Assembly: GCF_014905135.1 (NCBI RefSeq)
Contig: NZ_CP041406.1
Location: 1,922,001 to 1,986,000, forward strand
Source of the DNA: Sulfurimonas paralvinellae
Lineage (GTDB): Bacteria > Campylobacterota > Campylobacteria > Campylobacterales > Sulfurimonadaceae
Reading direction: 5' to 3'
DNA length: 64,000 bases
Part shown: piece by piece, positions 1-64,000 of the stretch
How the letters are laid out: each line of letters begins with the position of its first letter
Numbering within the stretch: position 1 is the stretch's first letter
Program-made: the position numbers and the translations under genes
Notes under the pieces: model-generated
The model's input: the letters and a program-made list of their open reading frames with translations, nothing else
Database searches by the model: none
Told to the model about the DNA's origin: nothing

Positions 1-136
1 TTACATCTGTCCCCACACTATAATAAGACTTAAAAAAGATAGGAAAGAATCCGGCCATGACCGTAGTAGCATAAGCAGAGTTCGCCCAGTCATACAATGC
101 CCACGAGTAGATACTTTTCTTTATGTCGTTTTGCAT
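1..136 (-). CDS. MFS transporter (UMF1/Atg22-like), N-terminal fragment
   Basis: The reverse strand reads from an ATG at 136 to the window edge and gives 45 residues. They contain SIYSWALYDWANSAYATTV followed by a hydrophobic stretch (MAGFFPIFF). The YDWANSA motif at the start of the first membrane helix is typical of the UMF1 branch of the major facilitator superfamily (Vps/Atg22-like permeases). The rest of the gene lies outside the window, so substrate and length cannot be judged. It is divergent from cusA, with 168 bp between the two starts. No good Shine-Dalgarno sequence is visible. Confidence 0.75.
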   Translation of the reverse strand, partial: MQNDIKKSIYSWALYDWANSAYATTVMAGFFPIFFKSYYSVGTDV

Positions 137-245
137 GAAATAATTTTATAGGAAGTTTGGTTAAGGGGGTGTTAACATCAGTAATTGAAATTAGCAAAAA
201 CAAAATAATAGAAATAAATTATATCTTTCCTACCCCCACTCTCTA

Positions 246-276
246 TCACAAACTCTACACAAAGCCCCGCTATAAT
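246..276 (+). promoter_or_regulatory. cusA promoter with tandem copper-box (site 1)
   Basis: Boxes TCACAAA (246-252) and ACACAAA (257-263) are separated by CTCT. Seven bases follow, then TATAAT at 271-276, with the cusA start at 305. The boxes cover the place where a -35 element would be. The same layout recurs at six other promoters in the first 20.5 kb. Confidence 0.7.
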
Positions 277-304
277 TTTTTCAAACTAAAAAAACGGAAA
301 AATT

Positions 305-3300
305 ATGATAGAAAAGCTCATTGCCTTTAGTATAAAGAACAAATTTATTATCCTTTTAGCCTCTTTGGTCCTGGTTGCTGCTTCTATTTGGAGTATGAAG
401 AACACGCCACTTGATGCACTGCCTGATTTGTCACCTCCTCAGGTTATTGTGCAGATTAACTGGGCTGGTCAGTCTCCTGAGATTGTGGAGTCGCAAGGGA
501 CGTATCCGCTTGTGGCGCAGTTTTTGGCTATTGCGAACATTGATACTGTTCGTGGGTATTCTACTTATGAGAATGGGCTGATTTACATCATCTTTAAAGA
601 AGGAACTGATCTTTACTGGGCGCGCAGTCGTGTGCTTGAACAGCTCGCTTCCATACAGTCACAGCTCCCTGCAAATATGAACGTTGCACTCGGACCAGAT
701 GCCAGCGGTGTAGGCTGGGTGTATGAGTACGCACTCAAATCAAAAACAAAAAACCTTGCCGAGCTTCGTACGCTACAAGACTACTATTACAAATATGCGC
801 TAATGGGTGTTGATGGAGTGAGCGAAGTGGCAAGCATTGGCGGGTTTGTTCCAACCTTTCAAGTCACCGTTAACAATGACAATCTTGTCCGTTACAACCT
901 CAGCATCCAAGATATCGCCAAAGTATTAAAGAAAAACAACAATGACACCGGCGGGCGTATTGTCATCCAAAACGGGTATGAGTGGATGGTACAGGCAAAA
1001 GGCTACATCAAAAACCTCGATGATATAAGAGGACTTGTTGTCACGACAAAAGCAGGTACACCTGTAAAACTCGGCGATATTGCAAGAGTGGAACTCACTC
1101 CCTCACCACGCCGCGGTTTGGCTGATCTTAACGGTCAAGGAGAAGTAGTCGGTGGTATCGTGATGGCACGTTACGGCGAAGATGTTTACACGATGATACA
1201 GCGTGTGCAGAAGAAGATGAAAGAGCTGAAAGTTGACGGTGTAGATGTCGTCACTGTTTATGATCGCTCAGGGCTTATCGACAAAGCGGTCGATACTTTA
1301 AAAGATACGCTCATCGAGGAGAGTATCATCGTTGTTATCATCATCGGGCTTTTTCTGATGCACTTTCGCTCTTCGCTCATCGTCATCATTGTTCTACCTT
1401 TGACGGTCGGCTTTACCTTTTTACTGATGAAACTCTTTGGCATAGGCTCCAACATCATGAGTCTCGGCGGTATTGCCATTGCCATCGGTGCGATGGTGGA
1501 TGCTTCCATAGTCATGATAGAAAATGCCCACAAAATGCTGCACAAGTTTGAGCACAAAGAGGGAAGAATACCGAATGACAAAGAACGCATCGGCATCATT
1601 CTCAAATCGTCACAGCTTGTCGGGCGTCCTATCTTTTTTGCACTTGCACTCATCGTAGTTTCATTTTTACCTATCTTTGCACTCAGCGGACAAGAGGGCC
1701 TGCTCTTTACACCTCTTGCCTTTACAAAAACCTTTGCAATGGCTGCAGGAGCACTGCTGAGCATCACGCTTGTTCCTGCACTTATGATATTTTTCATCAA
1801 AGGAAAAGTACCTGCTGAAAATAAAAATCCTCTAAACAGGTTCTTTATTTGGCTGTACCATCCTGTCATTGTTTACGGGCTCAAACTAAAATACCTTGTA
1901 ATTGTTTTGGTGCTGCTCTCTCTTGGTTATATGTACCCCCTATACAAAAGTCTCAAATGGGAATTTATGCCGATGTTAAATGAGCAGACCTTTATGTATA
2001 TGCCTGTCACGCCTTACGGTATCAGTATAGATCAATCTAAACAGCTTTTGCAAAAGACAGACAAAATCATCAAATCATTTCCTGAAGTGCAAAATGTTTT
2101 TGGTAAAGCCGGGCGAGCAGGTACGGCAACCGATCCTGCACCGCTTGGTATGTTGGAGACTATCATCACTTTCAAACCGCAAAAAGAGTGGCCTGATCCT
2201 AAAAAAACATATGATGAACTAAGAGAAGAGATGGAAGCCGCTTTGCAGGTTCCTGGACTGACAAACTCATGGACCTACCCTATTCGCGGGCGCATAGATA
2301 TGCTGCTCAGCGGTATACGAACGCCTATTGGCATCAAACTTTACGGTATGGATGCAAAAGGACTGCAAAAGTTTGGGAAAGAGATAGAGGAAAAACTCAG
2401 AGCCTATGACAAAACACTCTCCGTCTTTGCAGATCAGGCAAGTGCGGGGTACTACATAGACATCATCCCCGATGAAGAAAAACTTGCACGTTATGACATG
2501 AGTAAAGATACACTCTTAGAATATACCGCTCTGGCTGTCGGAGGCATGAAAGTCTCCACCATGTATAAGGGTCTAGAACGCTACCCTATCAGCCTGCGCC
2601 TTGAAGGGAGCGAGAGAAGAACTCTTGAGTCTATACGAAACATTCAAGTAAAAACAAAGCTCGGTTTCGTACCGCTTGGCTCATTGGCAGAAGTAGCCTA
2701 CAAACAAAGTGCCTCTGTCATCAAAAGTGAGATGGCAGCACCGGTTACATTCATCTACATTACCCCAAAAGACGGCATAAGCGCAACAGGGTATAAAGAA
2801 GGCGCACAGAAATTCATCGATGAGATTAAATTCGATCCGGGTTATTATATAGAGTGGGCAGGACAATCCGAGTATCTTGATTCGGCTATGAAACGTATAG
2901 TGTGGATAATCCCTGCCGTACTTGTGGCGATATTCTTACTTATCTATATGGCACTAAAAAAGCCTGTACCGACGCTTATCGTCTTTTTTACACTGCCGTT
3001 TGCACTTCTTGGCGGACTCATCTACATTGACGTGCTCAATTTTGCTATGAGCATCGCCGTTATTGTCGGATTTTTGGCACTGCTTGGCGTTGCGGCGGAA
3101 ACTGCCATTGTTATGATTATTTACCTGCAAGAAAGTGTAGATGAATTCAAAGAAAAAAGGGGAGATGCCTTTAACTTAAAAGATCTCAATGCTGCCATTT
3201 ATGAAGGAGCCGTTCAACGTGTCCGTCCAAAACTGATGACGGTATTTGCCATCATAGCCGGTTTGGCACCCATCATGTATACACACGGAGTCGGAAGCGA

Positions 3301-3430
3301 AGTGATGCAGCGAATCGCCGCACCAATGCTTGGAGGAGTGGTTAGTTCTGCTGTTTTATCTTTAGTGATCATTCCCATACTGTTTGAAATATATCAAAAA
3401 AAACAGCTTGATAAAAAAGAGGAGATATAA
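305..3430 (+). CDS. cusA: CusA-type heavy-metal RND efflux pump
   Basis: This is a 1041-residue inner-membrane HME-RND transporter that uses the proton gradient to export metal, most likely Cu(I)/Ag(I), through a tripartite CusCBA-type complex. It has an N-terminal helix followed by the family motif DALPDLSPPQVIV. TM4 carries GAMVDASIVMIENAHK, whose Asp399 matches the proton-relay Asp405 of E. coli CusA. By position, Met566, Met616 (PLGMLETI) and Met666 (RIDMLLSGI) line up with the copper-binding methionines 573, 623 and 672 of CusA, which argues for Cu/Ag rather than Zn/Co. The length is normal. No cusB or cusC lies beside it, since the upstream neighbour is a divergent MFS gene and the downstream genes are convergent. 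The partners must be elsewhere or outside the window. The promoter has a copper-box. Confidence 0.93.
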   Translation: MIEKLIAFSIKNKFIILLASLVLVAASIWSMKNTPLDALPDLSPPQVIVQINWAGQSPEIVESQGTYPLVAQFLAIANIDTVRGYSTYENGLIYIIFKEGTDLYWARSRVLEQLASIQSQLPANMNVALGPDASGVGWVYEYALKSKTKNLAELRTLQDYYYKYALMGVDGVSEVASIGGFVPTFQVTVNNDNLVRYNLSIQDIAKVLKKNNNDTGGRIVIQNGYEWMVQAKGYIKNLDDIRGLVVTTKAGTPVKLGDIARVELTPSPRRGLADLNGQGEVVGGIVMARYGEDVYTMIQRVQKKMKELKVDGVDVVTVYDRSGLIDKAVDTLKDTLIEESIIVVIIIGLFLMHFRSSLIVIIVLPLTVGFTFLLMKLFGIGSNIMSLGGIAIAIGAMVDASIVMIENAHKMLHKFEHKEGRIPNDKERIGIILKSSQLVGRPIFFALALIVVSFLPIFALSGQEGLLFTPLAFTKTFAMAAGALLSITLVPALMIFFIKGKVPAENKNPLNRFFIWLYHPVIVYGLKLKYLVIVLVLLSLGYMYPLYKSLKWEFMPMLNEQTFMYMPVTPYGISIDQSKQLLQKTDKIIKSFPEVQNVFGKAGRAGTATDPAPLGMLETIITFKPQKEWPDPKKTYDELREEMEAALQVPGLTNSWTYPIRGRIDMLLSGIRTPIGIKLYGMDAKGLQKFGKEIEEKLRAYDKTLSVFADQASAGYYIDIIPDEEKLARYDMSKDTLLEYTALAVGGMKVSTMYKGLERYPISLRLEGSERRTLESIRNIQVKTKLGFVPLGSLAEVAYKQSASVIKSEMAAPVTFIYITPKDGISATGYKEGAQKFIDEIKFDPGYYIEWAGQSEYLDSAMKRIVWIIPAVLVAIFLLIYMALKKPVPTLIVFFTLPFALLGGLIYIDVLNFAMSIAVIVGFLALLGVAAETAIVMIIYLQESVDEFKEKRGDAFNLKDLNAAIYEGAVQRVRPKLMTVFAIIAGLAPIMYTHGVGSEVMQRIAAPMLGGVVSSAVLSLVIIPILFEIYQKKQLDKKEEI

Positions 3431-3440
3431 ACCTCTTTTT
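3414..3440. terminator. Bidirectional terminator between cusA and the kinase gene
   Basis: AAAAAGAGG (3414-3422), a 9-nt loop and CCTCTTTTT (3432-3440) form a 9-bp stem with A and T tracts on the two sides. It overlaps the cusA stop codon and sits just before the end of the convergent kinase gene, so it can serve both. Confidence 0.65.
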
Positions 3441-3443
3441 TTA

Positions 3444-4568
3444 CTACTTCATACTTTTAAAAAACAGGGTGAATGTAGTTCCCTTGCCAATTTCTGAAGA
3501 TACTGTAATTTTTATACCGTTTGCATCGCATATCTGCTTCACAATGTTGAGTCCAACACCAAATCCACCGGCAATGTCTGACTGGCGTTTATACATCTCA
3601 AAGATTTCATCAAGTTTTTTCTCGTCTATACCGACACCCTCATCCTCTATGATAAAAGAGTCTGCATTCATTTTTATGGTTATGGTAGTTTGTGGCATAG
3701 AGTATTTTATGGCATTTGACAACAGGTTTGAAAAAAGAAGTTCAGCTCTTGATGGAATGATGCGCATATTAACATCTTCGAGCTCTGTTTTTATATTTAT
3801 ATCTTTAGCCTCTGTCAGCTCACTGTAGTAACTAAGCGTCTGCAAAAGAAGATCTTTGAGGTTTACATCCTCTGCCTCTTGCTCTTTTTGTTTAAAATTT
3901 AAAAACGTCAACGACTTGTAGATACTCTCAAGCTGTTTCGTGCTTATAGAGATGTTTGTAAGAATGTTTTTATCATACACCTCTTTTTTTATCGCTCTGC
4001 TTGCACTCATTTTTAAAGCAGTTATAGGTGTATTAAGCTCATGTGAAACATCCTGAATAAAACTCTCGATCTGCTCCATTCTCTGATGTACCGGCTTCAT
4101 AAAGAGTTTTGAGAGGATAAAAGAGATCAGCATTATGAGTAAAAAACTTACTCCCATCACCATAAGTACACTCTTTTGCAGTTGTTTTAGCTGTTGAAAG
4201 TATCTTTTTGTTTTGACGACGACATACTTGATGTTCAAATGCTTTTGAGGTGCATCCGAGACCAAAACCTTATACCCGTTCTTTTCATAGTACCCAAGTT
4301 TATATGCACCTGTCTCACTTGATGGAATCAGCATATATTCAAACCCATCCTCATTCGGCAGATGCAGTGTTTTACCTTGCATCTGGGCATTTATGATAAG
4401 TCCGGAAAGCTTATCTGCAATATGATTCATTTTATAATAGGTTGTACTCTCAAGCGAATTTTTTTGTGCGCTGTAGTACCAATAGCCGGAAAAAAGAACA
4501 AATAAAAAAGAGGAGAGAAGGTATAAACCGACAAAGGAGTAGAATGATCTTTTTTCTAACTCATTCAA
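3444..4568 (-). CDS. Sensor histidine kinase, probably copper/metal responsive
   Basis: This is a membrane histidine kinase of about 374 residues. It has TM1 near the N-terminus, a short periplasmic sensor region of about 100 residues, TM2, then a HisKA domain with SHELNTPITAL (His176), an N-box (NLLSNAIKYS), a G1 box (EDEGVGIDEKK) and a G2 box (GGFGVGLNIVKQI). An ATG at 4613 would overlap the upstream regulator by 53 bp. A TTG at 4568 gives TTGAATGA, an 8-bp stop/start overlap. The paralogous pair at 26.4-28.2 kb has exactly the same overlap as ATGAATAA, so I chose the TTG. It is the third gene of the CopZ-like/regulator/kinase operon. Signal identity is inferred from the neighbouring copper genes. 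Confidence 0.88.
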   Translation of the reverse strand: MNELEKRSFYSFVGLYLLSSFLFVLFSGYWYYSAQKNSLESTTYYKMNHIADKLSGLIINAQMQGKTLHLPNEDGFEYMLIPSSETGAYKLGYYEKNGYKVLVSDAPQKHLNIKYVVVKTKRYFQQLKQLQKSVLMVMGVSFLLIMLISFILSKLFMKPVHQRMEQIESFIQDVSHELNTPITALKMSASRAIKKEVYDKNILTNISISTKQLESIYKSLTFLNFKQKEQEAEDVNLKDLLLQTLSYYSELTEAKDINIKTELEDVNMRIIPSRAELLFSNLLSNAIKYSMPQTTITIKMNADSFIIEDEGVGIDEKKLDEIFEMYKRQSDIAGGFGVGLNIVKQICDANGIKITVSSEIGKGTTFTLFFKSMK

Positions 4569-5208
4569 ACTTATACCCTTCTCCACGAATGTTGACAATA
4601 TGCTCTTTTCCAATATGTTTTCGTAAATTTTTCACAATTGTACGTATGGCATCATCACTCGGCATATCTTCATATTCCCAAAAGTTTTGCAACAGTTCAT
4701 CAGAACTGACAACACGATGACGATTTTTATAAAAGTAGTGCAGACACTCACTCTCTTTATGTGTCAGCTTCACTGTTTCATCAGCAATTTTAAGCATATG
4801 TGTCTTTGTATCAAAAACAATGCCATCATCCAGTTCTATAAGGCTTTCAAGTCCGAAATGCCTTTTTATATTTTCTATTCTCTGTGCCAGCTCTTCAAGA
4901 TCAAACGGTTTTTTTATAAAATCATTTGCACCCGATTCAAAAGCCGATTTGAGATATTTTACATCATGAAAAGCGGTAATAAAAATAGCCGGAGTCTCAT
5001 CACTGAAATCACGAAGCTCACGTAAAAGTGAAATACCGTCTCCATCAGGAACATTGATGTCAAAGATGTAAAGATCAAACTTGTCATCTTCTGCAAGCTG
5101 CAGTGCTTTTTTCATACTGTAGGTCTGTACGACTTCGTACTCGTCTTCTAAAAAATCAACCAAGATATTTGCCAGTGCCGTGTCATCTTCAAGTAATAAT
5201 ATTTTCAT
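4561..5208 (-). CDS. OmpR-family response regulator, candidate copper regulator
   Basis: This 215-residue protein has a receiver domain and a winged-helix DNA-binding domain. The acidic pocket is LLLEDD (Glu7-Asp9), the phosphoacceptor is Asp50 in FDINVPDG, and the conserved lysine is in FIKKPF. The C-terminal half ends in NIRGEGYKFE, the usual end of the OmpR/PhoB winged helix. It partners the kinase translated from the overlapping 3' end. It is cotranscribed with the CopZ-like gene 14 bp upstream, whose promoter carries the cleanest copper-box in the window. OmpR/PhoB proteins bind direct repeats with an 11-bp period, which is the spacing of these boxes. The link to them is inference. Confidence 0.9.
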   Translation of the reverse strand: MKILLLEDDTALANILVDFLEDEYEVVQTYSMKKALQLAEDDKFDLYIFDINVPDGDGISLLRELRDFSDETPAIFITAFHDVKYLKSAFESGANDFIKKPFDLEELAQRIENIKRHFGLESLIELDDGIVFDTKTHMLKIADETVKLTHKESECLHYFYKNRHRVVSSDELLQNFWEYEDMPSDDAIRTIVKNLRKHIGKEHIVNIRGEGYKFE

Positions 5209-5222
5209 GCAGATATTGTACC

Positions 5223-5696
5223 CTAACTTTGCAACTCTTTTATAGCCTTGCTAACATCCCCTAAACAGCATCCGCCGCTTGGATTGAGTATTTCACATGA
5301 ACATCCGGGATCTTCCATTTTCGCTTTTATGTCTTCAAGTGCTGTTGTTTTTCCTGTCGCTTCAAGCTCGGCTTTTATCTTCTCTTTGCTCCACTCAAAA
5401 CAGTAGCATACCGTTGCAGGAGATGCACCCTCTTTACATCCGACAACGACACTCATGTTCTCTTGCGTGAGAATCTCATCACCTCTGAAATAGACAACTT
5501 CACAGCTAGGTGTTTTACAGTAATAAAACCCGTCAAAACAATCAAGCTTTGCTTTTGTCTCTTCTGTGACAAGATGCTCTACCGTTTTTCCAAGAACACC
5601 TTTGGCTTTTTGACCGCACTCAGGACACTCTACTTTGCCTTTTGGCTGTGGAGTGCAGCAGTTATGTTCTTCTTTTACTTTAAATGTGCTAAACAT
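5223..5696 (-). CDS. CopZ-like Fe-S/zinc metallochaperone without HMA domain
   Basis: This cysteine-rich soluble protein of 157 residues has a zinc-ribbon start (NCCTPQ, CPECG, CKTPSC), then CYCFEW, CSCEIL and GGCCLGDV. The pattern resembles the N-terminal domain of Archaeoglobus CopZ, which binds zinc and a [2Fe-2S] cluster and passes copper to the CopA ATPase. The C-terminal HMA copper-binding domain of that CopZ is missing, so this may be a redox or cluster-bearing partner rather than a full chaperone. It is the first gene of the operon with the response regulator and kinase. A strong Shine-Dalgarno (AAAGGAG) precedes the ATG. Function is inferred from family and location. Confidence 0.8.
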   Translation of the reverse strand: MFSTFKVKEEHNCCTPQPKGKVECPECGQKAKGVLGKTVEHLVTEETKAKLDCFDGFYYCKTPSCEVVYFRGDEILTQENMSVVVGCKEGASPATVCYCFEWSKEKIKAELEATGKTTALEDIKAKMEDPGCSCEILNPSGGCCLGDVSKAIKELQS

Positions 5697-5717
5697 GATT
5701 TCTCCTTTGTATATGGT

Positions 5718-5748
5718 ATTTTACCCCTTCTTTGTGTAATTTTTGTGT
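5718..5748 (-). promoter_or_regulatory. Promoter of the CopZ-like/regulator/kinase operon (site 2)
   Basis: Read on the minus strand, two perfect ACACAAA boxes (5731-5748) are separated by AATT. Seven bases follow, then TAAAAT (5718-5723). This is the best match to the repeated copper-box, and it would make the two-component system autoregulated. Confidence 0.7.
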
Positions 5749-5774
5749 TGGTATACCAAATAGTAAAATCATGA

Positions 5775-5805
5775 ACACAAATGCAACACACAAAAGTTAT
5801 ATACT
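5775..5805 (+). promoter_or_regulatory. Promoter of the YtkA-like/CopA/CopB operon (site 3)
   Basis: ACACAAA (5775-5781), TGCA and ACACACA (5786-5792) are followed by 7 bp and TATACT (5800-5805). The start codon is at 5836. It faces away from site 2 in the same 139-bp divergent region. Confidence 0.68.
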
Positions 5806-5835
5806 GCTGCTAACAAAACAAAAAAGGAGTTTCAT

Positions 5836-6222
5836 ATGAAAACTTTCACAAAAATATTCTTCGCTCTACTTTTAGGAGCAACACTCTCTCACGCAGCGGC
5901 ATTCAGCAAAGATGCAAAATTTAGAACAACGACAGTTCATATCACTGCAGACAAACCTCTAACCACAGGATCAAATACCGTCGTTGTAACTATCAAGAAA
6001 AATGGCAAACTTATAGATGATGCAAAAGTGGCACTCAAAGCCTTTATGCCTGCAATGCCGGGAATGCCTGCTATGAGTTCAAAAGCTAATGCAACAAAGC
6101 TTGAAAACGGAAAATATAAAGCAACCTTGAACTTTGCCATGGGAGGGACATGGCAGCTACATATTTTCATCACACCGAAAAAAGGTAAAAAATCTCGCGT
6201 AAAAACTACGCTGAATTTTTAA
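5836..6222 (+). CDS. Periplasmic YtkA/FixH-like protein, copper-associated
   Basis: This small exported protein of 128 residues has a signal peptide ending near SHAAA. The mature part is a single Ig-like beta domain like YtkA/FixH, with a methionine-rich stretch FMPAMPGMPAMSSKA and the typical end GGTWQLHIFIT. The clustered Met residues suggest Cu(I) binding in the periplasm, though this is not shown. It is the first gene of an operon with the multicopper oxidase (33 bp downstream) and CopB, and it is preceded by copper-box site 3. It could deliver copper to the oxidase or scavenge it. The Shine-Dalgarno AAGGAG precedes the ATG. Confidence 0.75.
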   Translation: MKTFTKIFFALLLGATLSHAAAFSKDAKFRTTTVHITADKPLTTGSNTVVVTIKKNGKLIDDAKVALKAFMPAMPGMPAMSSKANATKLENGKYKATLNFAMGGTWQLHIFITPKKGKKSRVKTTLNF

Positions 6223-6255
6223 AACACATCTACAAAAGCACAAGGAGCGGTTATC

Positions 6256-7956
6256 ATGCAAAACATATCCAGAAGAACATTTGTCAAAGGTGTTATCGCT
6301 GCAGGAATGGCACTCTCGAGTGTTAATTTAAATGCAGATACGCATAGAATAAAAAGACAAAAAACAGAAGAACTCAGTGGCACTGTTTTTCATCTCAGCA
6401 TAGATAAAACTCTGGTAAACATTACAGGGAAGCCTTCGTATGCTACTGCTGTTAATGGAATGTTGCAAGGCCCTACTTTGCGATGGAGAGAAGGCGACAC
6501 GGTTACCTTACATGTAACCAATAATCTTGATGAATCATCTTCAATTCACTGGCACGGAATTATTCTACCATACCAAATGGACGGTGTTCCGGGAATAAGT
6601 TATAATGGAATCGCTCCGGGTGAGACGTTTACATATACCTTTAGAGTACAACAAAGCGGAACGTACTGGTATCACTCTCACTCTGGATTTCAAGAACAGA
6701 CTGGAGTATATGGTGCCATAGTTATTGAACCAAAGGAAAAAGATCCCTTTGCATATGATAGGGAACATGTCGTGGTTTTATCAGATTATTCGGATGAAAA
6801 ACCTGCAAATATCTACAGAAAACTTAAACTCTCGGCTGATTACTACAATTTCAACCAAAGAACTCTCGGAGACTTTTTTTCCCAAGTAAAAGAGAAAGGC
6901 TTTTTAGAAGCTTTTCAAGAGAGAAAAATGTGGAATGAAATGCGTATGTCTGACAGAGACCTCTCAGATGTGACAGGATACACCTATACTTTTTTAATGA
7001 GCGGACAAAACCCCGCAACCCGTTTTCAAGCTCTGTTTCAAAATGGCGAAAAAGTACGACTGCGTATAATAAATGCTGCGGCAATGACCTTTTTTGATCT
7101 GCGCATTCCAGGTTTGAAAATGAAAGTCGTTGCAACTGATGGAAACAATATACAACCCGTCGATGTCGATGAATTTCGCATAGGCGTTGCCGAGACCTAT
7201 GATGTCATCGTAGAACCTGAAGATGATAAGGCCTACGCTATTTTTGCACAAGCAATAGACAGAAGTGGTTATGCCCTTGGAAATCTTTCAACAGATGAAA
7301 ACATTTTGGCAGATGTTCCAAAGCTAGATAAACGTCAGACCCTTACACTTAAAGATATGGGTATGAACAAGAATATGTCAAGCATGAAAAAGATGGATAT
7401 GTCACAAAAAGAAAACATGAGCTCTCTTAAAAAGCCCATTCCTCTTACAAAACTGCCTATGAAATGGGATGTAGGGACAACCATGCGGGCGATGAACCCA
7501 CAATACAGACTTAATGATCCTGGAGTCGGACTACGCAACAACGGTAGAAAAGTGCTCACTTATGCCGATCTGCGTTCTTTACGCTCCACCAAAGATGATA
7601 AATATCCAGACAGAGAGATCATACTGCATCTTACCGGAAATATGGAACGTTATATGTGGTCGATTAACGGCATACCGTATCATGAAGCAGATCCGCTTGA
7701 GTTTCACTATGGAGAGCGTCTGCGTATTACCTACATCAACGATACGATGATGAACCATCCTATGCACTTGCACGGATTATGGAGCGATTTGGAGACCGGA
7801 GATGAAAATCATTTGGTACGAAAACATACCATCATCTCGCAACCGGGTTCAAAGATCAGTTTTCGTGTTACCATAGATGCCAAAGGTGCCTGGGCATATC
7901 ACTGCCATCTGCTCTATCATATGACAGATATGTTTAGAAAAGTCGTGGTGTCATAA
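6256..7956 (+). CDS. copA: CopA/PcoA-type multicopper oxidase
   Basis: This 566-residue periplasmic oxidase of the copper-resistance CopA family probably oxidises Cu(I) to the less harmful Cu(II). It has a Tat signal (SRRTFVKG) and three cupredoxin domains. The copper ligands are visible as SIHWHGI (near residue 98), YWYHSHSG (near 138), HPMHLHGLW (near 501) and HCHLLYHMTDM (near 549), covering the type 1 site and the trinuclear cluster. A Met-rich insert around residues 370-400 (MGMNKNM, MKKMDM) is typical of CopA/CueO and binds extra Cu(I). It lies between the YtkA-like gene and copB, with only 7 bp before copB. The name refers to the oxidase, not to the CopA ATPase. Confidence 0.94.
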   Translation: MQNISRRTFVKGVIAAGMALSSVNLNADTHRIKRQKTEELSGTVFHLSIDKTLVNITGKPSYATAVNGMLQGPTLRWREGDTVTLHVTNNLDESSSIHWHGIILPYQMDGVPGISYNGIAPGETFTYTFRVQQSGTYWYHSHSGFQEQTGVYGAIVIEPKEKDPFAYDREHVVVLSDYSDEKPANIYRKLKLSADYYNFNQRTLGDFFSQVKEKGFLEAFQERKMWNEMRMSDRDLSDVTGYTYTFLMSGQNPATRFQALFQNGEKVRLRIINAAAMTFFDLRIPGLKMKVVATDGNNIQPVDVDEFRIGVAETYDVIVEPEDDKAYAIFAQAIDRSGYALGNLSTDENILADVPKLDKRQTLTLKDMGMNKNMSSMKKMDMSQKENMSSLKKPIPLTKLPMKWDVGTTMRAMNPQYRLNDPGVGLRNNGRKVLTYADLRSLRSTKDDKYPDREIILHLTGNMERYMWSINGIPYHEADPLEFHYGERLRITYINDTMMNHPMHLHGLWSDLETGDENHLVRKHTIISQPGSKISFRVTIDAKGAWAYHCHLLYHMTDMFRKVVVS

Positions 7957-7963
7957 GGAGGAT

Positions 7964-8650
7964 ATGATGAAAAATTTACTTATAAAATTAACACTTTTGG
8001 CATCTGTAGCGACTGCATCTTTCGCCGGCGGAGGCGGAGATATTTTACGTGCAAGCTTTACCGCAGACAGTCTTGAGTATCAGGCAAATGATGAAAAAAC
8101 AATTTACTGGGATACTTACGGCTATATCGGGTATGATCTAAACAAAATCTACATTTACAGTGAAGGTGAAAAAGTGGACAATGCAAGTGCCGATAGTGAA
8201 AATCAGCTTCTTTATTCACGTGCAATTGCTCCTTTTTGGGATATTCAAGCAGGAGTTGATTATGACATTGCCGGCTCAGAACATAAAACATGGGCTGTTG
8301 TTGCACTCTCAGGACTGGCACCTTATTTCTTTGAAACAAGAGTAGCACTTTTGTTTGGAGATAATGGTAATGTAGGGCTTAGAATCGACTTAGAATATGA
8401 AGCACTTATAACGCAAAAACTGATTTTGACACCTAAATTTACTTTAGATGCCTACTCTAAAGATGTCCCAACAATGGAATACGGCTCAGGAGTATCTAAT
8501 ATAACATTCGGAGCGAGACTCAGATATGAAATAAAAAGAGAATTTGCTCCTTACATAGGTGTTGAGTGGAGTAAAAATTATGGAAACACCGGAAAATTTT
8601 CTCCTCTTGATGAAGCCTATGTCACAGGAGGAATAAGATTTTGGTTCTAA
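7964..8650 (+). CDS. copB: CopB/PcoB copper-resistance outer-membrane protein
   Basis: This 228-residue protein has a signal peptide (ending near SFAGGG) and a beta-barrel of alternating strands closing with a terminal aromatic (GGIRFWF), as in outer-membrane proteins. WDTYGYIGYDLNKIYIYSEG and the RAIAPFWDIQAGVDYD region match the CopB/PcoB family, which works with the CopA oxidase. The Met/His-rich N-terminal region of many CopB proteins is missing, so this is a short form. It is the last gene of the operon, with Shine-Dalgarno AAGGAGG. Two ATGs (7964 and 7967) are possible and the first is used here. Confidence 0.85.
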   Translation: MMKNLLIKLTLLASVATASFAGGGGDILRASFTADSLEYQANDEKTIYWDTYGYIGYDLNKIYIYSEGEKVDNASADSENQLLYSRAIAPFWDIQAGVDYDIAGSEHKTWAVVALSGLAPYFFETRVALLFGDNGNVGLRIDLEYEALITQKLILTPKFTLDAYSKDVPTMEYGSGVSNITFGARLRYEIKREFAPYIGVEWSKNYGNTGKFSPLDEAYVTGGIRFWF

Positions 8651-8674
8651 CCAAAATCGTAAAGTATGTTTTAC

Positions 8675-8705
8675 ACACATACACCACACAAACTCTTATT
8701 ATACT
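8675..8705 (+). promoter_or_regulatory. Promoter of the DUF302/SHOCT/ATPase operon (site 4)
   Basis: ACACATA (8675-8681), CACC and ACACAAA (8686-8692) are followed by 7 bp and TATACT (8700-8705). The DUF302 start is at 8736. The layout matches the other copper-box promoters. Confidence 0.68.
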
Positions 8706-8735
8706 TTTATAAATACAGAGTATAAAGGATTTAAA

Positions 8736-9116
8736 ATGATTTATAAAACACAAACAACATATCCACTCGAAACAGTCAAAGCACAACTGCAAGACAAAGC
8801 AAAAGCTCTTGGATTTGGAGTGCTTGGTTCCTATGATTTTAAAGAGCTTTTGAAAAACCGTGGCTTTGAACTTACACGGGATGTTACCGTATATGAACTT
8901 TGCAATCCGGCAGCAGCACATAATGCTCTGAATAATTTGCCGGAAATTTCAGTCTATCTTCCATGTAAACTTTCTATTTATCGTGAAAACAACATGACTG
9001 TTTTAGCAACAATCGGCATAGAAGACATGTTAAGCTCAACCACTGTTGAAGAGCCGCTAAAAGAGCATTTACAAGAGATATTTAATAATGTCCGTGCTCT
9101 TATGAACTCTTGGTAG
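8736..9116 (+). CDS. DUF302 protein
   Basis: This is a soluble DUF302-family protein of 126 residues without a signal peptide. Visible family features are the start KAKALGFGVLGSYDFKELL, the central ELCNPAAAHNAL and the segment SVYLPCKLSIYRE. The molecular function of DUF302 is not known. Members are often found beside heavy-metal ATPases and sulfur or heme genes. Cys residues in ELCNP and LPCKL are conserved in the family and could bind a ligand. It is the first gene of the operon with SHOCT and P-type ATPase genes, and it follows copper-box site 4. A second DUF302-like protein occurs at 42891-43844. Confidence 0.85.
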   Translation: MIYKTQTTYPLETVKAQLQDKAKALGFGVLGSYDFKELLKNRGFELTRDVTVYELCNPAAAHNALNNLPEISVYLPCKLSIYRENNMTVLATIGIEDMLSSTTVEEPLKEHLQEIFNNVRALMNSW

Positions 9117-9129
9117 AAAGGGGATTATA

Positions 9130-9330
9130 ATGCATGGCTGGGGATTTGGTATGGGTTTTGGATGGCTGATACCACTGTTATCTATACTGGCGTTGTTCTA
9201 TTTTTTTAATGACAGCAGAAGGAACTATGATAATGAAGAGTCCGCTAGAGATATTTTAGATAGACGCTTTGCTAACGGTGAAATAGACGAAGAAGAGTAC
9301 AAACGAAAAAAAGAGCAGCTTAAACACTGA
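9130..9330 (+). CDS. Small membrane protein with SHOCT domain
   Basis: This 66-residue protein has one N-terminal hydrophobic helix ([15 protein letters not shown]) and a C-terminal SHOCT motif, [24 protein letters not shown] is a short oligomerisation or protein-binding motif. Small membrane SHOCT proteins commonly sit next to copper ATPases. Here it is 13 bp after DUF302 and 14 bp before the ATPase, so it may act as an accessory subunit or adaptor. The start follows AAAGGGG. Confidence 0.82.
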
Positions 9331-9344
9331 TTTGGAGGTGTATT

Positions 9345-11636
9345 ATGAGTGCAGAAAATCAAGACGAAGAAAATATTTACTGTATAGATGACTCTTGTGA
9401 AATAGGAAATGTTTTTTATACGTGTCCCATGCATCCAGAGATCCATCAAAACCATCCTGGAAACTGTCCAAAGTGTGGCATGGCACTTGAAAAAGAGGTT
9501 GAAGCACTACCGACAGTAAAAACACAATACACCTGCCCCATGCATCCCGAAATCATTCGTGATGAACCGGGGGACTGTCCAAAATGCGGTATGCACCTTG
9601 AACCCATAACCGTACAGGCAGAAGAAAAAAATGAAGAGCTTGATGATATGAGCCGTCGTTTTTGGATAAGTACTGTTTTATCTATTCCTCTTTTTATATT
9701 GGCAATGGTAAATGACGTAACACCGCAATATATTCCATCTTCCTTCTCGGCACAAATGATACAATGGATAGAATTCTTTTTGGCTACTCCTGTTGTTCTT
9801 TGGGGAGGCTGGCCTTTTTACGTTAAAGGATATCAGTCTGTAAAAACATGGAATTTAAATATGTTTACACTTATTTCGATGGGTGTCGGCGCTGCATATA
9901 TTTACAGTATTATTGCTCTATTTTTTCCTGAAATTTTTCCTCCGCTTATGCATACAAAAGAGGGTATAGTGCATGTATATTTTGAAGCAGCGGCCGTTAT
10001 TACTGCACTTGTTCTTTTGGGACAAGTGCTTGAGCTGCAAGCAAGAAGCAAAACAAATACTGCCATAAAAACTCTGCTCAACCTCGCACCAAAACAAGCC
10101 CATAAAATTATAGATGATGCAGGCAACGAAGAGGATATAAGTCTTGAACTTGTTCATGTTAACGATAAACTCAGAGTCAAACCGGGAGAAAAAATTCCCG
10201 TTGATGGAATAGTCATAGAAGGACAAAGCAATATTGATGAGTCAATGATAACAGGAGAACCTCTTCTTATACAAAAAGCAGTGGGTGATACTCTCATCGG
10301 TGCGACCATCAACAAAAACGGAACACTCATCATGAAAGCTACAAAAGTGGGCAGCGACACTATGCTTGCGCAAATTGTACAGATGGTAGCCCAGGCTCAA
10401 CGTTCACGCGCACCGATCCAGCAACTTGCAGATACTGTTTCAGGCTATTTTGTACCGGCAGTTGTTTTCTCTGCTATTCTTGCATTTATAGGCTGGTGGA
10501 TTTGGGGGCCACAGCCGCAACTCGCCTATGCGGTTGTAGCTGCTGTATCCGTACTCATTATCGCCTGTCCCTGTGCTTTGGGACTAGCTACTCCTATTTC
10601 TATTATGGTAGGAACAGGTCGTGCGGCTCTCTCAGGTATCCTTATAAAGGATGCCAAAACGCTTGAAAAAATGGAAAAAGTCGATACTTTGGTCGTTGAC
10701 AAGACAGGAACACTTACACTGGGAAAACCTACAGTAACTGATTTTATTACATCTAAGGGATATGATAATGATGAACTTATTAAATATGCAGCTTCTCTCG
10801 AACGTGCAAGTGAACATCCGCTTGCACAATCTGTCATTGAGTATGCAAAAGAGTCCAATATCGCACTTATTAATGTAGAAAACTTTGAAGCTGTTCCGGG
10901 TAAAGGCGTTATCGCACACATTGACGCTAAAAAAATAATTTTAGGAAGTGAAAAACTTTTAAAAGAACAAGGCATTTCTATTGAAGATGTCAAAGAAAAA
11001 GCAGATACAATGAGAAATGACGCCAAAGGCATTATCTTTATGGCTATTGATAATAACTACTGTGCAATTATTGCTATAGAGGACCCTATAAAAAAGACTT
11101 CAATTGAAGCTGTACAAACATTGACAAACGAAGGTATCACTGTTGTAATGCTCAGCGGAGACAATGAGTTTACAGCTAATGCAGTTGCCAAGAAGCTTGG
11201 TATATCCAAAGTATATGCAAATATATTGCCAGATGGTAAAGCCGATGTTATTAAGGAACTCCAGAGTAGTGGAGCATGTGTAGCAATGGCTGGTGACGGC
11301 ATCAATGATGCGCCGGCACTTGCGCAGGCAGATGTAGGCATTGCTATGGGAACAGGAACGGATATGGCTATAGAGAGTGCTGGTGTAACACTTATAAAAG
11401 GAGATCTGCTCGGAATCGTCAAAGTCCTCAAACTTTCCCGTGCAACGATGAAAAACATCAAACAAAATCTCTTTTTCGCCTTTGTTTACAACAGTGCCGG
11501 TGTACCGATAGCTGCAGGTGTACTGTACCCGTTCTTTGGTATAGTACTTTCCCCTATAATCGCAGCTACGGCTATGAGTTTCAGCTCTGTCTCTGTTATA
11601 GCAAATGCCCTGCGATTAAAAAATACGAAACTCTAA
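9345..11636 (+). CDS. Copper-exporting P1B-type ATPase with two HMBD motifs
   Basis: This 763-residue inner-membrane ATPase exports Cu(I)/Ag(I) from the cytoplasm. The N-terminus has two copies of the short heavy-metal-binding motif YTCPMHPE...CPKCGM in place of the usual HMA domains. The core has the actuator motif TGEP, the transport motif CPC (Cys408, Cys410) in [11 protein letters not shown], the phosphorylation site DKTGT (Asp452), the HP motif (SEHPLA) and the hinge [13 protein letters not shown] with this N-terminus fits the CopA/SilP-like class. It is the third gene of the operon under copper-box site 4. It is a CopA-type ATPase, but the name is left open to avoid confusion with the oxidase. 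Confidence 0.93.
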
Positions 11637-11649
11637 GAAAAGGAATACA

Positions 11650-12024
11650 ATGAAAGTTACATTTGTAGGTATTGGTATGTTGATACTACTGCTCAGCGCT
11701 TGCAGTGATGAAAAGAAATCAGCAAAATCTTCCGCACCTGGCATGAAATGCGGTGCTGGAAAATGTGGTGCCAACATGTTTGACGGTAATGCTGCTTTGA
11801 TTAAAAAAAAGAAAAACATACTTGCACAGATGAGAAAAGATGATCCACGACAGGAGTGTATCAAAAAGGCAAAGAGCACAAAAGAGACCTATGACTGTGT
11901 ACGAGACCCTAAAACAAAGATAATGACACTAAAGTGTGGAAACAACAAATGTGGAGCAGTTAAGAAAGAGCCAAAACCCACTATGAAGTGCGGTACTGGA
12001 AAATGCGGCTCTTCTATGAAATAA
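11650..12024 (+). CDS. KCGxGKCG-repeat lipoprotein, HvfA-like
   Basis: This 124-residue lipoprotein has the lipobox LLSAC at about residues 14-18. The mature part carries KCGAGKCG near its start, KCGNNKCG in the middle and KCGTGKCG near the end, plus two further Cys. The KCG-x-GKCG repeats closely resemble the EGKCG repeats of HvfA/bufferin-type proteins, where MNIO enzymes change the Cys residues into copper-binding heterocycles. No MNIO (DUF692) gene is present in the window, so modification here is only a possibility. It is last in the ATPase operon, 13 bp after the ATPase, so it is probably copper-induced. It is related in motif to the protein at 20130-20402. Confidence 0.75.
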   Translation: MKVTFVGIGMLILLLSACSDEKKSAKSSAPGMKCGAGKCGANMFDGNAALIKKKKNILAQMRKDDPRQECIKKAKSTKETYDCVRDPKTKIMTLKCGNNKCGAVKKEPKPTMKCGTGKCGSSMK

Positions 12025-12044
12025 TTGCTTAATCAAGAATTATT
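12020..12044. terminator. Possible AT-rich bidirectional terminator
   Basis: AATAATT (12020-12026) and AATTATT (12038-12044) pair around an 11-nt loop between two converging genes. The stem is weak because it has no G-C pairs, but its position fits a shared terminator. Confidence 0.35.
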
Positions 12045-13429
12045 TTCTCTTTAAAGCCGACAATATGTGCATTCAGGTTCAGTTTCTCTTTTAAAACCTC
12101 TTTGAAGACCTTTTGCGATTCAAGTTCGCCATGAACCAAAAATACTTTTTTAAGGTCTTTTATATGTGATATCCATTTCAAAATGCCCTTTTGATCTGCG
12201 TGAGCGGAAAATCCGTTTATCGTATGAATGGAAGCTTTCACAATGATATCTTCACCATAGACATTGATCCATTTTGCACCCTCAACTATGTCCCGTCCAA
12301 GCGTTCCCTCTGCTTGAAAACCGACAAATATCACGGCATTTCTTTTATCCCAGATACGGTGTTTGAAGTGGTGCGTAATACGTCCGCCGTTGCACATACC
12401 ACTCCCCGCGATAATAATCGCTTTACTTTTGATATCGTTGATGCCTTTGGAAGCCTCCGGTGTTTCGGTATAGATGAGCGAGTCAAAGTTAAAGACGGTT
12501 CCGTCCTCTTTGACATTTTCCTGACATCTGTTTGTAAGTTGCTGTGCGTAGTTTCTATAAACCGCTGTCGCTTTTGTTGCCATTGGAGAATCTAAAAAGA
12601 CCTTACATTTTGGCAATTCTCCGCTTGCATGCATATCACGCAATACGCAAAGCAACTCCTGTGTTCTCTCAACTGCAAAAGATGGAATAAGTACATTTCC
12701 TTTGTTCTGCAAAGTTTTGAGAATAACCTCTTTAAACTCTTTTATCGTCATATCTATCTTTTGATGTTCTCTGTTTCCATAAGTCGTCTCGACATAAAGC
12801 GCTTGCGAGTCGTCACACTTATCAAGATTTGGCATAACAAGACCGTTATCATTGCCGATATCACCCGAGAAGACAATCGTATGCGAGTCACTATTTTCCA
12901 TATATGAGAGTTCTATAAAAGCAGAACCTAGAATATGTCCTGCATTTCTATAGACAAAGCTGATGCCTTCACAAAGATCATAGTATGTATCATATTCCGG
13001 GTTTATCCACTCTATGCTTGAGAAGGTTTTATCTACATCCAACGGCTCATACAACGGTTTTGAAAGTTTTGTCTCTTTCCCTTTTCTCAGCGCTTTTTTA
13101 TAGCACGTCTGAAAATCTTCCGTCATGATCTTAGCACTGTCCATCAAAATGATCTGTGCCAAATCCATTGTCGCGGACGTTGCATAGATCTTACCCTTGA
13201 ATCCCTCTTTTACCAGTTTGGGAATACGCCCGACATGATCAAGGTGGGCATGTGTCACTAAGAGATAGTCTATCTCTTTTGGGTCAAAGTAAAAAGCCTC
13301 TTCGTTCTTATCTTCATCTTCACCCTGAAACATACCGCAGTCTATCATTATCTTCACACCCTCAACATCAAGCAGGTGACATGAGCCCGTTACCTCTTTT
13401 GTCGCTCCGTACGAATGGACAGTTGCCAT
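12029..13429 (-). CDS. Beta-CASP metallo-beta-lactamase-fold RNase-like protein
   Basis: This 466-residue cytoplasmic protein has a metallo-beta-lactamase domain, with zinc ligands in THAHLDHVGR (near residue 80) and FSGDIGND. A beta-CASP domain is inserted (NVLIPSFAVERTQELLCVL), and an RMMBL end has HTINGFSAHADQ and LVHGE. This is the architecture of CPSF73/YsmA-like ribonucleases acting on RNA. The substrate is unknown. It is a single gene with its own promoter and no copper-box. It lies between two copper-box operons without sharing their strand or regulation. Confidence 0.9.
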   Translation of the reverse strand: MATVHSYGATKEVTGSCHLLDVEGVKIMIDCGMFQGEDEDKNEEAFYFDPKEIDYLLVTHAHLDHVGRIPKLVKEGFKGKIYATSATMDLAQIILMDSAKIMTEDFQTCYKKALRKGKETKLSKPLYEPLDVDKTFSSIEWINPEYDTYYDLCEGISFVYRNAGHILGSAFIELSYMENSDSHTIVFSGDIGNDNGLVMPNLDKCDDSQALYVETTYGNREHQKIDMTIKEFKEVILKTLQNKGNVLIPSFAVERTQELLCVLRDMHASGELPKCKVFLDSPMATKATAVYRNYAQQLTNRCQENVKEDGTVFNFDSLIYTETPEASKGINDIKSKAIIIAGSGMCNGGRITHHFKHRIWDKRNAVIFVGFQAEGTLGRDIVEGAKWINVYGEDIIVKASIHTINGFSAHADQKGILKWISHIKDLKKVFLVHGELESQKVFKEVLKEKLNLNAHIVGFKEKIILD

Positions 13430-13474
13430 AATAGATCCTTAAAGTTATTTAGACCTATTATACGCCTCTAAGAC

Positions 13475-15130
13475 TTAAACTTCAAGAGCCTTTTTGATGA
13501 CATTCGCCACACGAAAAGAGTTAGCATAGATTGTCCAGGTATAAGGAACACTGCCACCTGTCGGCATAAAAGAGGCATCAGTCACATACAAATTTTGCAA
13601 ATCATGCGCTTTACAGTTTTTATCGAGCACCGAAGTTCTGGCATCATTGCCGAAGCGGCACCCGCCTGCAACAAGATTTGGCGGCGGTGAAGAAGAGATG
13701 GAGTAGTCAATCTCTTCGCATCCAAGTTCTTCTAAAATCTTCACCGCTTTTTTTGCTAGATGCTCACCCACTTTCAAATCCTGCGGATGTCCATAGAGGT
13801 TGATAACGCCGACCGGCATACCGTACTTATCTTTTGCTTCCTTATCAATCGATACAAAGCATTTGTCTGTCGGTAACCAGTCATTAAAGACCTCAAAAGT
13901 AAGTACCCGAGATGTTGTCAGCCGTTTTTGCACTTTTTTTGCCAAATCATCACCCCACAAAAGCTCGCCGTTGTCATCATAGACCTCACGCATCACACGC
14001 GGAATAATATTTTGATGTTCAAAAAGAAAGTCTATTGTGCCGCCTTTAGTTTTCTTGCCATCTTTGTCATACTCATACCAATCCTGCAGGCTTCTGTTAA
14101 AAAACACGCCCACCTGCATCAACTCACGCTGCTGCTCCTGCGTGAGCTTCTCAAATACAAAACGACCGCTGCCGCTGCCGCCTGCCGAGAAGATGAGATT
14201 TTTTCCAACCTCGCCGCTTGAATTTGCCAGACCATTAGGGAAAAATTTATTTTTAGAGTTCAGTAGCAGACGGGAGCTCTCAATAGCCTGCGCCGCAACA
14301 ACAAAAATCTTTGCCTCAATAACATGGGGCACACCGAGTCTGGTCTTATAGTATGCTTTTGTCACCCGCTTTGCATCACTCTCGAGTCTGTAGACAAAAG
14401 CGTCAGTAATGACTTTTGCTTTGCATTTTTGCAGCAATGCCGCACGTGAGCTTCCTTTAGCACCGCTTGCACAGCCATAACTGCCGCAGAAGTTGGAGTA
14501 AAAACATCCCTTACGTGAGAGTGCGTCATAAGAGAGTATGGCTCTTGGAGTGGGCATTACATCGTAGCCGAGAGCTTCGCAGGCTTTGTCAAACCATCGT
14601 GTCACACCGTTTGTCTGCAATTCTGGGTAAGGAAAGTTTGCTGTTGAGCGCGGCTCCTGAAAGCTGTGATTAACAACTTTGCCGCTTACACCGACAACCT
14701 GCTCCACTTTGGCATAATAGGGTTCCATATCTTCGTAGCTTATGGGCCAGTCGACGACATTGGATCCTTCTATCTCTCCATAAACGGTCTTGAGCTTAAA
14801 ATCATTGGGCTTGAGTCTGTGAAAATAGCCGCTCATCAAGTTCGATGAGCCGCCGACCATTGAGCCGTTCCAAAAACTCCAGCCATATTCGCGTCCGTCA
14901 TAGCGTTTTACTGAGCCGTCATCCTGCACTTCATTGATGATATGAAACTCATCTTCAAGTTTCGGCGTGAACATATCACGACGGCATACCCCAAGCTCGT
15001 CTTTGTTAAAATCCTGCTCGGTGTAATTTTTTCCTTTTTCCAAAACAACGACATCAAAGCCAGCATTTGAAAGCTCATAAGCGATTGGCCCCGCCCCTGC
15101 GCCACTCCCGATAATACATACATCAACCAT
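13475..15130 (-). CDS. GMC-family flavoprotein oxidoreductase
   Basis: This 551-residue FAD enzyme has the dinucleotide-binding start VDVCIIGSGAGAGPIAYEL and EKGK. It also has a substrate-domain region (NGSMVGGSSNLMSGYFHR) and the GMC_oxred_C end with NLYVTDASFMPTGGSVPYT. This matches the large subunit of membrane alcohol, sugar-acid or gluconate 2-dehydrogenase-type complexes. The next gene upstream encodes a subunit-3-like Tat protein, overlapping by one base (TAATG). No cytochrome subunit is seen nearby. The substrate is unknown. It is the third gene of a set whose only visible promoter is copper-box site 5, an unexpected regulation for this family. Confidence 0.88.
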   Translation of the reverse strand: MVDVCIIGSGAGAGPIAYELSNAGFDVVVLEKGKNYTEQDFNKDELGVCRRDMFTPKLEDEFHIINEVQDDGSVKRYDGREYGWSFWNGSMVGGSSNLMSGYFHRLKPNDFKLKTVYGEIEGSNVVDWPISYEDMEPYYAKVEQVVGVSGKVVNHSFQEPRSTANFPYPELQTNGVTRWFDKACEALGYDVMPTPRAILSYDALSRKGCFYSNFCGSYGCASGAKGSSRAALLQKCKAKVITDAFVYRLESDAKRVTKAYYKTRLGVPHVIEAKIFVVAAQAIESSRLLLNSKNKFFPNGLANSSGEVGKNLIFSAGGSGSGRFVFEKLTQEQQRELMQVGVFFNRSLQDWYEYDKDGKKTKGGTIDFLFEHQNIIPRVMREVYDDNGELLWGDDLAKKVQKRLTTSRVLTFEVFNDWLPTDKCFVSIDKEAKDKYGMPVGVINLYGHPQDLKVGEHLAKKAVKILEELGCEEIDYSISSSPPPNLVAGGCRFGNDARTSVLDKNCKAHDLQNLYVTDASFMPTGGSVPYTWTIYANSFRVANVIKKALEV

Positions 15131-15621
15131 TATAAAAAAGGCTCCTTTGGTCTGGGCACTCCGCCCTCAAATGCCAGCCATTTCCAGCCGGCTTCTTTGT
15201 TATTGCTGCCATAAATGGGGTCACCCAGCATCGCTTCAAACATATAGCTCATCACATCATAGATGAAGCTCTCTCCCCACTCGGTCTTTGCTATGTTTTT
15301 GAGAACATTCTGCCGATCGTTGCGTGAGAGTTTAACATAGGAAGATCTATATATTTTCACAGCCTCTTCGTTGAGCCATTTGACGCCGTTTTTGAGAAAA
15401 TCTTTATCTGATTTGGATATTTTAGAGTGATTGAAAACAAGACTCATATACGAAGCCGTCTCAATACCGAGCTTCTGTGCCTGAGGAAACAGATCTCGAT
15501 GCATAACTCTTAATGTATCAATAGGTGTCGTTATACCAAACAAGCTGCAGCCGTCCATCAAAAAGACAGCACCTGAAAGAAAACCCGCCGCTAAAAATCT
15601 TCTACGAGAAAAGTTCGTCAA
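15130..15621 (-). CDS. Gluconate 2-dehydrogenase subunit 3-like Tat protein
   Basis: This protein of about 163 residues has a Tat signal at the very start (SRRRFLAAGFLSGAVFLMDGC), possibly also a lipobox at its Cys. A small helical domain follows, resembling subunit 3 of gluconate 2-dehydrogenase (DTLRVMHRDLFPQAQ, YEAMLGDPIYG-like end). Such proteins accompany GMC flavoproteins and may guide them to the membrane or periplasm by piggy-back export. I chose the TTG at 15621 because it puts the twin-arginine motif near the N-terminus. A start at 15693 would add 24 unlikely residues and overlap the upstream small gene by 92 bp. Confidence 0.75.
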   Translation of the reverse strand: MTNFSRRRFLAAGFLSGAVFLMDGCSLFGITTPIDTLRVMHRDLFPQAQKLGIETASYMSLVFNHSKISKSDKDFLKNGVKWLNEEAVKIYRSSYVKLSRNDRQNVLKNIAKTEWGESFIYDVMSYMFEAMLGDPIYGSNNKEAGWKWLAFEGGVPRPKEPFL

Positions 15622-15790
15622 AAAAAGAGCCTTTTTTCTTTGGAGTATAGCTTGAAGTGCGTTCATCCACAAAATCAGGATCACCTTTTTCAAACTCTCT
15701 CTGCGAGACTTTTTTTACGTGTTTTGGGGATTTTTTCTCTTTAACAAATCCATTGTCTTTTGAGCGTGTCGCTCCATGAGGAATACACAT
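15602..15790 (-). CDS. Small basic protein of unknown function
   Basis: This 62-residue soluble, lysine-rich protein starts MCIPHGATRSKD and ends KKKGSFFDELFS. I do not recognise a family. A strong Shine-Dalgarno (AAGGAGG) 4 bp before the ATG, and its place as first gene after copper-box site 5, support it as a real gene. Its end overlaps the start of the subunit-3-like gene by 20 bp, suggesting coupled translation. It has one Cys and two His residues, too few to claim metal binding. Confidence 0.6.
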   Translation of the reverse strand: MCIPHGATRSKDNGFVKEKKSPKHVKKVSQREFEKGDPDFVDERTSSYTPKKKGSFFDELFS

Positions 15791-15818
15791 ATCGTCCTCC
15801 TTTTTTTATCTTGATACT

Positions 15819-15849
15819 ATTATACAAAAACTTCGTGTACTCTTTGTGC
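15819..15849 (-). promoter_or_regulatory. Promoter of the GMC oxidoreductase operon (site 5)
   Basis: On the minus strand GCACAAA and ACACGAA (15832-15849) are separated by GAGT. Seven bases follow, then a perfect TATAAT (15819-15824), with the first start codon at 15790. It is one of the weaker box matches, but the spacing is exact. Confidence 0.55.
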
Positions 15850-15868
15850 AGGCAAGAGATATTAAATA

Positions 15869-17620
15869 TCAATCCACCAGCGCCTCTTTAAAATAACAAT
15901 CCACATCCATGTAGGTTTTACCCGCGGTGTCTTTAAAAATAAGGTTCTCTTTTGTCAGTTTCTTCAGACTATCAAGCCCCATCACAGCCAAAAGTCCTCG
16001 GATTCCAGAGAGCATCTGCGTATGGTACGAGGCGATATTCCTCGCTTTTTTCTCTACCAAAAACGAGGCACGTTTCTTTTTATCCTGTGTTGCCAGACCA
16101 ACCGGACAGGCTCTGCCGTGTGCACCTGAGCATTCACGCGCACGAATACAGCCGGCACTCATCATAAAGGCTCTCGCAATAGCCACATAGTCAGCACCAA
16201 GACCAAAAAGAACAATGGCATCATCGGGAGTAAGCACCTTTTCACTGGCAATAAGCTTTACCCTCTCACGCACACCAAGACGCTCAAGTGCACTTTGTGC
16301 AATAAAGAGCGCCTTTGCAATGGTCATACCGACCGTCATCATCATCTCAAGCGGTGCGGCACCGCTCCCGCCCTCACCGCCATCGATGGTGATAAAATCA
16401 GGGTACGCATCCGAACCCGCATCCACTCGCGTCTTAATAAGCTGCGCATACTCATCAAATGCGGCAGCCGAAGAGATAACTATCTTTACGCCAACGGGTT
16501 TTTGTGAGATCTTTTTCAGTCTCCCCATAAAATCAAAGAGTTCTTCAAGTGTATGTGCATACGGAAACTGATTTGGACTGAAAAGATTTTCATGTGCTTT
16601 GACACCGCGATAGTAGGCGATCTCTTCACTGACTTTCGATGCTAGGAGTTTGCCCCCTGTCTGTTTTGCACCCTGTGCCATCTTGATCTCCGTCATCTTA
16701 CAAAAACGCATCGTTTTTTGGTAGCGCGTCTCACAAAAATCGCCGTTTTCATCACGAACGCCATAAAGACCGCTTCCCATCTGAAAGATAATGTCGGGCA
16801 TATCATCGGGAACATTTTTTGGAAAAACATCCAAAGGAGCATCCCAGTTAACACGATAAAAGAGCATCTCGTCTTTGTCAAAAAGATAACTGTCCGGTGC
16901 TTTTGAATAGACGACCATATGCTTGTAAACCTTTTGTGCAATGGCTCCATTAATGAGAAGTTTGATGATTTTATAGACAGCTTTTGCAAAGAACGTTCCC
17001 TCAAAAGTTTCAAAAAACTTACACTCACGCGTGTATTTGTGCGTGTAAAAAAAGTTGGATGTCAAACTGCCTTCACCGGTGTTGATAGGAAATTTTCCTA
17101 GATATGCCCCTTTGGTAAAAGCGCGTGTTCCCTCAGGTGAGATAGCTCCGTCACTCATGGCTGAGCGTCCAAAAACCGAGCGTGTTGTAAAAGGATTGGC
17201 AGAATGTTCTCCAAAAGTAACAGAAAAATCATCACTGACATCTTCTGTATTTAAAACACAATTGGCATTTTTAAAAGAGAGTCGTGCACCTTTTTGCGGC
17301 TGCCCCGGAGAAAAAGAGGCATAAGCCGATTTTCTCTCGGCCGAGTCATAAACCCATTTTACCTTGTCAAAAGATTCGTAAAATTTTTCATCGCCGAAAT
17401 ACTGCCGCATCGGATCACGCAGAGCATAAAAAAAGTAGCGCAGTCTCCCGATAAGCGGATAGTTTATAAGCAGTTGATTCTCTCTTTGAATATACTTATC
17501 ATAGATATAAATAATTACAGAGACAACAACGAAAAGAACAATGAAGGCTTTCATTAAAAACATCATGATAGGGAAATTGAAATGCCCTATCTTATGTGTA
17601 AATTCTACTAACTCTTCCAT
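15869..17620 (-). CDS. FMN-binding glutamate-synthase-like membrane protein
   Basis: This 583-residue protein has an N-terminal hydrophobic segment (IMMFLMKAFIVLFVVVSVIIYIY) and a C-terminal glutamate-synthase FMN/Fe-S domain. Visible parts are DFITIDGGEGGSGAAPLEMM for FMN binding and GADYVAIARAFMMSAGC with ECSGAHGRACPVGLATQ, giving clustered Cys for an Fe-S centre. The glutaminase domain of GltB is absent, so it belongs to the stand-alone glutamate-synthase-related family, whose reaction is unknown. It begins 5 bp after doxX and should share its copper-box promoter. It is more likely a membrane redox protein than an amino-acid synthase. Confidence 0.87.
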   Translation of the reverse strand: MEELVEFTHKIGHFNFPIMMFLMKAFIVLFVVVSVIIYIYDKYIQRENQLLINYPLIGRLRYFFYALRDPMRQYFGDEKFYESFDKVKWVYDSAERKSAYASFSPGQPQKGARLSFKNANCVLNTEDVSDDFSVTFGEHSANPFTTRSVFGRSAMSDGAISPEGTRAFTKGAYLGKFPINTGEGSLTSNFFYTHKYTRECKFFETFEGTFFAKAVYKIIKLLINGAIAQKVYKHMVVYSKAPDSYLFDKDEMLFYRVNWDAPLDVFPKNVPDDMPDIIFQMGSGLYGVRDENGDFCETRYQKTMRFCKMTEIKMAQGAKQTGGKLLASKVSEEIAYYRGVKAHENLFSPNQFPYAHTLEELFDFMGRLKKISQKPVGVKIVISSAAAFDEYAQLIKTRVDAGSDAYPDFITIDGGEGGSGAAPLEMMMTVGMTIAKALFIAQSALERLGVRERVKLIASEKVLTPDDAIVLFGLGADYVAIARAFMMSAGCIRARECSGAHGRACPVGLATQDKKKRASFLVEKKARNIASYHTQMLSGIRGLLAVMGLDSLKKLTKENLIFKDTAGKTYMDVDCYFKEALVD

Positions 17621-17625
17621 CTTGC

Positions 17626-18066
17626 TTAACTTTTATCACCGAAAATAAGTCTGTCAAGTGAAAATCTCCCCGCACCGTGTGCTATGAAAATGATCAAAAA
17701 GAGCATATAGTAAAGCGGAATCTCAAAACCGTTGTTCCCCGCTTCAAAACCGTTTGGAAGGTGCACTGTTACAATGGCAACAATCATAATCACAATTAAT
17801 GGAATGGAGATTAAGCGTGTTAATAATCCCAGTGTTAAAAGTACAACACCAGTTATCTCCGTACTTGCCGCCATATAGGCATTGAGCGTGGGGAAGGGAA
17901 TGCCCATAGAACCAAACCACTCTGCAACAGAGTTGATGTCACTCCACTTCATCATAGCCGGTTGATAGAAGCCGTAAGCTACTGCCAATCTTGCAAAAAG
18001 CAGACTCGGTGATTTCAAATACTCACTCAGACGCGAAAATTCCAAATATAATTTTTTGATACTCAT
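17626..18066 (-). CDS. DoxX-family membrane protein
   Basis: This 146-residue membrane protein has four predicted helices. It starts at SPSLLFARLAVAYGFYQPAMMKW and has STEITGVVLLTLGLLTRL and YYMLFLIIFIAHGAGRFSLD, all typical of DoxX. DoxX proteins occur in sulfur oxidation, in oxidative stress and as the fourth gene of HvfABCD/bufferin copper-binding peptide clusters. Here a KCG-repeat peptide gene lies 2 kb away and both carry a copper-box, which points to the last role. Shine-Dalgarno GAGGAG lies 7 bp before the ATG. It is first in the operon with the glutamate-synthase-like gene. Confidence 0.85.
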   Translation of the reverse strand: MSIKKLYLEFSRLSEYLKSPSLLFARLAVAYGFYQPAMMKWSDINSVAEWFGSMGIPFPTLNAYMAASTEITGVVLLTLGLLTRLISIPLIVIMIVAIVTVHLPNGFEAGNNGFEIPLYYMLFLIIFIAHGAGRFSLDRLIFGDKS

Positions 18067-18095
18067 GATAAACTCCTCAATTTGTTTATAAGTGT

Positions 18096-18126
18096 ATGAT
18101 ACCCTTCATATGTGTAGTAACTGTGT
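18096..18126 (-). promoter_or_regulatory. doxX promoter (site 6)
   Basis: On the minus strand ACACAGT and ACACATA (18109-18126) are separated by TACT. Seven bases follow, then TATCAT (18096-18101), with the start at 18066. The boxes are degenerate, but the spacing matches the other sites. A divergent TATACT at 18140-18145 may serve the HD-GYP gene. Confidence 0.52.
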
Positions 18127-18164
18127 AGAGAGCTTGTGCTATACTTTTGTAACAGGAGTTGCTT

Positions 18165-19235
18165 ATGTTCAAAAACCACAGTTGTAACATGTCTAACAAA
18201 GAGTCGTACATCCGCTTTCTAATCGGCGTGTTGCTTGTCGTTTTTGCAGCTTTGGAAAATTCCTTCGTCTTAAGCATATCTGCCGTCATACTGCTCTACA
18301 CAGCATACAAACGATTCTGTTTTATGTATGCACTCTTTCATATCAACGAAAGATTCGGTAAGCAAAACTACTATCTTTCACTATTGCCAAAATACAGATC
18401 TCTCCCCATTTTTATCTTTGATAAAGAAGGAAAAATCCTTTTTGAAAACAGAGCCGCAGAAAAAGAGATAGCAAATGTACATTCCAAAGAAGACCTTCCC
18501 ACAGGAGAAAATGATATTGCCTATTATGAGTATAATGGCATCATCTATCAGATTGAGTACAGGAAAGTTCCAAAAGAAGAACTTCTTCTGGCCTATTTTG
18601 ATGATGTTACAAACATTGTAAAGCTTAACAAAGAGATTGAAGATACCCAAAGAGAAGTTATCTATGCCATGGGAGAGATAGGCGAAACACGCTCAAAAGA
18701 GACAGGCAACCATGTCAAAAGAGTAGCGGAGTATTCAAAGATTTTAGCACTTCTATATGGTTTGAAAAAAGAGGAGGCGGAAAAACTCAAAATGGCTTCT
18801 CCTATGCATGATATAGGAAAAGTCGGTATTCCCGATGCCATTTTAAATGCTCCGAGAAAGCTCACGAAAGAGGAGTTTGAAATAATGAAAACCCACGCTC
18901 AATTGGGTTATGATATGCTCAAACATTCCCATAGACCAATACTCCAAACAGCCGCAATCGTGGCAGGTGAGCATCATGAAAAGTATGACGGCAGCGGATA
19001 TCCAAGAGAACTGCAAGGTGAAGATATCCATATATATGGCCGCATTACCGCTATCGCCGATGTTTTTGATGCTTTAGGAAGTGAGAGAGTATATAAAAAA
19101 GCTTGGGAGTTAGAACGGATTTTGGAACTTTTCAAGCAAGAAAAAGGGAAACATTTTGACCCGAAACTAGTAAACTTGTTTCTTCAAAATTTAGACAAGT
19201 TTTTAGAAATAAGAGAAAGGTTCAAAGACATATGA
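18165..19235 (+). CDS. HD-GYP phosphodiesterase with DUF2892-like membrane domain
   Basis: This 356-residue protein has an N-terminal pair of helices resembling DUF2892/YgaP (SNKESYIRFLIGVLLVVFAA, then YKRFCFMYALFHI). A PAS-like middle follows (PIFIFDKEGKILFENRAAE), then a full HD-GYP domain (MHDIGKVGIPDAIL, HHEKYDGSGYPRE, RITAIADVFDAL), so it should break down cyclic di-GMP. The ATG at 18165 has AGGAG 7 bp upstream and is preferred to a TTG at 18159. The fusion of a DUF2892 hairpin to HD-GYP is uncommon. Cys and Met near the membrane might sense thiols or metal, which is speculation. It overlaps the next gene by ATGA. Confidence 0.85.
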   Translation: MFKNHSCNMSNKESYIRFLIGVLLVVFAALENSFVLSISAVILLYTAYKRFCFMYALFHINERFGKQNYYLSLLPKYRSLPIFIFDKEGKILFENRAAEKEIANVHSKEDLPTGENDIAYYEYNGIIYQIEYRKVPKEELLLAYFDDVTNIVKLNKEIEDTQREVIYAMGEIGETRSKETGNHVKRVAEYSKILALLYGLKKEEAEKLKMASPMHDIGKVGIPDAILNAPRKLTKEEFEIMKTHAQLGYDMLKHSHRPILQTAAIVAGEHHEKYDGSGYPRELQGEDIHIYGRITAIADVFDALGSERVYKKAWELERILELFKQEKGKHFDPKLVNLFLQNLDKFLEIRERFKDI

Positions 19236-20101
19236 AAAAATTTAGCCTTATTTTTCTTATGCTTTCATCTCTTCTTTTTGCCGCAAAAGTAGAGTTTGAA
19301 GTGCTTGGCTCTGGCGGTCCAGAGATAGACGGACGGGCAAGCACCGCTTATCTACTCTGGATAGATAACAAAGCAAGACTCATAATTGATATGGGAAGCG
19401 GTTCTATGCTTCGTTTTGAACAGTCTCATGCAAAAATAGAAGATCTTGAAGCTGTCGTACTCACGCATCTGCACATTGACCACAGTGTTGACCTACCAGC
19501 GTTTGTCAAAGCGGGTTATTTTTCACAAAGAACGAAAAGTCTCGATATTATTGCACCAGACGGTAATGAATTTTTTCCCTCAGCAACTGAATTTCTACAT
19601 GATTTGTTCGGGGAAAATGGTGCGTATAGATACATGAATGACGTCCTCACGCAAGAGAGTGACTCTTTTGAAATCATTCCTGTAAATGTATCAAAAACTA
19701 TGCACCGAGAATATCAAGATTTCAAACTTACAATGGTTCGCGTTCATCACGGCATAGTTCCTGCACTCGCAGTAAAAATCAGTATAGATGGCAAAATAAT
19801 TGTCATCAGCGGCGATACAAACAATGAAAATCACATTCTGGAAGCATTTGCAAAAGATGCTGATTTGTTTGTAGCCCATCACGCCATACCGCAACAGGCG
19901 AAAGGATATGCAACAAACTTGCATATGTCTCCTTCAATTATCGCTCATATTGCTCAAGTTGCAAAAGTGAAAAAGGTAGTTTCAACGCATCGTATGAACA
20001 GAACAATCGGATTTGAACCTGAGAGTTTACAGGAGATAAAAAAGATTTATAAAGGAGAAGTTGTATTTGCAGAAGATAGAATGAAGATAGAGGTAAAGTA
20101 G
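19232..20101 (+). CDS. Exported metallo-beta-lactamase-fold hydrolase
   Basis: This 289-residue protein has a signal peptide (FSLIFLMLSSLLFAAK) and an RNase Z/arylsulfatase-like MBL domain: VLGSGGPEIDGRASTAYLL, the zinc motif THLHIDHSVDLPAF, ISGDTNNEN, and a late His in STHRMNR. It is placed in the periplasm by its signal, so it is a hydrolase of unknown substrate rather than a tRNA nuclease. Translation is coupled to the HD-GYP gene by a 4-bp overlap (ATGA). Confidence 0.85.
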   Translation: MKKFSLIFLMLSSLLFAAKVEFEVLGSGGPEIDGRASTAYLLWIDNKARLIIDMGSGSMLRFEQSHAKIEDLEAVVLTHLHIDHSVDLPAFVKAGYFSQRTKSLDIIAPDGNEFFPSATEFLHDLFGENGAYRYMNDVLTQESDSFEIIPVNVSKTMHREYQDFKLTMVRVHHGIVPALAVKISIDGKIIVISGDTNNENHILEAFAKDADLFVAHHAIPQQAKGYATNLHMSPSIIAHIAQVAKVKKVVSTHRMNRTIGFEPESLQEIKKIYKGEVVFAEDRMKIEVK

Positions 20102-20118
20102 GATAAAAAATCCTACTT
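20096..20118. terminator. Bidirectional terminator between MBL and KCG-peptide genes
   Basis: AAGTAGGAT (20096-20104) and ATCCTACTT (20110-20118) form a perfect 9-bp stem with an AAAAA loop, at the point where two convergent genes meet. There is no long T tract on the plus strand. Confidence 0.6.
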
Positions 20119-20129
20119 AAAGATGTTTA

Positions 20130-20402
20130 TTACATCTTTCCTCCACATTTACCTGTACCGCATTTTGCTTTTTTCTTCTCTTTTTTAGCATCACCACATT
20201 TACCAGCGCCGCACTTGCCTTTTTTCTCAGCTTTCATTTTAGCACCGCATTTACCGCTGCCATCAGCTTTTTTAGCCGGTTTTTCCATTGAAGAACCACA
20301 CTTACCTGCACCGCATTTCATTGCCGCACTTGCAGAAGTCGCTCCAAGAGCCATGAACAGAGCTGCACCTAAAAGTGTCGCTGTTATGTTTAATTTTTTC
20401 AT
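20130..20402 (-). CDS. Secreted KCGxGKCG-repeat peptide (HvfA/bufferin-like)
   Basis: This 90-residue protein has a signal peptide of about 26 residues (ends SASA). The mature part is almost only Lys, Gly, Ala and Cys, with seven Cys, all in KCG units: KCGAGKCG, GKCGAKM, KCGAGKCG and KCGTGKCGGKM. HvfA/bufferin precursors have the same layout with EGKCG repeats. There, MNIO (DUF692) enzymes with a DUF2063 partner convert the Cys residues into copper-binding groups. Neither partner is visible in the window. Copper-box site 7 precedes it and a doxX gene with its own copper-box is close. The likely role is periplasmic copper binding or storage. Inference rests on motif and promoter. Confidence 0.8.
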   Translation of the reverse strand: MKKLNITATLLGAALFMALGATSASAAMKCGAGKCGSSMEKPAKKADGSGKCGAKMKAEKKGKCGAGKCGDAKKEKKKAKCGTGKCGGKM

Positions 20403-20480
20403 TTCTCATCCTTTGATTTTGAGTTGAACAAGTGTAACATAAAATAAAAAATATTTATGTGCACCGGTTACATTGCAACA

Positions 20481-20511
20481 ATTCTACAAAAATAGTGTGT
20501 AGTGTTTGTGT
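20481..20511 (-). promoter_or_regulatory. KCG-peptide promoter (site 7)
   Basis: On the minus strand ACACAAA and ACACACT (20494-20511) are separated by CACT. Seven bases follow, then TAGAAT (20481-20486), with the start at 20402. A plus-strand TATAAT at 20519-20524 lies back to back with it and could serve the next gene. Confidence 0.65.
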
Positions 20512-20534
20512 AATACTGTATAATTAGATAAAAG

Positions 20535-21416
20535 ATTATTTTTATCTATAAAGGCTTTCCAATTTTATCAAAAAAAGAGACACTCAAAGAGCAGTTTAAA
20601 AATTTTTACAACGAACATAAACCAAAGAATTTCGAAGATGCTGTAGAGAAGTTTGCCATCTTTGGCGGTGTTGCGTGGGGCAAGATAGACACCTCAAAAC
20701 CTGCTGATGAGCTTATAGAAAAACTCATCTTGGATGATTATCGCTACATCAGAAATGACATTACCGAGCTGACAGACGGACAGCCGCTTTATCATTCCAT
20801 CTTAAGTGCCGTGGCACAGAGCGACGGAAAACTTCATGCCGTCTATAAACGTGCAAATGTCGAAGAGGGTGTCGGTGAAAAAGCAGTGGCTACACTCTGT
20901 GAACGCGGTATTTTACGACAAAAACGATGTAAAGGTGCCGATGACAAACTCTTCTTTACGCTTCCGTTCCTGCGTTTTTGGTTTGCTTTTATCTCACCGC
21001 TTTTCAAAGGTATTCGTGATGGCAACTATGACGAAGTAAAAGAGCGATGGCAGGCTCACGCAAACGAATTTGCAACACTTACCTTCAAAGAACTCTCATG
21101 GGATCTGTTGCGTGAGACTTTTGTAGAGGACTCCATTATGGAGATGAGTGAGTATTGGCAAAACGACGGACTCACCATAGATATCTACGGACTTACAAAG
21201 AGTAAAAAACGGGTGATCGGCCTCTGCAAATACACCAATGCAAAAGTCAAAAAAAGTGAGCTCACGCGACTGCAGGAGCTGTGTGAAAAAGCGAACATAA
21301 AAGCTGACATCTTTGTCATTGTTGCAAAAAAAGGCTTCTCTTCAGAGCTGAAAGCACTCAAAGGTGAACAGTTAAAGCTCTATACTCTCAAAAATTTCAA
21401 AGCACTGGTTGGCTAA
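20535..21416 (+). CDS. DUF234-domain protein, start codon unresolved
   Basis: The frame is open from 20532 to 21416. The C-terminal half resembles DUF234 (FFTLPFLRFWFAFISPLF, then a nuclease-like fold with IDIYGLTKSKKRVIGLCKY), usually attached to archaeal-type ATPases. Here the ATPase is missing. The region 20550-20729 reads as good protein (KFAIFGGVAWGKIDTSKP), yet it contains no ATG, GTG or TTG. The first usual start is TTG at 20730. A strong TATAAT at 20519-20524 would place the transcript start near 20531. Either an ATT start near 20535 is used, or the start has been lost, or only the shorter protein from 20730 (228 residues) is made. Function is unknown. Confidence 0.6.
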   Translation: MIFIYKGFPILSKKETLKEQFKNFYNEHKPKNFEDAVEKFAIFGGVAWGKIDTSKPADELIEKLILDDYRYIRNDITELTDGQPLYHSILSAVAQSDGKLHAVYKRANVEEGVGEKAVATLCERGILRQKRCKGADDKLFFTLPFLRFWFAFISPLFKGIRDGNYDEVKERWQAHANEFATLTFKELSWDLLRETFVEDSIMEMSEYWQNDGLTIDIYGLTKSKKRVIGLCKYTNAKVKKSELTRLQELCEKANIKADIFVIVAKKGFSSELKALKGEQLKLYTLKNFKALVG

Positions 21417-21418
21417 AT

Positions 21419-21967
21419 ATGCAAAAGAAGGTCTTGCTCTTACATGGCTGGGGAGGCAGTGACTATCCGCATTGGCAGAGCTGGCTGGCAGGTGAACTTG
21501 CAAAAGATTACGGCTGTGTGAATTTTCTGAGATTTTCTGATGTTGACACTCCAAAGCTGGATCTCTGGCTGCGTGAGCTGAGTGCTGCACTTGAAGATTT
21601 CAAACCTGACATTGTTATCTGCCACTCATTGGCAAATACACTCTGGTTTCATGCCTGCCTCACGCAAGAGCTGCAAGAAGTAGAGAAGCTCTATCTTGTT
21701 GCGCCGCCGAGTCTGCACTGCAAACTAGAAGAGCTGAATGAATTTTTCCCTGCAACTGTTCCGGATAACCTTCACGCAAAAGAGACACTGCTCGTTACCT
21801 CAACGAATGACCCTTACATGACAAACACAGAAGCAAAAGAACTTCAAAAACAGTTACATGTAAAAATGGAAGTGATAGAAAACGGCGGACACCTTAATGC
21901 GGAAAGCGGCTATGGTGCATGGGAGTGGATGCTTACAGAGGTAAAGAACTCTCTGCTTTACGCGTAA
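21419..21967 (+). CDS. RBBP9/YdeN-family serine hydrolase
   Basis: This small alpha/beta hydrolase of 182 residues starts VLLLHGWGGSDYPHWQSWL. It has the nucleophile motif CHSLANTL (in place of GxSxG), an Asp in TSTNDPYM and a His in NGGHLNAESGYGAWEW, giving a complete Ser-Asp-His set. The RBBP9/YdeN family has this length and these motifs. Its natural substrate is unknown. It begins 2 bp after the DUF234 gene, so the two are probably cotranscribed. It ends overlapping the convergent small gene by 10 bp. Confidence 0.88.
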   Translation: MQKKVLLLHGWGGSDYPHWQSWLAGELAKDYGCVNFLRFSDVDTPKLDLWLRELSAALEDFKPDIVICHSLANTLWFHACLTQELQEVEKLYLVAPPSLHCKLEELNEFFPATVPDNLHAKETLLVTSTNDPYMTNTEAKELQKQLHVKMEVIENGGHLNAESGYGAWEWMLTEVKNSLLYA

Positions 21968-22179
21968 ACATCCAAAAGATTGTTGCTCACTGCCGGAACA
22001 ACATCTTTTTTATGTGTGGCCTCAAAATTTTTGGCTTTTTTCTGCGTCTCATTTGTCAAAGCAGCCGGATCTGACTGACTGGAGTTTGTTCCGTTGTCTT
22101 TTACTGAACTAGGATCCAATCGCCCTACTTGAACAGGACTTGGGTAAGGTGATCGGAAAGTATACTGAGCTACTTGCAT
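21958..22179 (-). CDS. Small hypothetical protein
   Basis: This is a 73-residue hydrophilic protein, MQVAQYTFRSPYPSPVQVGR followed by a Ser/Asn/Lys-rich, probably unstructured part that ends NNLLDVYA. I recognise no domain. The ATG at 22179 is preferred to one at 22218 because a strong Shine-Dalgarno (AAGGAGG) lies just before it. The start is Tyr/Pro/Gln-rich, like other short unnamed proteins of sulfur-oxidising Campylobacterota, but this is only an impression. Confidence 0.55.
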   Translation of the reverse strand: MQVAQYTFRSPYPSPVQVGRLDPSSVKDNGTNSSQSDPAALTNETQKKAKNFEATHKKDVVPAVSNNLLDVYA

Positions 22180-22235
22180 ATCTTCCTCCTTAACGTTTAT
22201 AAGAAAATTATAGCACAAAAATCCGCTATTGTTTC

Positions 22236-23915
22236 TTACCCGATAACATAGTTATCTCTTCCGTTTTGTTTAGCGACATACATGGCATTGTCAACTCTTT
22301 TGAATAGAGTCTCATCCGTATCGCCTTCATTGTAAACAGTCAGTCCAAAAGATGCACTGAGTCGTTTTATAGGACCGACTTGAATTTTTGCTATCGCTTT
22401 TTGCAGTTTTTTTGTAATTTTTTCAAGCGCATTAATATCTGCATAATTGGCAATAATAATGAACTCTTCACCGCCCCAACGGGAAACAAAATCATCTTCA
22501 CGAATATTTTTCTTCAATACTTCTGCAAATTTTATAAGCACTTTATCACCCATTTTATGACCATAATTATCATTCACCAGTTTAAAGTGGTCAATATCTG
22601 CTAAAATCACTCCAAAGCCTTCTTCATATCGCTCTGCACTTTTAATCTTGTTTCGTATCACTTTCAAGTACTCATGTCGATTGTACAGACCTGTTAATGT
22701 ATCGTGCGTTGAGAGATGTTCCAACTCCTCTGTCGTCTCTTTTACAAGATGCGTCAAAGCTTTTTTTATTGTATCGTATTCAGCGGTTTTACTCTCTTTG
22801 AAAACTTTTTTTTCACTCTTATTAGATTCAGAGATCATCATAAAGGTTGTCGTCACATTCAAGAGTTCTGCAACTTTATTTGACTGATAAAACTCTCCAT
22901 AGGTAAAAAATCCGACAGCAGGAGCTAAAGATTCCAATAGATTCAGCTCATCCAAAAGCTTCTCTTGGAGCAAAGATTTTCTTGCAAGACAGGAATAAAT
23001 ATAGACGGCTTCACTTGGGTACTGTGATAAACTTTGAAAATACTCTTCTAAATTATCTGTCAGATCTTCAATATTTGCAAAACTAAAACGAACGATGTCG
23101 CCTTCTTCAAAGTTTCCCCCATAGAGCATTGCATCTTCTTGTACAACAGCGAGAGGGTCTCTTGCCACTTCAACCCCCTCTTTTTCTAAAATGAGAGGAA
23201 AATACATACACGACGTAGGCATACCTTCAATGATATCATCTCCCAAATACTTTCTATATACCTGTGTTACAGGTATGCCATCAAGCTCATACAAAATATT
23301 GCCGTCACATTTGGTAACGATCATCTCTTTGCCTATAGGCGTCCAATTGAGCAGGTAACTGCTGTTTACATAGAGCTCTTTGGCACTCAAACTTGCCAAT
23401 ACCAGACCATTGTCCGTGTACTCTTTTTCATTGAAAACATATGTTTTTATCTGTGCCTTGTCACCGGCCCGCCCACCTGCAATGACAACTTCTTCATCGA
23501 TATTATGCAGTTCTTTAATATAATCTTCCGCATTGCTTTTAAGACCATCACTTAGGGCTATAATGGCTTTTGTATCTTTATCGTACAGCTCATTTTTAAT
23601 ATTTTCTATGGGGAAAATTTTTTCAACTTCATAAAGTCCGCTTTTCACACTTGTATGTTCAAAGAGACTGAATGAGACAACAATTTCTCCATCATACATC
23701 GCGCCCTCACAGATCTCTCCACTTGTTGTGGCCCCGATTATCTCGGCTTGAGGAAGGACTCTCTTTATATGGCGTGCGACCTCCATAAACTTTTCAGGTT
23801 CGCAGATACCACTGAAAATCTGCACAAAAACATTTGCAGACTTCTCTATAAGATTCTTTCTTATGAACTTCTCTAGCGCTTTTTGTGTCGTATATTTTAA
23901 ATTATGAATTGTCAT
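22236..23915 (-). CDS. FIST sensor-diguanylate cyclase
   Basis: This 559-residue cytoplasmic protein has an N-terminal FIST domain (AEIIGATTSGEICEGAMYDG), a FIST_C domain (around residues 210-360), a short linker and a GGDEF domain. The active site is SRWGGEEFIII, preceded five residues upstream by RxxD (REDD), so it should make cyclic di-GMP and be product-inhibited. FIST domains are thought to bind small ligands such as amino acids. The gene stands alone on the minus strand. The HD-GYP enzyme at 18.2-19.2 kb is a possible opposing activity. Confidence 0.92.
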   Translation of the reverse strand: MTIHNLKYTTQKALEKFIRKNLIEKSANVFVQIFSGICEPEKFMEVARHIKRVLPQAEIIGATTSGEICEGAMYDGEIVVSFSLFEHTSVKSGLYEVEKIFPIENIKNELYDKDTKAIIALSDGLKSNAEDYIKELHNIDEEVVIAGGRAGDKAQIKTYVFNEKEYTDNGLVLASLSAKELYVNSSYLLNWTPIGKEMIVTKCDGNILYELDGIPVTQVYRKYLGDDIIEGMPTSCMYFPLILEKEGVEVARDPLAVVQEDAMLYGGNFEEGDIVRFSFANIEDLTDNLEEYFQSLSQYPSEAVYIYSCLARKSLLQEKLLDELNLLESLAPAVGFFTYGEFYQSNKVAELLNVTTTFMMISESNKSEKKVFKESKTAEYDTIKKALTHLVKETTEELEHLSTHDTLTGLYNRHEYLKVIRNKIKSAERYEEGFGVILADIDHFKLVNDNYGHKMGDKVLIKFAEVLKKNIREDDFVSRWGGEEFIIIANYADINALEKITKKLQKAIAKIQVGPIKRLSASFGLTVYNEGDTDETLFKRVDNAMYVAKQNGRDNYVIG

Positions 23916-23981
23916 ATGATAATCTTTATTATGGACTATAAACTATTATACTCCTCTTTTAAATTAAAATAACTTAAATTA

Positions 23982-25340
23982 TCACAATTTCCATATAGAG
24001 AACTTTTTGTTCTTAATCTTTCCGTTTTTTAGATACTTGTATGCTTTTTCTACCACTTCACGCTCAATGGCAACATATGCCTGCCGCTCATAGATGTCTA
24101 TCTTACCAATGCTCTTTCCTTGCAGCCCTGCTTCACCGGTAAGTGCACCCAGTATATCTCCTGCTCGCAGTTTATCTTTTTTACCGCCCTCGATGACAAG
24201 CGTAATAAATTCCGGTTTCATCTCAAAACCTTTGACATCTACTAAATCATTAGCATCCAAAAAGAGCCGTTTTTCTTCTGTTTTATAAGGCTCTACTTTT
24301 TCAAGCTCATACGCTTCATAAAGTGTTATGGCAATTCCTTTGGCACCCGCACGTCCTGTTCGCCCGATACGGTGTGTATAGGTCTCTTGTGTATGCGGCA
24401 GATCGAAATTGACAACCATTGCAAGCTCTTTGATATCCAATCCGCGCGCGGCTACATCAGTCGCTACAAGTATGGGAGTCGAGCCGTTTGCAAACTGCAC
24501 AAGCACATCGTTACGCTCATACTGTTCTAAGTCTCCATGAATTGCCAAAGCATCAATCTTACGTGCAATGAGTCTCTCGGCAAGTTCTTTGGCTTCTATT
24601 TTTGTATTGGTAAAGATAATGATATTTTTTGGTTGTTCAAGTGAGAGCACTTTAATAAGGGCTTCCGTCTTGTCACTGCAGGCGTAGAATCGCTCTTCTA
24701 TCTCATTTGGTTTTTCATCTGTTGTCGTCTGAACAACTACCGGCTCATGCAAGAGCTTATGCGCCACCTCCTTGACCTCTTCATCATAGGTTGCAGAAAA
24801 GAGCAGAGTTTGGCGCTCTTTTGGGACAAAAGAAAGCACCGATTCTATCTCTTCGATGAAGCCCATATCAAGCATTCTGTCTGCTTCATCCAAAACAAAA
24901 GTATTGAGATTACTCAGATCCAGACTCTCTTTGTTCAGGTGCTTTAATACACGTCCGGGTGTACCGACAATAATGTGTGCCTGATGCGAAAGTGAGCCGA
25001 GCTGTTTGCCAAAAGACTCTCCGCCCGTGAGCATCAAGATCTTGATATTGTGCTGAAATCGTGCAAGACGACGAAGCTCTTTTGCCACCTGATCGGCAAG
25101 TTCACGTGTGGGACAGAGCACAAGTGACTGCACACGAAACTTTTTGACATCGAGATTATGCAGCAGTCCTATGCCAAAAGCGGCCGTCTTGCCGCTGCCG
25201 GTCTTTGCCTCAGCCATAACATCTCTGCCTTCTAAAATAGCAGGCAGTGCTTCACTTTGAATCGGAGTCATCTGTTTATAGCCAATGGCATCTAGGTTTG
25301 CTAGCATCGCTTGCGTGAGGGGGAGTTTTGAAAAATTCAT
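23982..25340 (-). CDS. dbpA: DEAD-box RNA helicase DbpA
   Basis: This 452-residue ATP-dependent RNA helicase has a Q motif (MTPIQSEALPA), Walker A (AKTGSGKTAAFG), DEADRMLDMGF, SAT, and motif VI (YTHRIGRTGRAG). The C-terminal DbpA RNA-binding domain (DKLRAGDILGALTGEAGL, GKIDIYERQAYVAIE) targets hairpin 92 of 23S rRNA in characterised members, so a role in large-subunit assembly is likely. It is a single gene on the minus strand. Confidence 0.92.
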   Translation of the reverse strand: MNFSKLPLTQAMLANLDAIGYKQMTPIQSEALPAILEGRDVMAEAKTGSGKTAAFGIGLLHNLDVKKFRVQSLVLCPTRELADQVAKELRRLARFQHNIKILMLTGGESFGKQLGSLSHQAHIIVGTPGRVLKHLNKESLDLSNLNTFVLDEADRMLDMGFIEEIESVLSFVPKERQTLLFSATYDEEVKEVAHKLLHEPVVVQTTTDEKPNEIEERFYACSDKTEALIKVLSLEQPKNIIIFTNTKIEAKELAERLIARKIDALAIHGDLEQYERNDVLVQFANGSTPILVATDVAARGLDIKELAMVVNFDLPHTQETYTHRIGRTGRAGAKGIAITLYEAYELEKVEPYKTEEKRLFLDANDLVDVKGFEMKPEFITLVIEGGKKDKLRAGDILGALTGEAGLQGKSIGKIDIYERQAYVAIEREVVEKAYKYLKNGKIKNKKFSIWKL

Positions 25341-25385
25341 CTTTTCTCTTTTTTTAGACTTCTTGCTTAACTCTTATATGTCTCA

Positions 25386-25484
25386 GCAAAAGCAAGAGAA
25401 TTTTAATCAAGGCAGATGTTCTCAAGCGTAGCCGTAGCTACGGTTGGGGTTATCTAACGCAGAGTAAAGTTCTCTTGCTTTTGC
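25386..25484. repeat. Hairpin repeat element 1 (REP/MITE-like)
   Basis: Outer arms GCAAAAGCAAGAGAA (25386-25400) and its exact reverse complement (25470-25484) enclose an imperfectly matched middle. Its centre is a tight hairpin, CGTAGC-CGTA-GCTACG (25426-25441). The whole 99 bp can fold into one long hairpin. No reading frame is plausible. It resembles short dispersed repeats rather than a gene. Confidence 0.6.
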
Positions 25485-25496
25485 CCTATGGGAGAG

Positions 25497-25588
25497 CTGA
25501 AAAGTAGCAATCTTGCACAAAAAAATATTTTATCCTTAGCTACGGCTAGGCATAAAAATTTATTTTGCACAATCTTACCACTTTTTAG
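25497..25588. repeat. Hairpin repeat element 2, adjacent to element 1
   Basis: CTGAAAAGT (25497-25505) pairs with ACTTTTTAG (25580-25588). Further matching continues inward to CCTTAGC-TACG-GCTAGG (25534-25550), which shares the TAGCTACGG core of element 1. The two elements fill the 281-bp gap between dbpA and the methyltransferase gene. Confidence 0.5.
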
Positions 25589-25621
25589 TTCTCTGAGGCT
25601 TATAGAAGTTATGCAAGAAGT

Positions 25622-26398
25622 CTATTTATTTTTAAAATTATACATCATTATAGAAGCGGCAATGGCAACATTGAAACTTTTAACACCCTCTTGCATCTCA
25701 ATAGAGACGACTGCATCACATAAATCCAGAATATCCTTCTCAATTCCAAAACCTTCATGTCCCATAATAAGCGCCCATTTTCCTGCAGGCCTTACATCCG
25801 AAAGTAGCTGTGCATCTTCTGTGACCTCTGCTGCATAGATTGTATAACCCAAACTTTTTAAAGTTTTAATACTCTCTTTGATATCTTCATAGACATGAAT
25901 TTTCAGCATTGAAGCATACCCCATGGATACTCGAAGTGCACGTCTGTTAAATGGATGCGGTGATGTTTTTCCAAGCATCAAAGAGTTCACGCCAAGAGCT
26001 GCCATACTTCTCGAAACTGCACCAACATTTTCGCTTGAAGTGATGTTATCAAGCAGTAAGATTGTCTCATCGAGCTCACACAGAGAAGAATCGTCGGGAC
26101 GCTTTGCATGCATCATACAGTTGTGATGTATCTTATGCCCGACCACTTTACTTATCTCCGCTTTACTTGCCTCATAGACAAAAGGGATCTTGCGTGAGGC
26201 TATGAGTTCGTGATGCTCTGCAAAATACTCCTTCGTTGCCAAAATGCTGTAGATTTCTATATCACTCTGTTCTAAAATAAGGTTCACGACCTTTGGAGAG
26301 TCTGCAATGAAACTGCCGTCGCTGAGTATTCCTTTATCACGCTGTGCATGATAGACCTGCAGCCGCTTATCTTCTATATTTTCTATTTTTATAACCAT
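25622..26398 (-). CDS. TrmH/SpoU-family RNA 2'-O-methyltransferase
   Basis: This SPOUT methyltransferase of about 258 residues has a substrate-binding N-terminal domain and a C-terminal knot. It contains LDNITSSENVGAVSRSM (motif 1, with the Asn-Val-Gly-Ala pattern), ALIMGHEGFG (motif 2) and VVSIEMQEGVKSFNVAIAAS (motif 3). It transfers a methyl group from AdoMet to a ribose 2'-OH of tRNA or rRNA. The exact target cannot be told from sequence. The ATG at 26398 is preferred to 26404 because the -10 box ends only 6 bp before it, leaving almost no leader. Confidence 0.88.
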   Translation of the reverse strand: MVIKIENIEDKRLQVYHAQRDKGILSDGSFIADSPKVVNLILEQSDIEIYSILATKEYFAEHHELIASRKIPFVYEASKAEISKVVGHKIHHNCMMHAKRPDDSSLCELDETILLLDNITSSENVGAVSRSMAALGVNSLMLGKTSPHPFNRRALRVSMGYASMLKIHVYEDIKESIKTLKSLGYTIYAAEVTEDAQLLSDVRPAGKWALIMGHEGFGIEKDILDLCDAVVSIEMQEGVKSFNVAIAASIMMYNFKNK

Positions 26399-26404
26399 AA
26401 ACAT

Positions 26405-26416
26405 ATTATATATAAT
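26405..26416. promoter_or_regulatory. Back-to-back -10 boxes of a divergent promoter
   Basis: ATTATATATAAT is a 12-bp palindrome formed by a TATAAT on each strand. The expected transcript starts (near 26398 and 26423) fall at or within about 12 bases of the start codons of both divergent genes, so both leaders are absent or very short. Confidence 0.5.
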
Positions 26417-26434
26417 TATGCTAAAATGAGTACC

Positions 26435-27088
26435 ATGAATATACTGCTAATGGAAGATGATCCGGTTCTATCGGATATTTTACTTGATTTTCTGCGTGAG
26501 GACTACAGTGTCGATTATGCCTTTAATGCTGAAGAGGTCTATAACCTGTTGGAGAAAAAAAGCTACGACCTTTTTATCTTTGACATCAATGTCACCGGAC
26601 AAAACGGACTTGATCTCCTTCAAGAACTGCGCTCATTTTCCGACAGCACCCCTGCCATCTTCATAACAGCCTACAATGACACAAAACATCTTCAAAAAGC
26701 TTTCGATGCCGGTGCACATGACTACATAAAAAAACCTTTTGAACTTGAAGAGTTGAAAGTCCGCATAGAGAGCACAAAACGCCTTTTTCACATTGAAAGC
26801 ACCCAGCTGGAGAGTATCAGCCAAGACATAAGCTTCAACCCACAGACAAAAGAGATACAGACGCCTACTAAAACCATCTCCCTTGGATCCAAAGACGCTC
26901 TGCTATTAAGTTATTTTTTAAAGAACAAAAACAGGCTCATCTCGAATGAAGAGCTCACCCAGAATATCTGGGACTTTGACTCCATACCGAGTGATGCAAC
27001 ACTGCGCTCACACATTAGAACACTGCGTGAGATCATCGGCAAAGAGAAGATAAAAACTATTCGCGGTGAAGGGTATCTCTATGAATAA
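26435..27088 (+). CDS. OmpR-family response regulator, paralogue of 4561-5208
   Basis: This 217-residue regulator has a receiver (LLMEDD; phosphoacceptor Asp50 in FDINVTGQNG; Lys in YIKKPF) and a winged helix ending TIRGEGYLYE. It is clearly paralogous to the copper-linked regulator through most of its length. It differs in the recognition region (ATLRSHIRTLREIIG against AIRTIVKNLRKHIG), so it probably reads another DNA site. I start it at 26435, which aligns residue for residue with the paralogue; 26426 is also possible. No copper-box precedes it. Its target genes are unknown. Confidence 0.88.
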   Translation: MNILLMEDDPVLSDILLDFLREDYSVDYAFNAEEVYNLLEKKSYDLFIFDINVTGQNGLDLLQELRSFSDSTPAIFITAYNDTKHLQKAFDAGAHDYIKKPFELEELKVRIESTKRLFHIESTQLESISQDISFNPQTKEIQTPTKTISLGSKDALLLSYFLKNKNRLISNEELTQNIWDFDSIPSDATLRSHIRTLREIIGKEKIKTIRGEGYLYE

Positions 27089-28223
27089 GATAACGAAAAA
27101 ATCCTTTTACTCTTTTTTGAGTCTCTATCTTGTGAGTTCGTTCATTTTCCTAACGCTTGCCGCTTACTGGTTCTACAGCTCCCAGGTTGCCATGGAAATG
27201 AATGCCAACTTTTACAAGATGAACCATATAGCTGACAAAGTAAGCGCTGAGATAATCCGCGCACAGATGCAGCATAAATCTTTTACATTGAAACCTCTCA
27301 AAGGAGCTGCAGTAGCTCTTTTTGACAAAAATAGAAAACTGCTTGACGGCATGATTGTCCAACCGATTGATTTTGCAAAAGATTATTATATGGAAAATAG
27401 TATCTTTACGCTTGTCTCACAAAGAACAGCGGGACATCTCGGTGTTCAATACGTTGTTGTTCAAAGTAATGAATGTACCAAAAACGTACAAAAGATAAAA
27501 AATAAGATCGCTTACGCCGTTATAATCACAGCCATACTCATCATACTCATAGCCATCTTTCTCTCCTACATCTTTTTAAAACCGATCAAAGAAAAAATGG
27601 AAGAGATAGAAAACTTTGTAAAGGACACCACCCATGAACTCAACACCCCTATCACAGCACTCATGATGAGCACCTCACGCATACGGAGCAAAAAAGAGTA
27701 TGATGAGAAGATAGTCAAGAACATCTCCATCAGTACAAAACAGCTCTATGATATCTATGCATCATTGAGTTTTTTGAGTTTTGACGCCCAAAGTGAAGCA
27801 CCGCAAAAACTTAGCTTTGATGTAGTCATCAAAGAAGACATCGCCTATTTTGAGGAGCTTTTAGAAAAGAAGAACATTAAAGTGACAGCAGACCTTGCCA
27901 AATGTGAGATCACGATCACTCCCACAAAAGCCAAAATGCTCATAAACAATCTGCTCAGTAATGCCATAAAATATTCAAAACCAAACACAACAATCACCAT
28001 CACGACAACAGCAGACACTTTTACAATCAAAGACGAGGGGATAGGCATAGAAAAAGAGAAGCTCGATGTCATCTTTCAGCGTTTTGTGCGAGCCAATTCC
28101 TATGCCGGTGGATTTGGCGTCGGTCTCAATATCGTCGATGCCATTGCAAAAGAGTATGGCTACACCATCAACATAGTTTCACAAAAGAACAAAGGTACTG
28201 AAATCACTCTTCGTTTTCACTAG
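27081..28223 (+). CDS. Sensor histidine kinase, paralogue of 3444-4568
   Basis: This 380-residue membrane kinase has TM1 (YLVSSFIFLTLAAYWFY), a short periplasmic domain, TM2 (IITAILIILIAIFLSYIF), HisKA with THELNTPITAL (His185), an N-box (NLLSNAIKYS), G1 (KDEGIGIEKEK) and G2 (GGFGVGLNIVDAI). The start ATG overlaps the regulator stop as ATGAATAA. It is a paralogue of the copper-linked kinase, with the same layout and no HAMP domain. The signal is unknown. Its 3' end overlaps the convergent EAL-HDOD gene by 20 bp. Confidence 0.88.
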   Translation: MNKITKKSFYSFLSLYLVSSFIFLTLAAYWFYSSQVAMEMNANFYKMNHIADKVSAEIIRAQMQHKSFTLKPLKGAAVALFDKNRKLLDGMIVQPIDFAKDYYMENSIFTLVSQRTAGHLGVQYVVVQSNECTKNVQKIKNKIAYAVIITAILIILIAIFLSYIFLKPIKEKMEEIENFVKDTTHELNTPITALMMSTSRIRSKKEYDEKIVKNISISTKQLYDIYASLSFLSFDAQSEAPQKLSFDVVIKEDIAYFEELLEKKNIKVTADLAKCEITITPTKAKMLINNLLSNAIKYSKPNTTITITTTADTFTIKDEGIGIEKEKLDVIFQRFVRANSYAGGFGVGLNIVDAIAKEYGYTINIVSQKNKGTEITLRFH

Positions 28224-29448
28224 GATTTTCCAGTTTTGCCACCTCTTCGATAGAGCTCATAAGGATATCTTTGATCTTATTTGGTGCCAGACGATGTTTC
28301 ATTTCAAAATCTACAATGGCATTGATGTCCATATGCTCCGTACTGCGCACGACTTTATATATCTCACCAAAGAGCCCTTTGTCGTGCAATAAGGCATTTT
28401 CAACATCTTCAGAGACATTGATATTTTTTAAAATCTCTTCAAGCGGCATCGAAAAAAGTGTATCCATAAGTGAAAGTACACCCACCATGTAAGCTTCACC
28501 AAGCATATTTGAACGGGCATCAGGACGAATCTCTTTAAGTATTCTCTCCATCAACTCCGTTCTATTCTTTACCATCAACATCAATGGTGATGTCTCAATT
28601 CCAGAAGCAACAGATTTGGAGTAAATCATCAGCATCAGCCATTTTGCAAGCTGAATTCTTCCAATGAGAACAATGACATGATGAATAGATGAGATCTTCT
28701 TTCTAAAAGAGAAGGCCGCAGAATTAATGAACTGCAGTAACTGTACGGTAATTTCAGGATTTTTCTCAAACTCATCAGCGGCTTCATCTATATTTCTGTC
28801 TTCCATCAGTATATTGTACAATCGTAAAACAGCCATGCGTGTAGGATTATACTCGGCATTTTCCATAATTTTTGGCTGTGCGAAATAGTAGCCTTCAAAA
28901 GCATCACATCCAAGTTTTTTTGCAAGTTCAAATGTTTCTTCATCTTCGATCTTGACACCAATGACTTTAATATCTTTTGCATGGAGTCTTTTTATATTCT
29001 GCTTTATTCCCTCATCATCTTTTACAAACACTTTAAAATATCCGATATAAGGTATCACTGGCAAATATTTTTCCAAAACATCATCATTGAGGTCAATATT
29101 GTCAATAGCAAGCAGATAACCTTTTGCATGCAGCTGTGCTATACGTTCAACAATACGTTCATTCATTGCAACAGAAGCAAAAATCGAAAAGATAAAAAAC
29201 TCTTTGGGTATGGAAAAGATGATATCGTTGAGAAGTATTTTTTCATCTACTTTTACAAAAGCCCGTTTGTCACCCAAAATCTTCTTCGTGCCAAATTTAT
29301 TAAGTACACTGCTTATCACTGAAGCACTTGCATGACGGTCATTGTCAAATTTGCTGCTTTGATCGGCATCTCTATACAGCACTTCATAAGCGCAAATATC
29401 AGAGTTTTTATCTAGAATCGGTTGTCTTGCTACGTAAACATGTTTCAT
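28204..29448 (-). CDS. EAL-HDOD signalling protein with degenerate EAL
   Basis: This 414-residue protein of the YuxH/CdgJ type has an N-terminal EAL-like domain (ARQPILDKNSDICAYEVLYR) and a C-terminal HDOD domain (PEITVQLLQFINSAAFSFR, GRIQLAKWLMLMIY). EVL replaces EAL, and the metal-binding residues of active phosphodiesterases are not evident, so it probably does not cut cyclic di-GMP and acts as a binding or scaffold protein. The ATG at 29448 has AGG at a good distance and is preferred to 29457. Confidence 0.88.
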   Translation of the reverse strand: MKHVYVARQPILDKNSDICAYEVLYRDADQSSKFDNDRHASASVISSVLNKFGTKKILGDKRAFVKVDEKILLNDIIFSIPKEFFIFSIFASVAMNERIVERIAQLHAKGYLLAIDNIDLNDDVLEKYLPVIPYIGYFKVFVKDDEGIKQNIKRLHAKDIKVIGVKIEDEETFELAKKLGCDAFEGYYFAQPKIMENAEYNPTRMAVLRLYNILMEDRNIDEAADEFEKNPEITVQLLQFINSAAFSFRKKISSIHHVIVLIGRIQLAKWLMLMIYSKSVASGIETSPLMLMVKNRTELMERILKEIRPDARSNMLGEAYMVGVLSLMDTLFSMPLEEILKNINVSEDVENALLHDKGLFGEIYKVVRSTEHMDINAIVDFEMKHRLAPNKIKDILMSSIEEVAKLENPSENEE

Positions 29449-29483
29449 TTGGTACATCCTGTAACAATATTATACAACAAATT

Positions 29484-30080
29484 TTATCTTTTATCTACAC
29501 GAAACCATCCGGCAATGGAATAGCGATCTTTCTTCGCCGGCTCTACTGCGTGAGGGAACTCTTCACTCATAAAAACAACTAAAGTATTTGCGTGAGGAAT
29601 AACTGTTTCTATCACATTATCGGCTTTATCGTAGATAAGCAGTTCCCCGCCATCCTCTTCACTCCAATCCTCATTGAGATATAAAACAGTCGTAACAACA
29701 CGGTTTTTGAAATTTTTAAAAGCATCAAGGTGTTTCTCATAAAAGTTACCCTCTTTATAACGGGCGAAGTGAGCTTCATAATATGAAAGACCGAGATAAA
29801 GAGAACGATTTAGATACTCACGCAGACCATTTATAAAAGAGAGGTACTCACTCACGCAGCTGCCGTCTTCATCCAGCCATGCTATCTGATCGCGTCGTCG
29901 ATTTTCATCAATATGTTTTTGATTCGATGCAGAGATGCCTGCTTGTTGAAAGTTCTGTGATTGTTTTGCGGTAGTAAGAAGTTCAGATATAAGGTATTTG
30001 GAAAGTGCGTCTTCTATGACGATATAGCCGTCTGTTATCAATGAAGATGTGATTTTTTCATAGAGTGTTTCATAATTCAT
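29484..30080 (-). CDS. 2OG-Fe(II) dioxygenase
   Basis: This 198-residue protein has the non-haem iron facial triad: HxD in YEKHLDAFK and the distal His in EEFPHAVEPAKKDRYSIAGW. The Arg in DRYSIAGWF binds 2-oxoglutarate. It is similar to prolyl-4-hydroxylase/SM-20-type oxygenases (LYLNEDWSEEDGGELLIYD). It should hydroxylate a protein or small molecule, and the target is unknown. It lies after nifU on the same strand with a 64-bp gap, perhaps as a separate unit. Confidence 0.87.
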   Translation of the reverse strand: MNYETLYEKITSSLITDGYIVIEDALSKYLISELLTTAKQSQNFQQAGISASNQKHIDENRRRDQIAWLDEDGSCVSEYLSFINGLREYLNRSLYLGLSYYEAHFARYKEGNFYEKHLDAFKNFKNRVVTTVLYLNEDWSEEDGGELLIYDKADNVIETVIPHANTLVVFMSEEFPHAVEPAKKDRYSIAGWFRVDKR

Positions 30081-30144
30081 AAAACAATTGTATCAAGAAG
30101 CATATCTCCAGTCAAGCTGAAGGTGCTCCTTAAAAAGAAAAAAT

Positions 30145-31125
30145 TTAGATAGGTAAAACTCTGATATTTGGAGAGAGTTTCTCTTTGAGTGTTGACTCAA
30201 TTGCATAGAGTGTGCCCGTAGCAGACGAAGCACAACCGTTACATGCACCCAAGTAGCGAATATAGATGTCGATGTAGTCATCATTTTTCTTGATGTCAAT
30301 GATCTCCATATCCCCGCCGTCCATAACAAGGAACTGTCTTACATTTTCATCGATGATGGCATCAACCGCTTTGATCTGCTGTACAAGTGTCATATCTTCA
30401 AACTTCTCTTGTCCTGCCGCTGCTGCATCTGCCGCTGCTTTCATCTTCTCTTCGTCCATCTCTTTACGAGTCTGCGCTAAGATATCAACAAGATAGTATT
30501 CTCTGTCTTCATGACCACCCGGTTTGATACAAGACTTACAAAAACCACCTGCTTTTGTATAGTCTGTAATCTCTTCAACAGTTTTAAGGTCATTTAATTT
30601 AATGACTTCCTGAATTGTTCCAAGGGAAACACGCGCACATTCACATACGATGATATCTTCTTCAAAACTCTCTTCATCAACACCAAGATAAAGGGAAGCC
30701 GCCTTTTTGATTACATCATACGCCATAACAGAACAGTGCATCTTTTGCGGTGGAACTGCCGGAGTATCCGGATCGTCACGCAATGCTTTTTCAACATCGA
30801 TATTTGTGATCTTGACCGCTTCTTGTACTTTTTTACCAATACAAAGCTCTGTCATTACATCACTTGATGCGATAGCCGTACCACAACCAAAAGATTTAAA
30901 TTTAGAGTTTACGATTACATCTGTTTTTGGATCAACTTCCCAGTATAGTCTTACTGCATCTCCACAGCTCTCAGCTCCGAAATCTGCAACGATAAGCTTG
31001 TTACCATGCGCCTCAGCTTCCTCTGGAGTGATCTCCCCTTGATGCTGTGGATTGTTCATTAAAGTTGTTACTTTGTTTGAGTACGCATCCCAAAGTGATG
31101 CGCCGAGTAAATCGTCCTTAGCCAT
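30145..31125 (-). CDS. nifU: NifU Fe-S cluster scaffold
   Basis: This full-length NifU of 326 residues has three modules. An IscU-like N-terminal scaffold carries GCGTAIASSD and HCSVMA. A central [2Fe-2S] BFD-like domain carries CECARVSLG and GGFCKSCIKPGG. A C-terminal NifU domain carries GACNGCASSATGT. It assembles Fe-S clusters with sulfur from NifS. In Campylobacterota this NIF-type pair is the general Fe-S system, and no nitrogenase genes occur here. It is 27 bp downstream of nifS in one operon. Confidence 0.95.
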   Translation of the reverse strand: MAKDDLLGASLWDAYSNKVTTLMNNPQHQGEITPEEAEAHGNKLIVADFGAESCGDAVRLYWEVDPKTDVIVNSKFKSFGCGTAIASSDVMTELCIGKKVQEAVKITNIDVEKALRDDPDTPAVPPQKMHCSVMAYDVIKKAASLYLGVDEESFEEDIIVCECARVSLGTIQEVIKLNDLKTVEEITDYTKAGGFCKSCIKPGGHEDREYYLVDILAQTRKEMDEEKMKAAADAAAAGQEKFEDMTLVQQIKAVDAIIDENVRQFLVMDGGDMEIIDIKKNDDYIDIYIRYLGACNGCASSATGTLYAIESTLKEKLSPNIRVLPI

Positions 31126-31152
31126 ATATTATCCTTTAAATTTTTTCTTTTT

Positions 31153-32382
<1,230 letters not shown>

Positions 32383-32548
32383 TTACCTCTTTATAGGGTT
32401 CAATTTTTAAATGAGACAATTTTTGTCTTCTTTTACTTTTGACATGATAATAGCTTTGTCATTATGATTTGCTTAAGCCAAACTGAGTTTATATCCTATT
32501 TAAGAATTCAGACATGAAAAATGCAGTTTTTTAAAAGAATGCTTATGC

Positions 32549-32554
32549 TATAAT
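32549..32554 (+). promoter_or_regulatory. leuC promoter, extended -10
   Basis: TGC-TATAAT, an extended -10 box, sits 37 bp before the leuC start in the divergent region with nifS. No clear -35 is seen, as is common in Campylobacterota. Confidence 0.5.
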
Positions 32555-32590
32555 CGCGAAATTATTTATACTATTAAGAGGTTCATCATT

Positions 32591-33850
32591 ATGGCTCAAA
32601 CTATAACTGAAAAAATATTCTCCGAGCATGTCGGCAAAAAAGTATATGCAGGCGAAATCGTTCGTTCACCGATTGATATGGTTATCGGTAATGACATTAC
32701 AACACCTATCTCCATCAAAGCATTTGAAGAGAGCGGTGCAGAGAAGCTTGCAAATCCTGACGGATTTTCTATCGTACTCGATCACTTCATTCCTGCAAAA
32801 GACATCGCTTCTGCAAATCAGGCAAGAATTTCAAGAGATTTTGCAAAAAAACACAATCTCAAAAATTTCTTCGATGAAAAAGATATGGGAATCGAGCATG
32901 CACTGCTTCCTGAAAAAGGACTCGTCGTTCCTGGTGATGTCATCATCGGTGCAGACTCTCACACATGTACACACGGTGCACTTGGAGCCTTTTCAACAGG
33001 TATGGGTTCTACCGACCTTGCATTTGCCATGATCACAGGCGGCAACTGGTTTAAAGTGCCTGAGTCTATTAAAGTCGTACTTTCTGGAAGACCCGGAAAA
33101 TATACAACAGGAAAAGATATCATCCTTGAAATCATCCGCATGATCGGTGTAGACGGTGCACTTTATAAAACTTTGGAGTTCACAGGAAGCACAATCGAGC
33201 ACTTAAGCATGGATGACAGATTTTCTATGTGTAATATGGCCATTGAAGCGGGTGCGAAAAGCGGTATCGTAGCTGTTGATGATATCACTCGTGAATTCCT
33301 CTCAGACAAAGAGCTTGCACGTGAGCCAAAAGAGCACTACTCTGACGCAGATGCCTCTTATTCACAGATACTGGAGATAGATGTTGCCAACCTTGATCCG
33401 GTTATTGCCTATCCGTTCTTGCCGTCAAACGGTCACTCTGTTGTTCAGGCAGTGGCTGACAAGATAAAAGTGGACCAGGCTTTCATCGGGAGCTGTACAA
33501 ATGGCCGTTTAGCTGACTTGAAAGTAGCGGCAGAGATTTTAAAAGGCAAGAAAGTACACCCAGATGTTCGACTTATCGTAACACCGGGAACACAAAAGAT
33601 CCTGCGTGAGGCAAATCATCTAGGCTACATCGACATCATCGTTGATGCCGGCGGTGTTGTCAGCAACCCGACCTGTGGTGCTTGTCTTGGCGGTTACATG
33701 GGAATCTTGGGAGACGGAGAAGTTGCCATCTCTACAACGAACAGAAACTTTGTAGGCCGCATGGGCTCACGCAGTTCAAAAGTCTACCTGGCAAACTCAG
33801 CTGTTGCAGCCATCTCTGCAATCACAGGATATATCACAGATCCTAGATAA
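32591..33850 (+). CDS. leuC: 3-isopropylmalate dehydratase large subunit
   Basis: This 419-residue aconitase-family enzyme interconverts 2- and 3-isopropylmalate in leucine synthesis, with a [4Fe-4S] cluster. It has GADSHTCTHGALGAFSTGMG, GSCTNGRLADL and NPTCGACLGGYMG, which supply the three cluster Cys. The length matches the archaeal/bacterial type 2 form. The small subunit LeuD is not adjacent. A terminator follows the stop. Its place next to nifS may only reflect its need for Fe-S clusters. Confidence 0.94.
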   Translation: MAQTITEKIFSEHVGKKVYAGEIVRSPIDMVIGNDITTPISIKAFEESGAEKLANPDGFSIVLDHFIPAKDIASANQARISRDFAKKHNLKNFFDEKDMGIEHALLPEKGLVVPGDVIIGADSHTCTHGALGAFSTGMGSTDLAFAMITGGNWFKVPESIKVVLSGRPGKYTTGKDIILEIIRMIGVDGALYKTLEFTGSTIEHLSMDDRFSMCNMAIEAGAKSGIVAVDDITREFLSDKELAREPKEHYSDADASYSQILEIDVANLDPVIAYPFLPSNGHSVVQAVADKIKVDQAFIGSCTNGRLADLKVAAEILKGKKVHPDVRLIVTPGTQKILREANHLGYIDIIVDAGGVVSNPTCGACLGGYMGILGDGEVAISTTNRNFVGRMGSRSSKVYLANSAVAAISAITGYITDPR

Positions 33851-33870
33851 GAGTGAGCCTTTGCTCATTC
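33851..33870 (+). terminator. leuC terminator
   Basis: GAGTGAGC (33851-33858), a CTTT loop and GCTCATTC (33863-33870) form an 8-bp stem with one G-U pair, followed by TTTTA. A likely -10 for the next gene (TACAAT, 33879-33884) comes directly after. Confidence 0.6.
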
Positions 33871-33912
33871 TTTTATGATACAATCTCATTATCACTTTTT
33901 AAGGACATTTAT

Positions 33913-35052
33913 ATGAAACGTTTACTTTTACTTCCCGCACTCCTTTTAGGAACTGCTTCTTTTGCATCAGATGCAAAATATGAAATCTCACCAATGATCG
34001 GTTATGACATGGTTGAGGGAAATGTCGGCATTAAAGGCGATGATCACTTTTTAGGCGGCTTAGAACTGCAATACAACTACAAAGACTCAAAGATAGCACC
34101 TGAGATCTCTGTGCTTTACTCTCCAAATGCAGATTACGATGGCAGCGGAGATACATCTATTACACGTACACTCTTAAACGGTGTCTACTCATTTGACAAA
34201 ATCGGTGATATCACACCTTTTGCAAAAGCCGGTCTCGGTTATGAATTTGTCGGTACAGAAGTTAAAAACTACAATGAAGACGGTCTTGTTCTTGATGCAG
34301 GTGCCGGAGTGAAAGTTCCTTTTGCAAAATCATGGGCATTTAAAGCCGAAGCGCTGTACTTGGCAAAAGTAAGCAGTGCACATAATGACAATGCTGACAA
34401 CAACCTCATTGCAATGGTCGGCCTTACATACTCTTTTGGAGCCAAAGCAGAGGAAGCACCGAAGGAAGAGCCAAAAGTTCAAGAAGTTGTAGAAGAAGTT
34501 GCTGTTGTCGCAGTAGTTGCTCCTGAAGTTGACAGCGACGGTGACGGTATTTATGACAAACTTGACAAATGCCCAAATACTCCGGCAAACACAACTGTAA
34601 ATGCAGAGGGATGCCCTGTTTCTATGGATGATGACCATGACGGTGTTCTCAATGCAGACGATATCTGTCCAAATACTCCGGCAGGTGAAGCAGTTAACTC
34701 TGATGGTTGTCCTGCGACAGTTGCGCTCAATATCAACTTTGAGAATAATTCTGCTGCAATAAAAGCAGATTCCAATGCACGTCTTGACAAATATGCAGAT
34801 TTTCTTAAAAAACACACAAACTACTCTGCAAAAATCGTCGGTTACACAGACAGCAGAGGAAGTGAAAGCTACAACAAAAAACTTTCACAAAGAAGAGCTA
34901 CTGCAGTCATGAGAGCACTTGTTGCACGTGGTGTTAATCCTGAGCAACTCAGTGCTGTAGGAATGGGTGAAGCAAATCCTGTAGCAGACAATTCGACAGC
35001 AGAAGGTCGTGCACAAAACAGACGTATAGAAGCGGAACTTACAAGAAAATAA
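33913..35052 (+). CDS. OmpA-like porin with thrombospondin type 3 repeats
   Basis: This 379-residue outer-membrane protein has a signal peptide (LLLLPALLLGTASFAS) and an eight-strand barrel of about 170 residues. A Pro/Glu/Val linker is followed by calcium-binding TSP3 repeats (DSDGDGIYDKLDKCPNTP, DDDHDGVLNADDICPNTP). The C-terminal OmpA domain (VGYTDSRGSESYNKKLSQRR, RAQNRRIEAEL) holds the peptidoglycan. It is like OprF/OmpA and links the outer membrane to the wall. The ATG at 33913 gives the signal peptide at the N-terminus. Confidence 0.93.
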   Translation: MKRLLLLPALLLGTASFASDAKYEISPMIGYDMVEGNVGIKGDDHFLGGLELQYNYKDSKIAPEISVLYSPNADYDGSGDTSITRTLLNGVYSFDKIGDITPFAKAGLGYEFVGTEVKNYNEDGLVLDAGAGVKVPFAKSWAFKAEALYLAKVSSAHNDNADNNLIAMVGLTYSFGAKAEEAPKEEPKVQEVVEEVAVVAVVAPEVDSDGDGIYDKLDKCPNTPANTTVNAEGCPVSMDDDHDGVLNADDICPNTPAGEAVNSDGCPATVALNINFENNSAAIKADSNARLDKYADFLKKHTNYSAKIVGYTDSRGSESYNKKLSQRRATAVMRALVARGVNPEQLSAVGMGEANPVADNSTAEGRAQNRRIEAELTRK

Positions 35053-35054
35053 TT

Positions 35055-35642
35055 ATGTTCGACATCCCCTGCGTCATCTTTGCAGGTGGCAAAAGTTCGC
35101 GAATGGGAGAGGACAAAGCGCTTCTCCCTTTTGCTTCTTACAAAACACTCACCGAATATCAATACACCAGACTCTCCAAGTTCTTTACAAATGTTTATAT
35201 CTCTTGTAAAAACAGCAAAAATTTTGACTTTAGCGCTCAATTCATTGAAGATAATAAAGCGGTGAAACTCTTTGCACCGACAGCCGGTTTTTTAGCAGCG
35301 TTTAAAACCTTGAACACAGATGCCTTTTTCGCTCTCAGCGTTGATGCTCCTTTTGTCGATGAAATAATTATCTCCAAACTAATTCACGCGGATGATCCGG
35401 CCGTCGATGCGACGATTGCCAGAACACCAGAAGGGCTGCAACCACTTTGCGGTATTTATCACAGAAGTCTCGAAAATGAGTTTCAAAAAATGCTTGAAGA
35501 AGAGAACCACAAGCTTGGATATCTTCTCAAAAATGCACATACCAATACCATCACATTTCATGACACAACACCTTTTTTAAATATGAACCATCCCGATGAT
35601 TACAAAAAAGCACTCCAGCTCCTAAAAACTTCAAATTATTAA
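35055..35642 (+). CDS. mobA: Molybdenum cofactor guanylyltransferase
   Basis: This 195-residue MobA transfers GMP to molybdopterin to form the guanine dinucleotide cofactor. The nucleotide-binding start is VIFAGGKSSRMGEDKALLPF. SVDAPFVDE matches the metal-binding Asp region, and LQPLCGIY is also typical. It begins 2 bp after the OmpA gene and precedes moaC by 42 bp. It may serve periplasmic molybdoenzymes of the DMSO-reductase type in this organism. SoxC itself uses the simpler sulfite-oxidase-type cofactor. Confidence 0.92.
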   Translation: MFDIPCVIFAGGKSSRMGEDKALLPFASYKTLTEYQYTRLSKFFTNVYISCKNSKNFDFSAQFIEDNKAVKLFAPTAGFLAAFKTLNTDAFFALSVDAPFVDEIIISKLIHADDPAVDATIARTPEGLQPLCGIYHRSLENEFQKMLEEENHKLGYLLKNAHTNTITFHDTTPFLNMNHPDDYKKALQLLKTSNY

Positions 35643-35684
35643 CACCTCTTTGCTATAATAGTAAAAAAGCAAAAAGATTTACAT

Positions 35685-36155
35685 ATGAACTTAACACATT
35701 TAGATGAAAACCAAAGACCGAAGATGGTCGATGTGAGTGATAAAAATGCCACAACAAGGGTTGCTGTTGCCAGCGGTATTATAGAGATGAGTCAAGATGC
35801 CTATAATGCGATTGTCAGCGAAAAGACAAAAAAAGGGCCGGTTCTTCAGACTGCCGTTATAGCAGCCATTATGGGAACAAAGCAGACAAGCACACTCATT
35901 CCGATGTGCCATCCGCTGAATCTCTCAGGCATCAACTGTGATGTCGAAGAGCTACCCGAACTGCCAGGATTCAAACTGACAGTAACTGCAAAACTGACAG
36001 GACAGACAGGTGTGGAGATGGAAGCACTCACCGGTACATCTATAGGGCTGCTTACGATCTACGATATGGTAAAAGCAATAGATAAAGGGATGATTATCCG
36101 TAACGTTCAGCTTGAAAGTAAATCAGGAGGCAAAAGTGGAGACTTTAAACGATAA
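35685..36155 (+). CDS. moaC: Cyclic pyranopterin monophosphate synthase MoaC
   Basis: This 156-residue enzyme makes cyclic pyranopterin monophosphate, the second step of molybdenum cofactor synthesis, after MoaA. It has [29 protein letters not shown] and [20 protein letters not shown], matching the whole family length. A TATAAT at 35654-35659 gives a likely promoter. It overlaps the next gene by 20 bp, so translation of the two is probably coupled. Confidence 0.95.
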
Positions 36156-36411
36156 ACTCGCAGGGAAAAAACTGGAACTCGAATATCCGTGCAACTGGTG
36201 CTATAAAGTCATTGCAAGTGAAAAAGAGACGCTTGAAAAAGCGGTCAAAGATGTTATTGAGGAACGAGAGCATAAGCTGACAACGTCCAATACATCAAAA
36301 GGCGGAAAATATGTCAGTATGAATCTTGATCTGCTTGTGCATAACGAGGATGACAGACAGTTCATCTATGATGCCCTCAAACGTCATCAAGATATAAAAA
36401 TGGTACTTTAA
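36136..36411 (+). CDS. YbeD/HP0495-family DUF493 protein
   Basis: This 91-residue protein has the small alpha/beta fold of the YbeD family: [17 protein letters not shown] at the start and [20 protein letters not shown] later. The function is unknown, but a regulatory, ligand-binding (ACT-like) fold has been described. I start it at the GTG at 36136, which has an ideal AGGAGG 5 bp upstream inside moaC, instead of the ATG at 36112. Confidence 0.85.
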
Positions 36412-36421
36412 GGAGTAAACG

Positions 36422-37462
36422 ATGCAAAAAGAAGAACTACAGAAAAAACTGCAAGAAGCCTATAACAAAAGATATAAAACGATTGAAAAAAGAGTCAGCA
36501 GCGCACTACATGATGCACAATTAGATGAAGAGAATCTCTCGCTTGAAGAGATCAAAACGATTGCAAATCTTTTTATAGAAAAAGAGACTCAGCAGCTTGA
36601 AGATGATGTTGAGAAACTCCTTGAACAAAAAGAGGCGATTGAGCGGGCATTAGAGAAAAAATCAGAAGAGCTGCAAGAGAAGAAATATGAAGTCTTTCAT
36701 GCACTTGAAGAAGAGTTCGCAGCCGATAAAACAGTATTGGTCAAACTGCATCAGATTAAACTACAATCAATTGATCTCTACGATATCCTCTCTGAAATGG
36801 TAGAATCTGCCATCATTACCGCACTTGAAAAAGACAGTGATGGCGATATTACAGAACCGACAAAAGAAGTCATCAAAGAGATCACCTTCGAGTCCATTAA
36901 AGAAGGTTCTCTCAATACCATACGTGTCAGAAAAATTCTATCGACTATTTTAGCTACAGCCATTGAAGTAGCCGAAGCGACACCAAACAGAGCCGAAGAG
37001 ATTCTCAGCGCGACGCTCAAAGGAATGCGTTCCGGACTTATTCAATCCATAGACAGATTTAAAAAACGTCTTGCTTATATGCCGGTTGAAGCAAAACATA
37101 TCCTTATCGAGGATTATGATACCATCATAGAAGATCTCAATCAAACCGATACACTCTTCTCTCAAGTCGTTGTCACGCAGGCGAGTGAAAGCTCACAAAT
37201 GATCAGAAAGATCCTCATCGATCTTAACAGTGCGATGCAGTATGATCTTGAAGAGCTTGTGCATATATCCAAAGAGACGGCTGAGGTGATGAAGGAGCGT
37301 TTCTCATCTCTTGCAAAAATGGCTGTCAAAAAAGCGGATTCCGCACTCAAGTCACCAAAGGCAAAAGAGGCAAAACGCATGGGCATTCAAGCCTTTTCTG
37401 TCGCTAAAGAGGCTTTAGGCCAGGCGATTAAGTCTGCAAAAGATGCCATAGATAAAAAGTAG
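36422..37462 (+). CDS. Long alpha-helical protein of unknown function
   Basis: This 346-residue soluble protein is nearly all charged helix. It has a coiled coil of about residues 1-100 (KKLQEAYNKRYKTIEKRV, KKSEELQEKKYEVFHALEEE), a helical middle, and an Ala/Lys-rich amphipathic tail (KMAVKKADSALKSPKAKEAK) like phasin or apolipoprotein helices. No catalytic motif or signal peptide is seen. It may be DUF6781, which I cannot check. It follows DUF493 by 10 bp and likely ends that operon. Confidence 0.75.
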   Translation: MQKEELQKKLQEAYNKRYKTIEKRVSSALHDAQLDEENLSLEEIKTIANLFIEKETQQLEDDVEKLLEQKEAIERALEKKSEELQEKKYEVFHALEEEFAADKTVLVKLHQIKLQSIDLYDILSEMVESAIITALEKDSDGDITEPTKEVIKEITFESIKEGSLNTIRVRKILSTILATAIEVAEATPNRAEEILSATLKGMRSGLIQSIDRFKKRLAYMPVEAKHILIEDYDTIIEDLNQTDTLFSQVVVTQASESSQMIRKILIDLNSAMQYDLEELVHISKETAEVMKERFSSLAKMAVKKADSALKSPKAKEAKRMGIQAFSVAKEALGQAIKSAKDAIDKK

Positions 37463-37469
37463 CTTAAAA

Positions 37470-37527
37470 TAATAAATTATAATATATAACTAAAAAGTGA
37501 TAATTATATTTGTATTATAATTTATTA
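37470..37527. repeat. Perfect AT-rich inverted repeat in a promoter region
   Basis: A 15-bp arm (37470-37484) is exactly repeated in reverse complement (37513-37527) around a 28-bp spacer. Every base of the arms is A or T, and each arm contains TATAAT. The right arm lies 39 bp before the DUF2231 gene and could be its -10 region, so the repeat may be a promoter/operator or a weak terminator. Confidence 0.5.
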
Positions 37528-37559
37528 CAAATTCTCGAGTATATTCAAAGGATACACAT

Positions 37560-38159
37560 ATGATGTTACACCCAGCTACCGCTCACTTTGCCATGGTTCT
37601 TCCAGTCGTCGCTTCTGTTTTTGGAGTGATCTATCTTTTTATAAAAACGGAAGGTATGTCAAAAATATCTTCACGCGCAACACTTATCGCTGCACTTGCA
37701 GTCATAGGTGTTTGGTATACCGGAAACCAGGCCGGTCCTCAGATCTTTGAATTTTTAAGTCCTGATGGAAAACATGAACTGTTGGAACACAAAGCACTTG
37801 GGCTCTATCTTGCAATTGCAATGGCCGTTATCGCACTTATTAAAATTGCCGGCTGCAAAATGAAAAAGTTTGGCATCGAAGCACTTGCCATTATTCTTTT
37901 ACTTGGTGCCACAGGAACTATTTTTCTTCAAGGAAAACATGGTGGAGAGATCGTATATAATTACGGAATGCCTTTTAAAGCATATATGATGCAGAGTACA
38001 CTGAACGAAGCTGCCGCAACTGCTGAAGATACAGATGATGATTCGGAAAAAGTAGAAGCTTATGAAGATGCCATCGATGAGATCAACTCAATCTCTGAAG
38101 AAGTAGATGCAGTTTATGGGAACAAGCCTGCTGAAGATAATGAAGGCGAAGACGAGTAA
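37560..38159 (+). CDS. DUF2231-like membrane protein
   Basis: This 199-residue protein has four predicted helices: HPATAHFAMVLPVVASVFGV, the region around TLIAALAVIGVWYTG, YLAIAMAVIALIKIAG and EALAIILLLGATG. GKHGGEIVYNYG at the end of the membrane part is a known DUF2231 feature. An acidic cytoplasmic or periplasmic tail of about 55 residues follows (Asp/Glu-rich). The His residues at membrane edges could bind haem, but no function is proven for the family. Confidence 0.78.
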   Translation: MMLHPATAHFAMVLPVVASVFGVIYLFIKTEGMSKISSRATLIAALAVIGVWYTGNQAGPQIFEFLSPDGKHELLEHKALGLYLAIAMAVIALIKIAGCKMKKFGIEALAIILLLGATGTIFLQGKHGGEIVYNYGMPFKAYMMQSTLNEAAATAEDTDDDSEKVEAYEDAIDEINSISEEVDAVYGNKPAEDNEGEDE

Positions 38160-38165
38160 TAGCTC

Positions 38166-38312
38166 ATGAGTAAAAACAGCAATATAGATACAGTAGCACA
38201 AGAAGCTATGAAAAAAGCACTTGAAGCGTACAAAAAAGACAAAAATTCTGTAAAAGAATTTTATCCATGCAGTCAAGAGATTTCAACTTGGCTACAAACA
38301 AAAGCAAAATGA
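38166..38312 (+). CDS. Small hypothetical protein (48 aa)
   Basis: This short soluble protein has a helical, Lys-rich first half (NIDTVAQEAMKKALEAYKKD) and ends FYPCSQEISTWLQTKAK. It begins 6 bp after the DUF2231 stop and overlaps the next gene by ATGA, which is the main support for it being real. I recognise no family. It could be one half of a two-gene module with the next gene. Confidence 0.5.
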   Translation: MSKNSNIDTVAQEAMKKALEAYKKDKNSVKEFYPCSQEISTWLQTKAK

Positions 38313-38581
38313 TGAATATTTTATGCACAGACACATTTGAAAATCAACTCAAAACACTTCTTGAAGAGTTTGTAGATGAAGATCTTTCAGCATGCAAAAA
38401 CTTTAAGATGTATCTTGATACTATTATTTTAAATATGCCTACAAAAGTTCAAAAGTTCAAAAAATCCATCTATTTCGATGATGACAATATCAAAGACATT
38501 GAACACCAAGGATTGATAATTCCTTTCTACATTGACGAAGACAATGAAAACTATCTCATCTTAGGTATCGTAAAAAAATAA
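38309..38581 (+). CDS. Small hypothetical protein (90 aa)
   Basis: This soluble acidic protein starts MMNILCTDTFENQLKTLLEE. A helical region is followed by beta-strand segments (IKDIEHQGLIIPFYIDED, NYLILGIVKK). The strand pattern at the end is a little like RelE/ParE-type toxins, without recognisable catalytic residues. The start overlaps the stop of the 48-residue gene, so the two are translated together. Function is unknown. Confidence 0.55.
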   Translation: MMNILCTDTFENQLKTLLEEFVDEDLSACKNFKMYLDTIILNMPTKVQKFKKSIYFDDDNIKDIEHQGLIIPFYIDEDNENYLILGIVKK

Positions 38582-38622
38582 GTTTTTCTCATACTAAATA
38601 ACTTAAAATTATCATAAAGATT

Positions 38623-38662
38623 ACCATGGGAAATATTTATATTTTTTATATGTTTCCATGGT
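38623..38662. terminator. Inverted repeat ending the DUF2231 operon
   Basis: ACCATGG (38623-38629) and CCATGGT (38656-38662) pair exactly. The following bases pair partly (GGAAA with TTTCC). It lies 42 bp after the last stop codon. There is no T tract, so termination is only a suggestion. Confidence 0.35.
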
Positions 38663-38725
38663 TACCAATTGAAACATGCGCTTCTATTTATTTCCTCAAT
38701 ATCACATTTTTATCTCATAATTTTG

Positions 38726-38858
38726 TATAATAAAGTTTGCTATATATTTATGGTTAAACAAAAGACGGCATAATGCCGAAGTAATCAATTCTTTGTAGTG
38801 ACTTTTTACAAAGAACTAGTAATATAACTATGACAAACAATCTTAATAAGGAGAAATT
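38726..38858 (+). promoter_or_regulatory. sox promoter and structured leader
   Basis: TG-TATAAT at 38726-38731 gives a likely transcript start near 38738 and a leader of about 120 nt before soxC. The leader has two clean hairpins: CGGCA-TAA-TGCCG (38766-38778), and TTCTTTGTA with a 9-nt loop and its exact complement (38789-38815). The second is 44 bp before the start codon and could affect translation or RNA stability. Confidence 0.5.
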
Positions 38859-40232
38859 GTGGATATTAAAAAATCTCAACAAGACTTAGGCTCTTTGAAC
38901 GAAAAGAGTACAAGTACTGACAGAAGAGACTTTTTAGCAAAATCAGCAGCACTCTCAGTGACTGCTCTTGCTGGAACAGCTCTTCTATCATCAAACGCAC
39001 AAGCAGATGATCCGGCTATTGTCGAACCAACTACTTGGGGAACAAAATGGGGTGATCCTGTAACAAAAAATCTTTACGGAATGCCTTCAAAATATGAGCA
39101 TAACGTAACAAGAAGATATACAAAACTTCTTGCTTCTGGAAACTACAGAGCTTCTATCGCAGTTACTCCTATTCAAGAATCAATGGGAATCATCACGCCA
39201 AACGGTCTTTTCTTTAGCCGTTGTCACGGTGGTGTTGCTCATATTGATCCAAATGAGCACAGACTGATGATCACCGGCTTGGTAGAAAAACCTCTTGTTC
39301 TTACTATGAAAGAACTTAAGCGCTACCCAAGTGTTACACGCACACACTTTATCGAGTGTCCTGCAAATGGTGGTCAAGAGTGGAGAGGTCCTCAATACAA
39401 CTCAGTGCAATTTGCAAAAGGTTTTATGTCTTGTGCAGAATGGACAGGGGTATATGTTAAAGATATCCTTGCAGACTTAGGTGTAAAACCGGATGCAAGA
39501 TGGATGCTTGCAGAAGGTGGAGATTCATCTAAAATGGGAAGAACTATTCCTATGGAAAAAGTCCTTGATGATGCAATGATCGTTTGGGGACAAAATGGTG
39601 AAGCACTTCGTCCTGAGCAGGGTTATCCTATCCGTCTACTTGTTCCGGGATGGGAAGGAAACCTTTGTGTTAAATGGCTCCGCCGTTTAGATTTCGCAAG
39701 TGAACCTTGGTACTGTAAAGAAGAGACTTCTAAATATACGGTCTTAAAGCCTACCGGAAAAGCTATCCAGCACTTCTATGCGAATGAAGTAAACTCAACT
39801 GTTACTTCTCCATCTCCAGAAATTGACTGGTCTGATTTAAAAGACGGTGATACTGTAGAGATAGAAGGTCTTGCATGGTCAGGCATGGGAACTATCACGG
39901 GTGTTGATATCTCATTTGACGGTGGTAGAAACTACGTTCAAGCTGAACTCAAAGGCTTAGTGCTTCCAAAATGCTGGACACGCTGGAGCTATGTTCATAC
40001 ATACAAAAAAGGTGAAGAACTTCTTCTTACATCTCGTGCTATGGATGATGCAGGCTACATTCAACCTACAATCGATCAAGAAGAGCTTGTAGTTGGTGTA
40101 GAGGCAGTTTACCACAGAAATGCGGTTGAGACTTGGAAAGTTGAAAAAGACGGAAAAATAACTCACGTAGAAGTACGCTCTCAATTGGATCGTAAACCAA
40201 ACGGCGAGCTATTTGTTGAAGGGAAGGCGTAA
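38859..40232 (+). CDS. soxC: SoxC sulfane dehydrogenase molybdenum subunit
   Basis: This 457-residue periplasmic molybdoenzyme of the sulfite oxidase family forms sulfane dehydrogenase with SoxD and oxidises the outer sulfur of SoxY-bound persulfide. It has a Tat signal (DRRDFLAKSAALSVTALAG), a Mo-cofactor domain with FSRCHGG and FIECPANGG (the candidate molybdenum-ligand Cys lies here), and GYPIRLLVPGWEG. A C-terminal dimerisation domain follows (IDWSDLKDGDTVEIEGLAW). It starts at GTG with AAGGAG upstream. First gene of soxCDYZ. Confidence 0.95.
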   Translation: MDIKKSQQDLGSLNEKSTSTDRRDFLAKSAALSVTALAGTALLSSNAQADDPAIVEPTTWGTKWGDPVTKNLYGMPSKYEHNVTRRYTKLLASGNYRASIAVTPIQESMGIITPNGLFFSRCHGGVAHIDPNEHRLMITGLVEKPLVLTMKELKRYPSVTRTHFIECPANGGQEWRGPQYNSVQFAKGFMSCAEWTGVYVKDILADLGVKPDARWMLAEGGDSSKMGRTIPMEKVLDDAMIVWGQNGEALRPEQGYPIRLLVPGWEGNLCVKWLRRLDFASEPWYCKEETSKYTVLKPTGKAIQHFYANEVNSTVTSPSPEIDWSDLKDGDTVEIEGLAWSGMGTITGVDISFDGGRNYVQAELKGLVLPKCWTRWSYVHTYKKGEELLLTSRAMDDAGYIQPTIDQEELVVGVEAVYHRNAVETWKVEKDGKITHVEVRSQLDRKPNGELFVEGKA

Positions 40233-40234
40233 TA

Positions 40235-41380
40235 ATGTTTAAATTAAATAAAAAACTATTAGTATCAATCTCTGCAGCTGCAGCCCTTTCATTAGGACTC
40301 TCTGCATGTATGGACAATGCTTCACCTGCAGGTGCAAGTACACCTACAAAAGTTGGCATTGACGGTGGTCTTACATATCCGGTTGTCAATGGGAAAACAG
40401 GTCCTTACCATGTAAATGAAAAAGCACATAGCGGTGCTATCAAATTCGGTCGCAAACCGACAGAAAAAGAGTATGAAGAGTGGAATTCAGACGTAATGGC
40501 TGACGGTACTGGCTTACCAGAAGGTGAAGGTACGGCAGAAGAAGGTTCTGATATCTATGATGAAAAATGTGTTATGTGTCACGGTGACTTTGGTTCAGGT
40601 GGCGGTGGTTATCCATCACTTGCAAAAGGAAATGCTTATGAATTGCATGAAACACTGAAAAACCAAAGAATCAAACCAGATACTGATGGTCCGGTTCGTG
40701 TATTTGGTACATACTGGCCACAAGCAAGCACTTTATGGTGGTATATCAAAGATGCTATGCCTCATCCAATGACTGATTCACTTACAGATAATGAAGTTTA
40801 TGCTCTTGTTGCATACATTTTAAATACAAATGAGATGGAAATCGATGGTCAAGAAGTAGATGACGAGTATGTACTCAATCGTGAGAAATTCTTGAAGATC
40901 AAAATGCCAAACAGAGATGGTTTTGAACCAAAAATTGAAGGACCGCAAGGACCGGAAAATGTTCGTAAGTTCTTCGCAAACCCTAAAAATTTCGGTGCTC
41001 AAAAAGTAAAACCGAGTGAGCGTTGTATGCATAACTGTCAAGAGCCAACTGCAAAAGTGGTTTACATTCAAAATGGCGGTATCAAAGACTTCCATCCACC
41101 ACTAAGCGACGTGCGTGATCTTCCAAAAGAAGAAAATAAAGGTTTCGATGCTGCAAAATCATATGAAGCAAACTGTGCAATGTGTCATGGTGCAGAAGGC
41201 ATGGGTGCTCCTGTCCTTGGAGACAAAGCGGCATGGTCAGCTGTTTTAACTAAAGGAAAAGCTAAAGTTTACTCTAATGGTATTCATGGTATAAATGGTA
41301 TGCCTCCAAAAGGTGGTGCAAGTTTATCAGATAATGATTTCAAATCTGTTGTTGATTATATTATCAACAAAAGCAAATAA
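40235..41380 (+). CDS. soxD: SoxD dihaem cytochrome c subunit
   Basis: This 381-residue cytochrome c takes electrons from SoxC. It has two haem c motifs, CVMCH (near residue 110) and CAMCH (near 310), with candidate Met ligands in DAMPHPM and INGMPPKGG. The signal peptide ends in a lipobox (LGLSACMD), so it is probably a lipoprotein anchored to the membrane. It begins 2 bp after soxC. The length fits the SoxD family. Confidence 0.94.
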   Translation: MFKLNKKLLVSISAAAALSLGLSACMDNASPAGASTPTKVGIDGGLTYPVVNGKTGPYHVNEKAHSGAIKFGRKPTEKEYEEWNSDVMADGTGLPEGEGTAEEGSDIYDEKCVMCHGDFGSGGGGYPSLAKGNAYELHETLKNQRIKPDTDGPVRVFGTYWPQASTLWWYIKDAMPHPMTDSLTDNEVYALVAYILNTNEMEIDGQEVDDEYVLNREKFLKIKMPNRDGFEPKIEGPQGPENVRKFFANPKNFGAQKVKPSERCMHNCQEPTAKVVYIQNGGIKDFHPPLSDVRDLPKEENKGFDAAKSYEANCAMCHGAEGMGAPVLGDKAAWSAVLTKGKAKVYSNGIHGINGMPPKGGASLSDNDFKSVVDYIINKSK

Positions 41381-41400
41381 ACTCAAACAAAGGAAAAATA

Positions 41401-41853
41401 ATGGAAAGAAGACAATTTTTAAGTATGACTTTAGGTGCTGTAGCTTTAGCTGCAGTTCCGGCAAGCGTAAGAGCGGAAGATTTCAGAAAATCAAAGCCAA
41501 CTGTATGGACAGCAAAAACTGTTGATGATGCTATCAAAGCTATGTATGGTTCAACTGCATTGACAATGGAAGGTGTTAAACTAAAAGCACCTGATGTTGC
41601 AAGTAACGGTGGAGCAATTCCTGTTGATTTTTCAACTGACAAAGATATTACATCTATCGCTGTTTTCCAAGATGCCAACCCAGAAGCAGCTGTAATGGTT
41701 GCAGAGTCAACTAAATATAGTGTAAACAAATACTCTATCAAAATCAAAATGGCTAAATCTGGTACTATTACTGTTGTTGCTCAAGGTAAAGACGGTAAGC
41801 TTTATGCTGCTAAGAAAACTTTAGATGTTGCTCTTGGTGGATGTGAAGGTTAA
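41401..41853 (+). CDS. soxY: SoxY sulfur carrier, GGCEG end
   Basis: This 150-residue periplasmic carrier has a Tat signal (RRQFLSMTLGAVALAAVPAS) and an Ig-like beta domain. The C-terminal swinging arm ends LGGCEG, where Cys148 carries the thiosulfate-derived sulfur. The usual end is GGCGG, so Gly to Glu beside the cysteine is a noticeable variant. It pairs with SoxZ and is placed after soxD, as in the soxCDYZ cluster of Sulfurimonas. Confidence 0.94.
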   Translation: MERRQFLSMTLGAVALAAVPASVRAEDFRKSKPTVWTAKTVDDAIKAMYGSTALTMEGVKLKAPDVASNGGAIPVDFSTDKDITSIAVFQDANPEAAVMVAESTKYSVNKYSIKIKMAKSGTITVVAQGKDGKLYAAKKTLDVALGGCEG

Positions 41854-41896
41854 TCCTTTTCACTTTAAAAATAAAAATAAATATTAAGGAAATAAA

Positions 41897-42211
41897 ATGG
41901 CTGGAATTAAAGCAAAAGCAAAATTAAAAAATGGTTCAGTTTCTGTTAAAGCAATGATCAAACACCCTATGATGACATACAACATGGCTGAGAAAAAAAC
42001 AGGAAGCAGAGATAATGCAAACTTCATTACACACTTAACTGCGACACTTAATGGTGAAGTAGTAGCAGATATGTCAACTTCACAGTTCTTATCTAAAAAC
42101 CCTATCTTCAAATTCCAATTTAAAGGAATCGGAGCAAAAGGCGATAAAGTAGAGCTAGTAGCAGTTGACCTTAAAGGAAAAACGTACAAAGGTAAAGCTA
42201 AAATTAAATAA
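41897..42211 (+). CDS. soxZ: SoxZ
   Basis: This 104-residue partner of SoxY has no signal peptide and is exported with SoxY by the Tat route. It has the family start KAKAKLKNGSVSVKAMIKHP and the end VDLKGKTYKGKAKIK of a single Ig-like domain. It supports the SoxY swinging arm during the thiosulfate cycle. It is the last gene of the operon, with a strong terminator 20 bp later. Confidence 0.95.
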   Translation: MAGIKAKAKLKNGSVSVKAMIKHPMMTYNMAEKKTGSRDNANFITHLTATLNGEVVADMSTSQFLSKNPIFKFQFKGIGAKGDKVELVAVDLKGKTYKGKAKIK

Positions 42212-42230
42212 TCTTTGATTTTACCTCTCT

Positions 42231-42256
42231 AAAGAGGCACTATATACTGCCTCTTT
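42231..42256 (+). terminator. soxCDYZ terminator
   Basis: AAAGAGGCA (42231-42239) and TGCCTCTTT (42248-42256) form a perfect 9-bp stem with an 8-nt loop. A pyrimidine-rich tract with TTTTT follows a few bases later. Confidence 0.75.
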
Positions 42257-42390
42257 ATGCTCTCTTTTTGAAACTTCAAAAATTACATAATAGTATTTCT
42301 CTAACACTCTTTTTTCAAATTCTATAAATCATATATAAGATAGTAGATTTTGTAAAAAAAGTATTACAATATAAAACAAATGGATGATAT

Positions 42391-42822
42391 ATGCAAGGAA
42401 AAGTAGTAAAAATTTTTATTACAAAAGATGATGAAAACAAAACACGTTTAACACCCCAAGAGATTCAAGTAGATCCTGAAGGCATCATAGGTGATAAATT
42501 TTACGCAAAAGACAATCAACGGGCTATTTTAATCACTGCAACAGACAGCTACAAACTTACACAGGAAAATAATATTAACTTAGAGACCGGCTCTTTAGGG
42601 GAGAACCTTCTTATTGACATAAATCCCTATCATCTCACTCCAGGATCACGTTTTATAGTTGGTGATACAACTCTTGAAATCACACAAAACTGTACACTTT
42701 GCAAAGGTCTTTCGACACTTAACGCTCAACTGCCTAAACTTCTTAAAAATGACAGAGGTATTTTTGCAAAGGTTGTCTCCGGTTCTTCAATTATAAAGAT
42801 TGGTGATACTGTAGAAATCTAG
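42391..42822 (+). CDS. MOSC-domain protein
   Basis: This 143-residue stand-alone MOSC domain, related to the C-terminal part of molybdenum cofactor sulfurase, has GIIGDKFYAKDNQRAILI, ETGSLGENLLIDI, LTPGSRFIVGDTTLEI and a conserved Cys in TQNCTLCKGL. It probably binds molybdenum cofactor or carries sulfur. Its place after soxCD, whose SoxC needs molybdenum cofactor, is suggestive. It stands apart from the sox transcript behind a terminator. Confidence 0.87.
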   Translation: MQGKVVKIFITKDDENKTRLTPQEIQVDPEGIIGDKFYAKDNQRAILITATDSYKLTQENNINLETGSLGENLLIDINPYHLTPGSRFIVGDTTLEITQNCTLCKGLSTLNAQLPKLLKNDRGIFAKVVSGSSIIKIGDTVEI

Positions 42823-42890
42823 TTTCATTAATATTAATTATAGATAATTGATGTTACAGTATAGCGATTATTTTAATTGAAGGATGAAAA

Positions 42891-43844
42891 GTGACAAAAG
42901 TATTCACACAGTTCACTAGTATACTCGCTATACTTCTAATATTTGTGACGCTAAGCAACGCCAAAACTGTACAGGACGTACAGGTCTTTACGACAGAAAA
43001 CAAAGATCATAAAGTTACACCCAAGTCAATAGAAGCCGCTTTTGAAGCTGTAGGACTTAGTATAGCCGGAAACAATGACATGAATATCCCTTTCTCAAAG
43101 AGATTTGGAAAACTTCATTATAAAATCTATAATCTTGCTATGTTCAGTAATGATGAGCTGACATTCAAACTAATAAAAAAATACCCTGGGTTCGGTGCAT
43201 TAACACCCCTTACAATGTCAATCTGGGAAGATACAGATGGCAGCATAAACATCTCTACGCTCAATTTTAACGGCATGGCACGAGCAACACAGATTCCTTC
43301 TAACGACCCAGATTTAAGATCCTATGCAGCACTTGTTCATAAAGCTCTGAGAAAAGCAATGCCGCAAGGTCACTTCAAAAAACTTTTTTTCAAACCGACA
43401 CATCAAGGAAAACCTCTACAGGTCAATTTTACAGCTGATGTAGAGCTCGAAGATGATACAACGATAGATGACTTTATTGATGATTTTGAAGCCGAATTTG
43501 AGGGAGAGATGGAACCTTTAGGCTTTTTATTCCCAAACTATACAAACCTGCAGGAAGAACTTTTTGAAGATAATGACTATGATGCATATGACTTCTACCA
43601 TACATATTCCATCTGTAAATTTGATGTGATATATCCTGTATCAAAATTTCATCCTGAAGCAGGAGCATGGGCACCATGTTCATTTTACATATATAAGAAA
43701 AAAGGTGAAAATAAAATGCATATGGGATTTTTAGGTGTTGAGAACTGGATTACAACACTTGATATTCATGATAGAGCATCCATCAACGCGCTTAAAGAAG
43801 CGCAAGGAATGATTAAAAAAATACTCCAAGAGCAGACAGACTAA
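42891..43844 (+). CDS. Exported DUF302-like protein
   Basis: This 317-residue protein has a signal peptide (FTSILAILLIFVTLSNAK). It contains a region like DUF302 (KIYNLAMFSNDELTFKLIKK, then FGALTPLTMSIWEDTDGSIN), but without the Cys residues seen in the DUF302 protein at 8736-9116. The second half is a rather acidic domain that I do not recognise (EDDTTIDDFIDDFEAEFEGE). It starts at GTG with AAGGATG upstream. The place near the sox genes suggests a periplasmic role, unproven. Confidence 0.65.
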   Translation: MTKVFTQFTSILAILLIFVTLSNAKTVQDVQVFTTENKDHKVTPKSIEAAFEAVGLSIAGNNDMNIPFSKRFGKLHYKIYNLAMFSNDELTFKLIKKYPGFGALTPLTMSIWEDTDGSINISTLNFNGMARATQIPSNDPDLRSYAALVHKALRKAMPQGHFKKLFFKPTHQGKPLQVNFTADVELEDDTTIDDFIDDFEAEFEGEMEPLGFLFPNYTNLQEELFEDNDYDAYDFYHTYSICKFDVIYPVSKFHPEAGAWAPCSFYIYKKKGENKMHMGFLGVENWITTLDIHDRASINALKEAQGMIKKILQEQTD

Positions 43845-44581
43845 AAGTCGTCGTTTTCAAAGGCTCCTGCTGATTCTCTTTCAAATTTTTCATCTTCCTC
43901 TTTTTGAAGCTGTGCTTTTGTCAGTACGGCTTCATGTAGAAACTGCCCAAAAAATGTTTTTGATTCCGTTTTTGCAAGAAAGAGATAAATACCTGCAAAA
44001 AGAGCAACAGCAGTTACAATAGCGATCGTGGCCTGTATAGGATTGAATCTTTGAATAGGCTCTTTGACACGCATTTCACAGACACCGCCAGGACAATGCT
44101 CTGGATTTTTTCTAGTGATCCACTTGTAAATCATACACCCTACACACACACCAAATGCTGTCTCTAAAAACATTAACGTCAGACAAAGGACACACAGCAT
44201 AACTTTGTAAAAAGTAATATCCCAATGCAGTACGAACCAATTCATCATAAACCATGAAATAAACCAGCCAAGCGACCAAGCAAAGCGTTTTTGCAGGCCA
44301 CCGACATACTCCGGTTTTTGATTGCGAACGATATATTTTCCAAGTAGCAATGAAGGAGAATAAGTAGGGCTCAGCGTTCTTGCAAAAAAATCGATAAATA
44401 AAAATGCCAAATAAACACGTGCAACGATAATATGGTTATAACCGATTCCAACAAAGATAACAATCATCCCAAGTGCAAAAAGAATTCCTGCTGCCGCTCT
44501 GGCCTCCCTTTCATTGATGACCGTGACATCATACCCTGGAACTTTTTCTCCATATTCCCATAAAAAACTTTGAAGATTCAA
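43841..44581 (-). CDS. DUF4395 membrane protein
   Basis: This 246-residue inner-membrane protein of the DUF4395 family has about five helices. It has EREARAAAGILFALGMIVIF, RTLSPTYSPSLLLGKYIVRN, the Cys pair ETAFGVCVGCMIY and CPGGVCE before the last helix. The four Cys suggest a redox or thiol function. DUF4395 proteins are often beside sulfur or thioredoxin-like genes. The stop overlaps that of the convergent DUF302-like gene by 4 bp. Confidence 0.85.
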   Translation of the reverse strand: MNLQSFLWEYGEKVPGYDVTVINEREARAAAGILFALGMIVIFVGIGYNHIIVARVYLAFLFIDFFARTLSPTYSPSLLLGKYIVRNQKPEYVGGLQKRFAWSLGWFISWFMMNWFVLHWDITFYKVMLCVLCLTLMFLETAFGVCVGCMIYKWITRKNPEHCPGGVCEMRVKEPIQRFNPIQATIAIVTAVALFAGIYLFLAKTESKTFFGQFLHEAVLTKAQLQKEEDEKFERESAGAFENDDF

Positions 44582-44613
44582 AGCAACTCCTTATTTTTAA
44601 TGAATGATATCAC

Positions 44614-45687
44614 TTATTTGTAATAGTTTATTAAACCGCTCATGGTAGACCCCATATTGAGCAGCAGCATATCAGCAATAACAAGCGCTGCCATTGCCTC
44701 ACAGACAATAGTTCCTCGAATCGCAACACATGGATCGTGTCGCCCTTTTAAAGAAAAATCGACCTCCTCATTTGTAGTCGTTACAGTATGCTGTTTCTGG
44801 AAGATAGAAGGAGTAGGCTTAAAGTAGACATTGAGCACAATATCATCGCCATTACTGATACCTCCGAGTATTCCGCCGGCATGGTTGGTCTCAAAACCAT
44901 TTGCACGAATAGCATCATTGTTTGTTGAACCAAGAGCGCGTGCACTCAGGACACCATCACCTATCTCCACTGCTTTGACTGCATTGATACCCATCATTGC
45001 ATCGGCAAGAACACCGTCAAGTTTATAATAAAGCGGCTGTCCGAGCCCAACCGGTACACCTTTGATAAGTACACGGGAAACACCGCCAACAGAATCATGA
45101 CGATTTTTAGCTTCCAAAACAGCCTCTTTTTGTGCTGGCTCAATGTCAGGATCAAGCGCATAAATGATACTCTCGTTCACATACGAATAATTATACTTTT
45201 GCGCTTTTATACCGTGAATCTCGCTGATACCGCTAAGGACTTCTATGCCTAAAGAGCGCAGCATCAGCTTCGCAATTGCCCCCGCTGCAACACGCGCAGC
45301 CGTCTCACGTGCAGAACTTCTTCCGCCTCCGCGATAATCTCTCATACCATACTTATGAAAATAGGTAAAATCCGCATGCCCGGGACGAAAAACATCTTTG
45401 ATGTTAGAATAATCTTTAGATTTTTGATTTGTATTATAAATAATCATGGCGATTGGTGTACCGGTACTTTTACCTTCAAATACGCCTGAAAGAATCTCTA
45501 CTTTGTCAGCCTCTTTTCTCGCCGTTTCAAATTCACTCTTTCCCGGTTTTCTTCTGTCAAGTTCACTTTGAATGTATGCTTCGTCTATATCCAAGCCAGC
45601 AGGTACACCATCCAAAATACATCCAAGAGCTTTTCCATGAGATTCTCCAAATGTAGAGAATCGCAATTTCATTCCAAAACTGTTCAC
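44614..45687 (-). CDS. aroC: Chorismate synthase
   Basis: This 357-residue enzyme makes chorismate from EPSP using reduced FMN. It has STFGESHGKALGCILDGVPAG, RPGHADFTYFHKYGMRDYRG, GGRSSARETAARVAAGA and GRHDPCVAIRGTIV. It starts at GTG, one base inside the rnc stop codon (TAGTG), with GAGG 7 bp upstream. It is the last gene of the operon rnhA-rnc-aroC. Confidence 0.95.
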   Translation of the reverse strand: MNSFGMKLRFSTFGESHGKALGCILDGVPAGLDIDEAYIQSELDRRKPGKSEFETARKEADKVEILSGVFEGKSTGTPIAMIIYNTNQKSKDYSNIKDVFRPGHADFTYFHKYGMRDYRGGGRSSARETAARVAAGAIAKLMLRSLGIEVLSGISEIHGIKAQKYNYSYVNESIIYALDPDIEPAQKEAVLEAKNRHDSVGGVSRVLIKGVPVGLGQPLYYKLDGVLADAMMGINAVKAVEIGDGVLSARALGSTNNDAIRANGFETNHAGGILGGISNGDDIVLNVYFKPTPSIFQKQHTVTTTNEEVDFSLKGRHDPCVAIRGTIVCEAMAALVIADMLLLNMGSTMSGLINYYK

Positions 45688-46367
45688 TATTTTTCCTCTT
45701 TCAATATATCAACTGCCAATTTAGCAGCTTCTTGCTGTGCTATCTTTTTACTTTTTCCGACAGCTCTTGCGTATTCTTTATCTTCTATAAATACTGCCAC
45801 TTCAAACTCTTTTTTATGGTCAGGCCCGCGTGAGGCGATGACCTTATACTCCGGAGTAACACCAAAACGTGCCTGCGTGAGCTCCTGTAGCGTTGTTTTA
45901 AAATCTCTAAAGAGAGAATCAAGTGATATCTCTTTATGATTCTCTTCTATCAGACCGATTGCAATGCGCTCTACTGTTTTTAGACCGGCTTCAAGGTATA
46001 CGGCTCCCATTATCGCTTCAAAAGCATTGGAGAGCAAAGAAGACTTCTCTCTCCCGCCATTGTTATCTTCTGCATTGGAGAGTAAAATATAATCGCCAAG
46101 GTTCAAAGCGCGGGCTAGTTTATCAAAACCTGTCTCATTTACCAGAGATGCTCTTATTTTTGATAGTTTTCCCTCATCGGAATGCTGAAATTTCTTAAAA
46201 AGATACTCACCAACAACAAGGTCCAAAACAGCGTCTCCCAAAAATTCCAATCGCTCATTATCGTAGGGCTGTTTATAACTTTTATGTGTCAGCGCTTCGA
46301 TAATGAGCTTTTTGTCATGAAATTCATATCCTAATTTTTTTTCTAACGTTTCTATGTTTTTATGCAT
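45687..46367 (-). CDS. rnc: Ribonuclease III
   Basis: This 226-residue double-strand RNA nuclease has the catalytic motif [19 protein letters not shown], the second acidic site [13 protein letters not shown] and a C-terminal dsRNA-binding domain ([17 protein letters not shown]). It processes rRNA and structured RNAs. It is 15 bp after rnhA and is followed directly by aroC. Confidence 0.96.
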
Positions 46368-46382
46368 ATTATTCTCATCCTA

Positions 46383-46811
46383 TTAGAGTAAATCCTTTGC
46401 ACTTTGGGCTGCATCACGGGCTAGTTTGTCACAGCGCTCATTTTCAACATGCCCGTCATGACCACGCACCCAAATTGCGTGTATCTTATGCGGTTTTGCA
46501 ACTTCTATGTACTCTTTCCAGAGATCCGGATTCTTAACTTTTTTAAAATCTTTTTTTATCCAACCGTCCAACCATTCATTGATACCTTTAACAACATAAG
46601 AAGAGTCCGAGACAATATCGACATCACAAGGCTCTTTTAAAGCCTTTAAGCCTTCTATAACCCCTTTTAACTCCATCCTGTTATTTGTCGTATGATCTTC
46701 AGAACCACTGAGTTCTTTTTCCTTGTCGCCATAGCGCAATACAACACCATACCCGCCGGGACCAGGATTGCCCAGGGCACTGCCGTCACTGAAAAGAGTT
46801 ATTTTCTTCAC
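46383..46811 (-). CDS. rnhA: Ribonuclease HI
   Basis: This 142-residue enzyme cuts the RNA of RNA-DNA hybrids. The four catalytic acids are in LFSDGSALGNPGPGGYG, the Glu in NNRMELKGVIEGL, the Asp in DIVSDSSYVVKGI and the Asp in NERCDKLARDAA. The start is a GTG at 46811 with AAGGA upstream. An ATG at 46844 would give 11 unneeded residues and more overlap with the TPR gene (now 26 bp). Confidence 0.94.
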   Translation of the reverse strand: MKKITLFSDGSALGNPGPGGYGVVLRYGDKEKELSGSEDHTTNNRMELKGVIEGLKALKEPCDVDIVSDSSYVVKGINEWLDGWIKKDFKKVKNPDLWKEYIEVAKPHKIHAIWVRGHDGHVENERCDKLARDAAQSAKDLL

Positions 46812-47832
46812 CAAAATCCTTAGCATAATCCCTGCCGAGACCAAGTTCTACTCTTGCACTGTCAATTGCATGACAAGAACTGCAGCGACTAAATGCAAAA
46901 GGAGAAACACTTTTACAGTTGTCGCAGATGTACTCAAAAGTAAGTGTTGCGTGAGCTTTACCTTCTAGTTTTATAAGAATATCCAACTCAAACTGGGAAC
47001 TGCTCTTTGCAAGTTTCATATCACCGCGGGCACTATAGAGCTCACGCAAGAAAGCACTTTTTGAAATTATATCCAAATCCAGCTCTTTTGTATCGCATCG
47101 CCACAGCAGCTCTGTAAGAAGCTCACTTTTTGAAAGATCCAAATGCTGCCATGCTATCTGTACATCCACTCTAAAGATATACTCAAATATCAAATAAGAA
47201 AGAGAATGATAAGTTTCATATATTTCAAGCAGTTTTTGTGCTTTTTGCCGCTCATCCGTCTCAGCATCACTCAAGGTCTGCAGTGTAAGTAGATATGCTC
47301 TCTCCAAATTGACATCTTCCTCAAGTTCATCAAGCGGCTCAAGCACCTCTAAGGCTGATTTATAATCTTTCATGTATTCGTATACCAAAAGAAGATAATG
47401 AAGCGCCTGCGGTGTTCTCGGACTTGCTTTTAGTATCTCTAAAAATATCTGTTTTGAGCGTTCCAAAAAACCTGCTTTGAAGTAGGTCTTTCCAAGTAAA
47501 AACATTGTCTCACGGGCATTTGCTTTACTTCCTACATTAAGTATCTCATTATATATCTCTATACTTTTCTCATAATCGCCGTTTTTATAGTAAGAATTTG
47601 CCAAGAGCAGCCAGGACTTTTCGGAGAGTTCACCGCTTGATATGAGAACCTGCAGTTCATCTTTTGAAGGCAGCGCACGAAACTGCCGTAAGAACCTATC
47701 AAGGTGTTTTGAGTCCTGCGTACGTCTGTAACGTCCCCACCAATAAGAAAAAAAAGTGATGATGAAAATAATGGCAAAGAAGACAATGATGGAAAAAAGA
47801 GGATCACGAAACTCTATAAAAAACATATCCAT
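46786..47832 (-). CDS. TPR membrane protein with C-terminal zinc ribbon (LapB-like)
   Basis: This 348-residue protein has an N-terminal membrane helix (LFSIIVFFAIIFIITFFSYW), several TPR repeats (SWLLLANSYYKNGDYEKSIE, AGFLERSKQIFLEILKASP) and a C-terminal ribbon with two CxxC pairs (ICDNCKSVSP, SRCSSCHAID). The layout matches LapB/YciM, which controls lipopolysaccharide synthesis in E. coli, but sequence similarity beyond layout is not clear. It is in the operon upstream of rnhA. Confidence 0.8.
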   Translation of the reverse strand: MDMFFIEFRDPLFSIIVFFAIIFIITFFSYWWGRYRRTQDSKHLDRFLRQFRALPSKDELQVLISSGELSEKSWLLLANSYYKNGDYEKSIEIYNEILNVGSKANARETMFLLGKTYFKAGFLERSKQIFLEILKASPRTPQALHYLLLVYEYMKDYKSALEVLEPLDELEEDVNLERAYLLTLQTLSDAETDERQKAQKLLEIYETYHSLSYLIFEYIFRVDVQIAWQHLDLSKSELLTELLWRCDTKELDLDIISKSAFLRELYSARGDMKLAKSSSQFELDILIKLEGKAHATLTFEYICDNCKSVSPFAFSRCSSCHAIDSARVELGLGRDYAKDFGEENNSFQ

Positions 47833-48299
47833 CAGTCATATACCACTATGCCGTAATCATTCTTGAGATTATAGAACCTCGCTTCAGGAGTTATCTCAAT
47901 ATCTTTGAGTCTGCCAAGCTGAATCAACGAATTTCGAGACACATCAATACCGTTTTCACGGAAGAATTTTTTAATATTGACAAACTTTACATCCTCGACA
48001 AACTTATACTCAAACTCCCTGTGTAGCTTCATTTTATCACTTGTGAACAGGTGTTCATTGACATGCAGCTGATCAGAAGCATATTTTATCGGCAGGTATC
48101 CCGAAAGATCTGTCAGTATCTCCTCGACATGCGCATGTTTTTGCGGCAGTGTCTCTTTTTCAATGAATATGTATTTGTTGTTAAGTTTAAGTGTTTGTGT
48201 ATTTTTCCAGTATTTGTAAGCAGGATTAGAGACGCCAAGTTTTGCATAAACTTCGCGCCATAGCCAAAAAGAGTTGAGAGTATTTGGAAGTGCTGACAT
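47832..48299 (-). CDS. Hypothetical protein upstream of the TPR gene
   Basis: This 155-residue soluble protein starts MSALPNTLNSFWLWREVYAK and ends LKNDYGIVVYD. It has two likely alpha/beta segments and no Cys or clear motif. I do not recognise it. A GGAG ribosome site and a one-base overlap with the TPR gene support translation as the first gene of the operon to aroC. Confidence 0.65.
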   Translation of the reverse strand: MSALPNTLNSFWLWREVYAKLGVSNPAYKYWKNTQTLKLNNKYIFIEKETLPQKHAHVEEILTDLSGYLPIKYASDQLHVNEHLFTSDKMKLHREFEYKFVEDVKFVNIKKFFRENGIDVSRNSLIQLGRLKDIEITPEARFYNLKNDYGIVVYD

Positions 48300-48393
48300 C
48301 TCTTTTTGGCTCCTTTAAAAAATCTATTTATATGATTATATAATCTTTTTTCAAATAGTTTTCTAAAGTGCTCAAAAAGAGCTTGTTCTTCTC

Positions 48394-49509
48394 CTATAAA
48401 ACCGAAGTTACAAATTTAGTGACTACGAAACCACCGACAACAAGCCACACGAACATTGCACCTGCAGTGTAAAGCGGTGCCAGACCGAGACCTTTAAATT
48501 TTGAGAAGATTGTTCCCATACCAAGAGCTGTCATAGCCATAGTTAAAAGGAAAGTATCTATCTGGTTGATTGTTCCGACAATCTCATGAGGAACAAGATC
48601 TAAAGAGTTGAATCCTGCCATACCGATGAAATATACCGCAAACCAAGGAATAACAAGTTGCAGTTTATCGCCTGCTTTTCCTGTTTTCTTAGCCTGCATA
48701 GAAAGATACAGACCTAAAACAATAAGCATCGGAGCAATCATTATAACACGTGTCATTTTTACAATAACTGCTGAGTTTGCCATTTGGTCATGCAGTGCCT
48801 GTGCCGTCATACCAGAAGCAGTAACATCAGCCATAGGGATAGTCGCCGTTGGTACTGATGCAGGAACGGCAACAACCTGTGCTACTTCATGAATAGTTCC
48901 TCCGGTATAGATACCAAACTGTTCCGGTGTCATGTGTAAAAATCCGCTTGCATGTGCAATAATGGTAGAATACAGAACAGGATATAAAAACATTGAGATC
49001 GTACCAAAAAGAACAACCATAGATACAGCAACTGCTGTTTTATGCCCTTCCGCTTTTAAAACGGGCTCCGTTGCCAGAACTGCTGCTGCACCACATACAG
49101 ATGCACCGGAAGCTGTCAGCATAGAAGTATCTCTATCCATTTTAAATACCTTAATACCTAAGTATGTTCCAAGTAAAAAAGTTGTTGAAAGCATAATAAG
49201 TGAAACAGTAAAACCACTGAGACCTACTTCCATAATTTGTTGAAACGTAATTCTAAAACCATAAAATACGATAGCAAAACGAAGAATCTTTTTCCCTGAA
49301 AAAGTAATACCCGTTCCCCATTCACTAGGAATATGATTATGAAGTGTATTTGCATAAAAAATACCAAGTACGATACCGATAACGAGTGGTGATATACCCA
49401 GTGATTTAACAAATGAGATTTGCGCGATCGATGTCGCTGCTGCCGCAAAAATTGCAACAAAAATGATACCGTAAATAGTACCTTTTCTATTTTCTGGTGA
49501 AAATGCCAT
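48394..49509 (-). CDS. YeiH-family putative permease (UPF0324)
   Basis: This 371-residue membrane protein has about ten helices: PLVIGIVLGIFYANTLHNHI, TASGASVCGAAAVLATEPVL, GTIHEVAQVVAVPA and ALGMGTIFSKFKGLGLAPLY. YeiH/UPF0324 members are described as putative sulfate or sulfonate exporters, with weak experimental support. In a sulfur oxidiser, removal of sulfate or a related ion would make sense. The ATG at 49509 follows AAAAGG; a start at 49551 would add 14 odd residues. Confidence 0.88.
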   Translation of the reverse strand: MAFSPENRKGTIYGIIFVAIFAAAATSIAQISFVKSLGISPLVIGIVLGIFYANTLHNHIPSEWGTGITFSGKKILRFAIVFYGFRITFQQIMEVGLSGFTVSLIMLSTTFLLGTYLGIKVFKMDRDTSMLTASGASVCGAAAVLATEPVLKAEGHKTAVAVSMVVLFGTISMFLYPVLYSTIIAHASGFLHMTPEQFGIYTGGTIHEVAQVVAVPASVPTATIPMADVTASGMTAQALHDQMANSAVIVKMTRVIMIAPMLIVLGLYLSMQAKKTGKAGDKLQLVIPWFAVYFIGMAGFNSLDLVPHEIVGTINQIDTFLLTMAMTALGMGTIFSKFKGLGLAPLYTAGAMFVWLVVGGFVVTKFVTSVL

Positions 49510-49564
49510 AATAGACCTTTTATAGTAATTTTTTATAAATAAGAGGTGCAATTATAGCAAAAAA

Positions 49565-52500
49565 TTATTTATCTGAGCTTTGAACCTCAATATCAAGATT
49601 GAGTTTTACGATTTCTTCATCACCCTTATGCAGCTTTTCAAGCTTACCGACAGCCACTCGCTGGGCATTCAATGATTTTTGTTCAATCAAATAATTTTGA
49701 ATTTTCACAACTCTTTGCTTGGCAAGTGCATTAAGCTCTTCTTCGCTTACCGGTTGAATTTGTGTACACAGTTCAATTAAAGCATTTTGATAGGCACGCT
49801 CATATGCTTTGTCATCATCTTTGTACTCTTTTTCAAGTTTCTCCTTGAGTTTCTCCTGCTTATCATCTTCATGCAACTGGGCATAAAGATCTTCCAACAT
49901 ATCAATATTCAAAGCTGTTTTTTTATTCTTAATGTTCTCGTCACCGCTTTTTTGTATCACCATTGCAATAAGTTTTTGACGTTTAAGTGCTTTGAGATCA
50001 TAAACCTCATCATAAACGGCATTGACCTGCAGAATGAGTTTAGGGCGTTTATTCATAAGTTTTGCCAGTTTATCCAGTTTTTCTCTCTGAGGAGCCATTA
50101 TGTCACTTTTTCCAAATTCAAAGGCAATAAACTCCAGCTCTTCTCCATCCAATCCCATCATAGAACCCAAAAACTTAAATGGGGATGTGACCGCTTTTGC
50201 GATGAGATTACCCAAAGTTTTCCATACGAGTGCACCATATTTAAAATCCGGTTCATCAACATTTCCTTTGATTGGCATATCAATATCTATGATGCCATCA
50301 CTATCTTCGAGCAGTCCTATAACAAAACCAAGCGGCAGATGATTGACATCATCCCCTTCCATCTCTTTGCCGAGTTTTATCTTTTTAATCATTATGTTAT
50401 TCGTAGCACTTAACTCTGAATGCATGATCTGATATCCAAGGTCAAGATAGAGTTTCCCCGAGTCAATCGGATAACCTGCAAATGACGCGCTGTAGCCACT
50501 CATATTGTGCAAATCGAGATTTTTAAAATTGAAACTCAAATCCGTATACTCTTTGGGGTTAAAACTGTCAACACTGCCGCTTAATTTTGTAGAGCCGTAC
50601 TTATCCACTTCTCCGTCTATATTTATATACGTCGTGTCTCCCGGTGAGTTTGAAACTGCGTAAACAGCACCATTGAGGTCATGAATATCTGTTTTAAATT
50701 TTATAGGCAAAGAAAGATCACTGAACGAAGCACTACCATTTGTTACATTTATCTTTGCAATCTTCACAGGAAAAGATTTCTTCGTTTTTTTAGAAATGTT
50801 TTTATCAACTGCAGTCGTTACATTGTTCTCATTTGTCTCAGCGCTTTGCTTCATCAGTTTTGCAAAGTTAATCGTCTTGTTTTCATCGATTTTTGCCGCC
50901 ACATAAAAAGAATCAACAGCGACATTGTCTATATAGAGCCTATTTGGAAACAACTCTAAAGTAAAAGGTTTAATGCGAAGCTCATTTAATGAAAACAGTG
51001 AACTGTTTACGTCATTTGTGTTACTGATAAAGAGAGAATCCAACGCTGCTTCACCATGTACTCTCACATCCGGATATTTTTTTGATTTGCTGTAACTTTC
51101 ATCTACCCGTAAGGAAAAACGCCCATCATCTATACTGACATAGCTTTGCTCCTGCAGATAGGGGGTCAGCTCTTTCAGTGAAAGTCGCTGCAAAGAGAGT
51201 GTTCCTGATTGTTTTAGCGGTGTATGTTGTAGCTTTCCACTCGCAGTAAGCTTTCCTTTGCGATTTATCCTCATAGAAGCTTTGTATCGTAGCCAACTCC
51301 TTTTTTGAATGTCAAAATCATGAACAATGACATTTATTTTATCAAGTCTCTGTTTTTGTACCTTGCTGATTGCTCTATCTTCTACAAGTACTTTTGCATT
51401 GTTCATCGCTATGTGCTTTATCTTTACGCGAAAAGGTTTTTCTGCTTTGGCTGATTTTGGCTGTTTTTGACCTTGTTTTGCCTCTTTCGCAACAACAACA
51501 TCTGCGACATTGAGCTTTGCATCTTTATAGCGGACCACATTCGTCGTAAAATCATTCAATGCCACATCCGCAACTTGCAACTCTTTTGCTTCACTGTCCA
51601 GCACTATTCCCTTGATTGTAAAATCTTTAAACTGCGCAAGTTTCTCTTTTGTGCTTGTTTTATCTAAAAACAACTTTTTGAGAGACAAATTGGCATCATT
51701 GACATTTATCGCAAGTGTATTGTTATGCTCTTGAACTTGTGCAGCAGCTTCTAGGTCGAGTAGAGCATGTTCTAAAGAGAGATCATATTTTTTCAGATTT
51801 TTCTTGGCAGCTTTATCGATGTAAGGTCTGTAATGGGCAATATCCAGATTTTTACAGACGGCATACGTTGCCAAGTTTAGTTTTTTATGTGCAAGCGTTC
51901 CATTGATATCACACATACCGCTCTCATTTAGCTGCAATTTGATCTGATATGAAAACGGTTTCTCACCTGCAAGCGTAAGATCATCTGCATAGATATCAAG
52001 TCTCTTCACTGTCGTTGTCACATTCGGAACAATCGATTCATCCTTAAACTCTAAGAAAATTTTCTCCAAAGCAAGCGATTGTAGAGTAACATTCCATGGC
52101 TTTGAGGTATTGTCCCCCTGCGGTGTTTGTTGCGTTGCATTTATTTCACTATCTGGCATCTTAGTGAGTTCAAGCCAGTCTATCGAACCATTTTTATACC
52201 GCTTTGCTTTTACTTTCAAGCCATGTAATCCGACTTTTTTAACTTGTACATTTTGCTGCATCGGCAGTATGAGAGCATTTTTCACATACAGGCTGTCCAA
52301 ATTGAGTATATCTCTATCTTCATCTTTTGGTTTTATGCGAAGTTTATCCACTGCGAGATTAAGATCATCTATTTTTGTTGCATTGATATCATCTAGATTC
52401 AACATGTATTTCGTATGAAAAGAGACTTTTCCATCCGCAACTTCAAGTTTTAAAACATCCTGCATATACTTCCACTCAGTATAAAGTTTACTCGCCTGAA

Positions 52501-53167
52501 AATCCAATGTACCTTTTATTTTAAAAGGTACAATACTGAGAATCTGACTCTGAAAATCAACAAAACCACCATCACCAAGCTTAGAATAAAGCCGCAGGCC
52601 CGCACTGTTTTTTGTAATGTTCTTTGTATCGAAATCATTTAATGCAAATCCGATATTTTCCAGTGAAAATTCAAAAGGTGTCTTGCGAGTGAAATCCGTA
52701 TAATAGAGACGTCCGTTTTCAAGTTTGATTTTATCGACGATGATTCTAGGCAGTTCACTCTTTTTACTCTCTTTGTGTAATATTTTTGTTTGATTGTTCT
52801 CTTTGATTACATTGAGAAGATTTATACTTTTATCTTTATTGTAAACAAGGTGCACTTCAGGCATCACTAACGATAGCTCTTTTAAATGTACTGCTCCATA
52901 CAGCAAAGAACTTGGATTGAGATTGATTTCCAGCCTTTTTAAAGCAAAAAGTGGCTTATCATCAAGAGCTTTCAAATGAATGTTTGAAGCTTTCAGCGTA
53001 AATATCAGAGGATTAAATGAGAGAGATTCTATGGTTACTTTTGTTCTGGTTTGATATTCTATAGTTTTTACAAGTTGTGGTTTTAAAACAAAAGGAAGGA
53101 TGAAAAAACCTATAAACAGATAGGCAACAAAGAGATAAAAGAGATATTTTATTATTTTTTTAAGCAA
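49565..53167 (-). CDS. DUF748/AsmA-like giant envelope protein
   Basis: This 1200-residue protein has one N-terminal membrane helix (YLFYLFVAYLFIGFFILPFV) and a very long periplasmic part of repeated AsmA-like beta strands (IESLSFNPLIFTLKASNI, LDGEVDKYGSTKLSGSVD-like). A C-terminal part resembles an OmpA-type end (FEFGKSDIMAPQREKLDKL, ALAKQRVVKIQNYL). DUF748 proteins belong with AsmA/TamB/YhdP, which bridge the membranes and help move lipids or insert outer-membrane proteins. The TTG at 53167 has GGAG 7 bp upstream and is preferred to the TTG at 53173. Confidence 0.88.
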   Translation of the reverse strand: MLKKIIKYLFYLFVAYLFIGFFILPFVLKPQLVKTIEYQTRTKVTIESLSFNPLIFTLKASNIHLKALDDKPLFALKRLEINLNPSSLLYGAVHLKELSLVMPEVHLVYNKDKSINLLNVIKENNQTKILHKESKKSELPRIIVDKIKLENGRLYYTDFTRKTPFEFSLENIGFALNDFDTKNITKNSAGLRLYSKLGDGGFVDFQSQILSIVPFKIKGTLDFQASKLYTEWKYMQDVLKLEVADGKVSFHTKYMLNLDDINATKIDDLNLAVDKLRIKPKDEDRDILNLDSLYVKNALILPMQQNVQVKKVGLHGLKVKAKRYKNGSIDWLELTKMPDSEINATQQTPQGDNTSKPWNVTLQSLALEKIFLEFKDESIVPNVTTTVKRLDIYADDLTLAGEKPFSYQIKLQLNESGMCDINGTLAHKKLNLATYAVCKNLDIAHYRPYIDKAAKKNLKKYDLSLEHALLDLEAAAQVQEHNNTLAINVNDANLSLKKLFLDKTSTKEKLAQFKDFTIKGIVLDSEAKELQVADVALNDFTTNVVRYKDAKLNVADVVVAKEAKQGQKQPKSAKAEKPFRVKIKHIAMNNAKVLVEDRAISKVQKQRLDKINVIVHDFDIQKRSWLRYKASMRINRKGKLTASGKLQHTPLKQSGTLSLQRLSLKELTPYLQEQSYVSIDDGRFSLRVDESYSKSKKYPDVRVHGEAALDSLFISNTNDVNSSLFSLNELRIKPFTLELFPNRLYIDNVAVDSFYVAAKIDENKTINFAKLMKQSAETNENNVTTAVDKNISKKTKKSFPVKIAKINVTNGSASFSDLSLPIKFKTDIHDLNGAVYAVSNSPGDTTYINIDGEVDKYGSTKLSGSVDSFNPKEYTDLSFNFKNLDLHNMSGYSASFAGYPIDSGKLYLDLGYQIMHSELSATNNIMIKKIKLGKEMEGDDVNHLPLGFVIGLLEDSDGIIDIDMPIKGNVDEPDFKYGALVWKTLGNLIAKAVTSPFKFLGSMMGLDGEELEFIAFEFGKSDIMAPQREKLDKLAKLMNKRPKLILQVNAVYDEVYDLKALKRQKLIAMVIQKSGDENIKNKKTALNIDMLEDLYAQLHEDDKQEKLKEKLEKEYKDDDKAYERAYQNALIELCTQIQPVSEEELNALAKQRVVKIQNYLIEQKSLNAQRVAVGKLEKLHKGDEEIVKLNLDIEVQSSDK

Positions 53168-53231
53168 AACCAAACTCCATTAAATAAAATAGTATTTAAT
53201 GAAGCTTAGCCTTTTTTAGGTTAAAGTATGG

Positions 53232-54692
53232 TTATTGCTTTTTCACTCCTAAAACACTCTCTTTTGGGAAAACAAAGATAGTATCTCTGTATACAGAGAT
53301 TTTTTTACTTGGCTTGCCATCTTTATCAAGTGCAAATGCATGAATCTTTATAGGGATAATCGTATCTTTTCTTGGATTATCAGCCAGCATTTCTGTCGTT
53401 GAAAGCGTTACGATTTTTTTCTTTTTCACATCAGGAACAACTCTAAACGGTTTGGATGGTTTTACAATTCTTATTTTTCCTTCCATTCCTTTTGGCGGTA
53501 TTACATCAAAGTAAAATTTCATCGGCTTATCCTGCGTATTTTGCAGTAAGAAGACATATGAATTATCTACTACGAATTTATCAGCCGTTGGATGCTTCAC
53601 AGCATAAAGTCTTGTCTCTTTATTGATATTTAAAAGCATATACTCTTTCTTTGACGCCATGAAACCAAGCATAATTGTAATGATGATCAAAACAGCGATA
53701 TAACCTATAATTTTAGGTCTGAAAAGTTTTGTTTTTCCTTTTCTTTCTACTACTTCATATTCACTCGACCATTGCACAAGCGATGGTTTTCCAAGTTTAC
53801 CCATTACGGTTGTACACGCATCAACACACTCAAGGCAGTTGATACACTCTAACTGTAAACCTTCACGAATATCAATATGCGTCGGACAGACCGTCACACA
53901 TTTTTCACAGGTCGTACACTCGGCATTTGGATCAATTTCTTTAAGATCTTTTTGCTTGTTAACAAGCTTTATATGATCGCCGTGTCCATCATCTTCATAT
54001 ATTTTACCACCACGATGCTCATCATAGATCGCCATAACGGTATGGTCATCATAGAGCACTGATTGAACACGAGAATAAGGACAGACATAGATACAAAAGT
54101 TCTCTTTTAGAAAAACAATATCATAGATAAGAAAAGCTGCAATTCCGACAACAAATCCTATCATAGTCATGTGTTCACTAGGGTTTTGCAGATATTTGAA
54201 GAAATCTTCCGGCGGAACGAAATACCACATAAAATCCGCTCCTGCGATAAGCGCTAATACTGTCCATATTAATATAGCAATTAATTTCTTTGCTTTATTT
54301 TCAGGCTTGGACATATCCGGCTCTTGTTGCTTGTTGCCGATTCTTTTACGAAGATGCAGTAATTTTGTCTCTATCAGGTCACGATATATGACACGAAATA
54401 CAGTTTGCGGACATACCCAGCCACAAAAAACACGTCCACCCATTACCGTCATCCCAAAAATTGTAATGAACATCAACATTAATAAAAACGGCATAAGATA
54501 CATCTCTTGCATATCGAATTGAACAAAAGCAAGATCAAGTTTCATTTTGTCAAAACTCAATAGAAAGAAATGGTGCCCATTTACTTCAATCCATGGTAAA
54601 ACCAAAGCAACAATCGTTGCCATTGTGTAGACATAATAGCGCTTTATCCTCCATGGAGTCGGTATCTTAATACCTTTTTTTTCTTCACTCAT
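53232..54692 (-). CDS. ccoG: CcoG cupric reductase / cbb3 oxidase accessory protein
   Basis: This 486-residue membrane ferredoxin has about five helices. A polyferredoxin part has CGWVCPQTVF, YVCPYSRVQSVLYD and two cluster motifs (CTTCEKCVTVCPTHID, CINCLECVDACTTV). A C-terminal Ig-like FixG domain follows. CcoG reduces Cu(II) to Cu(I) for the copper site of cbb3 cytochrome oxidase. The ATG at 54692 follows GGGAG; 54707 is less likely. The ccoNOPQ genes are not in the window. It lies directly after the recombinase-like gene, in the same orientation. Confidence 0.94.
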   Translation of the reverse strand: MSEEKKGIKIPTPWRIKRYYVYTMATIVALVLPWIEVNGHHFFLLSFDKMKLDLAFVQFDMQEMYLMPFLLMLMFITIFGMTVMGGRVFCGWVCPQTVFRVIYRDLIETKLLHLRKRIGNKQQEPDMSKPENKAKKLIAILIWTVLALIAGADFMWYFVPPEDFFKYLQNPSEHMTMIGFVVGIAAFLIYDIVFLKENFCIYVCPYSRVQSVLYDDHTVMAIYDEHRGGKIYEDDGHGDHIKLVNKQKDLKEIDPNAECTTCEKCVTVCPTHIDIREGLQLECINCLECVDACTTVMGKLGKPSLVQWSSEYEVVERKGKTKLFRPKIIGYIAVLIIITIMLGFMASKKEYMLLNINKETRLYAVKHPTADKFVVDNSYVFLLQNTQDKPMKFYFDVIPPKGMEGKIRIVKPSKPFRVVPDVKKKKIVTLSTTEMLADNPRKDTIIPIKIHAFALDKDGKPSKKISVYRDTIFVFPKESVLGVKKQ

Positions 54693-54711
54693 ATATAATT
54701 CTCCCATTTAA

Positions 54712-55347
54712 TTAATTTGGACAGGTAATGGTATTGATTACCTGTTCTTCTGCATCCTTTGGTGCTGTCATTAACAGTGATCCAAATGCGACCTGCTTGA
54801 GTTCACGTGACTCTATGTAGTCTTTTAGTGAACTTCTGCTCACATTTAAAAGGCGTGCCATTTCACTCACACTTTTACCCTCTCGTATAAATGCAATAAT
54901 TTCATTTATATAAACATCAAATTTTGAGTTCGAACGACTCCCTTTAGGTCGGCCAATAACCCTTTTGGAATCGTTTTGAAGTCTCTGACGAAGCTGATCC
55001 ATCAATCCTAAAACAAGCATCACACTGCTCTGTTGTGTCATTATAACAGATTGTTTTATAAAATGTACTGCGAACTCATTTTTCAACAAACAGGAAAACA
55101 TCTGAATAAGATCTTCCATATTTGTTGTGAGCACCCATACATCATAGATTAAAAGTGTCGCTTGATTTTTAGACTGAAAATATTGTGTCACATCTTTTCG
55201 ATCTTCGAGACGTTTGTTTTGTGACGTATAGTCAACGAACTCATCATCAATAATAAGGTCATTTGCAACAGCGTAAGAATTTATTAACTGTAACTGTTCA
55301 TGAACAGGAGCAAAATTCTTATCTGGTCTTATGTATGCAATTACCAT
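54712..55347 (-). CDS. Serine-recombinase-like protein lacking the catalytic serine
   Basis: This 211-residue protein has a resolvase N-terminal domain (IAYIRPDKNFAPVHEQLQLI), a linker helix (LGLMDQLRQRLQND), the GRPKGSRSNSKF hook seen in Hin/resolvase proteins, and a helix-turn-helix (KSVSEMARLLNVSRSSLKDY). Active recombinases have YxRVS near the start. Here the sequence is YIRPD, with no Ser at the catalytic position, so strand exchange should not occur. Its place 20 bp before ccoG, and repeated motifs in its upstream region, suggest that it became a transcription regulator. Confidence 0.78.
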   Translation of the reverse strand: MVIAYIRPDKNFAPVHEQLQLINSYAVANDLIIDDEFVDYTSQNKRLEDRKDVTQYFQSKNQATLLIYDVWVLTTNMEDLIQMFSCLLKNEFAVHFIKQSVIMTQQSSVMLVLGLMDQLRQRLQNDSKRVIGRPKGSRSNSKFDVYINEIIAFIREGKSVSEMARLLNVSRSSLKDYIESRELKQVAFGSLLMTAPKDAEEQVINTITCPN

Positions 55348-55351
55348 TTAA

Positions 55352-55464
55352 CGATTAAACCTCACTAATTATTGATTTTCATCGTCATTATACACTTTTT
55401 TGACGAATTAAGTCAATAGTTTTTCAACTTATTTCGTCATTAAACCTCTATTTTGACTTAAAAG
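55352..55464. promoter_or_regulatory. Repeat-rich region upstream of the recombinase-like gene
   Basis: CGTCATTA occurs at 55383-55390 and 55435-55442. A related inverted form, TGACGAATTA, is at 55401-55410, within TTGAC-N7-GTCAA (55400-55416). ATTAAACCTC is repeated at 55354-55363 and 55439-55448. This 207-bp divergent gap before metH may hold operators for the recombinase-like regulator. Confidence 0.45.
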
Positions 55465-55554
55465 ATTGTTTTTAAAACTACAATACAGCAGTTTTTATGT
55501 GGTAACAAGGTAAAATGTAGCATTAGATTATTAAAAAAGTAAAAGATTTCTTAT

Positions 55555-58500
55555 ATGACGACAAAACAATACCTTTTAAAAACAATCAACAAACGCCCCC
55601 TTATCATCGATGGTGCCATAGGTACCCAACTGCAGCAGCGTGATGATCAGATTCCAGAAGATGCTTGGGAAGGCAATGAAGGTTGTAATGAGCTGTTAAA
55701 TGTGACAGCACCGGAGATCATGAACGATATCTTCTCTGCCTATCTGACAGCCGGGGCAGATCTCATTACCACCAATACCTTTGGCTCGTTTTCATGGGTA
55801 CTTGATGAGTATCAGATCGGCGATCGTGCTTATGAGCTCACAAAAGCCGGGGCAGAGCTGGTTAAAAAACAGTGCGAAAAGTTCTCTACCCCAGAACATC
55901 CCCGTTTTTGTCTGGGTTCCATCGGACCGGGGACAAAACTGCCATCACTCGGTCACATCAGCTATGATGAGATGTATGCAGGTTATACAGAGTTTTGTCT
56001 TGGACTTATCGACGGCGGTGCCGATATATTCTTGCTTGAGACATGTCAGGATCCTCTGCAGATCAAAGCAGCCCTGCATGCCTGTCAGGAAGCCTGTCGT
56101 CAAAGAGATGTAGAAATTCCAATTATGGTATCCGTTACTATCGAGCTTAGCGGTTCTATGCTCATTGGTACAGATGCACAGACAATTGCCACCATTATGG
56201 AGCCATTTGATATTCTCTCTCTTGGTTTTAACTGTGGGACAGGACCCGATCAGGTTGAAAAACATGTTAAAACACTCTCTGAACTCTGGGGTAAACCGAT
56301 CTCGGTTCATGCCAATGCAGGTCTTCCTCAAAACAGAGGCGGCTACACCTACTACCCTATGGGACCTGATGAGTTCGCCGACAAACAGGAAAACTTTCTA
56401 AAGTATGACGGAGTAAGCTTTTTAGGCGGTTGTTGTGGAACGACACCTCAACATATTCGTGCCCTCGTTGACAGAGTTGCCAGCATCACACCACGACCTC
56501 CAAGCGGTTCGCAGGAAAACTCTCTTGCTTCACTCTTCTCTACAGTCCCTCTGATGCAAGAACCAGCACCTCTGCTTATGGGAGAGCGAAGCAATGCAAC
56601 AGGCTCCAAAGCCTTTCGTGAACTTCTCTTGGCAGAAGATTATGAAGGTACGCTTTCTGTAGCACAGCAGCAGGTTCGCGCAGGCGCCCATGTCCTTGAT
56701 GTCAATGTCGGTTTTGCAGGACGTGACGAGACAAAGGACATGAATGCGGTTATGGGCATGTACAACCAAAAGATATCCATACCGCTTATGCCTGACTCCA
56801 CGCAAACAAAGGGGCTTGAAACTGCACTCAAAAACATCGGTGGACGCCCGATACTCAACTCTGTCAACCTCGAAGACGGTGAAGAGAAATTCGATGCTGT
56901 CTGCCAACTTGCCAAAAAGTTCGGTACAGCCTTGGTCTGCCTGACAATCGATGAAGTCGGTATGGCAAAGACCGTCGAAAATAAAATTGCAGTTGCCGAA
57001 CGCATCATTGATCTAGCAACACAGAGACACGGTCTGAAAAAAGAGGATCTGGTATTTGATGTACTTACCTTTACACTCGGAAGTGGAGATGAAGAGTATC
57101 TTGATGCCGGTATCAACACCATAGAAGCGATCCGCGAACTTCGCAAGCGCCACCCTGAAGTAGGAACGACACTCGGACTTTCCAACATCTCTTTTGGTCT
57201 TGATAAAGATGCCCGTCCATACCTCAACTCAATGTTCCTGCACCACTGTCTTGAAGCAGGGCTGACTTCAGTCATCATCAATGTAAAACATATCATCCCT
57301 ATCAACAAAATAAGTAAAGAAGATCAGGAGATATGCGACAACCTCATATTCAACCGTGGTGAAGAACCTCTTTTCAAATTCATTGAACACTTCAGCACAA
57401 AAGAGGCAGTTGATAATGAAGCCGAAGATGCCGAATATCTTGCAATGAGTGATGAAGAGAAGATTGCGAAACTACTCATGGATGGGGACAAAGAGAGGAT
57501 GATTCCGCTTGTCGAAGAGGTTCGCCACCGCATTCCTGCAGAAAAAATCGTCAATGAGATTCTTATCGATGCGATGAAGGTCATCGGTGAACTTTTTGGA
57601 AGCGGGCAAATGCAGCTGCCTTTTGTTCTGCAATCAGCTGAGACTATGAAAAAGACCGTTGATTTTCTTAACCCCTACCTGCCAAAGATCGAAAAAGCGG
57701 TTGATACAACCCTTGTATTAGGTACCGTAAAAGGAGATGTTCATGATGTCGGTAAAAATCTTGTCGATATCATTCTATCAAACAATGGCTACAAAGTACA
57801 AAATCTCGGTATCAAAGTAGAACTCGAGCAGTTCCTAGACGCAATGGAAAAAGATGCCAATATCTCAGCAATAGGTATGAGTGGACTCCTTGTAAAATCA
57901 ACACAGGTTATGCTTGAAAACCTGACGACACTTGAAGAAAAAGGAATAAAAATTCCTGTTTTACTCGGCGGTGCCGCACTTACCCGCTCTTTTATCGATG
58001 ATTTCTGTCGAAAAGCCTACAGCGGACCTATCTTCTACTGTAGAGATGCTTTTGACGGTGTAACTGCTATGAGCAGAATCGAAGCAGGCAATATGGACAC
58101 CAATCTCCATCCGGATGCTCCCCAAATTGAAAAGAAAGAGGAAAAAGAGGTCGTCATTCCTCCTTTTGAAGAGATAAAGATGCCTTCACGTGATGTAGAG
58201 GTACCGACGCCGCCGTTTTGGGGAAGACGGGAACTCAAGCTCACGCAGCAACAGGTGGAGCTTGCCTTTGAATGGATCAACCATAAACTACTCTTTAAAT
58301 CGCGCTGGGGCTACAGCTCAAAAGGCATGAGCAAAGAGGCATACCAAAAACAGCTTGATGAAGTTGTCTGGCCTGCCTATGAAAAGCTAAAAGCGAGATT
58401 TTTAGAGGAGCAGCTCTTTGAGCCGACCATACTCTACGGCTATTGGCCATGTAGAAGTGATGATACCTCACTGCTTATCTTTCCTGAAAATGAAGGATGG

Positions 58501-59040
58501 TTCAGTGAAGATGAGATAAACAGAGAACCTCTTGAGCAGATTATTGGACGTGCAGAAGAAGTTTTTACCTTCCCAAGACAGCGAAGAAAACCACACAGAG
58601 CACTGAGTGACTTCTTTCATGCCGATCGTCACGATGTCGTTGCCTTGACCTGCGTGAGCGCCGGAAGTAAGCTGAGTGAAGTCGAACATGAGATATACGA
58701 ACGCGGTGATTATACAGAATATTATCAATTCCATGGCCTTGGTGTTGAGCTTGCCGAAGCCCTTGCCGAAATAGCTCATAAGCAGATTCGACTCGATCTT
58801 AACATTGCAAAAGATGAGGGAAATACCCTTGCTGATGTAAGAATGAATCGTTATCAGGGGAGCCGATACTCTTTTGGTTATGCAGCCTGTCCTGATCTTG
58901 AACTCAACCGACCGCTCTTTAATCTTTTAAAGCCTGAAGAGTTTGGCATAGAATTAAGCGAGACATTCCAAATTCATCCGGAGCAGAGTACTTCTGCACT
59001 TGTTGTCTATCATCCTGATGCGACTTACTATAATGTCTAA
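55555..59040 (+). CDS. metH: Cobalamin-dependent methionine synthase
   Basis: This 1161-residue enzyme has all four modules. The homocysteine domain has the zinc Cys in GFNCGTG and GGCCGTTPQH. The methyl-tetrahydrofolate domain has GERSNATGSKAFRELLLAED. The B12 domain has GDVHDVGKNLVDIIL, with the cobalt-ligand His near residue 730. The AdoMet activation domain has GYWPCRSDD and GSRYSFGYAACPDLELN. It transfers a methyl group from methyltetrahydrofolate to homocysteine. The length is near the family norm. Its stop overlaps the convergent YifB-type gene by 4 bp. Confidence 0.96.
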   Translation: MTTKQYLLKTINKRPLIIDGAIGTQLQQRDDQIPEDAWEGNEGCNELLNVTAPEIMNDIFSAYLTAGADLITTNTFGSFSWVLDEYQIGDRAYELTKAGAELVKKQCEKFSTPEHPRFCLGSIGPGTKLPSLGHISYDEMYAGYTEFCLGLIDGGADIFLLETCQDPLQIKAALHACQEACRQRDVEIPIMVSVTIELSGSMLIGTDAQTIATIMEPFDILSLGFNCGTGPDQVEKHVKTLSELWGKPISVHANAGLPQNRGGYTYYPMGPDEFADKQENFLKYDGVSFLGGCCGTTPQHIRALVDRVASITPRPPSGSQENSLASLFSTVPLMQEPAPLLMGERSNATGSKAFRELLLAEDYEGTLSVAQQQVRAGAHVLDVNVGFAGRDETKDMNAVMGMYNQKISIPLMPDSTQTKGLETALKNIGGRPILNSVNLEDGEEKFDAVCQLAKKFGTALVCLTIDEVGMAKTVENKIAVAERIIDLATQRHGLKKEDLVFDVLTFTLGSGDEEYLDAGINTIEAIRELRKRHPEVGTTLGLSNISFGLDKDARPYLNSMFLHHCLEAGLTSVIINVKHIIPINKISKEDQEICDNLIFNRGEEPLFKFIEHFSTKEAVDNEAEDAEYLAMSDEEKIAKLLMDGDKERMIPLVEEVRHRIPAEKIVNEILIDAMKVIGELFGSGQMQLPFVLQSAETMKKTVDFLNPYLPKIEKAVDTTLVLGTVKGDVHDVGKNLVDIILSNNGYKVQNLGIKVELEQFLDAMEKDANISAIGMSGLLVKSTQVMLENLTTLEEKGIKIPVLLGGAALTRSFIDDFCRKAYSGPIFYCRDAFDGVTAMSRIEAGNMDTNLHPDAPQIEKKEEKEVVIPPFEEIKMPSRDVEVPTPPFWGRRELKLTQQQVELAFEWINHKLLFKSRWGYSSKGMSKEAYQKQLDEVVWPAYEKLKARFLEEQLFEPTILYGYWPCRSDDTSLLIFPENEGWFSEDEINREPLEQIIGRAEEVFTFPRQRRKPHRALSDFFHADRHDVVALTCVSAGSKLSEVEHEIYERGDYTEYYQFHGLGVELAEALAEIAHKQIRLDLNIAKDEGNTLADVRMNRYQGSRYSFGYAACPDLELNRPLFNLLKPEEFGIELSETFQIHPEQSTSALVVYHPDATYYNV

Positions 59041-60545
59041 CGTCTTCTATAAGAGAGTGCCTCAAGCAGGTGCTCTTTTTCTATAACACTGCTTTCAACC
59101 AGATCAGCGATTGTTCGGGAGACCTTTTGCACCTTTTTAATGCTGCGAAAAGAGAGTTTAAAACGATCTATCGCCATTGCAAGTGTTTCACTTGCTGCTT
59201 CACTCATAATACAGTGTTTCTCTATCTCAGCATCACTCATCTTTGCATTGAAATTCTGCTGTTTTCTTTTTTGACGGAAAATATTTGCAGCAACCACCTT
59301 TTTATGCAGCTCTTTTGAACCCACGCTCGCCTTGTCATCATTCTTTACATTCTGCATCACGACATTAATGTCAATACGATCCAAAAATGGCTCAGAAAGA
59401 CGATTTTTATACTTCTGAATTTCAAGCTCGTTGCATCTGCACTCTTTATACTCATCCAATAGATTTCCGCAGGGACAAGGATTCATTGCGCCGATAAAAA
59501 GAAAATTTGCCGGATACTCTACTTTTGCATTGACACGTGAAATGTGTATCTTATTGTCCTGCATCGGCTCACGCAAAGCCTCTAAAACCGACTTTGAAAA
59601 GTAAGGCAGTTCATCGAAGAACAAAACTCCATTGTTCGCTAGTCCCACTTCGCCTATACGGGCTTTATGACTTCCACCGCCAAATACCGAAGCGAGTGTC
59701 GAGGAGTGATGCGGCGATTTAAAGGGACGATGCGGCTTAAAAAGCGGTTCTTTCCCTTCTAATATCTGCAGCTTCGCCATATCAAGAATCTCCGGCATCT
59801 GCATCGGCGGTAAGATATAACGAAGTCGTGAAGAGATCATACTCTTTCCTGATCCTGGACTTCCTTCGAGTAAGATATTATGAAATCCGGCAGCAGCAAT
59901 GAGTGCTGCTCTTTTAGCGATTTCTTGTCCTTTTACATCTTTAAAGTCCTCTATATACTCTTTTACATAGTAGTATTTTGCATTGCCAAGTTCATAAAAC
60001 GGATACTCTATAGAGCTGTTTTGCTGCACAGGCTCTGCATTTGCCTGATCTTTTAAAAGTTTTACTGCTTCATTGAGCGTGGAAACACCGTAAAATGAGA
60101 CATCAGGAATTTTTGAGAGTTTCTCCAGCGACTCTTTAGGGACAATTGCCTTTTGAATTACACCCTGATTGGCTAAGGAGAGGATGAGCGGATAGAGCTG
60201 TATATTCTCTTTGACATCACCCGAAAGGCCAAGTTCACCAAATACGAACCACTCCGAAAAATCTTCTTCACTCTCATTGAGCAGTATCAAAAGAGCGATG
60301 CTAAGATCGAAATGAGAACCCGATTTAGAAAGTTCACTAGGAGAGAGGTTCAGCGTTATCCGCTTGGGAGGAAAAGAAAAATCATTACTTAAAAGAGCAG
60401 ACTTCACTCTCTCACGCGCCTCTGAAATGGCAGTCGAGACCATTCCGACAATGGAGAAAGAAGGTAAGCCTTTTGTTAGTGTTGCCTCTACGGCAACTAC
60501 TCTCGCATCGATTCCTTCATTTGTCGCACATTGAATTTTTTTCAT
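59037..60545 (-). CDS. YifB/ComM-family Mg-chelatase-like AAA ATPase
   Basis: This 502-residue ATPase has an N-terminal Lon-like fold (VEATLTKGLPSFSIVGM), Walker A (LEGSPGSGKSMISSRLR), Walker B (GVLFFDELPYFSK) and a C-terminal Mg_chelatase_C domain (ASETLAMAIDRFKLSFRS). A Cys-rich insert (CPCGNLLDEYKECRC) may bind zinc. ComM proteins help branch migration in natural transformation, so this may act in DNA uptake and recombination. It lies 76 bp after def and probably ends the tig-clpP operon. Confidence 0.9.
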   Translation of the reverse strand: MKKIQCATNEGIDARVVAVEATLTKGLPSFSIVGMVSTAISEARERVKSALLSNDFSFPPKRITLNLSPSELSKSGSHFDLSIALLILLNESEEDFSEWFVFGELGLSGDVKENIQLYPLILSLANQGVIQKAIVPKESLEKLSKIPDVSFYGVSTLNEAVKLLKDQANAEPVQQNSSIEYPFYELGNAKYYYVKEYIEDFKDVKGQEIAKRAALIAAAGFHNILLEGSPGSGKSMISSRLRYILPPMQMPEILDMAKLQILEGKEPLFKPHRPFKSPHHSSTLASVFGGGSHKARIGEVGLANNGVLFFDELPYFSKSVLEALREPMQDNKIHISRVNAKVEYPANFLFIGAMNPCPCGNLLDEYKECRCNELEIQKYKNRLSEPFLDRIDINVVMQNVKNDDKASVGSKELHKKVVAANIFRQKRKQQNFNAKMSDAEIEKHCIMSEAASETLAMAIDRFKLSFRSIKKVQKVSRTIADLVESSVIEKEHLLEALSYRRR

Positions 60546-60621
60546 AAAGCAGCCTCTCTTTCGTTGCTGCTATAGTAATATTTTTTGAATTTAAAAAGGA
60601 AGAATATGACAAAACGTCATA

Positions 60622-61146
60622 TTATTTGGATTTTTTACGCTCTTTTTGCATTCTTTTATACTCTTTTTCAAACTTTTTACGACGAGCATAGGAGAGATGG
60701 TCGATAAACAAGATACCCTCCAGATGATCCATCTCGTGTTGAATGGCTATAGCTAAAAGGCCATCTGCATCAAGTGTTTTCGTGTTGCCTTCTCTGTCTT
60801 GATAATTGATCGTTATCATATCATGGCGCTTCACATCTTCATAAAACTGGGGAACACTCAAACAACCCTCCTGATAAGTTGTCTCTCCCGCTTTGGATAC
60901 AATGACGGGGTTGATGATCTCAAGAAGATTTTCAGGGTGCTGTTCACCCTCTTCATCTGGCAGATTGATAACAAGTGCCCGAATCGGATGAGCGACCTGA
61001 ATAGCGGCAAGTCCGATACCATTCGTCTCTATCATAAACGGGTGCATCGCATCAAGCAATTCATGTAGTTTTTCATCAAAAACTTTTACCTCTTGGGATT
61101 TTTGACGCAGTCTTTTATCTGGATATTCGACTATTTGTAACTTCAT
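60622..61146 (-). CDS. def: Peptide deformylase
   Basis: This 174-residue metalloenzyme removes the formyl group from new proteins. It has motif 1 GIGLAAIQV, motif 2 EGCLSVPQ (metal Cys) and motif 3 QHEMDHLEG (two metal His and catalytic Glu). The C-terminus is Lys-rich (YKRMQKERKKSK). It belongs with clpP and tig at the ribosome exit and protein-quality step. The Shine-Dalgarno is weak. Confidence 0.96.
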   Translation of the reverse strand: MKLQIVEYPDKRLRQKSQEVKVFDEKLHELLDAMHPFMIETNGIGLAAIQVAHPIRALVINLPDEEGEQHPENLLEIINPVIVSKAGETTYQEGCLSVPQFYEDVKRHDMITINYQDREGNTKTLDADGLLAIAIQHEMDHLEGILFIDHLSYARRKKFEKEYKRMQKERKKSK

Positions 61147-61163
61147 TTTCTTTAAATATATTC

Positions 61164-62219
61164 CTATTTTCTCAGTGACACTGCATAGTCTGTATTTTTC
61201 AATTCATACGCTTTTTCAATTCCGTCAAGCGCGCTTACCACAATCTCTTCAACAGAAAATTCCGGATCAATATCTGTCACACCGATAGAGATTTTCAACT
61301 GTATCTCACGGTCAGCCAAAAAGAAGTTAGAATTTGAAACAAGCTCGCAAAGACGCTCACTCGCTTTTTTCGCACTCTCTATATCTGTATGTTTTAAAAG
61401 CATTGAAAAGACACCGTTGCCGTAATGCGCGACAATATCACTTCTGCGTGAAGTTTTTAACAACAATCGTGCAATTGTTCGTATCATCAAAAGAACCGCT
61501 TTGTCATTTTTAACGCTCTTTTTAAGTTCACGGGAGAGTTCTATCATGATCAAAGAACTTTTATGATGAAACTCTTTGATAAGTCCCATCTCCTGTTCGA
61601 TTTTCGTTAAGAGGTAGCGTTTATTATAAACGCCGAACTGATTGTCAAAGATAGTTTCATTTTCAACGTTTTTAACAATCTTGGCAGTATCGTCGTAGAT
61701 GGAACGCATCTGCGTACTTTGCGTTTTTAAAATGGAGTTGAGTTTTGTGACATCGTTTTCCAAGGTGGAGATAATCGCTAAAGCCTCTTTCGCTTCAGGT
61801 TTATCTGCAAGCTCCTCTTTTCTCTTCTCCAAGATCTTTGTCATAAGTGACATATTCTTGTAAAGATTCGCCGTAACACCCAAGATGCCTTTTATCGAAC
61901 TAAATCCCTGTTTTAAACTTTGTTCAAGTGCGATGGTGTTTTCATCGTCATTATTCTCTTCAAGTTCCAAAATAGAGTGAATCTGTTTACGAAGGTTTTC
62001 ACTTTTATCTTCTAAAAGTCTGTCAAAGTAAAGTGAAAAGTTATTTGGTGTCGGAGGAAGATTATCGGCTATGAGTGCATTTAAGACCTCTTTGGCATAA
62101 ATCTCTATATCACTTGACGGATTATCCATATCAAGAGCACTAATGACAGGCATATCTACTTCAGAACTCGTTTCATCAATATTTCTACGACTTTTCTTTC
62201 TCTTTAGTGTACCTGCCAT
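61164..62219 (-). CDS. Degenerate GGDEF-domain protein
   Basis: This 351-residue soluble protein has an N-terminal helical region (YAKEVLNALIADNLPPTPNN) and a coiled-coil middle. Its C-terminal GGDEF-like fold has HYGNGVFSMLL at the active-site position. The canonical sequence is RYGGDEF, so the second Gly, Asp and Glu are lost and it should not make cyclic di-GMP. It may bind nucleotides or act by protein contacts. It is placed between clpP and def, 12 bp after clpP, in a conserved housekeeping operon. Confidence 0.85.
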   Translation of the reverse strand: MAGTLKRKKSRRNIDETSSEVDMPVISALDMDNPSSDIEIYAKEVLNALIADNLPPTPNNFSLYFDRLLEDKSENLRKQIHSILELEENNDDENTIALEQSLKQGFSSIKGILGVTANLYKNMSLMTKILEKRKEELADKPEAKEALAIISTLENDVTKLNSILKTQSTQMRSIYDDTAKIVKNVENETIFDNQFGVYNKRYLLTKIEQEMGLIKEFHHKSSLIMIELSRELKKSVKNDKAVLLMIRTIARLLLKTSRRSDIVAHYGNGVFSMLLKHTDIESAKKASERLCELVSNSNFFLADREIQLKISIGVTDIDPEFSVEEIVVSALDGIEKAYELKNTDYAVSLRK

Positions 62220-62230
62220 TATTAAATCCT

Positions 62231-62821
62231 TTACTCTTTATCGCTCTTTGTAAGAACTTCGTCAATCATTCCGTACTCCTGTGCTTCTGCTGCACTCATG
62301 AAATTGTCACGGTCTGTATCGGCTTCGATTGTTTTGATATCCTGTCCTGTATTTTTTGACAAAATCTCATTGAGTTCTTTTTTCATACGAAGAATCTCTT
62401 CTGCCTGAATTGCGATATCAGTCGCCTGACCCTGTGCACCGCCAAGTGGCTGGTGAATCATAATACGGGCATGCGGCAGCGCATAACGCTTGCCTTTCTC
62501 TCCTGATGACAGCAAGAACGCACCCATAGATGCCGCTTGACCAATACAGATAGTTGCGACATGAGGACGGATGTAATTCATAGTATCATAGATCGCCATT
62601 CCTGCTGTTACAACACCGCCCGGAGAGTTGATGTAGAAGTAGATATCTTTCTCAGGATCTTCCGCTTCAAGGAACAAGAACTGCGCAACAATAGTCGAAG
62701 CGACAGCATCATTCACTTCACCGCTGAGCATAACGATGCGATCTTTTAAAAGACGTGAATAGATATCGTAAGAACGCTCACCGCGCCCTGTTTTTTCAAC
62801 TACATAAGGAATATAACTCAT
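62231..62821 (-). CDS. clpP: ClpP protease subunit
   Basis: This 196-residue ATP-dependent protease subunit has the catalytic Ser in [11 protein letters not shown], the His in [14 protein letters not shown] and the Asp in [10 protein letters not shown]. It forms double heptamers and is fed by ClpX or ClpA. It starts one base after the tig stop codon, the typical tig-clpP order. Confidence 0.97.
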
Positions 62822-62822
62822 A

Positions 62823-64000
62823 TTACTCTTCTATCTTCTTGTTTAAAAGTGTGCTTAACACTCTGTCTTCTACCATAGACATTTGAATAGCCGGAAGGTA
62901 TCCTGCATCTTTGTAGCTTTCATATGCTTTTTGCGGATCTTGACCCATTTGCATTGCTTCAAAGTAGATAGTCTGCATAACTTCCTGTTCTTCGACTTTT
63001 ACACCAAGCTTTTGAGCAAGTGCGTCAATGATAAATGTAGCTTTTACACTTTTTTCTGCATCTGCTCTAAATGTTTCACGAAGTTCTTCTAATTTCTTAG
63101 GGTTTTCACGAAGCTCTTTAATCTCATCTTCGCTCATTTCAGAAGCTTTTTTGTTTACAGCCATGTCAATCTCTTGTTCTACAACGAACTCTGGAAGATC
63201 AAAGTCAAGTTTTTCAACCATCGCTTCTAAAAGTTTAGGTTTTAGCTCATCATTGTAAAGTTTTGCAAGTTTCTCCTGCTCGATCGCTTTTTTCACTTCA
63301 GCTTTTAACTCATCTAAAGTAGCGTCCTCTTTTTGTAAAAGTTTTTGTGCAAGTTCGTCATTTACTTCCACCTCATCTTTTACTTTTACCTGATTAACTT
63401 TTACTTTGAACATCGCTTCTTTACCGGCAAGTTCTTTTGAACCGTAGTTCTCAGGGAAAGTTACGTTAAGTTCAACTTCTTCGTCACGTTTTACGCCGAT
63501 AAGCTGGTCTTCAAAACCTGGAATGAACTGACCTGAACCTAAAAGAAGCTCGAATCCTTCAGCTTTTCCGCCTTCGAATGCTTTTCCGTCAACAAAACCT
63601 TCAAAGTCGATAACAGCAGTATCACCTTCTTTCATTTTACGGTTACGTTTGATGTTTACAAGCGGTGCCTGACCTTCAGCGATCTCTTTGATTCTCTCTT
63701 CAACCTCTTTGTCGCTTACTTCGGGTTTTTTAAAGTCTGGAACCAAAGCATCAACATCGTCCAAATTGATTTCAGGACGCATAGCAACTTTTACAGCTAC
63801 TTCGATTTTGTCATCGCTTTTGTCAAATTTTGAGATAGTCGGCTCACCGATTAGTGACTCGTTAGCGATTTTTAATTCATCAAGCCCTTTTGAGAGCACC
63901 TCACGCAATGCTTCTGCTTCTGCATCTTCAACAAGTTTTTGTCCATACTGTTTTTTGATGATTGCAACAGGAACTTTCCCTTTTCTAAACCCTTGAACAT
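62823..64000 (-). CDS. tig: Trigger factor, 5' end cut by window edge
   Basis: The visible part is the C-terminal 392 residues of the ribosome-bound chaperone. It begins [19 protein letters not shown] in the ribosome-binding domain. The PPIase domain is visible in [20 protein letters not shown] and [20 protein letters not shown]. The long helical C-terminal chaperone arms follow. The frame stays open to position 64000, so the start codon lies outside. About 30-40 N-terminal residues are missing judging from the family. Confidence 0.95.

Follow-up and report, generated by a model that had tools for sequence, protein, structure and literature searches.

A KCG-repeat peptide and an HvfX-family protein with copper-type promoters in a Sulfurimonas genome without MNIO or DUF2063 matches

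The KCG peptide encoded in the window, by which is meant the whole 64,000-nucleotide stretch of the Sulfurimonas paralvinellae genome analysed here, is by its sequence related to the HvfA/oxazolin precursors, which are normally modified by a dedicated iron enzyme, the MNIO. The lineage of this sulfur-oxidising bacterium keeps the peptide and HvfX, mostly with no MNIO or DUF2063 genes. With moderate confidence, the peptide can be regarded as a copper-induced, Sec-exported, Cys/Lys-rich and unmodified thiolate buffer of Cu(I) in the periplasm that works with HvfX. Copper peptides with thiooxazoles form a new class. Nature separates the two roles in a lineage where peptide and HvfX are mostly retained and MNIO is missing, and this opens to test both the unmodified action of KCG peptides and the role of HvfX where there is nothing to mature.

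The KCG peptide and its genomic setting

The first-pass annotation had described a mature part with seven cysteines, all in KCG units, behind a signal peptide. This description was confirmed at the open reading frame concerned (Table 1), the Sec-type signal peptide being recognised by eye from its lysine-rich start, its hydrophobic stretch and its ASA end. The peptide scores 40.6 bits (E 1.5e-10) against the NCBIfam model NF050137 (KCGExKCG_twice, 'HvfA family'), which has a cut-off of 19.5, and 13.4 bits against the HvfA equivalog NF050188, below the cut-off of 95 bits. The Pfam scan gave no family at E up to 1, and hence no DUF2282. To call the peptide HvfA/bufferin-like is supported by sequence as regards its HvfA-like form, while 'bufferin' is too wide a label because the peptide has no Pfam match at this threshold and stays below the equivalog cut-off. 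Glycine follows all seven cysteines, as expected of an MNIO substrate. The AlphaFold model is of low confidence (mean pLDDT 46), with residues 6-19 as the sole helix, and the peptide is predicted to be disordered.

The window encodes a second KCG protein, a lipoprotein, whose gene starts 13 bp past the copper ATPase gene on the same strand. It scores 25.1 bits against NF050188 (cut-off 95). KCG lipoproteins of one type adjoin copA- or cusA-like genes in six of seven cases.

A doxX gene 2 kb from the peptide gene, under the same type of box, had also been noted, and both points were verified. The distance is 2064 bp, a box promoter is present, and the product passes the HvfX model NF050144 with 126.4 bits over a cut-off of 80 bits. 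It is 94% identical to the protein of a Sulfurimonas MAG and 90% to that of S. indica, in which the KCG and hvfX genes are direct neighbours (contig L133). The AlphaFold model of HvfX is confident and all-helical (pLDDT 89). The fold was considered as a clue to mechanism and rejected; the best Foldseek match had an E of 0.91, and no inference is drawn from VIA-align because its Z scores (best 9.8 for NACHO/TMEM35A, 6.7 for VKOR) are under the level meaningful for helical bundles. The KCG gene and hvfX are separated by an HD-GYP gene and a metallo-beta-lactamase-fold gene, as is also the case in locus L063; the metallo-beta-lactamase-fold gene is convergent with the KCG gene across a gap of 28 bp.

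Table 1. Features of the window, in window positions, with the basis of each assignment.
Feature	Position	Strand	Basis and remarks
Copper-type promoter, CusA-like RND pump gene 305-3430	247-276	+	Contig 1922247-1922276; CusA by eye
Histidine kinase paired with regulator 4561-5208	3444-4613	-	HisKA, HATPase_c (Pfam)
OmpR-type response regulator, candidate box reader	4561-5208	-	Response_reg, Trans_reg_C (Pfam)
Copper-type promoter, copZ-like gene 5223-5696	5718-5747	-	Contig 1927718-1927747; NF047645, PF18423
Copper-type promoter, YtkA-like/multicopper oxidase genes 5836-7956	5776-5805	+	Contig 1927776-1927805; YtkA by Pfam, oxidase by eye
Copper-type promoter, DUF302...copA...KCG-lipoprotein run	8676-8705	+	Contig 1930676-1930705; DUF302 by Pfam
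CopA-type copper P-type ATPase	9345-11636	+	ORF list, family named by eye
KCG lipoprotein, 124 aa, six KCG	11650-12024	+	NF050137, 31.5 bits
GMC oxidoreductase	13475-15130	-	PF00732/PF05199; recurrent HvfX neighbour
Gluconate_2-dh3 small subunit	15130-15693	-	PF13618; recurrent HvfX neighbour
Glutamate-synthase-like (GltS-like) protein	15869-17620	-	PF01645; 5 bp after hvfX, recurrent neighbour
HvfX-family DoxX membrane protein, 146 aa	17626-18066	-	NF050144, 126.4 bits; PF07681 DoxX
Copper-type promoter of hvfX	18096-18125	-	Box + 9 nt + TATCAT; contig 1940096-1940125
Metallo-beta-lactamase-fold protein, signal-like start	19232-20101	+	PF00753/PF12706
KCG peptide, 90 aa	20130-20402	-	Signal peptide, then 7 Cys, each in KCG
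Copper-type promoter of KCG peptide	20481-20510	-	Box + 9 nt + TAGAAT; contig 1942481-1942510

The absence of MNIO and DUF2063 genes, first noted for the window, holds and extends to the whole genome, which comprises 2.08 Mb in two contigs with completeness scored 100%. At E up to 0.001, the genome-wide searches returned no match to MNIO (PF05114) and none to DUF2063 (PF09836, the PME-type 1 partner), the controls for both being positive, that for the latter in Caulobacter. HvfX is without a match to either partner gene in the genome, and the suggestion that the modifying genes might be located elsewhere is not supported. The same PF05114 search recovered MNIO in 12 of the 151 genomes of the window's family, with best E values from 3e-96 to 4e-88, so the sensitivity of the search is unlikely to explain the absence here. 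The automatic names 'oxazolone/thioamide-modified RiPP metallophore' and 'RiPP maturation protein' may be misleading for these genomes.

Several described systems resemble this arrangement in part. The HvfA/oxazolin system of Haemophilus influenzae (hvfABCX; PMC13419390) and the captophorins with EGKCG repeats, such as fontiphorin and gonophorin (PMC13097082), resemble it in the KCG repeats behind a Sec signal (recognised by eye in the window peptide), in a DoxX-family HvfX gene nearby and in the link to copper. Unlike both, the window genome has no match to MNIO (HvfB) or to the DUF2063 partner (HvfC), and its peptide has xGKCG in place of EGKCG. The peptide also differs from HvfA in falling below the equivalog model, and from hvfABCX in that separate copper-box promoters are found in the window and not one ABCX operon. 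The bufferins Buf1 (DUF2282) and Buf2 (6/12 Cys) are likewise exported and Cys-rich, are connected with excess copper and have DoxX in their clusters, according to PMC12452194; the window peptide is distinguished from them by the lack of DUF2282, the KCG repeats and the missing MNIO.

Antoine et al. (2025) counted Buf_EGKCG precursors without MNIO in 67 of the 2583 genomes of their census (PMC12452194, Table 3); they describe such enzyme-less precursors as rare and suggest that these either need no modification or have ceased to be functional (PMC12452194). They are like the present case in being precursor genes with no MNIO in the same genome. In contrast to their rarity in the census, the enzyme-less state is the usual one in the window's family, together with HvfX, a copper-type promoter and conserved cysteines. 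The window lineage presents the census exception in dense form, and there is evidence for function in it. Thiolates hold the metal in bacterial metallothioneins and periplasmic copper-storage proteins, which are small or Cys-rich; the window peptide is unlike them in having neither a Pfam match nor a predicted fold.

Distribution among relatives, gene order and the residue after cysteine

Of the 151 family genomes, 48 carry the KCG repeat and 68 an HvfX that scores over the cut-off. The repeat occurs in 9 of the 12 MNIO genomes and in 39 of the 139 others (Fisher p 0.002); MNIO does accompany the KCG repeat, yet most repeat carriers are without it. The 139 genomes without MNIO comprise 31 with both repeat and HvfX, 8 with the repeat only, 27 with HvfX only and 73 with neither, an association (Fisher p 2e-8) that is not corrected for kinship and that leaves out the HvfX of one genome (G066), whose two genes are on different contigs. 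The repeat carriers include one-contig genomes of 99-100% completeness. The repeat model misses some peptides, since 10 of 13 further HvfX or MNIO loci had a KCG peptide, 8 of them in genomes missed by the model. None of the 14 named genomes provided a positive control for the NF050137 search; five of the 14 gave weak HvfX-like matches, none over the cut-off. A draw of 249 genomes over the phylum contained MNIO in 12 (10 over the cut-off), the repeat in 14 and HvfX over the cut-off in 29, and repeat carriers with MNIO were five of eight outside the window's family and one of six inside. Among openly licensed full texts, no literature was found on MNIO in Campylobacterota or on oxazolin in Sulfurimonas.

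The gene order was compared between loci. All seven fetched MNIO loci are ordered KCG-MNIO-DUF2063, with HvfX next in five. In the 34 loci without MNIO, including that of the window, HvfX adjoins the KCG gene in 16 and is elsewhere farther away or absent, and a GltS-like gene and a GMC pair are often found downstream. HvfX is the commonest neighbour of the KCG gene over 41 clustered loci (26 loci, 17 within 1.5 kb); a GGDEF/FIST-type cluster was present in 20 (6 within 1.5 kb), and MNIO with DUF2063 in 7. The two members of the GMC pair each occur in 14 loci, with 7 and 6 of these, respectively, within 1.5 kb. On these counts the idea of a conserved substitute enzyme beside the KCG gene was set aside, apart from the GMC pair, which is retained as an alternative. 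A further set consisted of 80 named HvfX loci, the best among 348 relatives, and covered Sulfurimonas, Sulfurovum, other Campylobacterota names and one entry titled Candidatus Gracilibacteria, the MNIO status being known within the fragment, up to about 6 kb per side. These best 80 of 348 loci carry a Lys-Cys peptide within 1.2 kb in 51 cases, MNIO and DUF2063 in 2, the GMC small subunit in 42 and a GltS-like gene in 35, counts in which the number of independent rows is overstated because some named loci repeat other genomes and near relatives are many. Nine of the 80 named loci encode a member of the metallo-beta-lactamase-fold family, and in the MNIO-bearing loci L093 and L224 such a gene comes immediately behind HvfX or DUF2063; the member in the window is possibly a real partner.

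On an HvfX tree of 117 rows, made from a short alignment by a quick method, the MNIO label requires 10 changes, at least five of them forced by well-supported branches, as compared to a mean of 16 for shuffled labels. One Sulfurimonas MAG locus (L193) has an MNIO cluster that includes a short precursor of its own, along with a boxed KCG peptide of the window type and a boxed hvfX 2.7 kb away. The related loci L190 and L195 have the boxed peptide and HvfX with no MNIO in the fragment.

The residue following cysteine was compared for peptides chosen by three thresholds (4 or more Cys, 3 or more KC, and 40% or more of the Cys in KC), and owing to this selection the KC fraction itself is not evidence. 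Identical peptides were counted once, the 'lipoprotein' call was a rough regex, and one rubredoxin-like ORF was removed by hand from this count and kept in the promoter count. The window peptide is not among the 103 peptides because its hvfX lies too far off, and the MNIO-bearing locus L214 has no row. Glycine follows 138 of 148 cysteines in the 22 peptides with MNIO and 348 of 506 in the 81 without (Mann-Whitney p 0.0009), the other residues in the latter being mostly Gln, Ser, Asp and Asn. With kinship taken into account (median p of 1 over 4 independent pairs), the relaxation was not significant and was for this reason dropped as proof of non-modification; fewer Cys-Gly without MNIO would be consistent with loss of the enzyme's demands. 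For one MNIO, FonBC, PMC13097082 describes that in the EGKCG frame Ala is the only accepted substitute for the Gly behind Cys, that a charged residue at this place prevents processing, and also that one Cys-Tyr motif was modified once; the raw counts agree with most of these limits. Near HvfX, six Sulfurovum loci (L171, L177, L180, L186, L197 and L199) encode Lys-Cys peptides of both kinds, one lipoprotein and one secreted, in which many KC are followed by Q, S, D or N, not G. A protein resembling by eye a ferredoxin-thioredoxin reductase/rhodanese fusion was seen near Sulfurovum peptides (L171:4232-4972, L177:7141-7836 and L185:1380-2120).

These neighbourhoods bear on whether the peptide is still modified, by a non-MNIO enzyme or by an MNIO too divergent for PF05114, which is judged unlikely. 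The obvious candidate would be the GMC/Gluconate_2-dh3 pair, acting after export. In the best 80 of 348 HvfX loci, Gluconate_2-dh3 is found at the 42 mentioned above and either it or a GltS-like gene at 65, in a gene order that varies across Sulfurimonas, Sulfurovum and Sulfurospirillum; the signal peptide and the KCG motif are retained in Sulfurimonas. The GMC pair is within 6 kb of HvfX in 21 of the 57 family genomes having both, but in the other 36 it is not (some perhaps cut by contig ends), and the synteny may be largely inherited. Moreover, the Gly after Cys has been lost in many Sulfurovum peptides, and we know of no precedent for a GMC enzyme acting on Cys peptides.

Copper-type promoters and candidate regulators

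The sequence upstream of the KCG peptide gene is TACACAAACACTACACA, and the box consensus taken from KCG promoters is ACACAAANNCTACACA. Genome-wide, the consensus has three perfect sites: one precedes the KCG peptide gene, another is 46 nt upstream of a TolC/CusC-like gene, and the third falls within a peptidase ORF; at up to two mismatches there are 40 sites versus 33 for the reversed control. The KCG peptide promoter shows no mismatch to TACACAAANACTACACA, and none of 100 shuffles was equally good. In the copper promoters, the box is followed by a spacer of exactly 9 nt and a TANNNT hexamer (-10), a layout first seen by eye. The promoter patterns were written after inspection of the window and 40 other loci. 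Since the composite pattern was derived from copper promoters, to find them with it is no surprise, and the test is how little else is found.

The composite of box, 9 nt and -10 has nine sites in the 2.08-Mb genome and none when reversed. Seven of them precede cusC, cusA, copZ, ytkA/multicopper oxidase, DUF302-copA(-KCG lipoprotein), hvfX and the KCG peptide gene; the box on which copper control of the peptide had been proposed is on this count real, the control itself being predicted from sequence. The eighth is within the peptidase ORF and the ninth is upstream of a small exported-type ORF. The last site, at contig position 873676 (L243:1501-1950), is just before this 131-aa ORF, a possible extra member of the copper regulon.

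Over 16 genomes, the composite gave 26 sites against 1 reversed, with none in 7 of the 16, including one genome (G079) that carries both genes. Among 86 distinct KC peptides of secreted type whose loci have no MNIO, 22 are preceded by it and none by the reversed pattern. When the pattern was written, eight of these 22 were already known and 14 were not; nearly all of the 22 are Sulfurimonas-type. It was also found before 1 of 20 peptides with MNIO and before 15 of 124 hvfX rows (reversed 0), at least 3 of these rows being repeats of one genome. The 29 lipoproteins encoded at loci without MNIO gave no such promoter and 1 reversed site.

The box takes the place where a -35 would be, which suits an OmpR-type activator, and a candidate reader with its paired kinase is given in Table 1. 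The window has two similar OmpR-type regulator/kinase pairs, at 3444-5208 and at 26348-28223. A second element, approximately TGTAAY-N4-RTCACAT (a Crp/FNR-type palindrome), was seen by eye between box and gene, at about 20455-20472 in the window (imperfect) and in the KCG promoters of L061, L063, L068 and L072. Crp-like genes occur near the KCG gene in L063, L065, L075 and L093.

Selection on the peptides and their probable function

The median pN/pS over 15 disjoint peptide pairs (secreted and lipoprotein) from loci without MNIO is 0.16, from crude counts with the signal part excluded. The 104 Cys columns of these pairs had 28 synonymous changes and 2 replacements, and the 260 Lys columns had 53 and 27, respectively. 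By these counts, the peptides of loci without MNIO look alive and not decaying. The secreted peptide of the window, which is outside the 15 pairs, gave pN/pS of 0.27, 0.58 and 0.65 versus the three peptides passing the identity filter, and in each comparison one Cys column was replaced, perhaps as an effect of repeat alignment. KCG peptides are of low complexity, with a very variable number of repeats.

As the genome shows no match to the modifying enzyme, the peptide probably handles copper with plain cysteines, and the earlier suggestion that unmodified cysteines bind copper directly appears to be the best remaining reading. Copper stress would jointly induce the peptide, hvfX, cus, copZ, copA and the oxidase. 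The seven unmodified thiols of the exported peptide would hold Cu(I) in a metallothionein-like manner, and its predicted disorder would suit cluster-type binding, while the KCG lipoprotein would hold Cu(I) in the same way at a membrane. The peptide would act alongside the Cus efflux pump, the multicopper oxidase and the membrane protein HvfX. Against this reading, periplasmic free thiols could be oxidised to disulfides, the window peptide is under weaker constraint and keeps a Gly after each Cys, and the box pattern is missing in 7 of the 16 relatives, G079 among them. A KCG-type cluster of Microbulbifer is reported as undetected in proteomes, even with copper added (PMC12538549), which by analogy is a caution against presuming induction.

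The DoxX partner of thiooxazole copper peptides, HvfX, is termed 'yet uncharacterized' in PMC13419390 and is considered a possible additional factor in copper binding in PMC13097082. It is tentatively proposed, as a notion that may well fail, that peptide and HvfX form a self-sufficient copper module for which modification by MNIO/DUF2063 is optional, and that HvfX, hitherto named a 'maturation' protein of modified peptides, works on unmodified Lys-Cys peptides in the Sulfurimonas and Sulfurovum relatives, perhaps with the periplasmic GMC flavoenzyme pair.

The peptide may instead hand copper on to CusCBA or the oxidase, serving them as a chaperone or sink in the periplasm and not as a store, although the chance of this is small. 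The promoter type common to cusC, cusA and the oxidase would fit such a role, as would the lipoprotein form adjoining copA- or cusA-like genes in six of seven cases; the low complexity and the very variable repeat number suit bulk binding over a docking surface.

Still less probable is a role of the peptide-HvfX pair mainly in thiol, sulfur or nitrosative redox chemistry, with copper control being secondary. The DoxX family has thiol and sulfur links that would agree with it. Likewise, PMC12452194 cites a homologue of DoxX that gives protection from oxidative or sulfur stress. The Crp/FNR-like palindrome seen by eye in several KCG promoters points in the same direction, and the copper pattern is absent from 64 of the 86 secreted-type KC peptides of loci without MNIO; both genes here, however, carry the copper-efflux promoter type, and the second KCG protein follows copA.

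As compared to the unmodified Cu(I) buffer favoured here, it is very improbable that the peptide is a leftover precursor decaying after loss of its enzyme: the HvfX tree does imply 10 or more shifts in MNIO presence (five or more of them forced by well-supported branches), enzyme-less precursors are perhaps non-functional according to the published census (PMC12452194) and the window peptide is less constrained than the 15 pairs, but the median pN/pS of those pairs is low, the cysteines and the promoter are retained in relatives, and the peptide is present in one-contig genomes of 99-100% completeness.
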